A stretch of DNA of 39,452 nucleotides from a virus: the IMG/VR virus record IMGVR_UViG_3300032278_000032, positions 1 through 39,452 of that record; one strand, given 5' to 3'. This document shows positions 1-39,452 of this stretch, piece after piece (within the stretch, counting starts at the first letter, position 1; every line of letters begins with the position of its first letter). The notes beneath the pieces were generated by a model. It saw only the letters and a list, made by a program, of their open reading frames with translations. It made no database searches and was not told the origin of the DNA. The position numbers were made by a program, and so were the translations under genes.

Positions 1-127
1 CCGAGTTTCTGGCCTTTATGGCCTCGCATCGGGTGATCCTGGTCAGCGGTTCCGAGTATGACAAAATGGAGGCCCAACTGGGGGCGGATCTGTGCCGACA
101 GGCCACGGCTGTCTTTCCCTGCCAGGC
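1..127. repeat. Terminal direct repeat, left copy
   Basis: Identical to 39326-39452 over all 127 bases. The joined ends restore one uninterrupted PMM-like reading frame. A length of exactly 127 fits the overlap left by a k=127 de Bruijn assembler on a circular contig better than a biological terminal repeat. Confidence 0.95.
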
Positions 128-641
128 CAGCCAGGCCTACGCCGACGGCCAGCAGGCCTTTAGCCACAAAACAGACTGGCCGCACGGCCTACTGTCCACC
201 CTGGCCACGCTGATCCAGGCCAGCGAATGGCCCTGTAAGTTCGGCGACCATATTCAAGACAGGGGCGCCCTGATCAACTGCTCTGTGCCTGGCCGTCTAT
301 GCTTGCCAGAGGTGAGAAAATATTATACCGCTTGGGACTTGAAACGAAGCGAGCGCCTCCAGATGGCGGCCCAGATCAACGAGCTGTTCCCAGAGCTAGA
401 TTGCACTATCGGCGGCCAGATCTCGGTGGACATTACCCGTCAGGGCGACGGTAAACACAAGCTACTAGACCATATCGAGAACGGGGGCCCAGTGGTGTTT
501 TTCGGTGACAGATGCCAGCAGGGCGGCAACGATTACAGCCTAGCCCAGGCGGTGCAGAAGCTACCGCAGGGCCTAGTTCATCAGGTGGATGATTGGCAGG
601 ACACGGCTCGGCTGTTGAAAGGGGTGTCGAACGGTGCCTAA
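1..641 (+). CDS. Phosphomannomutase-like HAD enzyme, C-terminal part (gene continues from 39244)
   Basis: This is the 3' part of a gene that starts at 39244 and crosses the ends of the circular record; the first whole codon here begins at base 3. The joined protein is 240 residues, about the length of eukaryotic-type phosphomannomutases (PMM, HAD superfamily type IIB). In full-protein numbering it shows the nucleophile motif DMDGT (D10, D12), a SGSEYDK segment near 43-49, IGGQIS at 164-169 and FFGDR..GGND at about 194-205. These match the PMM pattern of GGQIS followed by FFGDK..GGND. PMMs interconvert mannose-6-phosphate and mannose-1-phosphate in the cytoplasm. Mutase activity is inferred; a plain sugar phosphatase is possible. 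It lies between portal and minor head genes and ends in an 8-bp overlap with the next start (GTGCCTAA). Confidence 0.8.
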   Translation, partial: EFLAFMASHRVILVSGSEYDKMEAQLGADLCRQATAVFPCQASQAYADGQQAFSHKTDWPHGLLSTLATLIQASEWPCKFGDHIQDRGALINCSVPGRLCLPEVRKYYTAWDLKRSERLQMAAQINELFPELDCTIGGQISVDITRQGDGKHKLLDHIENGGPVVFFGDRCQQGGNDYSLAQAVQKLPQGLVHQVDDWQDTARLLKGVSNGA

Positions 642-2214
642 CGCGTACCAGCAGTCTATCCTCAGCCTCCGTTATGCGCCGTTGAAACGAACGGCCGAAA
701 CCGAGGAGCGGATACTGACCGCCCTGGAGACAGCCTCCGACCAACTGAAACGGCTGATCGGCAACACCGAAAGCCCGCTTTCCAAGAAGCACTACAACCA
801 GCGCCGGCTGCAAGTGGCGGCCCTCATGAAACAGGTAGCCATCGGCTTGAAGAAAGACATCAGCGATCAGGTGCAGGCCATCGCCGACGAAGTCTCCTCA
901 ATTATGCAGGATGATACCAACCAGCTGCTGGCCGATAACTTGAGGGCCGACGTGGTGGCCGACTTCACCCAGGTACCGCGTGACGTGCTGAACTGGGTGG
1001 CTGATCGTGGTGATGTGCAAGGGCTGAAGGTTAGCGCTAACATCTGGGCTGATTATCAGATCAACGAAATCGAAACCGTGCTGCTGGCCGGCGTGGCCCG
1101 TGGCGAATCGGCCCGCAACTTGAGCCTCAAGCTGGAGCAGTTCGTCCTGGGCGGCGGCCAGGGCATGGGCGACTCGGTTCGTTCCAAAGCCATGCGGTTG
1201 GCGCGGACAGAGATCAATAACAGTTATTGGGAGGCGCGGCGTATGTCGTCCGAGCTGTCGCCAGTGGTGGAAGGCATTAAATGGGAGCTATCAGCTCGAC
1301 ATCCAGAATGGGACGTTTGCGACTACCTGTCAAAACAGGATCTATATGGGCTCGGGCCTGGTGTTTATCCGCCGGAGCTGCTACCGCCTAAACCGCACCC
1401 GAATTGCCTCTGCTACAGTATCGACATCCTTCGCGACGTTGAGGCCTGGGATCAGCCAAGAGACGTGCCAGGGCTACAGGAGCAGCCTTCTGACGTGCCG
1501 CTAGGGCGTCGGGCCAATGGTTTTACAGAGAACTACATTAAACGGCAGCACGATCTTTTTGTGCAGTCTGTGACCGATACCGAAACGGCCTATAGGTTAA
1601 GCCCCAGACCGGAACCATTGTTATCCTCCGCCGCCGTAGATGTTCCGGCGGTGCTATCAGAGGCTAAACGCTTTGAGATTGGGAAAAGTTTAAGCGGCGA
1701 GGACCGCGAGAAGGTTCTGGCTTCACTTAAAGACCGTTATCTCGAGGAGGGAATAGAAAAGGACGTCAAAGGATACAACGAAGACGGCGACCCGATTATT
1801 GGGTACCCGTACACACCGGAAGCCTTTATAACTTCAGACATAACAGGTAGCAAACTGCGTTACTATATCACTCTCCCGGATGGCCGCAAAGCACACCCCA
1901 CCGAACTGTTCCCGACTATGACAGATTTAGATGTTGTTAAGAGATTTGAGGAAGCCGAGCAGGAAAGAAAGCAGGCGGCGGAGTGGGAGGCAAACAAGAT
2001 GCGGCGCGTCTCCTATGCGGAGGATTTGAGCAAAGCCAAAGTTGAAGCTAATCAGAAATATCGGGAAGTGGGCCGTAAGGTCCCGGGTTCTTACCTGGCA
2101 AAAAATGCAAAAGGAAACGTCGTCCGAGTTGATGGGAAACACGAGGAGGACGAGCTTTTCTATCGACGAATGGGTTTCAGGCCTATAACGAAACCGACAA
2201 AATCATTGATTTAA
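634..2214 (+). CDS. Mu F/SPP1 gp7-like minor head protein with extra C-terminal domain
   Basis: The protein is 526 residues. The GTG start overlaps the upstream gene by 8 bp. Residues 1 to about 265 fit the phage Mu F-like minor head family: ARTEIN near 190, then W..SARHPEWDVCD, and a closing HPNCLCY near 255-261. This pattern of conserved D, H and C residues is typical of the family. Such proteins sit at the portal vertex and in some phages are ejected with DNA. The remaining ~260 residues are not a family hallmark. They are charged, coiled in part (around 430-480), and their DNA is visibly less GC-rich than the N-terminal half. Family members often carry variable, sometimes toxin- or enzyme-like C-terminal domains. 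I do not recognise this one. Confidence 0.8.
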   Translation: MPNAYQQSILSLRYAPLKRTAETEERILTALETASDQLKRLIGNTESPLSKKHYNQRRLQVAALMKQVAIGLKKDISDQVQAIADEVSSIMQDDTNQLLADNLRADVVADFTQVPRDVLNWVADRGDVQGLKVSANIWADYQINEIETVLLAGVARGESARNLSLKLEQFVLGGGQGMGDSVRSKAMRLARTEINNSYWEARRMSSELSPVVEGIKWELSARHPEWDVCDYLSKQDLYGLGPGVYPPELLPPKPHPNCLCYSIDILRDVEAWDQPRDVPGLQEQPSDVPLGRRANGFTENYIKRQHDLFVQSVTDTETAYRLSPRPEPLLSSAAVDVPAVLSEAKRFEIGKSLSGEDREKVLASLKDRYLEEGIEKDVKGYNEDGDPIIGYPYTPEAFITSDITGSKLRYYITLPDGRKAHPTELFPTMTDLDVVKRFEEAEQERKQAAEWEANKMRRVSYAEDLSKAKVEANQKYREVGRKVPGSYLAKNAKGNVVRVDGKHEEDELFYRRMGFRPITKPTKSLI

Positions 2215-2220
2215 CAGTCC

Positions 2221-2240
2221 GACGGGACACAAAACACGGC
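2221..2240. repeat. 20-bp direct repeat, copy 1
   Basis: GACGGGACACAAAACACGGC occurs here, just after the minor head stop codon, and again perfectly at 2303-2322 within the scaffold gene. A related AAAACACGGC lies near 2286-2295. Confidence 0.9.
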
Positions 2241-2254
2241 AGAGGACACCTATA

Positions 2255-3025
2255 ATGGTTGAGAATCTTAATTCTGACGAGAATCAAAACACGGCCACGT
2301 CTGACGGGACACAAAACACGGCTCCTGATTTCACGCCAGAACAGCAGAGCTACCTTGAAAAGTCTTTGATACCTGGGCTCCGCGCCCGTTTCAGCACACA
2401 GCAAAGCCAGATCACTAACCAAGACAAAACCGAACTGGAAACTTTGCGAGCTGCTGAGCGGCAACGAGGCGAGGCGGAGAAGCAAGCAGAGGAGAAAGCG
2501 CTGGCGGATAAGGGACAGTATGAGGAATTAGTCAAAACCAAAGACGACCAACTCGAAGAGTGGCGGCTGAAGTTTCAGTCGCTCAACGAGCGCATGGAGT
2601 CCGAGCAGCAGGCCCGTCTGATCGAAGCCGCTGTCTCCCAGGCCCTGGCCACCTCTAACATTCTGCCAGAGATGCAGGCGCCGGCCCGTCAGCTATTCCG
2701 CACCGGTTTAGAACTGGACGGCCAAACCTATCATCTGGGCGTGGTGGAGGGGGAGGCGGTAATGGTAGACAGTGGCGGCAACCGCGTCATCACCGCCAGC
2801 GGTGAGCACCTAACGCTGGAGATGACGATGGACCTGTTCGGCCAGCAATATCCGGCCTTTATCAGGCCGACCACTGTCGGCGGCTCTGGGGCTATCGGCT
2901 CCAGCCTGGCCAGTAAACCCTCGGTCAACGAGGCTTATAAAAAGGCCCATGAGAAGGCCAGCCAGACAGGGAAACAGGCCGACCTGCGGGAAGCTATGCG
3001 CTTGAGGAAACAGGTCAACCCATAA
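2255..3025 (+). CDS. Putative capsid scaffolding protein
   Basis: The product is 256 residues, acidic at the N-terminus, with a long charged coiled-coil from roughly residue 45 to 125 that is rich in E, K, Q and R. A more compact region follows (about 125-215), and the end is basic (KKAHEKASQTGK..). This organisation and its place directly before the capsid gene are typical of siphovirus scaffolds, which guide procapsid assembly and are then lost. Recognition is by composition and position, not by a signature motif. The start codon follows GAGG at a rather long spacing, and ATG is part of TATAATGG. A 20-bp repeat covers codons 17-23. Confidence 0.65.
   Translation: MVENLNSDENQNTATSDGTQNTAPDFTPEQQSYLEKSLIPGLRARFSTQQSQITNQDKTELETLRAAERQRGEAEKQAEEKALADKGQYEELVKTKDDQLEEWRLKFQSLNERMESEQQARLIEAAVSQALATSNILPEMQAPARQLFRTGLELDGQTYHLGVVEGEAVMVDSGGNRVITASGEHLTLEMTMDLFGQQYPAFIRPTTVGGSGAIGSSLASKPSVNEAYKKAHEKASQTGKQADLREAMRLRKQVNP
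2303..2322. repeat. 20-bp direct repeat, copy 2
   Basis: Perfect second copy of the repeat at 2221-2240, 82 bp downstream and inside the 5' end of the scaffold gene, where it encodes part of the polar N-terminal segment. Confidence 0.9.
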
Positions 3026-3034
3026 GGAACTATC

Positions 3035-4174
3035 ATGGCATTTTCTGGAAAAGCAACATATGACAACACCCCATTGATCGCCGAGGACGTGGCCGATGTC
3101 GTCTCGATGATCTCACCTTTTGAAACCTTTTTACTGGACTATCTGGGCGACGCGGCCGCGCCAGCCACTTCCACCCTGCACGAATGGGTCGAGGATCAGC
3201 TCAGCCCGTCTACCATGATCAACTCGACCTTTATCAACTCGGCCACGGCTGACAGTGCCTTTCAAATCAACGGCACTGGCAACAAAATACAAGTTGGCGA
3301 CCTGCTACGCATCACCGGCAACAACTCGCTTAGTTATGAGGAGATCTTGCAGGTGACGGTGGTAACTGGAGCCGATAGTATTACAGTTAGCCGAGGATTT
3401 GGCGGGGTTGGGCCCTCCTCCCTGGCACCAGGCGGCAGTATTGAACTGATCGCCAACGCCACCCTGGAAGGGGCCGACGTGACCGGCGATCTGTCGCAAA
3501 ACAGATCACGCCAGTATAACTTCGTCCAGCTCTACCAAAAGCCGGTCAACATCTCCGACACACAGCGAGCAGTCGACCTGCTGGGCGGCGTGGGCGACGA
3601 GTACAGCTATCAGGTAACACAGCGCACCCGCGAGATCGTGCGAGATCTGGAGAAAAACACCATCTTGGGTGTGGCCTCTGGCAACTCCTACGGTTCGGCC
3701 TCGGCTTACAGGACCACCAAAGGCCTGTGGCGCTCGATTCCGGCTGGTACTACCAAAAGCGCGGCCTCCTTCTCGGAGTCCTTCCTGGTCAACGAGGTGA
3801 TCCGCTCAGCTTGGGATAACGGGGCCACCGATCTGGACGCTATCGTGGCCGATGGCAACCTGAAACGGTCGCTAGACGAGCTGGCTGATAGCCGCATCCG
3901 TACTACCCAGGACGAAGAAACCTACCGCACAGAGATCAATGTCTTCGAAAGCAGTTTCGGGCGACAACAGATCCTGCCAGCTAACCGCTGGATGCCGGTC
4001 AATTCGCTGATCGTCTTCGGTTCTGACCGCGTCAACGTGGTCAACCTGCAAGGGCGATCATTTCAAAACGTTCCGCTGTCCCGAGTTGGGCACGCAGAAC
4101 GAACCATGATCACTGGCGAGTATACGCTAGAGGTCAAAAATGTAACGGGGCACGCCAAAGCCTATTTAACTTAG
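3035..4174 (+). CDS. Major capsid protein, SU10/DUF5309-like
   Basis: The 379-residue protein begins MAFSGKATYDNTPLIAEDVADVV, a beginning typical of DUF5309 / SU10-type major capsid proteins with the HK97 fold. Around residues 75-135 an inserted beta-rich stretch (GDLLRITG...EEILQVTVV...ITVSRGFGG) resembles the small inserted domain common in this family. The central part (RTREIVRDLEKNTILG) fits the long spine helix. Gene position after a scaffold and a good TAAGGA ribosome site support the call. It should be the most abundant virion protein. The fusion enzyme that follows 6 bp later is unusual and could act on it. Confidence 0.8.
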   Translation: MAFSGKATYDNTPLIAEDVADVVSMISPFETFLLDYLGDAAAPATSTLHEWVEDQLSPSTMINSTFINSATADSAFQINGTGNKIQVGDLLRITGNNSLSYEEILQVTVVTGADSITVSRGFGGVGPSSLAPGGSIELIANATLEGADVTGDLSQNRSRQYNFVQLYQKPVNISDTQRAVDLLGGVGDEYSYQVTQRTREIVRDLEKNTILGVASGNSYGSASAYRTTKGLWRSIPAGTTKSAASFSESFLVNEVIRSAWDNGATDLDAIVADGNLKRSLDELADSRIRTTQDEETYRTEINVFESSFGRQQILPANRWMPVNSLIVFGSDRVNVVNLQGRSFQNVPLSRVGHAERTMITGEYTLEVKNVTGHAKAYLT

Positions 4175-4180
4175 GGGATT

Positions 4181-7048
4181 ATGAGATATAGTATTGCTTT
4201 CTATTGCCAATCGGTACCGTTTGATCAGTCAACCATTAAGCTGGAAACCTCGCTGGGCGGATCGGAATCAGCCCTGATAATGATGGCGCGGCAACTGTCG
4301 CAAAACGGCCATGACGTCAGCGTTTACACCAAGATCCCGCAACAGGAGGACCGCATCAACGACGACTATGGCATCCGCTGGATGGACGTGTCCGAGTTGA
4401 TGGAGAGCCAGATGATGCTGGATTTCGATATATTTATCAGCCAGCGTTTCAGCAACATCTTTCAGTATCCGGTCCAGGCCAGATACAAGGTGTTATGGGT
4501 GGAGGACATCCTCAGCCAGGCCAAGCCCATGATGGGCGATCTGTGGCAGGTGGATGAGATCTTTTATGTCTCCGATTGGCAGCGACAGCAATACGAACAT
4601 TTCCTCGATGACCAGGCCCAGCGGCTGGGTTGGGTGACAAAAAATGTCATCGACCCGGCCCTGATGCCTGATCTGGATACCATCCAGAAAATACCGAACC
4701 GACTGATTCATGTCTCGCGCCCAGAACGAGGGCTAAAACCGCTACTCGAAATCTTTGCCCGTATGAGGGCCGACCAGCCGGAGCTGGAGCTGTATGTCTC
4801 CCGCTACCACTCCATGTATGAGGCCAACCCGCAAGTGGCCCAAGTGATAGACTGGGCGGATAAAGCGGTGGCTGAGGCTGACGGGGTGCACTTTTTGGGC
4901 GAACTGAACAAGGCCGAGCTCTACCAGGAGATAGCCCAGGCCCAACTGATGCTCTATCCTGGCGTCTGGGACTTCGCCGAAACCTCCTGCATCGCCGCCA
5001 TCGAAACCCAGGCCCTGGGCACGCCGCTGGTCTGCACCAACATCGGCGCCTTGAAAGAGACGGTTTCCGGTGGGGCTCTGATCGAGGGCAACGCCGAGAG
5101 GCCAGAATACCAGGAGCGCTTTATTGCCGCTACCAAGCACCTGCTAACCGATCCCAGCGCTTACAAGTCGGCCCAACTTTTAGGCCAGGGCTGGGCCCAC
5201 GAGTACGAGGCCCAAGTGGTAGCCGCTGAGTGGGAGCAACACTTTGACCACTATTTCGAGCAACGATACCAGGACAACCAGGCGGCGGTGATTCAAAACC
5301 TGATCGACCACGACGATTTCCAAGCGGCCCGTATCGCCGATCCCGAGGTGGAGCTGCCAGCCGAAAACGAGAGCGGGGAGGCCTACGCTACCCACTCGGT
5401 GGACCCAGAGCTGGAGTTTTGCACTCAGCGCCATCTGGAGATGTCCAGCTTGATACAGCAGCATTACCAACAGCTAGACAGTAAAAACTATCGGGTGCTA
5501 GATTTGAGCTGCGGTAACGGCACCCTGGCCAGCCTGGTGGCCTCCCAGCTGCCCGAAGCCCAGGTAGAGGGCACCGACTACAGCTCGGAACTGGTGCGCA
5601 TCGCTACCGATTTCGCCCAGAAGAAAGGCTTTGATAATATCACTTTTGAGCAGGCCGATAGCATCGAATGGAGTCGGCAGGAGCTCAGCCAAAAGTACGA
5701 CGCCATCATCTGCGGCGAGTTCTTAGAACACCTTTGGGAAGCCGAAGCGGTGGAGCTGATCAACGCTATCAGCGACAGCTTGAAAGCGGACGGCCTGGCC
5801 ATTTGGTCGGTGCCTTTTGGCCCTATGCACCAGCACCTTTTGCCCTCCATGATCGAGATGCGCGGGCACAAGATCGAGTGGGGGCCGCAGGTTATCCGCT
5901 CAGTTTTTGGCCAGAAAGATCGTTTCGACTTTCGTTGTCTGCGAATGGCCGACACCCCACGCGGCAACCGGACCGGCCACTACATTATCAGCCACGGCCA
6001 GGGGCCGACTGGCCTGATCGACTGGGATAAAAAGATCCAAACTAGACGCCCAGCTCAACGCCTATCGGTGGCCATTATCACCCGCAACAACGACACCGAC
6101 TTGGCCAAATGCCTGAACTCGGTGCAATGGGTGGCTGATCAGATCGTGGTGGTGGATAACGGCTCGCAGGACAACACCTTGCAGATCGCCGAGTCTTACG
6201 GGGCCGAGATCTACCATTCGGACGCTGTTTGGCCGGTGGCGCTGGAGAACGGCGTGCACACGCCGCCCGGTTCTTTTGCCTGGCTGCGCAATCAATCGCT
6301 GGAGAAATGCAACGGCGACTGGGTGTTGTGGATCGACAGCGACGAGGAGCTGAAACAAGCGCAACTGTTACATGCTTATCTGGCCTCGACGATTTACGAC
6401 GGGTTTGTGGTGCGCCAGCATCATCTGGTATTAGATGCCAAAGGGGCCAAAGATCACGACAAACCAGTGCGCCTGTTCCGTAACCACGGAGAGTTTGAGT
6501 TTTACGGTTGCATACACGAACACGCCCAACCCAGCATCAACCAACCCATCGAGCCGGCCCTGGAGCTACCGGACACCTGTATTGCCCATTATGGTTATAC
6601 AATGGAGGCCGACCGTCAAGCTAAATGCAAGGATCGCAACCTGCAACTGCTGGCCCTGGATCGCAAGCTATTTCCGGAGCGACGTCTGGGCCTGCTACTG
6701 CTGCAGCGCGACTATCTCAATATCTTGAAATGGGACGCCCAGGAGTACAAGGGCCTAACTGATAACGGCCAACGGGCGGCCAACTCGATCTATGAAATCT
6801 TCGAGCAGGAGTTTAGCGACCCTAAAGACAGATACTATTCGCTGTCGATGGACATTTTACAGGAGATGATGAGCATCACCCAGCAGGGCATGAGTTACGA
6901 CATCATCGTCCAGCCCAACCCAGAGGGCGGCCAGCTTCGCTTTAACCAGCCGGCCCAGTTGGAGAATTACGTCTTCAAACAGGCCACCAACCTAGTGGCC
7001 GCATCCTTCGCCGAGTCCTCCGACTTGGTGCACTTTGAGGGGTTATAA
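4181..7048 (+). CDS. Trifunctional glycosyltransferase (GT4-like)-methyltransferase-glycosyltransferase (GT2-like)
   Basis: This 955-residue protein joins three enzyme-like domains. Residues 1 to about 350 look like a GT-B glycosyltransferase of the GT4 type: GGSESALIMMARQL near 25, and WDFAETSCIAAIETQALG around 263-280 with the paired glutamates of that family. Residues ~410-600 form a class I SAM methyltransferase with VLDLSCGNGT at about 437 and CGEFLEHL near 510. Residues ~625-800 form a GT2/GT-A domain with SVAIITRNND, IVVVDNGSQDN and a metal-binding DSD at 719-721. The last ~120 residues are unassigned. The product is expected to build or extend a glycan and methylate it in the host cytoplasm. 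It starts 6 bp after the capsid gene, so a virion protein is a natural acceptor, but nucleotide sugar, lipid or DNA-linked acceptors cannot be excluded. Confidence 0.85.
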   Translation: MRYSIAFYCQSVPFDQSTIKLETSLGGSESALIMMARQLSQNGHDVSVYTKIPQQEDRINDDYGIRWMDVSELMESQMMLDFDIFISQRFSNIFQYPVQARYKVLWVEDILSQAKPMMGDLWQVDEIFYVSDWQRQQYEHFLDDQAQRLGWVTKNVIDPALMPDLDTIQKIPNRLIHVSRPERGLKPLLEIFARMRADQPELELYVSRYHSMYEANPQVAQVIDWADKAVAEADGVHFLGELNKAELYQEIAQAQLMLYPGVWDFAETSCIAAIETQALGTPLVCTNIGALKETVSGGALIEGNAERPEYQERFIAATKHLLTDPSAYKSAQLLGQGWAHEYEAQVVAAEWEQHFDHYFEQRYQDNQAAVIQNLIDHDDFQAARIADPEVELPAENESGEAYATHSVDPELEFCTQRHLEMSSLIQQHYQQLDSKNYRVLDLSCGNGTLASLVASQLPEAQVEGTDYSSELVRIATDFAQKKGFDNITFEQADSIEWSRQELSQKYDAIICGEFLEHLWEAEAVELINAISDSLKADGLAIWSVPFGPMHQHLLPSMIEMRGHKIEWGPQVIRSVFGQKDRFDFRCLRMADTPRGNRTGHYIISHGQGPTGLIDWDKKIQTRRPAQRLSVAIITRNNDTDLAKCLNSVQWVADQIVVVDNGSQDNTLQIAESYGAEIYHSDAVWPVALENGVHTPPGSFAWLRNQSLEKCNGDWVLWIDSDEELKQAQLLHAYLASTIYDGFVVRQHHLVLDAKGAKDHDKPVRLFRNHGEFEFYGCIHEHAQPSINQPIEPALELPDTCIAHYGYTMEADRQAKCKDRNLQLLALDRKLFPERRLGLLLLQRDYLNILKWDAQEYKGLTDNGQRAANSIYEIFEQEFSDPKDRYYSLSMDILQEMMSITQQGMSYDIIVQPNPEGGQLRFNQPAQLENYVFKQATNLVAASFAESSDLVHFEGL

Positions 7049-7051
7049 ATC

Positions 7052-7648
7052 ATGGCAGTTCGTTCGAGCATGGCCGACCTGATCACCCATACCAAGCGAC
7101 TGGCTGGCCAAACTGCGGCCAGCTCGCCCTGGACGGAGCAACAGATCCAGGATCAACTGGATCAGAATCGCACCCACTTTGACTATGTTTTACTGGATCG
7201 GGACAGCGACTATCGCCACTTCTGGAGCCGGGCCTGGAGCGGTACGCCGGAGAGCCTGTATCGGCGTCCAGTTTCGCCTCAGCCCATCAGCATCCCCGAC
7301 TTTAGTCTGTTTACCCGTTGTGGGTTCTACGAAACCGACTACAGCCTGCGCAGCGGCCGCACCGAGGACGACACCAGTTACACGGCCGACGATGCCAACC
7401 TCAACGATGGCACCTTCATTTTCAGCACCGCGCCCTCGGTGGAGCTCTATTTCGCCGGCAAAGGCTATAACGTCTACCAGGCGGCGGCTGATCTGATGTT
7501 GGAGACGCCCGACTTTGGACGCTTGGCCCTACAGTCTGAGGGGCGCGGTTCCCTGAGTCAAACCTATGCTTGGAAAGAAAAGGTCCAGGAATACAGCAAA
7601 CGCGGGCGTCAACTCAACAAACGCATCCCGCGATTATTACGAGCCTAA
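7052..7648 (+). CDS. Putative head-tail connector (adaptor-like) protein
   Basis: The 198-residue soluble protein is encoded first in a run of short genes (7052-9305) that fill the place of connector, stopper, neck and tail-completion genes. The N-terminal half is helical and polar (LITHTKRLAGQ.., WTEQQIQDQLDQNRTHF), as in head-tail adaptors that dock on the portal. A beta-rich middle and a helical end rich in K and R follow. I see no diagnostic motif, so the function rests on position and size. The start codon is 4 bp after the fusion glycosyltransferase stop, which suggests cotranslation. Confidence 0.5.
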   Translation: MAVRSSMADLITHTKRLAGQTAASSPWTEQQIQDQLDQNRTHFDYVLLDRDSDYRHFWSRAWSGTPESLYRRPVSPQPISIPDFSLFTRCGFYETDYSLRSGRTEDDTSYTADDANLNDGTFIFSTAPSVELYFAGKGYNVYQAAADLMLETPDFGRLALQSEGRGSLSQTYAWKEKVQEYSKRGRQLNKRIPRLLRA

Positions 7649-7662
7649 ACAAGGAGGCCCAG

Positions 7663-7797
7663 ATGAAAAAACTAATTAATGCCATCGCCCAAGCGGTGGT
7701 GGAGCGTATCCTCAGCGAGGAGCAGGTGGATCAGTTTGTGGATCGTATTGTGGATCTGTTGATCGAACGACTGCAAAACGAGTTTGGTGATTCGTGA
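7663..7797 (+). CDS. Small helical protein of unknown function
   Basis: A 44-residue product starts at ATG 7663, behind a strong AAGGAGG at the right spacing; an upstream in-frame extension lacks such a site. It is a single amphipathic helix by pattern (IAQAVVERILSEEQVDQFVDRIVDLLIERLQNEF). Its stop overlaps the next start (GTGA). It is not recognised; size and position fit a small assembly factor for connector proteins. Confidence 0.6.
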   Translation: MKKLINAIAQAVVERILSEEQVDQFVDRIVDLLIERLQNEFGDS

Positions 7798-8129
7798 ACA
7801 TCTATATTCCAGCCTCTGATATTTCCACAGTCAGCATTCGGCAGGAGGTTAGCGGCCAAGATGCTAGCTTCAACTACACAACCTCGACGACCACGCTGGC
7901 CAGCAATGCCGAAACGGATATTCAACCGTTGACGGCTCGGCTGGTAGAGGATCAGAGCGGCGGTTCTTATCGGATCACTCACAAGATGTTTAGCCAGGTT
8001 TATAGCAACGTGGTTTCGCTGCTGCCTTCCAGCGTGATACGGGTGGTGGATGCGGACCGCACCTATCAACTGCGCGGGGTTAAAGACTACGATTCGCACA
8101 TGGAGAGCGATCTGGAGGAGCTGACTTGA
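7794..8129 (+). CDS. Putative head completion/stopper protein
   Basis: The 111-residue, beta-rich protein starts at GTG overlapping the previous stop and ends overlapping the next start (TTGA), so translation is coupled on both sides. Content and position match head closure proteins of the SPP1 gp16/HK97 type, but no signature residues are visible. The product has an acidic end (ESDLEELT) and no signal or membrane segment. Confidence 0.45.
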   Translation: MNIYIPASDISTVSIRQEVSGQDASFNYTTSTTTLASNAETDIQPLTARLVEDQSGGSYRITHKMFSQVYSNVVSLLPSSVIRVVDADRTYQLRGVKDYDSHMESDLEELT

Positions 8130-8530
8130 AAACTGGTTTTACCTGCGGCAGCTTTGATCTGTTGCACGCGGGGCATGTTTTGATGTTGGAGGAGTGCAAA
8201 GAGCACTGCGACTTTTTACTGGTGGGCCTGCAAACCGATCCCAGTTATGACCGAACGGAAAAACAACGGCCCATACAGACGGTGCTGGAACGCCAGATCC
8301 AACTGGCAGCCGTGCGCCACGTTGACGAGCTAGTGATTTATGATACCGAGGCCGACCTGCGCAACCTGTTGCTTATCCGCCAGCCAGACATCCGCTTTGT
8401 CTCCGAGGAGTACCGCATCAAACCGTTCACCGCTAACGACATCGAGGAGATAGAGATCCATTACAATAGCCGACGCCACGACTTTAGCAGCTCCGAGCTG
8501 CGGGCCAGGTGTCAGCAGGGGGGAAGCTAA
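8126..8530 (+). CDS. TagD-like cytidylyltransferase (nucleotidyltransferase, HxGH type)
   Basis: The product is 134 residues, the usual size for glycerol-3-phosphate cytidylyltransferase (TagD) and relatives. Visible signatures are the nucleotide-binding GSFDLLHAGH (residues 8-17, HxGH), the VRHVDELVIYD segment near 69-79 and a late SSSELRAR near 121-128 that takes the place of the ISTTxI motif. These enzymes join CTP and a phosphorylated alcohol or sugar-like substrate to give a CDP compound and pyrophosphate. The acceptor cannot be told from sequence. The gene begins with TTG overlapping the previous stop and lies among connector genes, an odd place for metabolism, but consistent with co-expression with the other carbohydrate genes of the virion operon. 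Confidence 0.85.
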   Translation: MKTGFTCGSFDLLHAGHVLMLEECKEHCDFLLVGLQTDPSYDRTEKQRPIQTVLERQIQLAAVRHVDELVIYDTEADLRNLLLIRQPDIRFVSEEYRIKPFTANDIEEIEIHYNSRRHDFSSSELRARCQQGGS

Positions 8531-8895
8531 TGGCTATTAAAGCTCAACCGTTCAGCATTAAGCCCAAGCACTTAATTGATGAGATCTTGCGTCAGCAGGA
8601 TCGGCTGATCGAAAAGATCGAAAGCAAAGGCGAGCAGTTCCTGGACGCGGCCGCCCGCCTGACGGCTAACGCCTCAAAAGACAAGGGCCGGCCTGATACC
8701 TGGACCGACCGCACCGGCAACCTGCGCAGCTCGATTACCCATTTCCTACGCCATAAACCCAACGGCCAGCCGGAGGCGGTGGTGGCGGCTGGCATGGAGT
8801 ACGCGGTTCATGTTCACTTTCGCGACGGTTACAAAGTGCTGGTGCCTCCCGATGAGGCCCAGATAAAACCGCTGCTGCAAAAACTTAAACTATGA
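8530..8895 (+). CDS. HK97 gp10-like neck/tail-completion protein
   Basis: I chose ATG 8530, which overlaps the previous TAA and has GGGGGGA seven bases upstream; a GTG at 8509 would be an alternative. The 121-residue protein carries a TDRTGNLRSSI motif (about residues 60-70) followed by AVVAAGMEYAVHVHF, the typical pattern of HK97 gp10-like neck proteins. These join the head completion complex to the tail. Its stop overlaps the next ATG. Confidence 0.75.
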   Translation: MAIKAQPFSIKPKHLIDEILRQQDRLIEKIESKGEQFLDAAARLTANASKDKGRPDTWTDRTGNLRSSITHFLRHKPNGQPEAVVAAGMEYAVHVHFRDGYKVLVPPDEAQIKPLLQKLKL

Positions 8896-9305
8896 AAAGC
8901 AACGATCAATTCTTAACTTCCATCTGTCAGCAGGTCGACGACGGCTCTGTCACTAGCCTGCTGGGCGGAGATATTACCAAAGGGGCCAAACGTCCCGATG
9001 GCACGGCTTACCCCTGCCTAACCGTGGCCAGTGCGCCGTCAGCGGTGCGCGAGAACTACGGCTTCCAGGTGTTCGAAGGCACCATCACTATCTATGCGGC
9101 CTCTAACACTAACGGCTCAGCCGACAGCGCCAGCCTGTCCGCCATCGAAGCGGCCCTGATTACCCTGCTGAATGTCGACGGCTGGGTTGATCCATCCATC
9201 ACCTGTAAATCACAGGTCTATCGCGGCACCTATGGCCCCTTCTGGGACGCCCAGGACGGCCAAGTCCATTATCAATCGCTAACATTTCAATCATACATCG
9301 TATAA
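8892..9305 (+). CDS. Putative tail terminator/completion protein
   Basis: The 137-residue soluble protein follows the gp10-like gene with ATGA overlap and precedes the tail genes, the usual place of the tail terminator (lambda gpU/HK97 gp11-type). It has a mixed alpha/beta pattern: an N-terminal helix, YPCLTVASAPSAVRENYGFQVFEGTITIYA in the middle, and VYRGTYGPFWDAQDGQVHYQSLTFQSYIV at the end. This strand-helix-strand layout is compatible with tail terminators. The call is made from order and fold pattern. Confidence 0.55.
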   Translation: MKSNDQFLTSICQQVDDGSVTSLLGGDITKGAKRPDGTAYPCLTVASAPSAVRENYGFQVFEGTITIYAASNTNGSADSASLSAIEAALITLLNVDGWVDPSITCKSQVYRGTYGPFWDAQDGQVHYQSLTFQSYIV

Positions 9306-9322
9306 CCGAGGAGGATTATTAT

Positions 9323-9874
9323 ATGTCACTAGAGCTAGATATAGGCGCAATACAGTATCCCCAGGTCGACGGCAGCGTGATCCGAGACACGGATCAGGCC
9401 ACCGTTGACGTCAGCGGGCACTATTCAGTGGCTGGAGCTACCGATCAGGAGCGCCAGGCCGAGCTAGAGATCGCCATGTTCAAACGCGGCAAGACGGCCC
9501 TGGCCAACTATGACCGCCAGAAACAGATCGACGACCACAACAAGGAGATCCAGAAGTCAGTCGATCCGCTGAAAGACAGCAGAGTCAACCAACCAACGGC
9601 GCCCACCGCGCCCAGCATGGCGGTAGCTACCGACGCGGGCAAACTGACCATCAGCGGCACGGCCGACACGGCCACCGTTCGGCTGGACTTGGTGATTACA
9701 GGCGAGGGTATCGCCGAGGGGGCCAACTTCACCGATACGCTGCCCGCCTATTCGTATGAGATGGACGAGCCGACGGTCAGCCTGACCATCACGGCTACAG
9801 CTTACAATATTATTGACGACCAGGCAGTCAAAACGGCCACCTGGACGCCAGCAGGCGAACTAAACAAGGAGTAA
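9323..9874 (+). CDS. Tail-region protein with C-terminal Ig-like domain, unknown function
   Basis: The 183-residue product has a strong GAGGAGG ribosome site. The N-terminal ~100 residues are polar and helical (DQERQAELEIAMFKRGKTALANYDRQKQIDDHNKEIQ). A proline/threonine linker (NQPTAPTAPSMAV) leads to about 75 residues of alternating strands (GKLTISGTADTATVRLDLVI..., VSLTITATAYNI), which looks like an immunoglobulin-type beta sandwich. Such domains often decorate tail tubes or capsids. It stands directly before the tail tube gene. I do not recognise a family. Confidence 0.6.
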   Translation: MSLELDIGAIQYPQVDGSVIRDTDQATVDVSGHYSVAGATDQERQAELEIAMFKRGKTALANYDRQKQIDDHNKEIQKSVDPLKDSRVNQPTAPTAPSMAVATDAGKLTISGTADTATVRLDLVITGEGIAEGANFTDTLPAYSYEMDEPTVSLTITATAYNIIDDQAVKTATWTPAGELNKE

Positions 9875-9878
9875 TATC

Positions 9879-10439
9879 ATGGCAACTAATCCCAACAAAC
9901 TTCTAGTGGGCGTGGGTTCATTCAAGCATCAGTGGGGCATCCAAGGCAACAGTCGAACAGCCGGCTATTATATAGACACCGGCGGATTTCGTGACAGCCT
10001 CAGCATCCGTTTCAGCGAGGAGCGTTTTAATTTAGAGGTGGCCGACCATCTGGCCTATGTTAAGTCAGCCCGCACGCGGCTGGACGTCTTTGTCAACACC
10101 TCACTGGTGGAGAACACTTTCGCCAACTTCGGCCTGGCCACCGGTGCCAACACCTGGGGGCCCACTACAGTCACCAGCCGAGAGATTCACGCCCAGGGCG
10201 CGGCCACCATCAACGATCAGGGCCCCTTTGCGGTTAAGTTCACCGGCACAACTACCGGCTCGCTGGGCGTAGGTATCGAGATGCAGAGCTGGATTTTCAG
10301 TCAGTGCGTTCCCGTCACCGACACCGAAATCAGCTACCAGAAAGACGGCGAGACACTGATCCCGGTCAATTTCATGGTACTGGGTACAGTGGCCGGCGCC
10401 GCCTGCGGCTTCGGTTTTACTGACTCGGTGGCCCTGTAA
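9879..10439 (+). CDS. Putative major tail tube protein
   Basis: The 186-residue protein is beta-rich and glycine-rich and is encoded just before the tail chaperone pair and tape measure, the standard place of the tube protein in siphoviruses. The start is ATG 9879 with AAGGAG upstream, as expected for an abundant protein. Segments such as LSIRFSEERFNLEVADHLAYVKSARTRLDVFV and ISYQKDGETLIPVNFMVLGTVAG fit tube-fold strands. There is no sheath gene nearby, which supports a long noncontractile tail. Confidence 0.7.
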   Translation: MATNPNKLLVGVGSFKHQWGIQGNSRTAGYYIDTGGFRDSLSIRFSEERFNLEVADHLAYVKSARTRLDVFVNTSLVENTFANFGLATGANTWGPTTVTSREIHAQGAATINDQGPFAVKFTGTTTGSLGVGIEMQSWIFSQCVPVTDTEISYQKDGETLIPVNFMVLGTVAGAACGFGFTDSVAL

Positions 10440-10442
10440 ATC

Positions 10443-10949
10443 ATGGAGCAAACAGAAGTCGTCAGCACCCTGGCCACCAGGCTGGGGTCGCTGGAGGCAA
10501 AAATGGAGGATCTCAGCAACAACGGTGCGGCCGGCCAGTCTGATCAGATACGCCAGATCATGGCCGACGTGCCAGACGTCTTTGAGGTGCAGACCAGAGA
10601 TGGCGAGGAGATCAGCCTATCACTTCACCATCCCACTTTCTATAAGCTGGAGCTAATAGCGGCCGAGGTTAGAGTGGTGCAGAAAGCAATTGAGGCCCTG
10701 GGCGACCTGGCCGAGGTTAGCATTACCCAGTTTGTGTTGCGGCTGCTAGCCGACCAAACAGTGCGCAACCGGTTTTATAAGATAATGCAGATCGCTTTCG
10801 ATCCGCTACCTGATCCCGACCCGTCGGACCTGTCGATACCGATCGACCATATCAAGCTATTATCACCCACGGAGGTGTTCGATTCGTTGATCAAGAAATC
10901 AACCCCTTTTTTCTTCCAAGTTCTGCAACTGGCCCAGGCAAATCAGTAA
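10443..10949 (+). CDS. Tail assembly chaperone, gpG-like (0-frame product)
   Basis: The 168-residue product is the short form of the tail chaperone. It has an N-terminal coiled stretch, then an acidic alpha-helical core (DVPDVFEVQTRDGEEISLSLHHPTFYKLELIAAEVRVVQKAIEALG). It stands between tail tube and tape measure genes, as lambda gpG does. Close to its end the sequence T TTT TTC (10907-10913) in the reading frame gives a perfect XXXYYYZ slippery heptamer, and the -1 frame remains open to 11167. Chaperones of this type coat the tape measure protein during tail assembly. Confidence 0.8.
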   Translation: MEQTEVVSTLATRLGSLEAKMEDLSNNGAAGQSDQIRQIMADVPDVFEVQTRDGEEISLSLHHPTFYKLELIAAEVRVVQKAIEALGDLAEVSITQFVLRLLADQTVRNRFYKIMQIAFDPLPDPDPSDLSIPIDHIKLLSPTEVFDSLIKKSTPFFFQVLQLAQANQ

Positions 10950-11167
10950 TACCCAACTACCTGGCCTTCGCCAATTTAGAGCTGCAAATGGCCCGTGGGT
11001 TGCATGTGCAGCCCAACACTATCTATCGAAAAATCCCCTATCTGAAGCTGCTGGCCTGGCTGCGTATCCTCGAGTATGAGGACCAGGACCGGCAGCAGCA
11101 GGACAGAGAACAGCGGATCGAGTCGCAGGTGCGGTCGTTCCCTGAGCAATATCGGAGAATGAACTGA
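10443..11167 (+). CDS. Tail assembly chaperone, gpGT-like -1 frameshift product
   Basis: Shifting back one base at the heptamer 10907-10913 joins the first 157 codons to an open -1 frame starting with codon CTT at 10913. That frame runs without a stop to TGA 11165-11167 and gives a 241-residue fusion. The T-like extension (YLAFANLELQMARGLHVQ ... WLRILEYEDQDRQQQDREQ) has no good start of its own. The frame overlaps the tape measure ATG at 11167. This matches the conserved programmed frameshift of lambda-like tails. Frameshift efficiency and any downstream stimulator are not established. Confidence 0.75.
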
Positions 11168-14100
11168 TGGCCACCAATGTCGGCAACTTAGAATTTGTCC
11201 TATCGCTGGACGATAGTCCGCTAAAACGTGGGTCCAGATCAGCCAAGTCAGTCTTAAAGGGGCTGGATGGCGCCTTTGCTAAGATGGCCAACATCTCCCT
11301 GGCCTCCTCTGGGATTGCTACCTTTGGCCGCAAGCTGTACGAGTTCGGCTCCACTTTTGTCAATGCGGCCGCTGATCTGGAGAAGCTGACCCAGGGCCTA
11401 ACGGCGGTGGCTGGTTCCTCGCGTGAAGCTGACGAGCAACTGGACCGGCTGCGCCAGGTGGCCAAACTGCCTGGCCTGGGCCTGGAGGAAGCGGTCGAGG
11501 GCTCGATCAACCTGCAAGCTGTGGGCTTATCCTCCCAGCAGGCCGAAGCGGCGCTGATGTCGTTCGGAAACGCTTTGGCCACGGTGGGCAAGGGAAAAGC
11601 TGAATTAGACGGTGTGATCCTGGCCCTGACTCAGATGGCGGCCAAGGGCAAGATCTCGGCCGAGGAGATCAACCAAATCGGCGAACGGGTGCCGCAGATA
11701 CGGGCCGTAATGCTGGAGGCCTTCGGTACCGCCGTGCCGCAAGAGATCGAGAAGATGGGTATCACAGCCGACGCCTTCATCGACACGGTGACGGCCAAGC
11801 TGGGCGCCCTGCCGTCGGTAGCTGGTGGGGCCTCTAATGCCTTCGAGAACCTGGCTGATGCTACGCGAGGGTTCCAAGCCCAACTGGGCGAACTGATCCT
11901 GCCAGAAGTCACCTCGATGGTCAACGCCCTGGCTGGTACCTTCGAGACGTTGTCGGAGTCTATGAACACGCCATCCGAGCAGATTCGTGACATCGCCTCC
12001 GATTTCGAGGAGGCCAAGGACAAGTTCGACGACCAGAGCAAATCTATCAAGGATCTGACAGAGGAGTACAACAGCCTTAAAGAACAGCTCAGTAAAGTCA
12101 ACCCAGGCACCGAGGAAGCGAGGCGCCTGAACACCAGGCTCCAAGGCACAATCACTAACCTGATCTCGCTGGTGCCCCAACTGGCCGGCAAGCTGGACCT
12201 CGAAACCAGCAGTTTTAAGGATCTGAACACCACCATCGCCACCAACCTGGAGCTGCGCCGCTCCATGCTGACGGCCGAGTTTGTGACCGGCCTGGATAGG
12301 TTCACCCAGCAAGTAGACGCAGCCCAGAAACGGATGTCCGAGCTGAAGACGGCGCAAACTGAGCTGGCCGGCTTAGGCAACCAGAGGCTTGTTACTGACG
12401 CCGGGGCTACCCGAGCCACCGGTATCCGTATGGTGGAAACCGAAGGCGGTGACCAACTGAGCGCCACCGCTCAAAAGCTGATCGGTGATTCAACACAGGT
12501 GGCCGACGTGCTGGTCAGAGTGCGCCAGGAAATGGTCAAGAACGGCGGCACGATGGATCTGCTCGCGGTGAAGTTCGCCCAGGTGGCCGAAGCGGCTGGC
12601 GAGGGCACGGTGCCAGCCCTGCGGGATCTGGCCCAATTGCAGAGCGTCAAGGAGGTGTCGGCCGTTGGTGAATACAACGACGCCCTGGGCACGATGGCGC
12701 AACGGCTCAACCTGTCAACGGCTACGCTGGAGAAGTTCCTGCCGTTAATTAACCAGATACCGGAGGTGGCACAACAGGCGGCCGATGGCCTCGACGGCGC
12801 CGGCGACAGCGCAAAAAAGGCGCTGAAAGCACCATCAGGCAAAATGGTTCTAGGCTCGCCGGAGTGGATGACGGCAAACCTGGAACGATACCGGAAGCTC
12901 AAGGAGGAGAAAGAAAAACTAGAGGCCCAGGAACTCAGCCAGGCCGAGCGGACAGCCACGCAGGCCGAGCGGACAGCCCAGCGGACAGCTAAAGAACGGC
13001 AAAAGATAGAACTGCAAGCCATCAAGGACGGGATCGAGCAGACCCACCAGATGTCAGAGGCGGGGCGCAAGATAAGCGACGAGCGCAGGGCCAAACGGTT
13101 AGAAGATCAGCAGACCCAAAACAAGGCCTCCTGGAGCGCTTACTTTCAGTGGCTAATTGATCGGGAAGTTAAATACGAAAGAGATCGAGTGGCCCGGATG
13201 AATGCCATCGACCGAGCCTCCTGGAGCCATCAGCCCGAAGGGGCGGGCCGTCTCGGTTTTGGCCAGATGGGAGGCGACCGCCCTCTCGAAAACGTTACAA
13301 AAGACGCCCGCACAGCTAAAGATGAACTGGCCGATTTGGCGGGCACCATAACCCAAATATCCGACGCCTTTTCCGCTTTGGGGGAAACTATCGGCTTACA
13401 GGGCAGCGCTTTACAGGAGGGGTTCGACTTCGTGGGTAACGCGGCCAGCGCCATCACACGCATGGCCAGCGGCGACATGGTGGGCGGCGTGATCCAGCTA
13501 ACCAGTGCTGTGATCAATCTGATCCCAGCCTTTAAGAAACTGAAAGAGGCGGCGCGTCAGGCGCCTATACTGGACGACCTGCGGGAGCGCGTTAAAGCCA
13601 TCCCGGACGCCTTTATCGAAGGTGTTGACGAAAGCAGGCTAAACGATAGGATCAAAAAGCTGTCCGGTTTAGAGGAGCAGGCTTTTGATGATCGGCTGCG
13701 GGTTGTCAATCGTAGCATCACAAGATTTGAGGATACCGCCCTACAGATGAGAAGCACCAGCCAGATGCTGGGTGACGCCATGTTGGAGGGTATCCGCGAG
13801 GGGTTCAGCCAGGACAGTATGGACAAGACGCTGGATCTGGTGGGCCAATCAATGGACCGATTATTGTCGGGTATGATCTTAGAGGCGGCCCTGGATAAAG
13901 ACGAACTCCAGCCGAAATTGGATGAGTTGGCAGCGGTAGTCACCGAATCACTGTCCGATGGGATGATCAAGGCATCAGAAGCGACCAAGATCCAAGGACT
14001 GAGGGAGGGGCTGGATAATTTATCAAAGAGAGTGCGCACCAACGCCCTCCGCGCCTTCGACAAACTGGGTTTAGATACTGAAACCCTGTTTCCAGACCCA

Positions 14101-14442
14101 GATAAGGATATGGCCAAAAAGGACGACCGCAGCAAAAGGGGCGGGCTGTCGTTGGCCATTAAGCAAATTACTACACGCCAGGCCGACGAGCTGGCTTTCG
14201 TTTTACGTACCACACAAGGACTTTCGCAACAGATCGCTATCAATACCGACCGCTCCGCCTCCTCCCTGGAGGAGTGGCTACCCTTTATATCAGAGCGACT
14301 AGATAATATCGACCGCCTACCAGGCGCCGCAGCGGCGGCCAACGGAGGCGGGGCGGAGGATAATATCAGAGCCGACCGACAAGCTCTTGGCGCTAACTTT
14401 TTAGATTTCCAGCAGGTCGGGTTACCGGCTGCTGGGCTGTAA
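11167..14442 (+). CDS. Tail tape measure protein
   Basis: The protein is 1091 residues, the longest uniform helical product in the tail cluster. An N-terminal region of about 250 residues (LDDSPLKRGSRSAKSVLKGLDGAFAKM, then LEKLTQGLTAVAGSSREADEQLDRL) has the pattern of many tape measure proteins. Long coiled coils follow at roughly 275-300 and 575-675. A hydrophobic Ala/Gly/Ile stretch lies near 750-790 (FVGNAASAITRMASGDMVGGVIQL), possibly the membrane-active part used during DNA entry. By the usual rule of about 0.15 nm per residue the tail would be of the order of 150 nm. The start codon overlaps the stop of the frameshifted chaperone (TGATG). Confidence 0.9.
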   Translation: MATNVGNLEFVLSLDDSPLKRGSRSAKSVLKGLDGAFAKMANISLASSGIATFGRKLYEFGSTFVNAAADLEKLTQGLTAVAGSSREADEQLDRLRQVAKLPGLGLEEAVEGSINLQAVGLSSQQAEAALMSFGNALATVGKGKAELDGVILALTQMAAKGKISAEEINQIGERVPQIRAVMLEAFGTAVPQEIEKMGITADAFIDTVTAKLGALPSVAGGASNAFENLADATRGFQAQLGELILPEVTSMVNALAGTFETLSESMNTPSEQIRDIASDFEEAKDKFDDQSKSIKDLTEEYNSLKEQLSKVNPGTEEARRLNTRLQGTITNLISLVPQLAGKLDLETSSFKDLNTTIATNLELRRSMLTAEFVTGLDRFTQQVDAAQKRMSELKTAQTELAGLGNQRLVTDAGATRATGIRMVETEGGDQLSATAQKLIGDSTQVADVLVRVRQEMVKNGGTMDLLAVKFAQVAEAAGEGTVPALRDLAQLQSVKEVSAVGEYNDALGTMAQRLNLSTATLEKFLPLINQIPEVAQQAADGLDGAGDSAKKALKAPSGKMVLGSPEWMTANLERYRKLKEEKEKLEAQELSQAERTATQAERTAQRTAKERQKIELQAIKDGIEQTHQMSEAGRKISDERRAKRLEDQQTQNKASWSAYFQWLIDREVKYERDRVARMNAIDRASWSHQPEGAGRLGFGQMGGDRPLENVTKDARTAKDELADLAGTITQISDAFSALGETIGLQGSALQEGFDFVGNAASAITRMASGDMVGGVIQLTSAVINLIPAFKKLKEAARQAPILDDLRERVKAIPDAFIEGVDESRLNDRIKKLSGLEEQAFDDRLRVVNRSITRFEDTALQMRSTSQMLGDAMLEGIREGFSQDSMDKTLDLVGQSMDRLLSGMILEAALDKDELQPKLDELAAVVTESLSDGMIKASEATKIQGLREGLDNLSKRVRTNALRAFDKLGLDTETLFPDPDKDMAKKDDRSKRGGLSLAIKQITTRQADELAFVLRTTQGLSQQIAINTDRSASSLEEWLPFISERLDNIDRLPGAAAAANGGGAEDNIRADRQALGANFLDFQQVGLPAAGL

Positions 14443-14455
14443 GGATTTATATATT

Positions 14456-17400
14456 ATGTCATTCTCCAGCACCCACTCAGAAATATTAAAACTTAATGGT
14501 TACGATCTGCGCGACCTGGGCGGTACAGCCTCCTTTGAAGCCTCCGCCATCAGCGGCCGCGGCCTAGCGCCTACGCGTGAGCGAGAGCTCCAATTCCCTG
14601 GCCAAATGGGTTCACGTGACTATGGCAGCTATTACGGCAACCGGCGCATCGAGATCAGCGGCACGCTATACGCTGATAACATTCACGACTTTCGGGTTGG
14701 CCTCAACAAAATCAAGGAGCTGTGTCGTTTGCGCACTTTTGTGGATGGCGTCCTTTACGAACAGGTCGAGGCGCAGATGCTATGGTTTGCTGATGAGTCG
14801 GTGATTGCGGGGCCCTATACCATTTCAAACTATGGATCGGGGGCCGGCTATTACTGGCTTACTTGCAAGGATGCCCAGTACAACCTGCCCTCCGCTTACC
14901 CTTCAGATAATGACATGGCCGGGCTGACGGTATCGTTTGCCAATCGGGGGGCCACTGGGGTCGGCGAGTATGAGATCTTCGAGAATGTGGTAGCAACTGG
15001 CCAATTTTTCCTAACCAAAAACCACACTGGTATCAGCCTGGGCGATACCATGTGGATGACCGATAACAGGTACTATTTAGTCAATTATTCGGGCACTATG
15101 AACGAAGAGCACATGACCGCCCAGTGGTTCAAAACTGGTTATTCTAGGCTGACGCTGCCTTTCAAAGCCGTTTACCCGTTTGCGGTATCTGATCCCAAAC
15201 AGGTCGACTTTACGCCTGACATCGTCAACGGATATTTTAAGGCCATCAACACCGGCAACGCCATCAGCTACCCTGTGTACAAGATCAAGGGGGCGGCAGA
15301 TACACCGCAGATCGTGGAGGCCACTCACTCCCTAGTCTGGAACGCTAACAATAATGATGCCTCGAACATCCTGGGCGAATCAGTAACGGCGGACATCAGC
15401 GCGGGCGGCTTCTACGGCCAGACGGGCAAGCTGGACCAGGCTATCGCTTTCGATACTAATTTGGATCAAACCGAAGGGGATTCTGCCAACATCACCACCG
15501 TATCAACGCGGGAGGGTATGGGTATCGGCACCGGCCTAGATGTCAACCAGGGCACACTCAGCTTGTGGATAAAAAAGCCGGGTAATTGGACAACCCTGCC
15601 CGGTCCGGATCTGGCTCCTGGCGGTGGGTTTCATTACGAATACCTTTATAATAATGACTCAGCACCTGACGTTTTCCGCCTTTATCATTTCGTGTCGTCA
15701 CCGACAGCGCCGGCCGATCCTGACCTTAATTATCTCACTTTTGAAGTGGGGGGGGAAGGGTCGTCAATGGACGCCTCTTTGCTGGAGGCCGGTAAATGGT
15801 ATTTTGTTATTTGTCGATGGGATTGCAGGCGGGCCGGGTTTTCAACCGAGTTTGCATCCTATGAGTCGGAGATCGAAGTCTACAGCGACGCTGGGGCACG
15901 GGTTGGTTACAGCGGGGGCACGGGGATAGATGTGCCGACTGCTATCGGTGCCACCTCATATCTGGCCAATACCGCAGCCCTGGCCCATTTTAACGGCCTG
16001 ATCGACGACTTGGCCATTTGGGATCGACCCCTCACCGATACCGAGCGAAGCACCTTAGTCAACAGCGGCACAGGCGTTCGAGCCGATACCGTAGCCTCCA
16101 GCGAGTTGGTGTATTACAGCGACTTCGACCAAACTGTGGGCACTGTGTTTGATGACGAGCAAATCGCCTCCTCTAATATGGATACCTTGCAGTCGGCTGT
16201 GGTGACCGTCGAAAGCGCGACGGTGGCCGCTTATGGTGATGTTATATTCAAGGATGAGGATAGAATAGTTGTATATGATGAAACCGGATATAAGGTGGAC
16301 GGGATGTCCCACTCTATGAACGACGCCACCACTGTCTATCTCCAGGATTCGGGTGGCGCCGGCTCGGTGTTGTATGACGCCGATAAAGTCGGGGTTTATG
16401 CCACGTTGAACGGGACGAATCAGTATTTCCAAACAGCGTCCAATCCGGGTGGCTTACTCTGGCCAGCAGATGATGGGGCCGGGGCTGGGAATATGTCGTT
16501 CTCGTTCTGGGTCAAAACGGAAACGCCGGGGGCTAGCATTGATACCATTCTCTATAAGAGTGGTACCAGTGGCCTTTATGGCCTTGTGCATCTCGTTTAT
16601 GTTAACTCGTCGGGGAATATTTACGGGGCACTCTATGATACCAGCGGCGGACCTTATGATGCGGTGGTGTCGACTACCGTGGTGACAGATGGCAAATGGC
16701 ATCATGTGGCCATCACCTATGAGGACGCGGCTACGCCGGAATACATTTTATACATCGATGGCGTTGCTGAATATACATCGAATACGGTCACAGGCACCCG
16801 TAATTATGATACCGGTACGGCAGGGATCGCAACCATTGGGTCGTACTACGGCGGCGGCAGTTATTTTGAGGGCAGTCTGCGAGATGTGGCCTTTTGGAGT
16901 GGTGATGTGCTTACTGACACTGAGGTTTTAACATTAGCCACTAACCCGCTAGGGGCTGATTCTGTTGGGACGGTAACTTCATGGTGGAAGCTGAACGAGT
17001 CGAGCTTGGCCGCACCGGTTGACAGCGGGGCGCAGTCTAATACGCTTATCAACAACGGAACAGTAACCCGCACCCAGCTCGCATACATCAGCAAAAACCT
17101 GATCGCCGATGGGGGGTTTGAGAATGGCGGGATTGCTAATTGGCACGACGGAGGGGGTGGGGGCGGAACGGGTTATTACCTGGCCAAAAGCACTTCGACA
17201 GTTCGCAAGGATGCCCATTCGCTTTATCTGAATTATGGCTCAAGCTACCTGACAGCAACGTCAGCCGATTTCAATATCGGAAACAGTGAGAGCTATGTCT
17301 ATCGGTTGTGGGGCTACCCGGACGCCACGGCCGACACGCAACTCCTGGTTAAAGATGTCGCCTCCGGCACCTGGCTGACAAATACCAATTTCTCCCATAC

Positions 17401-18805
17401 CAATAGCACATGGAATTTCTTCGAAAGCTGCTTTCAAACAGCGGCATCAGGAACAACGACCGGCAATTTCAATATAGCATCAGGCAGTGGGAACAGCTAT
17501 TGGGACGACCTAAAACTCCTGCCCAACTTGGTGGATAATGGCGGCATGGAGGGGGTATATGGCGGTTCAGGAAACGCTCCAAACTGGACGATATACAATG
17601 CCGGCGCTGCAACGTTCAGTTCCGACGCGGGTGCGCACAGTGGTTCCCTTTGCCAGGAAATGGTTCTACCCGACGCCTCTGCCATCTACCAGCCAAACAG
17701 AACCGTTGTTCAAAATAATTGGTATGAGCTGTCATTTTGGTACAAGGTGGCCTCAGGCACCCCCAGCCTGTGGGTGCAGGCCGGTTCTAATTGGTATGGT
17801 GGGGTGGCGGAATACTTGTCGAAGGCATTTCCGGCGACGACTGACTGGCAACGGGGAAGCCATGTTTTCAAGGCTTCCACCGGTACTCGTCTTGATGTCG
17901 CTTTTAGGGCTAGCAATTATGGCTATACCTTTCTTGTCGACGACGTGTCAGTCGTCCACCGCCCCGATCTGTCCGTCTCCTTCAACAACATGACAAACGG
18001 CTACCGCTTCGAGCCGACGAGGTTGACCAGGGGGTATAAGGCTGGGTTGAATGAGGAGGCCTATTTTGACGATGTAATCATCAGCCCGTCTGAATACGCC
18101 GGACGCATGGTTGTGCGGCCTCAGTTCCCATCTGACACCGGTGAACTTTATCCCTTTTTACTGCGATTGTATGAGGATACAGACAACTTTTTAGAGGTCT
18201 ACTACCTGGGCACAAGCGATAAATTCGTGGTGGCTAAAAAGGTGTCGGGCACTTGGTTAGCGGCCTATTCGCCGGTGATGAGTTTTGCCCAAGACGAGGA
18301 GATCGAAATAGGCTGGTCTTTTGATTCTACAAACGGGCTAAAGGTTTTTGTAAATGGCTCCAATACTGGCGCTACCAATCAGGCCTCAACCACGACATGG
18401 ACGGTGGCGCTGGCCCCCTCGACGGCTTATATTGGCTTTAATGGTGCAACCTATCCCAATGATTACATCATCGACGATCTCGAAATCCTGGCCAAATCGC
18501 AACCAGCCGAATGGTTCGCTGAACAACACGCCAAACGAAACGCGGCTAAAAACCTTAACCTGCCCTTCAAGTACAGCGCGACGTTGAACGCGGGCGACAT
18601 CCTAACCGTCAATGCTCTGGACCCCAAAGTGCGCGGACGGGTTGAAATGTACCACGCCAGCTCTGGCGCTACCTCCAACGGGATGGGAGTGGCCAACGTG
18701 GGCGGATCACTGATGCCGATTTTGTCGCCAACAAAGTCGATGCTTTACTTCCCCAACTCGATACCGTCGGGGGTTGAGATCTATTATAGGGAGAATCACC
18801 AATAA
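14456..18805 (+). CDS. Distal tail (Dit-like) protein with inserted LamG and carbohydrate-binding modules
   Basis: The product is 1449 residues. Residues 1-~170 resemble a siphovirus distal tail protein (LAPTRERELQFPGQMG, RRIEISGTLYADNIHDFRVGLNKI). A segment near 245-280 (FKAINTGNAISYPVYKIKG) and the last ~100 residues (SATLNAGDILTVNALDPKVRGRVEM...SGVEIYYR) look like two parts of the Dit galectin-like domain. Between them lie modules: a LamG/concanavalin-like domain at about 320-540, a second near 645-830 (GKWHHVAITYED, LYIDGVAEYTS), and two CBM-like jelly rolls at about 880-1010 and 1015-1165 (DGGFENGGIANW..., DNGGMEGVYGGS...). One more LamG-like stretch covers 1190-1350. Dit normally links tail tube and tip; the added modules probably bind host surface glycans. 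Confidence 0.75.
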   Translation: MSFSSTHSEILKLNGYDLRDLGGTASFEASAISGRGLAPTRERELQFPGQMGSRDYGSYYGNRRIEISGTLYADNIHDFRVGLNKIKELCRLRTFVDGVLYEQVEAQMLWFADESVIAGPYTISNYGSGAGYYWLTCKDAQYNLPSAYPSDNDMAGLTVSFANRGATGVGEYEIFENVVATGQFFLTKNHTGISLGDTMWMTDNRYYLVNYSGTMNEEHMTAQWFKTGYSRLTLPFKAVYPFAVSDPKQVDFTPDIVNGYFKAINTGNAISYPVYKIKGAADTPQIVEATHSLVWNANNNDASNILGESVTADISAGGFYGQTGKLDQAIAFDTNLDQTEGDSANITTVSTREGMGIGTGLDVNQGTLSLWIKKPGNWTTLPGPDLAPGGGFHYEYLYNNDSAPDVFRLYHFVSSPTAPADPDLNYLTFEVGGEGSSMDASLLEAGKWYFVICRWDCRRAGFSTEFASYESEIEVYSDAGARVGYSGGTGIDVPTAIGATSYLANTAALAHFNGLIDDLAIWDRPLTDTERSTLVNSGTGVRADTVASSELVYYSDFDQTVGTVFDDEQIASSNMDTLQSAVVTVESATVAAYGDVIFKDEDRIVVYDETGYKVDGMSHSMNDATTVYLQDSGGAGSVLYDADKVGVYATLNGTNQYFQTASNPGGLLWPADDGAGAGNMSFSFWVKTETPGASIDTILYKSGTSGLYGLVHLVYVNSSGNIYGALYDTSGGPYDAVVSTTVVTDGKWHHVAITYEDAATPEYILYIDGVAEYTSNTVTGTRNYDTGTAGIATIGSYYGGGSYFEGSLRDVAFWSGDVLTDTEVLTLATNPLGADSVGTVTSWWKLNESSLAAPVDSGAQSNTLINNGTVTRTQLAYISKNLIADGGFENGGIANWHDGGGGGGTGYYLAKSTSTVRKDAHSLYLNYGSSYLTATSADFNIGNSESYVYRLWGYPDATADTQLLVKDVASGTWLTNTNFSHTNSTWNFFESCFQTAASGTTTGNFNIASGSGNSYWDDLKLLPNLVDNGGMEGVYGGSGNAPNWTIYNAGAATFSSDAGAHSGSLCQEMVLPDASAIYQPNRTVVQNNWYELSFWYKVASGTPSLWVQAGSNWYGGVAEYLSKAFPATTDWQRGSHVFKASTGTRLDVAFRASNYGYTFLVDDVSVVHRPDLSVSFNNMTNGYRFEPTRLTRGYKAGLNEEAYFDDVIISPSEYAGRMVVRPQFPSDTGELYPFLLRLYEDTDNFLEVYYLGTSDKFVVAKKVSGTWLAAYSPVMSFAQDEEIEIGWSFDSTNGLKVFVNGSNTGATNQASTTTWTVALAPSTAYIGFNGATYPNDYIIDDLEILAKSQPAEWFAEQHAKRNAAKNLNLPFKYSATLNAGDILTVNALDPKVRGRVEMYHASSGATSNGMGVANVGGSLMPILSPTKSMLYFPNSIPSGVEIYYRENHQ

Positions 18806-21800
18806 TGGCTCGCCCCTACCGTCTGGAGCTGTGCGACGATAACGACATAGTGCTGGCCCATCTGGACGATGTCGACCAGGGCAGCGTTCGCGTTTCTGAG
18901 GCCCTAAACGGCCTGCACACGCTTTCTTTCCGTTTGCCCTACGAAAACCCCACCGTGGTCAATTCGTTGCAACCTCGGCAGTTTGTCAGGCTAACGGATC
19001 TGAGGCGGCAGTCGGCGATCACTTCGATCTCGGCCGTCAATTCTAGCGTGGGCGTGGTGGTCAATGATACCAGCGGATTCCAGGCCGGCGACTTGGTGCG
19101 GTCCTCGCTGTATGACGGCTACCTGTCCCGCATCACCTCACTTAATGCTGGCGGCTCTGGTTTCACCCTCTCGCGTCTACTTGGGCCGGCGTCAGGCGCC
19201 TCGGCACGTTACGCCGCCACCGCGCTGACCAGCCAGCATTATGATCTTTATCGGGTGGCCCGGACTGAGGTGGTCAAGGAGGGCGGCGTCTATTACAAAG
19301 CTGTCGAGTGCCAGCATCTCAGCTACGATCTGGGTGACAGGCCATACTTTTCGTCTGGCCGTTTCGATCTCTCCTTCAGTCAATGGCAGGCTGGGGGCGC
19401 CTCCGAGCGGCCTGTCACCTCGGCTAGCAGTATGGCCAACGACATCCTGGCCAATTTCCGCACCAACCAGGGGGCGGCATTCGTGGAGTCGAACGGGTTT
19501 TTCGCCCATCAGATCGACCCCACTGGCTACCGTCAGACCTCAGTCAATCGTGAGAGCTGCCTGGGAGCGCTGAGAAACGCGGCCAACACCTTCGAGGCTG
19601 ACCTTCAAGTACAAGCCGACTACTCTGTCAACCTGCTGCATTTCCTGGGCCAGGCCTCCGACTTGGTGGTGGAATACCCGACCTCGCTCAATTATGTGAA
19701 AAAAGAGGAGGACGGCTTGGCCATGTACAATGTTATTTATCCGGTGGGCGCCAAAAACAAATGGCAGGACACCTATAGCGGAGTGCAGGCACAAGTCGAG
19801 TTTGCCGCTTCACCGGTCAACACCCAGGACACGATTACCCTGGTATCAGGCAACGGGCCGAAGTTTCGCGGCGGCGATATTATTGCTGTTTACCGCGGCG
19901 CTAAATACCTGCATATCAGCGGCGGCTCAGGCGATACTTTCACCTATGATGGCGTCAGCGGAGACCCGGCCGCCATCACTAGCGGCCAGTTAATAGGCGC
20001 CCAGGCCATAACCGCCACCGCGACACCGTCAACACAGCGGGGTCAGGTGCGCGAGATCATCCAGCATTATACTACCAGTACCACGGCCGGCACGGTTATT
20101 TTTGATCGGCCCCTTAACTGGTTTGGCTCAGATGCGCTGACCGGCGGGCTGGTACTGGTTAGCTCAGATGCCGAGTTCACCGAAGTGGTGGGCCATAAGG
20201 TGGCAACCGTCACTATCGACGCCGGCTCCACTTCCACCGTCCTGGAGATCAAGGAGGCGGCCGATTACGTGACGGTCAACGAGTATCAGAATGGAGTGGT
20301 GGAAATTATGACCGGCAGCGGGGCCGGCCAGGTGGCCGTGATCGTGTCTAACGCCACTGACATGGTGACGACTGGCCGCAACCTGGACACCGTGCCGGCT
20401 GATGGCGATACGATGCGTATTCGCTGCCACCAAAGCCAAACTGACGTCCTGACAGTGGCCAAGATGTCGAAGCCGGTTAACGATGGCACGCCTTATAACT
20501 TTGTCATCAAGATGTTTGCCGAGGAGCCCCTCACCGTGGGCAAAGACTACAGCTTGCGCTCGTCGGTGGGCTCCTGGTATGTGCCGCCAGCCGGTACCGA
20601 TCCCACCACCGTCAAGCTGGCCACGGGCGGGGACGCCAAACGGTTTATCGACGTCACCTCCAACACACTGTGGCCCATAAACGCCTGGACGGTAAAGACT
20701 TCTGAACTGACGCTCAACTACAGCACCGCCATCCCGCAGTTCTCCAGCTTGGAGTCGAAGGTGATCAGCGTGCCCGACCCAGCCTCGGATGTGATCATCC
20801 TGGATACCGAGCCCCTAAGCCGATACCCGGACAACTATGTGCCATCGCATTATGCCGACATTGAGGTGCTGAGCTTGGGTAACTCGGAGGCGGTAGCCAA
20901 GTATGGCGAGATCAAAAAGCTGCAAGTGTATCAAAATTGCCATTCTCCGCGCCGCCTTTACGAACTGGCCCGAGTGGACTTGACCAAGCATAAAGAACCT
21001 ACACGTAATTATCAGATTGATTTTGGTAATATGTATGATTTCGACTCCGAGCTGTTCCCCTATAACCAAGTTAATGTGGGCGATGTTTTTCAGTTACGAG
21101 ATACGACGGTGTCCCTGTGGGATCGAGAAACGGAGTTTGCGCTGCTGCCGGTGATGTACACTTACGCCACCGACGCGGCCACCGCTTACGCCCGTCTGGA
21201 TATGGATTCGGCCATCCTCTATAACTTCCATGAAAACGAGCTGAGGGGGCGGCTGGTTAATGTGGTTGACGCCAACGACACCTATCAGGACGAGCTGAAA
21301 GTTGTCCGTACCAACACCCAGTCGTTCATTTTGATTGACAAGCTGAGCTATACACCAACTAATACCAACTTTGCCATCTACACGGCCGACAGCGGGTTTC
21401 GGGTGGTACAGAAAGCCTGGAACCCATTCGATCCCTCCCAGCTCGACGTGCGTGTCTCGACTCAAAACAATTACACCCGCTTCGCTTCGGATCGGGTGCA
21501 GTTTGAACAGCAAACCAAGCAGACGCTGGTGGAGGCTGAGCAGGCGGTCAACTCCACCAAATACCCCAAATGCTACTATTGGGATGAGACAAAAAAGGCC
21601 TGTCAGCGCTCCAATTATCCCAATGTTTTCTGCGGATCGGCTGACAGCAACCGCGACGGCAGGACCACGGCCGAGCTGAAACCTATCACCCGCTCCCACT
21701 GTACGGCCTTCAGCCCCTGGGCGCCTAAAGCCATCCCACTGGAGAATAAAATCCTGCGGGTGCAAGCGGTGAGCATCCCGCCCTTTGGCGGCACTGTGTC

Positions 21801-22086
21801 GGTGGTCTTGCCAGCGGCGGAGGTGCCTTTCCAAGTGGATGGCACTATCAGCGAGCATATCATTCTTGACGTTTTCCCCAGCGACGACCCGGCCACGCCC
21901 AAGGACCCCAGTGATGGCACCGTTGTCAGTAGCTTTCTGGCTGACACCGAAGGAAACTTTACGCCCAGCGACGCCGATACCGGCTATGGCGGCACGGTGA
22001 TTTTCACTAACGCCTCGACGATTGTAGATGATTATATGAGCGGCTCGGTCTTTGTCTCGCTTAGCGGGGGCGGCGGCTCCAGCTAA
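18805..22086 (+). CDS. Tal-like tail tip protein with Cys-rich, EF-hand-like segment
   Basis: The 1093-residue protein follows the Dit-like gene with a TAATG overlap, the place of the tail-associated (Tal/tail hub) protein. The N-terminal part (LELCDDNDIVLAHLDDVDQGSVRVSEALNGLHTLSFRLPYENP, and later YYKAVECQHLSYDLGDRPYF) is typical of this structural family. The middle is long and beta-rich. At about residues 918-970 there are five cysteines, with CYYWDETKKAC and NVFCGSADSNRDG, and a DSNRDGRTTAEL stretch that resembles a calcium-binding EF-hand or dockerin loop. The end is a Gly/Ser-rich beta segment. No peptidase motif is visible, so host cell wall cleavage at the tip is not supported. Confidence 0.7.
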   Translation: MARPYRLELCDDNDIVLAHLDDVDQGSVRVSEALNGLHTLSFRLPYENPTVVNSLQPRQFVRLTDLRRQSAITSISAVNSSVGVVVNDTSGFQAGDLVRSSLYDGYLSRITSLNAGGSGFTLSRLLGPASGASARYAATALTSQHYDLYRVARTEVVKEGGVYYKAVECQHLSYDLGDRPYFSSGRFDLSFSQWQAGGASERPVTSASSMANDILANFRTNQGAAFVESNGFFAHQIDPTGYRQTSVNRESCLGALRNAANTFEADLQVQADYSVNLLHFLGQASDLVVEYPTSLNYVKKEEDGLAMYNVIYPVGAKNKWQDTYSGVQAQVEFAASPVNTQDTITLVSGNGPKFRGGDIIAVYRGAKYLHISGGSGDTFTYDGVSGDPAAITSGQLIGAQAITATATPSTQRGQVREIIQHYTTSTTAGTVIFDRPLNWFGSDALTGGLVLVSSDAEFTEVVGHKVATVTIDAGSTSTVLEIKEAADYVTVNEYQNGVVEIMTGSGAGQVAVIVSNATDMVTTGRNLDTVPADGDTMRIRCHQSQTDVLTVAKMSKPVNDGTPYNFVIKMFAEEPLTVGKDYSLRSSVGSWYVPPAGTDPTTVKLATGGDAKRFIDVTSNTLWPINAWTVKTSELTLNYSTAIPQFSSLESKVISVPDPASDVIILDTEPLSRYPDNYVPSHYADIEVLSLGNSEAVAKYGEIKKLQVYQNCHSPRRLYELARVDLTKHKEPTRNYQIDFGNMYDFDSELFPYNQVNVGDVFQLRDTTVSLWDRETEFALLPVMYTYATDAATAYARLDMDSAILYNFHENELRGRLVNVVDANDTYQDELKVVRTNTQSFILIDKLSYTPTNTNFAIYTADSGFRVVQKAWNPFDPSQLDVRVSTQNNYTRFASDRVQFEQQTKQTLVEAEQAVNSTKYPKCYYWDETKKACQRSNYPNVFCGSADSNRDGRTTAELKPITRSHCTAFSPWAPKAIPLENKILRVQAVSIPPFGGTVSVVLPAAEVPFQVDGTISEHIILDVFPSDDPATPKDPSDGTVVSSFLADTEGNFTPSDADTGYGGTVIFTNASTIVDDYMSGSVFVSLSGGGGSS

Positions 22087-22439
22087 TGGCCACGGGCAGT
22101 GATGAATACGACGGGCTGTCAGACCATGAGGTGATCCTAAAGTTAGAGACTCAAGTCCAGGACCTAATGCAGAACCTGGACAGAACCGAGAAGCAGAACG
22201 ACAGGCTGACCAAAACACAGGGCCAGATCTCGGTGGTGCGCATGGTTTTCCTGGGCGTGCTGATTCTAGTCGGTTGCATGGTAGCCATGAGTGTGGTCTC
22301 CTGGTGGTCGCCTAAAGGCACGGTGGGTATCGAGAAGGAACTGGCTTTCTTTGAGCGCCTGCTGCTGGTGATGCTCGGTATTTTGAGCAGCGCTGTGGTG
22401 GCCCTCTACGATCAACGAAACGGCAAAGACGACAGCTAA
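22086..22439 (+). CDS. Small membrane protein with coiled coil and two TM segments
   Basis: The 117-residue protein starts within a TAATG overlap with the tail tip gene. Residues ~10-48 form a polar coiled coil (LETQVQDLMQNLDRTEKQNDRLTKTQ). Two hydrophobic segments follow at about 53-72 (VFLGVLILVGCMVAMSVVSW) and 88-105 (LLLVMLGILSSAVVALYD), and the end is charged (QRNGKDDS). Size, topology and position after the tail genes are compatible with a holin or an accessory membrane protein. No holin family was recognised with certainty. Confidence 0.6.
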   Translation: MATGSDEYDGLSDHEVILKLETQVQDLMQNLDRTEKQNDRLTKTQGQISVVRMVFLGVLILVGCMVAMSVVSWWSPKGTVGIEKELAFFERLLLVMLGILSSAVVALYDQRNGKDDS

Positions 22440-22454
22440 CAAGGAGAAACGAGT

Positions 22455-22658
22455 ATGATCGAAATCCTCAACGGTGACGTGGGCGCAGGCCAGTCAGAGA
22501 GTTACTATTTCGCCAAGTCCGAACACGGCGACGTCCTGCTGTCGAAGTCGGAGTATGACAAAGCGCGACGACGAGCCGAGCGACATCTGGATCTGCGGCC
22601 CTCCTTCAAAGAGTGGCGCCGTTACCTGGCCCTGATGCTCAAAAAGCGCAATGTCTGA
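22455..22658 (+). CDS. Small basic protein of unknown function
   Basis: A 67-residue product with AAGGAG seven to nine bases before ATG 22455. It is soluble and ends in a basic helix (KARRRAERHLDLRPSFKEWRRYLALMLKKRNV). Its stop overlaps the next start (ATGTCTGA). No family recognised. Confidence 0.6.
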   Translation: MIEILNGDVGAGQSESYYFAKSEHGDVLLSKSEYDKARRRAERHLDLRPSFKEWRRYLALMLKKRNV

Positions 22659-22995
22659 CAAGGACCCGGCCAGCGCCGAGGCGGCCCGCAAAAACGGGGA
22701 CAAGGTGCGAGCCTTCGCCATCAACCAAAGCCTGGTCGAGATCATAAAGTTCAGGCAGTCGCGGCGCTGGTATATCAGCATCTCGCTGATCCTGGTGCAG
22801 GCCTCCATTATCGGCGCTATGCTGGCCTGTATGGCCCTGGGCGTGGCGCTGGATTCAGACGCCAAGGAGATCCTGCTGCTAATTGTGGGCGCCTTGACCG
22901 TGAGTCTCAACTCCAGCATTAAGCACTGGATGGAACCGTCAGACGATGACGAGGCCTATCTGAAATCGGCACAGACTGATACATGGGAGGAGTAA
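22651..22995 (+). CDS. Small membrane protein with two TM segments
   Basis: The 114-residue product has a charged N-terminal part (about 40 residues), then two hydrophobic segments at ~47-67 (YISISLILVQASIIGAMLACMALGV) and ~73-90 (EILLLIVGALTVSLNSSI), and an acidic tail (EPSDDDEAYLKSAQTDTWEE). It overlaps the preceding gene by 8 bp and stops immediately before the histidine kinase ATG. Its architecture is like the 22086 product, so the two may work together. A holin, a membrane sensor for the kinase, or a spanin-like helper are all possible; sequence alone does not decide. Confidence 0.6.
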   Translation: MSDKDPASAEAARKNGDKVRAFAINQSLVEIIKFRQSRRWYISISLILVQASIIGAMLACMALGVALDSDAKEILLLIVGALTVSLNSSIKHWMEPSDDDEAYLKSAQTDTWEE

Positions 22996-24381
22996 ATGAT
23001 AACCTGGTGGCAGTTGATCCTGGACGAGATCGTCTTGGTGACGGTGCTGATAGTTGGTATAGGAGCTTTCAATCGCCGATCCCTGGTCGCTTTGCAACGG
23101 CTCATCGCGGAGGAGGTCAAGGCGTATCTAACCGTGATCCTGGAGGAGCACCGTGATAAAGCGGCGGAAATAGTAGGCCAGGGGGTGGAGGCGCGGCTGA
23201 TGGTGGTCAAGGAGGAGCTCAGGGTGGCTTTGGCTGATGTGGTGCAAGCTGAAGCGGCCCAGGACGTGGCCGAAACGGCCACCAGGGCAAAGTCCGATTT
23301 CTTATCAAAGATGAGCCACGAAATCCGCACCCCTATCAATGGCATCGTCGGCTCTCTGGATCTGCTGGACCCGTCAGAGTTGACGACCGTCCAGGCTGAA
23401 GATGTCAACCGAGCCATCCTATCCTCCAACCGCCTACTGGGCATCATCAACCAGATTCTCGATTTCGCCAAGATCGAAGCGGCCGAAATTGAGTACCTGT
23501 GCCATCCCTTTGACCTGGGGCAGACAGTAGAGGATGTGATCAACGTCTTGGCTCCGCAGGCGCAGGAGAAGGGCCTGGCCTTGCGTTCAGAGGTCGGCGA
23601 TGGATTAGTGCTGTCTCGAGTCGGCGATGGGCAAAAGATACATCAGGTTCTGCTTAACTTGGTTGAAAACGCCATCAAGTTCACCACCCAGGGCTCCGTT
23701 GAGCTGAGGGTGGAGCAGGCGCCTACTGGCGGCGCCGTTCGGTTTCAGGTGCAGGATACAGGCATAGGCATTGATAAAGGGCAACTGGAGGCTGTTTTCG
23801 AGTCTTTCGTCCAGCTAGACCAAGCAACCGCCAGCGGTACCGGCTTGGGGCTGTCGATCTGCCAGGAGTTTGTGCAGGGCATGGGTGGGGCTCTCGAGGT
23901 TACTAGCCAGCCCAACGTGGGCACAACCTTCAGCTTCGAGCTGGAGCTAAAGATCGACACAGGCACAGAAGCCGAAGCCGAAGCCGAAGCCGAAGCCGAA
24001 GCAGATCAAAACGACATTAAAGTCCTGGTGGTTGACGATGATGTTGTCAACCAGCAGGTGGCCAGGCGCTACCTGGAGACGATGGGCGTCCAGGCGGCGG
24101 TGGTGGCGGATGGGAAACAAGCGGTTTCCAGTTGGGGGAAAGATGGCTATGACCTGATCCTGATGGATTTGCAGATGCCGGTGATGAATGGCTTTGAAGC
24201 CACGGCGGAGATCAGGCGGCTGGAGAAGATGGTGGACCTGAAGCCGGTCAGGATTGTGGCCCTAACAGCGAGTCTGGTGGGTCAAGTGGAGGAGCAGTGT
24301 CACCAGGCCGGCATGGACGGCTACCTGGCCAAACCGTTCCGGCGCCAGGATCTGCTGGCTGAAATGGAGCTGGCCAAATGA
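22996..24381 (+). CDS. Hybrid sensor histidine kinase
   Basis: The 461-residue protein is a complete hybrid kinase. One membrane segment (about 7-24, IVLVTVLIVGIGAF) is followed by a coiled linker (30-100). The dimerisation/phosphoacceptor domain carries SHEIRTPING with H108. The ATPase domain has the N box NLVENAIKF (N225), G1 DTGIGI (254-259) and G2 GTGLGL (281-286). An (EA)6 linker at 325-336 leads to a receiver domain with acidic D347-D349, phosphoacceptor D391 in LMDLQMP, T424 and K446. All residues needed for autophosphorylation and phosphotransfer are present. There is almost no extracytoplasmic loop, so the signal is probably sensed in the membrane or cytoplasm. No HPt or separate response regulator was found in the genome, so output must use a host partner or the receiver itself. 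The gene has a GGAGGAG site and a 4-bp overlap with the next gene. Confidence 0.95.
   Translation: MITWWQLILDEIVLVTVLIVGIGAFNRRSLVALQRLIAEEVKAYLTVILEEHRDKAAEIVGQGVEARLMVVKEELRVALADVVQAEAAQDVAETATRAKSDFLSKMSHEIRTPINGIVGSLDLLDPSELTTVQAEDVNRAILSSNRLLGIINQILDFAKIEAAEIEYLCHPFDLGQTVEDVINVLAPQAQEKGLALRSEVGDGLVLSRVGDGQKIHQVLLNLVENAIKFTTQGSVELRVEQAPTGGAVRFQVQDTGIGIDKGQLEAVFESFVQLDQATASGTGLGLSICQEFVQGMGGALEVTSQPNVGTTFSFELELKIDTGTEAEAEAEAEAEADQNDIKVLVVDDDVVNQQVARRYLETMGVQAAVVADGKQAVSSWGKDGYDLILMDLQMPVMNGFEATAEIRRLEKMVDLKPVRIVALTASLVGQVEEQCHQAGMDGYLAKPFRRQDLLAEMELAK
23968..24003 (+). repeat. Hexanucleotide tandem repeat (GAAGCC)5 GAAGCA
   Basis: Six GAAGCN units in the kinase gene encode the (EA)6 linker between ATPase and receiver domains. 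Changes in unit number keep the frame, so linker length can vary without breaking the gene. Confidence 0.9.
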
Positions 24382-24557
24382 ACGACGAGCAAATTATCAA
24401 AGATCTGTTTTATCGGCTGCGGGCCATCGAGGAGCATATCGCCCAGCTTCAGGTCAGCACGGCCAAGATCGAGGCCAACATGAAAATCGTAGCCGCTGTG
24501 GGCGGCCTGGGCCTAACGCTGGCCGGGGCTATTCTGACTAAGCTGCTGATGGACTGA
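24378..24557 (+). CDS. XhlA-like small membrane protein (holin/hemolysin family)
   Basis: The start ATG 24378 overlaps the kinase stop (ATGA). The 59-residue product has an amphipathic, coiled N-terminal half (DLFYRLRAIEEHIAQLQVSTAKIEANMK) and one C-terminal TM helix (IVAAVGGLGLTLAGAILTKLLMD). This is the layout of XhlA/hemolysin-type proteins, which assist holins in several phages. It is the last gene of the rightward block, followed by an intrinsic terminator. The endolysin is not adjacent but at 33743. Confidence 0.7.
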   Translation: MNDEQIIKDLFYRLRAIEEHIAQLQVSTAKIEANMKIVAAVGGLGLTLAGAILTKLLMD

Positions 24558-24573
24558 TGACAGGCGGCGGCTA

Positions 24574-24582
24574 TGATAGAAT
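24574..24582 (+). promoter_or_regulatory. Extended -10 promoter P0 (TGA TAGAAT)
   Basis: TGATAGAAT followed by AGGGG. A start near 24589 would give only about 40 nt before the hairpin 24603-24626. No -35 match is seen. It belongs to a family of TGnTAnAATA sites in this island. Confidence 0.4.
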
Positions 24583-24602
24583 AGGGGCGTTTACTTTGAT
24601 CG

Positions 24603-24630
24603 CGGCGGGAGGTGATAGCCCCGCCGTTTT
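24603..24630 (+). terminator. Intrinsic terminator T0
   Basis: Stem CGGCGGG/CCCGCCG (24603-24609 with 24620-24626) followed by TTTT. It is placed to end the long rightward transcript after the XhlA-like gene. Confidence 0.75.
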
Positions 24631-24631
24631 A

Positions 24632-24640
24632 TGTTATAAT
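24632..24640 (+). promoter_or_regulatory. Extended -10 promoter P1 (TGT TATAAT)
   Basis: A perfect TATAAT with upstream TGT starts two bases after the T0 T-run. Expected start near 24647. Transcription would run to terminator T1, or through it into the HTH gene at 24754. Confidence 0.6.
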
Positions 24641-24646
24641 AGAGGC

Positions 24647-24744
24647 GCCGTCGCTAGGCGGCACTCCACAATTATGAAACCAACAAAATAATCTGTGGGC
24701 AACCAAAACTGGGGCGGTGGGGTGACATCCCTCACCGCCTTTTT
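24647..24744 (+). ncRNA. Putative short RNA or leader, unit U1
   Basis: About 98 nt lie between promoter P1 and terminator T1, with no credible coding sequence. It could be an independent small RNA or an attenuated leader of the HTH gene 24754-25233. The segment CGCTAGGCGGCA (near 24652-24663) resembles CGCTAGGCGACA in unit U3. Confidence 0.4.
24713..24744 (+). terminator. Intrinsic terminator T1
   Basis: Stem GGCGGTG/CACCGCC (24713-24719 with 24733-24739), extendable inward by G:C/T pairs, followed by TTTTT. It ends only ten bases before ATG 24754. Confidence 0.75.
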
Positions 24745-24753
24745 AATACCCTA

Positions 24754-25233
24754 ATGCATAAACGTTGGCTGACAGTTAAACAAGCAGCCCTCCGAATACA
24801 ACGCAGTCATCAGACTGTTTATCGCCTGATCTATAAATCCGAACTGGGCCAACTCGAGCCGCCTATAGAAACCCTGCAAATCGAGAATGGGTCTGGGGTG
24901 GGGCGGCGCTGGATGGTAGAGGAGTCTTCCCTGCGAGAGCTAGGGGAGCCCTGGGCGGAGGCGCGGCCTTATATCAAAGATAACCTGCTAGCCAATGACG
25001 GCCAACGCAAGGACGGCCTGACTGTCAAGAAAAAGAAAAGCATCCGCTACGACGGCGAGGACACGCCGGCCAAGGTGCTGGCTGATAGAAAGAAATGGAT
25101 TCACGGCTGGATCTCTGAAGGTAAAACGCTTCGTCGCGTGCTGGCCATCTTCGACGCCTCCCTGCACCCTGAAATAGAGCAGCTCTATTGGCAGGCGGTA
25201 GAGGAGGCGGGGGCGACGGCGGATGTGCTATAA
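24754..25233 (+). CDS. HTH (excisionase/MerR-like) DNA-binding protein
   Basis: The 159-residue protein begins with a winged-helix-like HTH: LTVKQAALRIQRSHQTVYRLIYKSEL at about residues 5-31. A basic middle (TVKKKKSIRYDG) and a helical end (KVLADRKKWIHGWISEGKTLRRVLAIFDASLHPEIEQLYWQAVEEA) follow. It is likely a regulator or architectural protein. The start codon has no Shine-Dalgarno and follows a terminator T-run. TTTAAT at 24742-24747 lies seven bases before the A of ATG, so a leaderless mRNA is conceivable. The stop TAA is part of the next promoter's TATAAT. Confidence 0.75.
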   Translation: MHKRWLTVKQAALRIQRSHQTVYRLIYKSELGQLEPPIETLQIENGSGVGRRWMVEESSLRELGEPWAEARPYIKDNLLANDGQRKDGLTVKKKKSIRYDGEDTPAKVLADRKKWIHGWISEGKTLRRVLAIFDASLHPEIEQLYWQAVEEAGATADVL

Positions 25234-25234
25234 T
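25226..25234 (+). promoter_or_regulatory. Extended -10 promoter P2 (TGC TATAAT)
   Basis: TGCTATAAT followed by ATA. The TAA stop of the upstream HTH gene (25231-25233) lies inside the -10 hexamer. Expected start near 25241; no -35 box recognised. Confidence 0.6.
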
Positions 25235-25240
25235 ATAGGC

Positions 25241-25310
25241 CTCTTTAGGCTACAACTCCTAAGAGCTCAAAACGGGGGCGGCGGGAATCAGTGATCCCGT
25301 CGCCTTTTTT
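25241..25310 (+). ncRNA. Putative small RNA, unit U2
   Basis: About 70 nt between P2 and T2, without coding sequence. The 5' part (GGCCTCTTTAGGC) can fold into a short hairpin, followed by an unpaired stretch and the terminator stem. Confidence 0.45.
25277..25310 (+). terminator. Intrinsic terminator T2
   Basis: Ten-base-pair stem GGCGGCGGGA/TCCCGTCGCC with one G-T pair (25277-25286 with 25295-25304), followed by six T. Confidence 0.85.
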
Positions 25311-25324
25311 ATGTCTGGGGTGCG

Positions 25325-25333
25325 TGCTATAAT
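25325..25333 (+). promoter_or_regulatory. Extended -10 promoter P3 (TGC TATAAT)
   Basis: GTGCTATAATA is identical to the P2 core. It begins 15 bases after the T2 T-run. Expected start near 25340. Confidence 0.65.
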
Positions 25334-25339
25334 ACAACC

Positions 25340-25452
25340 CCTCGGGCTCGTGGGAGGGCCTCAGAGGGCATTTTTTGGCTTTTCGCCGGGTGCCATATTC
25401 ACCCGCTAGGCGACAGGGGCAGCGCTGGTTGTCACAACGCTGCCCCTTTTTT
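25340..25452 (+). ncRNA. Putative small RNA, unit U3
   Basis: About 113 nt between P3 and T3. An internal hairpin, CGGGTG/CACCCG around 25387-25404, precedes the terminator. CGCTAGGCGACA near 25404-25415 resembles a segment of U1. No reading frame of note. Confidence 0.45.
25416..25452 (+). terminator. Intrinsic terminator T3
   Basis: Perfect nine-base-pair stem GGGGCAGCG/CGCTGCCCC (25416-25424 with 25438-25446), followed by six T. Confidence 0.9.
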
Positions 25453-25466
25453 ATGCCTGCTAAGTA

Positions 25467-25475
25467 TGATACAAT
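25467..25475 (+). promoter_or_regulatory. Extended -10 promoter P4 (TGA TACAAT)
   Basis: TGATACAATAGGG has the same layout as P0 (TGATAGAATAGGGG). Expected start near 25482. Confidence 0.5.
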
Positions 25476-25481
25476 AGGGTC

Positions 25482-25595
25482 ATCCTTTTTGTTTGGGTGT
25501 GATCAGTTCTTGCCAAGCTGTAACTGATTTGAGCATCTAAACTAATCAATGCCAACTTAATTGAAGTTTCTCGCCTCGGTTGAGTTGGCATTTTT
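25482..25595 (+). ncRNA. Putative small RNA, unit U4
   Basis: About 114 nt between P4 and T4, AT-richer than the other units. GATCAGTT/AACTGAT (near 25501-25528) can form an internal hairpin. Its 3' end meets the convergent HTH gene at 25594. Confidence 0.4.
25550..25595 (+). terminator. Intrinsic terminator T4
   Basis: Stem TGCCAACT/AGTTGGCA (25550-25557 with 25583-25590) with a long loop, followed by TTTTT. It separates rightward and leftward transcription units. Confidence 0.65.
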
Positions 25596-25941
25596 ATGCC
25601 CAGAACCGCCACCATTTGCGCGGCGCCTCCAGTAGGCGCTGGTTGAGCTCCTGGATGGTCTGCTGTTGCATAGCGGCCAACCGCTGGGCCTGGTTATTCT
25701 GCTGGCTAGCCTCCTCCAGGCGCTGGTTGAGCTCGACGTTTTGCACCCTTAGCACCTGCACCAACTGGCGCAGATCCGACTCGTCCTCCGGCTGCTGATC
25801 CTCAGCCTCTAACCTAATATAGACGCGCCCGTCTGTCTTTTTAGACTCCAGCTTCCCGCCAGCGATGCGGCGGCGGATGGACGTCTCACCCACGCCCAGG
25901 GCGGCGGCCGCCTGCTGTAATGTGATCCATTTATCAGACAT
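25594..25941 (-). CDS. HTH (excisionase/MerR-like) DNA-binding protein with coiled coil
   Basis: The 115-residue protein opens with WITLQQAAAALGVGETSIRRRIAGGKLESKKTDGRVYI, a clear MerR/excisionase-type winged HTH in residues 5-43. An acidic linker and a Gln/Leu-rich coiled coil (about 55-105) follow, and the end is Trp/Arg-rich (PRKWWRFWA), perhaps membrane- or nucleic acid-binding. It is the last gene of the leftward operon. The Shine-Dalgarno GGAGGG is also the 3' arm of a terminator stem, with six T before ATG, so expression probably depends on attenuation or antitermination. It is a likely phage regulator or nucleoid-type protein. Confidence 0.8.
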   Translation of the reverse strand: MSDKWITLQQAAAALGVGETSIRRRIAGGKLESKKTDGRVYIRLEAEDQQPEDESDLRQLVQVLRVQNVELNQRLEEASQQNNQAQRLAAMQQQTIQELNQRLLEAPRKWWRFWA

Positions 25942-25942
25942 T

Positions 25943-25980
25943 AAAAAAGCCCTCCGCCCCGAATTAACGAGGAGAAGGGC
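25943..25980 (-). terminator. Terminator/attenuator overlapping the 25941 ribosome site
   Basis: On the minus strand GCCCTTC pairs with GGAGGGC (one T-G pair) and is followed by six T, then AATG. An alternative CCGCCC/GGGCGG pairing is also possible. The hairpin covers the Shine-Dalgarno of the HTH gene. Confidence 0.6.
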
Positions 25981-26009
25981 GGCGGCGTTTCGGTTGCTTA
26001 GCGGCGGCG

Positions 26010-26252
26010 CTATGGGTAAAGGTGTTGCACTCGTCCGAACTCGTCTGTTAGCTCAAGTCCATCATCGAGATAGAAGCCTTGACGGCAAATCCAGGCGTAC
26101 ATCATATTGTCGGCCTCCAGCCCGGAACGTTCCGAGCAATTGATCACGATACAGCTCCAATGTTCCTGGCCCTCCGTGTCGACTAAGACTTTGCGATGCC
26201 TTTCATGTGCGGCCCATCCGATGGCGGACTTTCGTTCGATTCTCAATTCCAT
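26010..26252 (-). CDS. Small hypothetical protein
   Basis: I chose ATG at 26252 because AAGGAG stands nine bases upstream; an in-frame extension to 26282 would overlap the previous gene. The 80-residue product has alternating strands and two cysteines (CIVINCSERSGLEADNMMYAWICRQGFYLDDGLELTDEFGRV). It has no signal or membrane segment, and no family is recognised. It lies in the leftward early operon. Confidence 0.6.
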   Translation of the reverse strand: MELRIERKSAIGWAAHERHRKVLVDTEGQEHWSCIVINCSERSGLEADNMMYAWICRQGFYLDDGLELTDEFGRVQHLYP

Positions 26253-26265
26253 TACAGTCTCCTTG

Positions 26266-26772
26266 TTATTTGCCGTTGACAAATTTTACCTTGACAGTCT
26301 TCTCCAGGATACGCTGGCAGAGCTGGGCCGTTTCCATCTTGCCCTCCAGTTCCTCAATCTTTCTCTTTTGGCGAAAGATGGTTCTGTTCAGCTGTTCAAT
26401 TTCGAGCATCAGGTTCTTTCGTTCCTCGGCTGCCTGGGCGATTTCTTCCATGTGAGTCAGTTCATTTTTGACTGGCTGCACTGTTGGCCTCCTGTTTTCG
26501 CGGTGTTGCATCTCTGCCCGGAGACTCTGTTCGCCGGCGGGCTCGATCCAGATCGTGCGGGCTGGATCGTCTGGCGTCCAGTCGTCCTCAAGAAACAGCT
26601 CGTTTTTATTGATTCGGCGATCACCCAGCGCACGCTTGCACAGCAAGATAAAACTGTGCTGGGCACCGTCTGAGAACTGCGAGGTGTAATCGCTTTCCTC
26701 CGGCACATTTAGGGCCGGGTACTGGTTGTCGAGGTGGTCCAGGTACCAGCTCCGAAGTTGGTACTTTTTCAT
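26266..26772 (-). CDS. Hypothetical coiled-coil protein
   Basis: The 168-residue product starts at 26772 with AGGGAG upstream. The first ~80 residues are mixed and acidic. Residues ~105-155 form a long coiled coil (MEEIAQAAEERKNLMLEIEQLNRTIFRQKRKIEELEGKMETAQ), followed by a basic end. The gene opens a sub-block after a 143-bp gap with a strong palindrome, so it may have its own promoter. It is not recognised. Confidence 0.65.
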   Translation of the reverse strand: MKKYQLRSWYLDHLDNQYPALNVPEESDYTSQFSDGAQHSFILLCKRALGDRRINKNELFLEDDWTPDDPARTIWIEPAGEQSLRAEMQHRENRRPTVQPVKNELTHMEEIAQAAEERKNLMLEIEQLNRTIFRQKRKIEELEGKMETAQLCQRILEKTVKVKFVNGK

Positions 26773-26788
26773 GCACTCCCTAAATTAT

Positions 26789-26812
26789 GTCCGATAATGG
26801 CGGTTATCGGAC
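26789..26812. promoter_or_regulatory. Perfect inverted repeat GTCCGATAA..TTATCGGAC
   Basis: Nine-base arms with a six-base spacer lie 17 bases upstream of the ATG of the leftward gene at 26772. On the minus strand ACATAATTT follows, a possible weak -10. A third half-site lies at 26906-26914. It could be an operator for a dimeric regulator or an RNA hairpin. Confidence 0.55.
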
Positions 26813-26905
26813 GTTATGGCTAGCTCCCGTCAGCCAGCCCAGGCGCAAGCCCAGGCCGGTCAGCGGTTGCGTTTTTGTTGTCACCGAGTTGGTGGTGCTA
26901 TTCAT

Positions 26906-26914
26906 GTCCGATAA
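26906..26914 (+). promoter_or_regulatory. Extra half-site GTCCGATAA
   Basis: ATGTCCGATAA (26904-26914) matches the left arm of the palindrome at 26787-26797 over 11 bases. It lies just beyond the stop codon of the annealing protein gene. Confidence 0.45.
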
Positions 26915-26915
26915 C

Positions 26916-27743
26916 CTAGACGCTCATGGCCGGCGACTCTAATTGGGCCTTCACCATCTCGTCCATCTTGCAGATCATCTGGCGCAGCTCCTCCTCAGAT
27001 AGCTGCTGAGGGGCGCGTTTGAACAGCTTCTGCGCCATCTCAACAACTATTTCCGCGTCGTGCCCCAAAGCCTGGCGGCGGCCTTTGATCAGGTTGAACA
27101 AACCCGGCTTGTCGGCGTCCTTTGTCTCCTCGCGGATGCGCTGCAACGAGTTGACATAGAACTCGTCAATGGAGTCGATATAGACATCCGTTAGCCCCAG
27201 GCGTTCGTATGTCTTGCGTTGGGAGGCCTCGTCCAGATCTTTCCTCCGCTGCTGAATGTCCGGGTGCTCCTCCTCCTGGCTAGCCTCGTCCAGTTTTTTG
27301 GCTGTTGTGGTTTTACCTCCTGGCTTGCCATGTTGCAAATCCTCACCGATCCAAAGATCTAGGCCCAAACCATGCTGGGCGATGGTTTTTGCCAATCCAC
27401 GCTTGATCGAAGCGTTGATGTCTACCATTGTCGGCTTCAGTATTGCCTTGTTGTTATGGCCTGTCACGGGATGATATTCTGTCTCTGTCTTTTCGTCTAT
27501 AGTTACGCTGATAATGACGTAATATCCTAGCTCGGACTTAAAGAAGGGGTGCCCTTGTTCGCAGGTGTGAACCTCATAGCTCGCCTTAGGGAAATGCGTA
27601 TATAGGATGTCTAAGGCCACAGCCCATGATAGATAGTCATAGTTGTTTTTTTTCTCAATGTAAGGGCTAATCTCGATTGCCTTCAGCGTTTCAAAACTGC
27701 TACTTCCATTCGCCTCTTTCCCCTTTTCGTATTTAACTGACAT
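26916..27743 (-). CDS. DUF1071-type single-strand annealing protein (recombinase)
   Basis: The 275-residue protein carries the DUF1071 pattern in residues ~25-136: YDYLSWAVALDILYTHFPKASYEVH, then GYYVIISVTI, HPVTGHNNKAI, DINASIKRGLAKTIAQHGLGLDLWIGEDL. This family is regarded as phage single-strand annealing proteins (Sak3 group, from memory) that pair complementary single strands in recombination. The C-terminal half is charged, partly helical, and less conserved in such proteins. ATG 27743 overlaps the previous stop by 11 bp (ATGTCAGTTAA) and has GGGAGG upstream. It probably works with the phage SSB (31361). Confidence 0.85.
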   Translation of the reverse strand: MSVKYEKGKEANGSSSFETLKAIEISPYIEKKNNYDYLSWAVALDILYTHFPKASYEVHTCEQGHPFFKSELGYYVIISVTIDEKTETEYHPVTGHNNKAILKPTMVDINASIKRGLAKTIAQHGLGLDLWIGEDLQHGKPGGKTTTAKKLDEASQEEEHPDIQQRRKDLDEASQRKTYERLGLTDVYIDSIDEFYVNSLQRIREETKDADKPGLFNLIKGRRQALGHDAEIVVEMAQKLFKRAPQQLSEEELRQMICKMDEMVKAQLESPAMSV

Positions 27744-27936
27744 CGTGCCCTCCCTGAAGTAGTTCGTTCAGTTTGGCGATGGCAGCCTGTTCGGCTGTTT
27801 CGGCTAGTATGGCAGCCAGCATGTCGGGGCCTGGACCACCCGCGCGGCGAGTGGTGGCTGGGGCTTGGTTGTCGGTGCGTTCCTTGAATAGGCGGTTGAA
27901 GCGTTCGCGGCCTGTCTGTTTCGCTAAAATAATCAT
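27733..27936 (-). CDS. Small hypothetical protein upstream of the annealing protein
   Basis: A 67-residue product with GAGGAAA before ATG 27936. The N-terminal half is basic and polar, the C-terminal half helical (MLAAILAETAEQAAIAKLNELLQGG). Its end overlaps the annealing protein start, which suggests translational coupling. No family recognised. Confidence 0.6.
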   Translation of the reverse strand: MIILAKQTGRERFNRLFKERTDNQAPATTRRAGGPGPDMLAAILAETAEQAAIAKLNELLQGGHDVS

Positions 27937-28026
27937 TCGTGTTTCCTCGTGGTTTGAGTTTGGGATTGACTTCCTATGACGCCTTGCGGCGTTTCGCTGG
28001 TAGTCAGGCAGCTCGTCAGATAGGTG

Positions 28027-28266
28027 TTAGTCATTAAAAAGATCGTCAAGCGCCTGCCTGACATCAGAGAAAGTGGCTTCAAATTCGTCGCCATATAGAT
28101 ACTGTCCGGCCTCGTCCTTCTCGTATAATTCGTCAATCGACACTCCCAAGCTGGCCGTCAATCGAACCTCAACGATCATACCAATGGCGGCGACAACGCG
28201 GTCACGCGGCGAGTTTTGATCAAGCGGCTTGCGAGGGAATCCGATAATGCCAGCGGCTCCTCCCAT
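28027..28266 (-). CDS. Small hypothetical acidic protein
   Basis: A 79-residue product starting in a TAATG overlap with the gene at 28266-28469. The N-terminus is Gly-rich, the rest acidic and helical (DELYEKDEAGQYLYGDEFEATFSDVRQALDDLFND). Not recognised. The following 90 bases (27937-28026) hold only a small ACGCC/GGCGT hairpin and the next ribosome site. Confidence 0.55.
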   Translation of the reverse strand: MGGAAGIIGFPRKPLDQNSPRDRVVAAIGMIVEVRLTASLGVSIDELYEKDEAGQYLYGDEFEATFSDVRQALDDLFND

Positions 28267-28469
28267 TATTTTGCACCCTCCCAGCCAAACAGCGTGTCGC
28301 TGAGGTTTTGCACTTGCCAGATGGCTTGGTTTAGATCTGCCTGCGCCTGCCCCATTTCTGCCCGTTCAGCCTTATCGTAGTTGGCGGCTAATGCCTTCTC
28401 GCCAATTCTTAGCATTTCACCTCTCGAGGCCTCGAGCACTTTTTGGAATGCTTCTTTTGTTGTAAACAT
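28266..28469 (-). CDS. Small hypothetical helical protein
   Basis: A 67-residue, nearly all-helical product (EAFQKVLEASRGEMLRIGEKALAANYDKAERAEMGQAQADLNQAIWQVQNLSDTLFGW). It starts and ends in TAATG overlaps, so it is translated together with its neighbours. Not recognised. Confidence 0.6.
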   Translation of the reverse strand: MFTTKEAFQKVLEASRGEMLRIGEKALAANYDKAERAEMGQAQADLNQAIWQVQNLSDTLFGWEGAK

Positions 28470-28702
28470 TATTCTGCCCCTTCTCCGCCTAAAACCCGAT
28501 TGTAAAATCCCCGACTCATGAACTGGTAGTCTTTGTAGGGATCGTTGCTATTTATGCGCACCCTTGGGCCCTCATAATTGCCACAAACTCGACCTTCACT
28601 TATAGCTTTGTCGAAGGCACGTCGGCTTGGGTATTCGTTGGCGGTAAAATTGCCCAGCGACACCATGCGCCGTATTGCTTGGTACTTCTGCTTTCTATTC
28701 AT
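28469..28702 (-). CDS. Small basic hypothetical protein
   Basis: I chose ATG 28702 because AAGGAAA precedes it; a longer frame to 28792 runs back into the upstream gene. The 77-residue product is basic (MNRKQKYQAIRRMVSLGNFTANEYPSRRAFDKAISEGRVCG...), possibly nucleic acid-binding. No family recognised. Confidence 0.55.
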   Translation of the reverse strand: MNRKQKYQAIRRMVSLGNFTANEYPSRRAFDKAISEGRVCGNYEGPRVRINSNDPYKDYQFMSRGFYNRVLGGEGAE

Positions 28703-28712
28703 TACTATTTCC

Positions 28713-28943
28713 TTATTGGTGGTCTTTGAGATCCCGCAGCCATCCCAGCCCGTTAATTGTTTTGGCGAGTTGGGCCCGTTCTTTATCAACACCCATTATG
28801 CCCGGATTCGACTCTCTTAGCTGGCTGAGTTCGTCAAGCCGATCCTTTGCCAACCTAACGGCACAAGCTAAAACCTCGTCCCACTCTTTCCTCCGGTTAA
28901 AATTGCCCTGTATTCTTTGGGTTAACCTTTCGATTGCTTCCAT
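28713..28943 (-). CDS. Small hypothetical helical protein
   Basis: A 76-residue product that starts in a TAATG overlap with the first gene of the leftward operon. It is helical and charged (EWDEVLACAVRLAKDRLDELSQLRESN...). Not recognised. Confidence 0.6.
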   Translation of the reverse strand: MEAIERLTQRIQGNFNRRKEWDEVLACAVRLAKDRLDELSQLRESNPGIMGVDKERAQLAKTINGLGWLRDLKDHQ

Positions 28944-29215
28944 TACTTCGCCCCCTTGCTGTCCATCATCTGGTCGAACTCTGCGTCCATTTTAAGGAAA
29001 TGGGCCCTTTGTTTCGCGTTTAGGCCAAAGTAGAGTTCCTCGATCTCGTCGTCGGGTATCTCAACGTAGACCGTTTCATAGATCAACTGCATCAAGTCCT
29101 GCTTCGTCATTTCCGCAAATCTTTCTTTCGCCAGTTGATCCCGCATCGAGTTAATACGGGCCGATCTCTCTGTGGGTAATTGCGTCGGGCGTGGGGTTGT
29201 GGTTAAGCTGTTCAT
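28943..29215 (-). CDS. First gene of the leftward early operon, hypothetical
   Basis: ATG 29215 with GGGAGA upstream is preferred over an in-frame start at 29311, which would run through the promoter. The 90-residue product has a disordered, proline/threonine-rich beginning and an acidic helical body (DLMQLIYETVYVEIPDDEIEELYFGLNAKQRAHFLKMDAEFDQMM). Its first-gene position behind a regulated promoter is that of an early regulator or host-takeover protein. No family recognised. Confidence 0.6.
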   Translation of the reverse strand: MNSLTTTPRPTQLPTERSARINSMRDQLAKERFAEMTKQDLMQLIYETVYVEIPDDEIEELYFGLNAKQRAHFLKMDAEFDQMMDSKGAK

Positions 29216-29249
29216 TGTTTCTGTCTCCCTGTTTTTGTGCGATGGCCTA

Positions 29250-29279
29250 ATGATAACACCTACCCTTGTGTGGGCGCAA
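29250..29279 (-). promoter_or_regulatory. Leftward early promoter PL
   Basis: On the minus strand TTGCGC (29279-29274) and TGT TATCAT (-10 at 29255-29250) are separated by 18 bases. The -35 lies inside operator O1. It would drive the leftward operon starting at 29215. Confidence 0.55.
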
Positions 29280-29282
29280 GGG
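29263..29282. promoter_or_regulatory. Operator-like dyad O1
   Basis: CCCTTGTGTGGGCGCAAGGG: arms CCCTTG/CAAGGG with an 8-base centre. It overlaps the PL -35 and ends seven bases from its -10. It matches O2 at 18 of 20 positions. Confidence 0.65.
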
Positions 29283-29352
29283 TAAAACAAGGTAAAATGC
29301 AGATATATCAATCTTTTTTGTGTTTTGTTTATTTCCGCCTTGGCTCAAGGCC

Positions 29353-29372
29353 CCCTTGTGCAGGCGCAAGGG
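29353..29372. promoter_or_regulatory. Operator-like dyad O2
   Basis: CCCTTGTGCAGGCGCAAGGG, the second copy of the dyad, overlaps the -35 of the rightward promoter. Its distance to that -10 (six bases) mirrors O1 at PL. Confidence 0.65.
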
Positions 29373-29384
29373 GCGTGGTATAAT
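29356..29384 (+). promoter_or_regulatory. Rightward promoter PR
   Basis: TTGTGC (29356-29361), 17-base spacer, then TGG TATAAT (-10 at 29379-29384). The expected start at about 29391 coincides with the A of the HTH gene's ATG. Confidence 0.7.
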
Positions 29385-29390
29385 AGGGCG

Positions 29391-29630
29391 ATGGGAAAAG
29401 CTGGGCGATACCTCAACGCTAATCAGGCGGCCCTGTTGTACGGGTGTTCCGCCTCCAATATTAGGCGGCTGATCTCTGCCGGCTCGCTGAAGCCAGTGGC
29501 CCCTGGCCCTCCCTATATTTTGAGGCGAAAGGATGTGGAGGAGCTCAGCCAGGTCAACCGTGAGAAGCGGGAGTATTCCCGACCCAAGGGCCAGCCGGCC
29601 GAACTTGCAAAAAAGGGGGGTTTGTTGTAG
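29391..29630 (+). CDS. Small HTH regulator, probably from a leaderless mRNA
   Basis: The 79-residue protein has an HTH of the excisionase/MerR kind in residues 7-50 (YLNANQAALLYGCSASNIRRLISAGSLKPVAPGPPYILRRKDVEEL) and a basic tail. The start ATG is seven bases after the TATAAT of PR, so no ribosome site can exist on that transcript, as with lambda cI from PRM. An upstream TTG at 29325 would place the start before the promoter and is rejected. It is the closest candidate to bind O1 and O2. The stop TAG overlaps another -10-like TAGAAT. Confidence 0.75.
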   Translation: MGKAGRYLNANQAALLYGCSASNIRRLISAGSLKPVAPGPPYILRRKDVEELSQVNREKREYSRPKGQPAELAKKGGLL

Positions 29631-29633
29631 AAT
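29628..29633 (+). promoter_or_regulatory. -10-like TAGAAT over the HTH stop codon (P5)
   Basis: TAGAATAGGG shares the downstream bases of P0 and P4. The TAG stop of the preceding gene is its first half. The upstream TG is one base too close for a standard extended -10, so it is weaker than the others. Confidence 0.35.
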
Positions 29634-29636
29634 AGG

Positions 29637-29692
29637 GCCAGCGCTAATGCTAGCTGGCATTAAAAATGCCGGATATTATCAGTATCCGGCAT
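29637..29692 (+). promoter_or_regulatory. Three mutually exclusive hairpins (possible RNA switch)
   Basis: Hairpin A pairs GCCAGC (29637-29642) with GCTGGC (29653-29658). B pairs GGCATT (29656-29661) with AATGCC (29665-29670). C is a perfect 10-bp stem, 29666-29675 with 29683-29692. A overlaps B and B overlaps C. On the minus strand C is followed by TTTTTAA and would act as an intrinsic terminator. Confidence 0.45.
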
Positions 29693-29744
29693 AAATGACC
29701 CCATTAATTTTCTCAACCACGAGGATAATTTTAGGGGATTTTTG

Positions 29745-29779
29745 CAACTGGGCCGTTTTTACGGCCTCGTTGTTCTTTT
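29745..29779 (+). terminator. Terminator-like hairpin before the initiator promoter
   Basis: GGCCGT (29751-29756) pairs with ACGGCC (29761-29766), with an outer CAAC/GTTG (29745-29748, 29769-29772), followed by TTCTTTT. It can end the transcript from PR. Confidence 0.55.
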
Positions 29780-29784
29780 ATAAT
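29779..29784 (+). promoter_or_regulatory. Promoter -10 (TATAAT) for the replication operon
   Basis: TATAAT with expected start near 29791, 66 bases before the initiator ATG. No clear -35 or TGn. It is the nearest promoter to the long rightward gene block. Confidence 0.5.
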
Positions 29785-29810
29785 ACCTGCTCTGTCTGAA
29801 GACGGGCAAT

Positions 29811-29836
29811 AAAAAACCCCGACGTAGAATCGGGGT
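29811..29836 (-). terminator. Antisense-direction terminator in the initiator leader
   Basis: ACCCCGA/TCGGGGT stem (29816-29822 with 29830-29836) is followed on the minus strand by TTTTTT. It would stop leftward transcription entering the regulatory region. On the + RNA it is a stable leader hairpin. Confidence 0.55.
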
Positions 29837-29840
29837 CAGG

Positions 29841-29856
29841 AGACTTTGAGGAGTCT
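29841..29856 (+). promoter_or_regulatory. Hairpin partly covering the initiator ribosome site
   Basis: AGACT (29841-29845) pairs with AGTCT (29852-29856), placing half of the GAGGAG ribosome site in the loop and half in the stem, directly before ATG 29857. It may tune initiator translation. Confidence 0.35.
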
Positions 29857-31080
29857 ATGATAGCAAACACTGAAACTACAGTCAAGCCCAAACACCGCTA
29901 CGGTCGCCATCCGCTGGATGTTGTCAAACGGATGGTGCAGGCCAAACTGGGCAGGAACCAGATGGCCCTATACCTGGCCCTGGGCGAACACCTGATCAGC
30001 AACAGCAACACCACCATCAACCTGGACGACGACAGATTGGCTGAAGCCACTGGCTTGGATCTGCGCCAGGTGGCCAAGGCTCGGCGCGCCTTTACTGTTA
30101 CCGATGGCAGCCCCGAATTTGTGCAGGTGCGTCCAGCCACCACCAAATATAACAAGCGCATCGTCGGCACTTATACCTACCGATTAATGGAGGCCCAGGA
30201 GCTGGAAACCGAGATCCTAGAACCGGACTTTTTTGTGCCGGATCAGGATCAAAAAGTCCCAGAATCGGTAACAGAAAGTCCCAACATCGGTAACGAAAAG
30301 TCCCACAACCGGCAACAAAAAGTCCCAGAATCGGTAAATCCATTGTCGGCAAACCCACGCCCGGTAAGGGAACCCCAACAGTCGTCTAACTATTATACTA
30401 CCTATCCTTCTAACTATCCTACTACCTATCCTACGGATGGGTCGTTGGTGGAAAAAATAGGTAATCAATGGAAGAAATCCAGGGGCAAAACGGCTCGCCC
30501 TGAGCACCTGGAGATGTTGGCTGTCTATTGCCTAGATGGCAGGCCCAAAATGGAGGATCAGGAGCTGCTGGATGTACTGGCGGACGCCTTCAGCCATCAG
30601 GAGCACCTGCAGGGTAACACCCCGCTATGGTTTGTCTCTAACGAAGGCAGAGGCCTGATCGACAACCTGCTTGGCAGTAAACAGGGCCAGGCTAAAGAAC
30701 AGCAACGGCGCGATAAAACGCAACAGACGCTGGCCCAGATGACCCAGCCCAGCCCCTCCGAAGTCCTGAGCCAGGGCCTACAGGCGCTGGAAATTGGGCG
30801 ACAGTTCGCCCGACGCTGGAAAGACTTCGGCGATCAATCACCAGCCCAACGGATGGCACGGTTCTTTAGACGTCTGCCCAAGGCCCTGTTTTTAGAGTGT
30901 GGGCTGGACCCAACTGAGGATCGAGCCCGGCTGAACAAAGTACTGCGCCAGGGCCTAACTGAGGCGGACTTTCCAACCCTGCGCGAGACGGAAACCTCGG
31001 GCAACATCACCGTCGAGGTGCAGGAAGGCACTCAAACGGTGGGCGATCTGATGGCAGGCATCTTAAATGCCAGGCCCTAA
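29857..31080 (+). CDS. Lambda-O-like replication initiator with internal origin
   Basis: The 407-residue protein has an N-terminal winged-helix-like part (about 15-125: VVKRMVQAKLGRNQMALYLALGEHL...INLDDDRLAEATGLDLRQVAKARRAF) like phage replication initiators. Residues ~130-185 are polar and low-complexity. Here the DNA carries four 22-bp-spaced iterons and an AT-rich tandem repeat, just as lambda gene O contains ori-lambda. The C-terminal half (200-407) is helical and could contact a helicase or its loader. Sequence identity to O is not claimed. The initiator should bind the iterons, open the adjacent DNA and recruit host replication proteins. The promoter is at 29779. Confidence 0.75.
   Translation: MIANTETTVKPKHRYGRHPLDVVKRMVQAKLGRNQMALYLALGEHLISNSNTTINLDDDRLAEATGLDLRQVAKARRAFTVTDGSPEFVQVRPATTKYNKRIVGTYTYRLMEAQELETEILEPDFFVPDQDQKVPESVTESPNIGNEKSHNRQQKVPESVNPLSANPRPVREPQQSSNYYTTYPSNYPTTYPTDGSLVEKIGNQWKKSRGKTARPEHLEMLAVYCLDGRPKMEDQELLDVLADAFSHQEHLQGNTPLWFVSNEGRGLIDNLLGSKQGQAKEQQRRDKTQQTLAQMTQPSPSEVLSQGLQALEIGRQFARRWKDFGDQSPAQRMARFFRRLPKALFLECGLDPTEDRARLNKVLRQGLTEADFPTLRETETSGNITVEVQEGTQTVGDLMAGILNARP
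30253..30338. repeat. Replication origin iterons, four copies at 22-bp period
   Basis: Units begin at 30253, 30275, 30297 and 30319. The first reads AAAGTCCCAGAATCGGTAAC; the others differ at one to five of 20 positions. Partial CGGCAAA and CGGTAAG copies follow at 30347 and 30362, 15 bp apart. Because 22 is not a multiple of three, the units lie in all three frames of the gene, so the constraint is on DNA. Confidence 0.85.
30385..30432. repeat. AT-rich 24-bp tandem repeat, likely unwinding element
   Basis: Two adjoining 24-bp units (30385-30408 and 30409-30432) differ at two positions. The stretch has strongly asymmetric strands (pyrimidine-rich top strand with CTA/TAT steps) and encodes SNYYTTYPSNYPTTYP. 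It lies about 45 bp from the last full iteron, where lambda has its AT-rich opening region. Confidence 0.7.
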
Positions 31081-31348
31081 TAATCAATTTCGGGCTAGCC
31101 GCCAGGAGCAGATCGACTGCCTGCTGGTGACACTGATAAACCTGTTCGAGGCCCACGGCACCGACTCGATCCAAGTCGATCAACTCGTTGAACGGCCACG
31201 GTTTCAGGCGGATGTCCGAGCAGCCAAACTAGAAATGTCCGAGCTATACAGTCGGGCCTTGACAAAATGGAAACTAAAACAGGGAGACAATGAGAAACCG
31301 AGACAAATCACAACCGCCCAGCAGCGCCTGGCTGAACTCATCGGCTAA
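31067..31348 (+). CDS. Hypothetical protein between initiator and SSB
   Basis: The 93-residue product overlaps the initiator end by 14 bp. It is soluble and helical (RQEQIDCLLVTLINLFEAHGTDSIQVDQLVERPRFQADVRAAKLEMSELYSRALTKWKLKQ). Order suggests a replication helper, for example a helicase-recruiting protein, but it is much shorter than lambda P and no motif is seen. Confidence 0.6.
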   Translation: MPGPNNQFRASRQEQIDCLLVTLINLFEAHGTDSIQVDQLVERPRFQADVRAAKLEMSELYSRALTKWKLKQGDNEKPRQITTAQQRLAELIG

Positions 31349-31360
31349 AGGGGCGACCAT

Positions 31361-31741
31361 ATGAGCTTTAATAAAACGATATTAATGGGTAACTTGACCC
31401 GTGACCCAGAGATTAAATCACTGCCCTCTGGCCAAACCGTGACCAATTTCGGCCTGGCAGTTAGTGAAAGATGGACCGATAAGGCCAGTGGCGAGAAACG
31501 AGAGGAGGTCTGCTTCGTCGATGTTGACGCCTGGGGGCGGCAGGGCGAGGTGGTGCTGGAGTATTTTAGCAAAGGCAAACCGATACTGGTGGAGGGCAAA
31601 CTCAAGTTTCGCCAGTGGGAGGCCGACGACGGAACCAAACGCTCCAAGCATAGCGTTACCCTGGACCGGTTCTCGTTTGTGGGCTCCAAGAACGACAGCA
31701 ACGGGGCCAGCTCTGACGAGTTGGGAGATATACCGTTCTAA
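31361..31741 (+). CDS. ssb: Single-stranded DNA-binding protein
   Basis: The 126-residue protein is a bacterial-type SSB. It begins MSFNKTILMGNLTRDPEI, continues with NFGLAVSERW, FVDVDAWGRQGEVVLEYFSKGKPILVEGKLKFRQWE, and closes with the acidic tip DELGDIPF that binds partner proteins in this family. One OB fold is followed by a short tail. It coats single strands in replication and recombination. The stop overlaps the next ATG (TAATG). Confidence 0.95.
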   Translation: MSFNKTILMGNLTRDPEIKSLPSGQTVTNFGLAVSERWTDKASGEKREEVCFVDVDAWGRQGEVVLEYFSKGKPILVEGKLKFRQWEADDGTKRSKHSVTLDRFSFVGSKNDSNGASSDELGDIPF

Positions 31742-33000
31742 TGGCTAGTCAATTACAACCAGGCTTGCCAGAGCTGGACCCTGATGGCAGCGCTGCCTAT
31801 TGGCGCCAGAAAGAGCAGGAGCTAAAAACGCCATTTAAGGGGCTGCTACCTCCGTTGTCAACTGAGGAGAAAGAGTCCCTGGTTGCCAGTATTCGCCAGT
31901 ATGGGGTAACGCATCCGGTCGTCATCGACGAGGAGGGGAACATCCTTGATGGCCACCACCGGCACTCTGTTGACCCCAACGCGCCCACAGTCGTCATGCC
32001 CGGCCTCAGCCAGTTAGAAAAACAGGCCTTTGTGATGTCAACCAATGACACCCGCCGCAACATGAGTCCAGAACAGCGTCGAGAGCTGCGGAAGTCGCAG
32101 CAGAAATTATGCCTCCAGTTGAAAAAAGATGACCCTAAGCGTTGGACACAAGAGGAGCTAGCCTCATTATTTGCAAAGGATCGAACCGTTATTTCGGGCT
32201 GGCTGGGTGTTCCTAATGTGGGTTCCCACAATAGGAACAAAACCGACGCCAGGATCAAGCTGTCGACTCAAGCCAAAAGGGAAATAGTAGATAGGGTGAA
32301 TAGCGGGGAAACACAAACGCAGGTGGCAGCAGATTATGGGGTTGTTCATTCCACAGTGTCAAAGGTGATCAAAAAAGCCAACGAACTCCACGCCCGCGAT
32401 GAGGACAAGGCCCGCAAAACTGCCAAGCTAAAAAGCCAGTCTTTTCAGGTTCGCCAGGGCGACTTTCGTCAGGTGCTAACCGATGTTGAACAGGTGTCGC
32501 TGATCCTAACTGATCCGCCTTACGGTAAAGAGTCCCTCCCGTTATGGGAGGATTTATCCCTGTGGGCCTCCTCCGCCTTGGCTGATGATGGGGTCTTAGT
32601 GGCTTACAGCGGTCAAATGTATTTACCTCAAGTGTTCGAGGGCCTGATGGAATATCTCGATTACTGGTGGACAGGTGCAGTCGAACACGCTGGCAATGGC
32701 AACCTGTCACCGTTGGGCCAACCAGTCAGGAAGGTTATCAATAAATGGAAACCGCTGGTGATGTTCGTCAAAAAGGGCGGCCTCGGGTTTGAGAGAACCT
32801 TTGAGGATTTGGTCCAGGGGGCAGGCCCCAAGAAAGAGCATCATAATTGGCAGCAGAATGAAAAGGAAACGGTCAGCCTAGTTGAAACCTTCACCAAACC
32901 TGGCGAGCTGGTCGTCGACCCTTTTGCGGGTTCGGGCGGGTTTTGTCGGGTGGCCCATGAACTTGGACGCGTGGCCATCGGGGCGGAGATCTTGGGTTGA
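31741..33000 (+). CDS. ParB-domain/DNA methyltransferase fusion
   Basis: The 419-residue protein has a ParB N-terminal-like domain (about 38-100) with the NILDGHHRHSV motif (68-77), followed by two HTH-like parts (TQEELASLFAKDRTVISGWLG at 136-156 and TQTQVAADYGVVHSTVSKVIKKA at 191-213). The C-terminal domain (235-419) is an amino-methyltransferase with DPPYGK (258-263) and DPFAGSGG (393-400), the order of the beta class. It likely methylates adenine N6 or cytosine N4 at a specific site. Such fusions occur in phages; roles include protection against host restriction. Its TGA overlaps the next gene's TTG start. Confidence 0.85.
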   Translation: MASQLQPGLPELDPDGSAAYWRQKEQELKTPFKGLLPPLSTEEKESLVASIRQYGVTHPVVIDEEGNILDGHHRHSVDPNAPTVVMPGLSQLEKQAFVMSTNDTRRNMSPEQRRELRKSQQKLCLQLKKDDPKRWTQEELASLFAKDRTVISGWLGVPNVGSHNRNKTDARIKLSTQAKREIVDRVNSGETQTQVAADYGVVHSTVSKVIKKANELHARDEDKARKTAKLKSQSFQVRQGDFRQVLTDVEQVSLILTDPPYGKESLPLWEDLSLWASSALADDGVLVAYSGQMYLPQVFEGLMEYLDYWWTGAVEHAGNGNLSPLGQPVRKVINKWKPLVMFVKKGGLGFERTFEDLVQGAGPKKEHHNWQQNEKETVSLVETFTKPGELVVDPFAGSGGFCRVAHELGRVAIGAEILG

Positions 33001-33425
33001 GCCAGGATAAAAAGCTAACATCAAAGCACCATCTAAAGGGGTCGCCCAGCCGTGACCTGTTCAAGTATAACCACAAAAAGTTAAACAACAAGTTCTGGGG
33101 ATGTGACGTTGATTTTGTTCTGCTTGACAAATATCCATTCCCCGACATCGTGGCTGCGATTGATTACAAGAAATGGATGGAAGAAATCACCTTCGCTGAG
33201 GTGATTGTTTATAACGCTCTAATTATCCGGGGTATTAAGGTTTTTATTGTGGAAGGTGACGCCGAGACGGGTTGTTTTAGGATCTCCGAGTATGTAGGGG
33301 GCCATCATGTTAAGCCTAGCTATAAGCTGGAGCCAGTTTGCACCACCACTAACTGGGACGAGTTCGAGCAGTGGGAACAAGCCCTGCGCCTAGCAGCAAA
33401 AAAACGGTTCGCAGCCACCAAATGA
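32997..33425 (+). CDS. Hypothetical protein, possible PD-(D/E)XK nuclease fold
   Basis: The 142-residue protein starts with TTG in overlap with the methyltransferase stop. FWGCDVDFVLLDKYPFPDIVAAIDYKK (about 33-59) resembles the D..(D/E)xK layout of restriction-type nuclease cores, and the later VYNALIIRGIKVFIVEGD fits the next strand and helix. The match is weak, as the K motif is DYK. Coupling to a methyltransferase would make sense for a nuclease, but a noncatalytic role remains possible. Confidence 0.45.
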   Translation: MSQDKKLTSKHHLKGSPSRDLFKYNHKKLNNKFWGCDVDFVLLDKYPFPDIVAAIDYKKWMEEITFAEVIVYNALIIRGIKVFIVEGDAETGCFRISEYVGGHHVKPSYKLEPVCTTTNWDEFEQWEQALRLAAKKRFAATK

Positions 33426-33739
33426 AAGAGTCACAGATCCAATCCGCTATCGAACAGGTGCTGCGCGTCTACGAAAAGAGCGGGAGCTGTGTCTACATTA
33501 AGAACAACACCGGCGCCCATAAAACCGATCACGGCGCCTTTATACGCTTTGGCAAGGTCGGTTCCTCTGATTTCCTGCTGTTCCTGCAAGATGGGCAAAC
33601 CGTCTTCCTGGAGGTAAAAACACCCAAGGGGCGGCAAAACGATAACCAGAAAGACTTCCAGCGCCGAGTGGAGCGGTTAGGACACAGTTACTTTGTTGTC
33701 CGCTCAGCGCGTGAAGTCTGGCAGATACTGGAGCAATAA
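33422..33739 (+). CDS. VRR-NUC domain nuclease
   Basis: I chose ATG 33422, which overlaps the previous stop; an earlier in-frame start would lie deep in the neighbour. The 105-residue protein is a stand-alone VRR-NUC nuclease: IQSAIEQVLR, GSSDFLLFLQDGQTVFLEVKTPKGRQNDNQKDFQRRVERLGHSYFVVRSAREVW. The D of SSDF and the ExK of LEVK form the metal site of the PD-(D/E)XK group. Phage members are found near replication or packaging genes and act on branched or structured DNA, for example recombination intermediates. Confidence 0.9.
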   Translation: MKESQIQSAIEQVLRVYEKSGSCVYIKNNTGAHKTDHGAFIRFGKVGSSDFLLFLQDGQTVFLEVKTPKGRQNDNQKDFQRRVERLGHSYFVVRSAREVWQILEQ

Positions 33740-33742
33740 ATT

Positions 33743-34420
33743 ATGGCCAATTTTGACAAGATATTCGAGTCCATCCTTCACCACGAAGGGCGTATTTTCA
33801 CCGATATAAAGGCTGATCGGGGCGGAGCCACCAAGTTCGGTGTCACCCTGGCCACCCTGCAACAGCTCCAGCCCTCGGCTACTAAAGAGGACGTGGAGGA
33901 CATGGACGAGGGCGGGGCTAGGGAGATATACCTCCGTTTATGGGATGAGGCCAAAGCTGACCTGCTGGAGATTGGCCAGAAAGCTGGCGCTTTTTACTTC
34001 GACGCCTACATCAACGGCGGCCCGCAGATGGCTAATATGAGCCTACAGGCGGCCATCAACCACAAACTGGCGGCTGGAGATCCCAGTCAATGGATTTCGG
34101 TCGATGGCGCCATCGGTAACGGCACCCGCCAAACCTTAACCCGAGTGGGCGGCGTGAGCAAACTGGAGCTGAAAGTCCAGCGCAGCGGCTATTTCTGGAA
34201 TAATGTTTTTGTCGGTAGCAAGTTTGGTTACAGGCCGGAGCGGGGCGATAAACCCAACCGCACCAACCAGGAAATCTTTATCGTGGGCTGGCAGAAACGC
34301 AACTGGGAGCTGGATGACGAAGGGCGCACCTCGCTAACCGACTGGTCCAATGCTGAGCTGGTGACAGAATTGAAAGATCGCGGCTATAGCGGCGAGACAT
34401 TACTGGATATGATTGCGTAA
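33743..34420 (+). CDS. Endolysin, GH108-type muramidase
   Basis: The 225-residue protein has the GH108 (TtsA/secretion activator-like) signature HHEGRIFTDIKADRGGATKFGVT at residues 13-35, with E15 as probable catalytic acid. FYFDAYINGGPQMA (84-97) and a following peptidoglycan-binding-like part fit the family. It should cleave the glycan of peptidoglycan at lysis. There is no signal peptide, so release needs a holin. A short helical end (WSNAELVTELKDRGYSGETLLDM) is an add-on. The gene stands before the terminase, about 16 kb (around the circle, 30 kb) from the membrane cassette. Confidence 0.85.
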   Translation: MANFDKIFESILHHEGRIFTDIKADRGGATKFGVTLATLQQLQPSATKEDVEDMDEGGAREIYLRLWDEAKADLLEIGQKAGAFYFDAYINGGPQMANMSLQAAINHKLAAGDPSQWISVDGAIGNGTRQTLTRVGGVSKLELKVQRSGYFWNNVFVGSKFGYRPERGDKPNRTNQEIFIVGWQKRNWELDDEGRTSLTDWSNAELVTELKDRGYSGETLLDMIA

Positions 34421-34424
34421 GACA

Positions 34425-34784
34425 ATGCTACACCGTAAAAATAAGCGGATAAAAATTGAGCAGGCAGAGGCGGCGTTGACCCGCTGGCAAGGTAATATCT
34501 CGGCTGCTTCGCAGGATCTCCATTGTGCCAGGACTACCCTCTACCGCAAGATAAACGAGCACGAAGCCCTGCAACATCTAGTTAATGATATGCGAGAGTC
34601 GCGGGTTGATCGGGTAGAGGATCTGCTGATGGAGCGGATGGAAGGCGGCGACACCACGGCCATGATTTTCTTTCTCAAAACACAAGGCCAGGCTCGCGGT
34701 TACGTGGAGAAACCCAAAGACGAAGGCAACAACGATTTCGCTAGTTTGATCCTGGAGGCGGCCAAACGTGGCATCGAACAGTAA
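34425..34784 (+). CDS. terS: Terminase small subunit
   Basis: ATG 34425 is chosen over a TTG at 34413, which overlaps the endolysin; both are in frame. The 119-residue protein has a Fis-type HTH (ALTRWQGNISAASQDLHCARTTLYRKINEHEALQHLV) and then RVDRVEDLLMERMEGGDTTAMIFFLKTQGQARGYVEKP, the typical tail of small terminase subunits, which recognise packaging sites and stimulate the large subunit. It overlaps the large subunit gene by 17 bp. Confidence 0.85.
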   Translation: MLHRKNKRIKIEQAEAALTRWQGNISAASQDLHCARTTLYRKINEHEALQHLVNDMRESRVDRVEDLLMERMEGGDTTAMIFFLKTQGQARGYVEKPKDEGNNDFASLILEAAKRGIEQ

Positions 34785-36135
34785 CGCCCTAGTTGATCTA
34801 TATGCTCGCTACCAGGACGATCCTTGCGCCTGGGCGGAGGATTTCCTGGGCGTTCATCTGTGGTCTAAACAGCGGCAGATCCTGGAGTCGGTGTTTAATA
34901 ACCGGCGCACTGTTGTCCGCTCCTGCCACTCGGCTGGTAAAACCTTCACCGCTGCGGTTTGTGTGTTGGCTTACGCCTATCTAAAGGCGCCTTGTAAGAT
35001 CATTACCACCGCCCCGACTTGGTACCAAGTTAAAGATCTGATGTGGAGCGAGATCAACCGGCTTTATCGGGACAAGCTACACGGGCACGGCTTCCCGGGT
35101 GAGGTGATGGCCTGCCGGTTGAAGATCGCACCGGACTGGTTCGCCACTGGTATCAGCCCTAAAGAGGCGGTCAACTTCCAAGGCTTTCACGGTGATAATG
35201 TGCTGGTGGTTTGCGACGAAGCGCCAGGTGTCTCTCGTGAGGTGTTAGAGGGGGCGGAGTCGTTAATGGCTTCGGGCGATTCGCACATGCTATGGATTGG
35301 CAACCCCACCGAGTCGGCCGGGCATTTCTTTGACGCTTTTCGGCGTGGTGATTGGCAGCGTATCCATATCTCGGCCTTTGATACGCCACTATTCTCGGGT
35401 GAGGAGGTGCCGGCTAATGTTAGGCGGGTGCTGATCTCGCCCGGTTGGGTAGAGGAAAAGGCCAGCGAGTGGGGCACCGATTCGCCCCTTTATGAGTCGC
35501 GCATATTGGGCCAGTTCCCAGCCCAGACAGATCGTCAGTTGATAGCCCTGTCCAGTATCGAACAGGCCATTGATCGTCGCACTGAAGCCCAGGGCGAGCG
35601 AGTGCTGGGCGTCGACGTGGCCCGCTTCGGTGATGATCAGACAGTCTTTTGTTTGCGTCAAGGTGACAAGATCTTGGCCCTGGACGCGTTTTTGCATCTT
35701 GACCTAATGGAGATCGCCGGCCGAGTGCGTCGCTTCGAGTCCGATCACGCTGTGGACCGGGTGCAGGTGGACGAGGTGGGCCTGGGCGCTGGGGTAGTGG
35801 ATCGGTTGAAAGAAATGGGCACCGATGCAGTGGGCGTCAGCTCAGCCCGTAAAGCCCACGAGTCGGACAGATACATCAACACCAGAACCGAGCTGTGGTT
35901 TGTGATGCGGGACTGGGTGCAGTTTGCGGAGATCCCCGACCACCCCAAACTGGTGGAGGATTTAAGCGCCCCAGAATACACTTTCACCTCCAGGGGCCAG
36001 TACAAGCTGGAGTCCAAAGACGAGATCAAGAAACGGATCGGGCGCTCGACTGACTTCGGTGACGCCCTGGCTATCGCCTTATACCAGCCGCCACCCAAAC
36101 CAGTCTACAAAATGCGCAAGGTGCGCGGGATATGA
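34768..36135 (+). CDS. terL: Terminase large subunit
   Basis: The 455-residue protein is a packaging ATPase-nuclease. The Walker A-like RSCHSAGKTF is at 51-60 (K58, T59), Walker B VLVVCDEA at 145-152, and motif III-like WIGNPT at 176-181. The C-terminal RNase H-like nuclease starts with GVDVARFGDDQTVF (D283) and continues to a final STDFGDALAIAL with the last acidic residue. It cuts concatemeric DNA and pumps it through the portal. The start is GTG, inside the end of the small subunit gene. Confidence 0.95.
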   Translation: MASNSNALVDLYARYQDDPCAWAEDFLGVHLWSKQRQILESVFNNRRTVVRSCHSAGKTFTAAVCVLAYAYLKAPCKIITTAPTWYQVKDLMWSEINRLYRDKLHGHGFPGEVMACRLKIAPDWFATGISPKEAVNFQGFHGDNVLVVCDEAPGVSREVLEGAESLMASGDSHMLWIGNPTESAGHFFDAFRRGDWQRIHISAFDTPLFSGEEVPANVRRVLISPGWVEEKASEWGTDSPLYESRILGQFPAQTDRQLIALSSIEQAIDRRTEAQGERVLGVDVARFGDDQTVFCLRQGDKILALDAFLHLDLMEIAGRVRRFESDHAVDRVQVDEVGLGAGVVDRLKEMGTDAVGVSSARKAHESDRYINTRTELWFVMRDWVQFAEIPDHPKLVEDLSAPEYTFTSRGQYKLESKDEIKKRIGRSTDFGDALAIALYQPPPKPVYKMRKVRGI

Positions 36136-37295
36136 CCAGCAGAATCCTGGTGGGCGATGTTTTGGTGATGCTAGGCACGCTAGAGGATGCCTCTATTGAC
36201 TGCGTTGTCACTTCTCCGCCTTACTACGGGTTACGGGATTATCAAGTGGAAGGGCAGATAGGGCTAGAACCAACGCTGTCGGAGTTCGTGGCCACTATGG
36301 TCAAGGTGTTCGGCGAAGTGGCGCGGGTGTTGAAGCCGAGCGGCACCGTTTGGCTCAACCTGGGGGATAGTTACACCAGCGGGGGGCGAAAATCCTACAA
36401 CCCTGGTGCCTCCGCCCTGCATCCAGCCCAACAGAAGGGGATGGCACGGCCAGAAGTGCCTAACGGCCTGAAACCAAAAGATTTGTGCGGCGCTCCCTGG
36501 CGTGTAGCTTTCGGCCTACAGGACGACGGTTGGTATCTGCGGCAAGAAATCATTTGGCACAAGCCAAATCCGATGCCGGAGTCGGTGCGTGATCGGTGTA
36601 CTAAAGCGCACGAAAGCATTTTTCTGCTGGCTCATCCGGCCAGTGGGGGCAAGTATTATTATGATGCTGATGCGGTGAGGGAGCGGCATAAAGAGCCTTG
36701 GCGGGGGAAGGGTGAACATGAGAGCTTGACACCACACAGTGGCCGATTGGATGACGTGAACAAGGAGCAGGCGACTTTCACTGTTGGGGTGCGACAATAT
36801 AATCCCCTCGGCCGAAACAAACGCTCAGTCTGGACGATCACAACCAAGCCCTACTCGCAAGCGCATTTCGCCACTTTCCCGCCAGAACTGCCGAGAACTT
36901 GTATTCTGGCTGGGACTTCAGAGAAGGGGATTTGTCCTGATTGTGGGTTGGCTTGGGTAAGGGTGGTGGAGAAGAAAAGGGTAAATACGCGACCGGGATA
37001 TACGGCCAAACATGGAGACGATCAATGGCTAGGCCATGAGACCAAGGCCGGTTTGCTATTTAGACCAGTAACTACGACGAAAACTCTCGGTTGGCAACCA
37101 CAATGCGACTGCGACTCTGAGCCTGTACCTGCTACCGTACTCGATCCCTTCGCTGGTGCTGGCACAACCTTATTAGTGGCAAATCAACTACAACGACACG
37201 CAATCGGCATCGAGCTTAACCCCGAATATGCTGCAATGGCTGAAGATAGAATCTATAGCGAGGCCCCTTTACTAAATCAGGTGGCGCTAGGGTGA
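36132..37295 (+). CDS. DNA methyltransferase with inserted zinc-ribbon-like segment
   Basis: The 387-residue protein begins with an amino-methyltransferase motif TSPPYYGLRDY (27-37), continues with VWLNLGDSY and RQEIIWHKPNPMPESV, and ends with the SAM motif DPFAGAGTTLL (338-348) and GIELNPEYAAMA. This is the beta-class order, as in N4-cytosine or N6-adenine enzymes. Between them, CPDC (268-271) and CDC (325-327) may form a zinc site. Start ATG overlaps the terminase stop (ATGA). Probable role: marking phage DNA against host restriction, at the time of packaging. Confidence 0.9.
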   Translation: MTSRILVGDVLVMLGTLEDASIDCVVTSPPYYGLRDYQVEGQIGLEPTLSEFVATMVKVFGEVARVLKPSGTVWLNLGDSYTSGGRKSYNPGASALHPAQQKGMARPEVPNGLKPKDLCGAPWRVAFGLQDDGWYLRQEIIWHKPNPMPESVRDRCTKAHESIFLLAHPASGGKYYYDADAVRERHKEPWRGKGEHESLTPHSGRLDDVNKEQATFTVGVRQYNPLGRNKRSVWTITTKPYSQAHFATFPPELPRTCILAGTSEKGICPDCGLAWVRVVEKKRVNTRPGYTAKHGDDQWLGHETKAGLLFRPVTTTKTLGWQPQCDCDSEPVPATVLDPFAGAGTTLLVANQLQRHAIGIELNPEYAAMAEDRIYSEAPLLNQVALG

Positions 37296-37516
37296 TGGAA
37301 CAGTGGTTGAGTCACCTATTTATTATCAAGTCCCAGGGGTTGCCATTCTCTCACCCCTACAAGGTTGAGGTGTTTCTGGACACTAACGAGTTTGAGTTCC
37401 TGGGCCTTGAATCCCAGGGGCGCCCCAGCCCGGATCATGTGTTGTGGGGCGAAACCAAAAACGAGGCCAGACAACGGGCCAAAGATCAGATCAATGGACA
37501 AATGCTTTTATTATGA
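37292..37516 (+). CDS. Small hypothetical protein
   Basis: A 74-residue product in a 4-bp overlap with both neighbours (GTGATG region upstream, ATGA downstream). It has a strand-rich middle (YKVEVFLDTNEFEFLGLE) and a helical end (NEARQRAKDQINGQMLLL). Not recognised. Confidence 0.55.
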   Translation: MMEQWLSHLFIIKSQGLPFSHPYKVEVFLDTNEFEFLGLESQGRPSPDHVLWGETKNEARQRAKDQINGQMLLL

Positions 37517-37803
37517 GATTTAACCGCGTCCCGTCTTCCTATTATCTGTTTGACCTTAAAGATCCAGCCATCGAGGAGGACAACGACAGCCGAGCCTATG
37601 GGCGGATGATCCTGCTGCGCTGCGACTCTGATCTGGAGTTTCGCGATTTGATCCACTACGACAAAACCCTTTTTATTGTAACCAGGACCAAGATCGTACA
37701 CCCCAATTATTGCCGCTATCGGCTGATGGAACGGGGGCGGTTCCTGGAACTCTGCGAACAGAAATACGGTGAGCGCTGGGAGCGCAAGGCGGTAAGTGTA
37801 TGA
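37513..37803 (+). CDS. Small hypothetical protein before the portal gene
   Basis: ATG 37513 lies in an ATGA overlap; a longer frame from 37444 would overlap the previous gene almost completely. The 96-residue product (RMILLRCDSDLEFRDLIHYDKTLFIVTRTKIVHPNYCRYRLMERGRFLELCEQKYGERWERK) is mixed alpha/beta. Its stop overlaps the portal start. Not recognised. Confidence 0.55.
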   Translation: MRFNRVPSSYYLFDLKDPAIEEDNDSRAYGRMILLRCDSDLEFRDLIHYDKTLFIVTRTKIVHPNYCRYRLMERGRFLELCEQKYGERWERKAVSV

Positions 37804-39251
37804 ACTTAGACATTAAACACCCAATTTATGAGGCCTTGATCGCTGACTGGTCATTCTTTCAAATGGCTTATGAGGGCGGCCGCCATTGGGCCCGTTGGCG
37901 CACCGACTACAGCAGCCAGGGGCCTGGAGATCAGAACTTATGGCAACATCTACGCGAAAGCCAGGACGACTTCCAGCTCCGCATCAACCGCAGCATCTAC
38001 CCTAACTATTGTCGCACCGTGGTTGACGTCTACCGCGATTTTATTTTTGGTTCTGACACCACGATCGGCCGCGAGCTGGAGCTGCCAGACATCGACCTGT
38101 TCTTGGCTGATGTGGATCAAAAAGACTCCTCGATAGATGACTTTATGAAACGGGCGGCCATTTATGCCCAGATCTACGGCCACGCGGCTGTCTTTGTTGA
38201 CGCCCCGTTGGCCGACCAGGAGCAGGTCGTCACCCTGCGCGACCAGCAAGAAATGGAGCTGAGGCCCTATTTCAGCCTCTACACGGCGCCGGATATTGTG
38301 GATTGGTCCCAGGATCGGTTTGGTGTTTTGGAGTGGGTACGCATTCAAGAGATCAGCTATCGCTCTAAAGATCCGTTCGCAGAGGAGAGCGAGAAACGGA
38401 CAGCTTACCGCACCTGGACCCGCGAAGCCTGGTATATCCACGATCAAGATGACCAACTGGTGGCCGAGGGCGAGCACCGTCTGGGCGAGGTGCCGATGGT
38501 GATGGTTTACTTCCAGAAACACCCCAGCAAGGAGTTTGTGGGCCTGTCAGCCCTCAACGATATAGCGCCCCTGAACCGAATGCTAGCCAACACGGTGTCC
38601 TACATCGACGAGTTTGTCAGCCGGCAGGCTTTCCCATTCTTAGCCGCCGCCGATGACATGAGCGGGGCCCAGGATGAGGAGATGGTGATCAGTGCAGCCA
38701 ACCTGTTCCAGTATCCGGCTGAGGCTCAACCGCCCACTTATGTCAGCCCGCCAACCGATCCGGCCAGCTTTATGAAAGACTACGTTGACGAATATTTGGT
38801 CAAAGAGATCATGCGTTCGGCCTCACTGGACTATTTTGTCAATGCGGCCCAGAGCGGCCTGGCCAAAAAGATGGACTTTCACCGCCTCAATAATGTGTTG
38901 ACTAGCTTCTCGCGTAACCTAGAGAAAGCCGAAACGGATATGTTCCGACTGTGGGCCAAGTGGCAGGATATCCAGGAGCCGGAGGTGGTGGTCGATTATC
39001 CTGATGACTATGAGATCGAAGGTATCGAGACAGTGCTGAAAAACGCCGAGCTGATCCGTAAAGTCTACGGCGATCAGAGCCCTGCTTTTGTTTCCCAATA
39101 TTTGAACCAAGTGGCCAACCGACTGGACCCAAAGATGAGCGAGGAGGAGCAGCAGCAGATCGGTGATCAGTTGGACGATAACGCCGAGGACAACCTGCAA
39201 GCATTCGCTACTTTAGAGGCGCAGAGGGAGCAGTTGACGTCTGATGTCTAA
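37800..39251 (+). CDS. Portal protein
   Basis: The 483-residue protein sits between large terminase and Mu F-like minor head genes, the typical portal place. The N-terminal part (IYPNYCRTVVDVYRDFIFGSD), a central VRIQEISYRS...WYIHDQDDQLVAEGEHRLGEVPMVMVYFQ, then GLSALNDIAPLNRMLANTVSYIDEFVSRQAFPF and a long acidic helical end fit portals of the DUF4055/SPP1-like kind. The dodecameric ring would be the gate for DNA and the dock for terminase and connectors. It overlaps the next start by 8 bp (ATGTCTAA). Confidence 0.8.
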   Translation: MNLDIKHPIYEALIADWSFFQMAYEGGRHWARWRTDYSSQGPGDQNLWQHLRESQDDFQLRINRSIYPNYCRTVVDVYRDFIFGSDTTIGRELELPDIDLFLADVDQKDSSIDDFMKRAAIYAQIYGHAAVFVDAPLADQEQVVTLRDQQEMELRPYFSLYTAPDIVDWSQDRFGVLEWVRIQEISYRSKDPFAEESEKRTAYRTWTREAWYIHDQDDQLVAEGEHRLGEVPMVMVYFQKHPSKEFVGLSALNDIAPLNRMLANTVSYIDEFVSRQAFPFLAAADDMSGAQDEEMVISAANLFQYPAEAQPPTYVSPPTDPASFMKDYVDEYLVKEIMRSASLDYFVNAAQSGLAKKMDFHRLNNVLTSFSRNLEKAETDMFRLWAKWQDIQEPEVVVDYPDDYEIEGIETVLKNAELIRKVYGDQSPAFVSQYLNQVANRLDPKMSEEEQQQIGDQLDDNAEDNLQAFATLEAQREQLTSDV

Positions 39252-39452
39252 CGCCTCCAGCTACATTTTTGACATGGACGGCACCTTGACACCGCCTGCC
39301 GGGCCGATTGAGGCCGGGTTCGCCTCCGAGTTTCTGGCCTTTATGGCCTCGCATCGGGTGATCCTGGTCAGCGGTTCCGAGTATGACAAAATGGAGGCCC
39401 AACTGGGGGCGGATCTGTGCCGACAGGCCACGGCTGTCTTTCCCTGCCAGGC
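39244..39452 (+). CDS. Phosphomannomutase-like HAD enzyme, N-terminal part (continues at base 1)
   Basis: This is the 5' part of the gene annotated at 1-641, cut by the end of the record. ATG 39244 lies 8 bp inside the portal gene. The protein starts MSNASSYIFDMDGTLTPP, with the HAD nucleophile aspartates D10 and D12; bases 39326-39452 repeat 1-127. Without these first 33 residues the copy at base 18 would lack its catalytic aspartates, so the short version starting there is not a real gene start. Confidence 0.85.
   Translation, partial: MSNASSYIFDMDGTLTPPAGPIEAGFASEFLAFMASHRVILVSGSEYDKMEAQLGADLCRQATAVFPCQ
39326..39452. repeat. Terminal direct repeat, right copy
   Basis: Exact copy of 1-127; see the left copy. 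Removing one copy gives a circular sequence of 39,325 bp. Confidence 0.95.

Follow-up and report, generated by a model that had tools for sequence, protein, structure and literature searches.

The capsid-fusion locus

The window, i.e. the whole stretch of DNA analysed here (39,452 bases), comes from a tailed phage. It has a 127-bp direct terminal repeat (1-127 and 39326-39452) and is, on this basis, probably a closed and complete genome of 39.5 kb. The following features are central to the locus:

3035-4174, plus strand: major capsid protein, SU10 type (PF17236, E 1.1e-64; PHROG 1328 major head protein, E 1.4e-53)
4181-7048, plus strand: GT4-methyltransferase-GT2 fusion, 955 aa (Pfam; nine further full-length and four truncated homologues; invariant catalytic residues)
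4181-5296, plus strand: GT4 domain of the fusion (GT-B fold), approximately residues 1-372 (PF00534/PF13692; PDB profile match to GT-B glycosyltransferases, e.g. 3c4q)
5465-6010, plus strand: SAM-dependent methyltransferase domain of the fusion, approximately residues 429-610 (PF13847, E 3.7e-17; UbiG-like, E 4e-14)
6056-6830, plus strand: GT2 domain of the fusion (GT-A fold), approximately residues 626-883, followed by a C-terminus predicted to be helical (PF00535; GmaR/SunS profile matches; Foldseek SunS/ThuS)

The fusion begins with an ATG, and 6 bp separate it from the stop codon of the capsid ORF. Within the single chain, Pfam matched Glycos_transf_1 at residues 180-329 (E 1e-11), Methyltransf_31 at 434-538 (E 3.7e-17) and Glycos_transf_2 at 629-729 (E 1.2e-12). 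The motifs were EX7E (E267/E275) in the GT4 domain, the SAM motif D441-x2-C-G-x-G, D466 and GEFLEH in the methyltransferase, and D664, D719-x-D721-E722 and IHEH (778-781) in the GT2 domain. The initial annotation had described a 955-residue chain of these three domains, each with its core motifs, and the ORF, the Pfam matches and the motif residues all agree with it.

No transmembrane or hydrophobic segment was found in the fusion by hydropathy (highest 19-residue mean: 1.1), by which measure the product is soluble. AlphaFold gave a poor model of the complete chain (mean pLDDT 51), and only a model of the GT2 domain was used. This model was of moderate quality (mean pLDDT 68), with C-terminal helices predicted at domain residues 196-335. 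TPR was not matched by Pfam in the C-terminal region of the fusion.

Elsewhere in the window, a Dit-like tail protein of 1,449 residues (14456-18805) has laminin-G/ConA-type lectin domains and a carbohydrate-binding module, and it may bind glycan. A hybrid histidine kinase with a response-regulator domain (HisKA, HATPase_c, Response_reg) is encoded just 3' of the tail genes (22996-24381). Two DNA methyltransferase genes of the N6/N4 type are located at 31741-33000 and 36132-37295.

Relatives carrying the fusion

IMG/VR was scanned with growing alignments of the fusion, and 13 further contigs with the fusion were found. Early viral and genome scans gave no relative, or no bacterial one. The single bacterial match (Baaleninema, L022) was set aside: it shares the GT4 part only and has GT41 and TPR instead.

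The fusion lies behind the capsid gene in all 14 contigs (window counted), at a distance of 6-2,082 bp. The start 6 bp behind the major capsid gene, as originally noted, is real, and this exact spacing is kept solely in the window and in L003, its closest relative (91% identity over 206 residues). In the other contigs, one to three genes intervene and the gap is 250-2,082 bp. Ten fusions, including that of the window, are full-length, and their identity to the window's fusion is 34-46%; the other four are cut by contig ends. Capsid identity among the 14 contigs reaches as low as 37%. Chance is excluded as an explanation of the architecture, because nine other contigs have it complete and four more have it in truncated form.

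The initial annotation had named a loss of catalytic motifs in close relatives as evidence that would speak against it. This was looked for, and the motifs were kept in all ten full-length homologues: E267/E275, G445/G447/D466, E513/E516/H517, D664, D719/D721/E722 and H779/E780/H781 are invariant. The dN/dS of the fusion was 0.02-0.11 in all unsaturated whole-gene pairs and below 0.1 in each catalytic domain (two comparisons split by domain). Judged from these substitution patterns, the fusion is under strong purifying selection as an enzyme.

Independent capsid scan and trees

As most contigs had been found via the fusion, a second, independent scan started from the capsid protein. The fusion was present in 13 of 20 loci with >600 bp downstream. 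At a capsid identity of ≥57% and with sufficient downstream sequence, all loci carried it (9/9), and more distant loci were mixed. It was absent in L040, L041/L044, L046 and L042 (capsid identity 28-38%), for which >600 bp downstream were present. L004/L033 and L036 were left out of this fusion-lacking set because their contigs end too early. Conservation of the position behind the capsid gene, a point raised at the outset, was confirmed.

A single gain or loss of the fusion is enough to explain its distribution on the best capsid tree, whose deep forks are weakly supported. The main clades agree between the fusion and capsid trees, and the pairwise identities correlate with r 0.84 (uncorrected for shared ancestry). 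The two trees conflict for L011, L012 and L014: the GT2 domain is 99% identical between L011 and L014, whereas the capsid is 98% identical between L011 and L012. This conflict suggests recombination within the module.

L013 and L019 have portal, capsid and fusion genes clearly homologous to those of the window, and L019 also has a tape-measure match. The window-type scaffold, head-morphogenesis, neck, tail-tube (major tail) and Dit genes were not detected by profiles in these two contigs.

The length of the head-morphogenesis gene varies from 331 to 1,986 aa among close relatives (L011 2988-7352; L012 1267-7227; L014 6635-7630; L018 1220-6397). Moreover, a PAPS-reductase-like protein is inserted in the neck region of L014 (14364-15104).

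Sugar-donor and accessory genes

Two genes of the window are of a sugar-donor type, one of which runs across the record ends:

39244-39452, plus strand: phosphomannomutase, first part, with the FDMDGTLTPP motif (reading frame; the 127-bp terminal repeat closes the genome)
1-641, plus strand: phosphomannomutase, remainder (PF03332, E 3.1e-22; PMM2 in PDB, E 1e-19)
8126-8530, plus strand: nucleotidyltransferase, HldE C-domain/TagD-like (PF01467; TIGR02199, E 2e-19, under its curated cut-off)

The phosphomannomutase has 240 aa in all, is of the eukaryotic type and carries the DxDGT motif. It is new relative to the initial annotation and sits between the portal gene and the head-morphogenesis gene, overlapping on each side by 8 bases. 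L007 has the same placement, and the gene is missing between these two genes in L003/L005. A similar gene-start sequence (TG-CTAACGC) was observed at both ends of the insert.

The nucleotidyltransferase is a possible sugar-donor enzyme; in L009 and L029 it directly adjoins the capsid gene on the 3' side. In L013, a galactokinase-like GHMP kinase is encoded between capsid and fusion (8662-9822). Directly behind the capsid gene and before the fusion, L013 (7931-8683) and L019 (8363-9310) encode a radical SAM/SPASM protein, possibly another virion-protein modification. L018 has an extra methyltransferase just 5' of the scaffold gene. The picture suggested by these gene sets is one of a fixed transferase core with exchangeable, patchy donor genes.

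Acceptor of the enzyme and rival explanations

The nearest solved structures to the GT2 profile were GmaR (E 2e-26, ~200 residues) and SunS (E 4e-14). Foldseek with the GT2 model placed SunS/ThuS at the top (SunS E 5e-11) and TarS lower. The features of GT2 membership, DxD and (I/V)HE, are present, with D719/D721/E722 and H779/E780 invariant in the ten full-length fusions and aligned to GmaR and SunS. GmaR is a protein GlcNAc transferase acting on flagellin (PMC9638930). Enzymes of the SunS type act on peptides, and Ser and Thr of the glycocin enterocin F4-9 are described as carrying GlcNAc in O-linkage (PMC8620827). By this homology, a protein is the favoured acceptor. However, LPS and teichoic acid are also substrates of homologous GT2 enzymes (PHROG 13126 beta-1,4-glycosyltransferase; TarS), and PDB sampling is biased.

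A modification of host cell-surface polysaccharide or LPS core, resulting in a superinfection block or an altered receptor, would fit the GT4/GT2 and HldE-C-like folds, which are typical of LPS-core pathways, as well as the name of PHROG 13126. We regard this as unlikely: the fusion is located inside the late head module and stays with the capsid gene while other genes are replaced, and the nearest solved GT2 relatives are protein or peptide modifiers. Membrane-type seroconversion by a Gtr module (membrane GT and flippase) is also unsupported, as the fusion has no transmembrane or hydrophobic segment and no GtrA/GtrB-like match appeared among the ORFs scanned. The acceptor could instead be another protein: the tail tube, a receptor-binding protein or a protein on the host surface, for example flagellin. 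GmaR, which among solved structures is most closely related to the GT2 domain, glycosylates flagellin, and mycobacteriophage glycans are described on the tail tube too. Yet the tail-tube, neck and tail genes of the window type are undetectable in L013/L019, which retain the fusion, and this reading also appears rather improbable to us. The same two contigs make the capsid the best acceptor candidate, because the tail genes are replaced while capsid and fusion persist; the capsid is also abundant and exposed.

Two further explanations were given very little weight. Phage glycosyltransferases are reported to hypermodify DNA bases with sugars (Pyle et al. 2024, cited in PMC12619734), but no base-hypermodification enzyme was found among the window ORFs scanned with Pfam (the scan took in part of the small ORFs), and a position in the late head module also argues against such a role, which is hence unsupported and highly improbable. 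It is just as hard to believe in a passenger cargo gene with no role in the virion. Phages do carry GT morons, and the adjoining donor genes come and go, but the fusion combines strong purifying selection with invariant active sites and a stable position over deep divergence.

Candidate modification sites on the capsid were considered as well. All fusion carriers share an invariant cluster of Ser/Thr at capsid residues 60-74. A search for capsid Ser/Thr columns unique to carriers did not clearly set them apart: L041, which has no fusion, has the same cluster, and for this reason no glycosylation site is claimed. Cys S-glycosylation of the capsid was discarded: the capsid protein of the window contains no Cys.

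Proposed function

We consider it reasonably probable that the fusion is a virion-protein glycosylation enzyme that makes a short methyl-capped glycan, with the capsid protein as the likeliest acceptor. It would be a soluble late enzyme made alongside the capsid protein. The SunS/GmaR-like GT2 domain would start the glycan on Ser/Thr of a virion protein, the GT4 domain would lengthen it by one more sugar and the methyltransferase in the middle would O-methylate it; alternatively, the methyl acceptor may be the protein itself. The phage phosphomannomutase and nucleotidyltransferase, and the GHMP kinase in one relative, would supply the donors. The architecture, the intact catalytic residues, the purifying selection, the link with the capsid gene and the donor-type genes are seen in the sequences; a protein acceptor, the capsid as that acceptor, the order of action, the sugars involved and the methylation of the glycan are inferred from them. 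Gene context is no proof of what the enzyme acts on, and the system is known here from the sequence of uncultured phages. Glycosylation and methylation of virion proteins, as first suggested, is still the best reading and is partly supported; motifs and position are kept. Of the two acceptors then named, capsid or tail, the relatives favour the capsid.

More tentatively, and with somewhat less than even confidence, the fusion may be a glycan factory in a single gene, shared by the whole lineage, in which GT2 initiates, GT4 extends and the methyltransferase caps; it would be inherited with the capsid and served by exchangeable donor genes. Each phage would then show a methylated glycan shell of its own, the equivalent among prokaryotic viruses of the glycan on chlorovirus capsids.

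Glycosylated phage virions have been reported from few systems. If the proposal is true, virion glycosylation would look like an old, inherited trait in this uncultivated phage lineage, and the fusion would offer a compact means of making methylated, protein-bound glycans. The purpose of such a coat would become testable, i.e. particle stability, adsorption or escape from bacterial defence.

Comparison with known systems

The initial annotation knew of no established role for such a fusion in a virion operon. This has to be corrected, as glycosylation of mycobacteriophage capsid and tail-tube proteins and the chlorovirus enzyme A064R have already been reported.

For mycobacteriophages (Che8 and others; Freeman et al. 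2023), capsid and tail-tube proteins are described as glycosylated by enzymes of the phage (PMC11256854, PMC12619734). Both systems have phage-encoded glycosyltransferases, and the active-site residues of the window's enzyme are intact by sequence. The GT genes of Maravista (F1) are described near the genome 3' end, whereas here GT4, methyltransferase and GT2 form one chain beside the capsid gene, known here from the gene sequences. A064R of chlorovirus PBCV-1 (GT-GT-methyltransferase), like the window's fusion, combines two glycosyltransferases and a methyltransferase in one viral polypeptide, and it works on the glycan carried by the major capsid protein (PMC7826918); A111/114R is listed beside it. 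A064R differs in belonging to an algal virus, in making N-glycans and in its order (GT-GT-MT versus GT4-MT-GT2); the likeness drawn here is one of domain make-up.

GmaR of Listeria shares a homologous GT2 domain over ~200 residues, but its glycosyltransferase is joined to TPR and antirepressor domains and not to GT4 and methyltransferase domains. The peptide S-glycosyltransferases SunS/ThuS also have a homologous GT2 domain, and SunS is prophage-derived; they modify Cys of peptides, in contrast to the Cys-free capsid protein here. The podovirus MW202524 (L002, Manatee Spring; 3120-11978) has a GT2-GT4 fusion, more glycosyltransferases and methyltransferases shortly behind the capsid gene. These are separate genes with the methyltransferase outside the fusion, and the identity is ~27% in the GT4 part only.

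Glycosylated virions have precedents, and so do capsid enzymes of the GT-GT-MT kind (chloroviruses); the arrangement described here is a new form of them. By analogy, the window's fusion probably works like the mycobacteriophage and chlorovirus systems, from which it differs in domain order, fold set, host type and capsid linkage.
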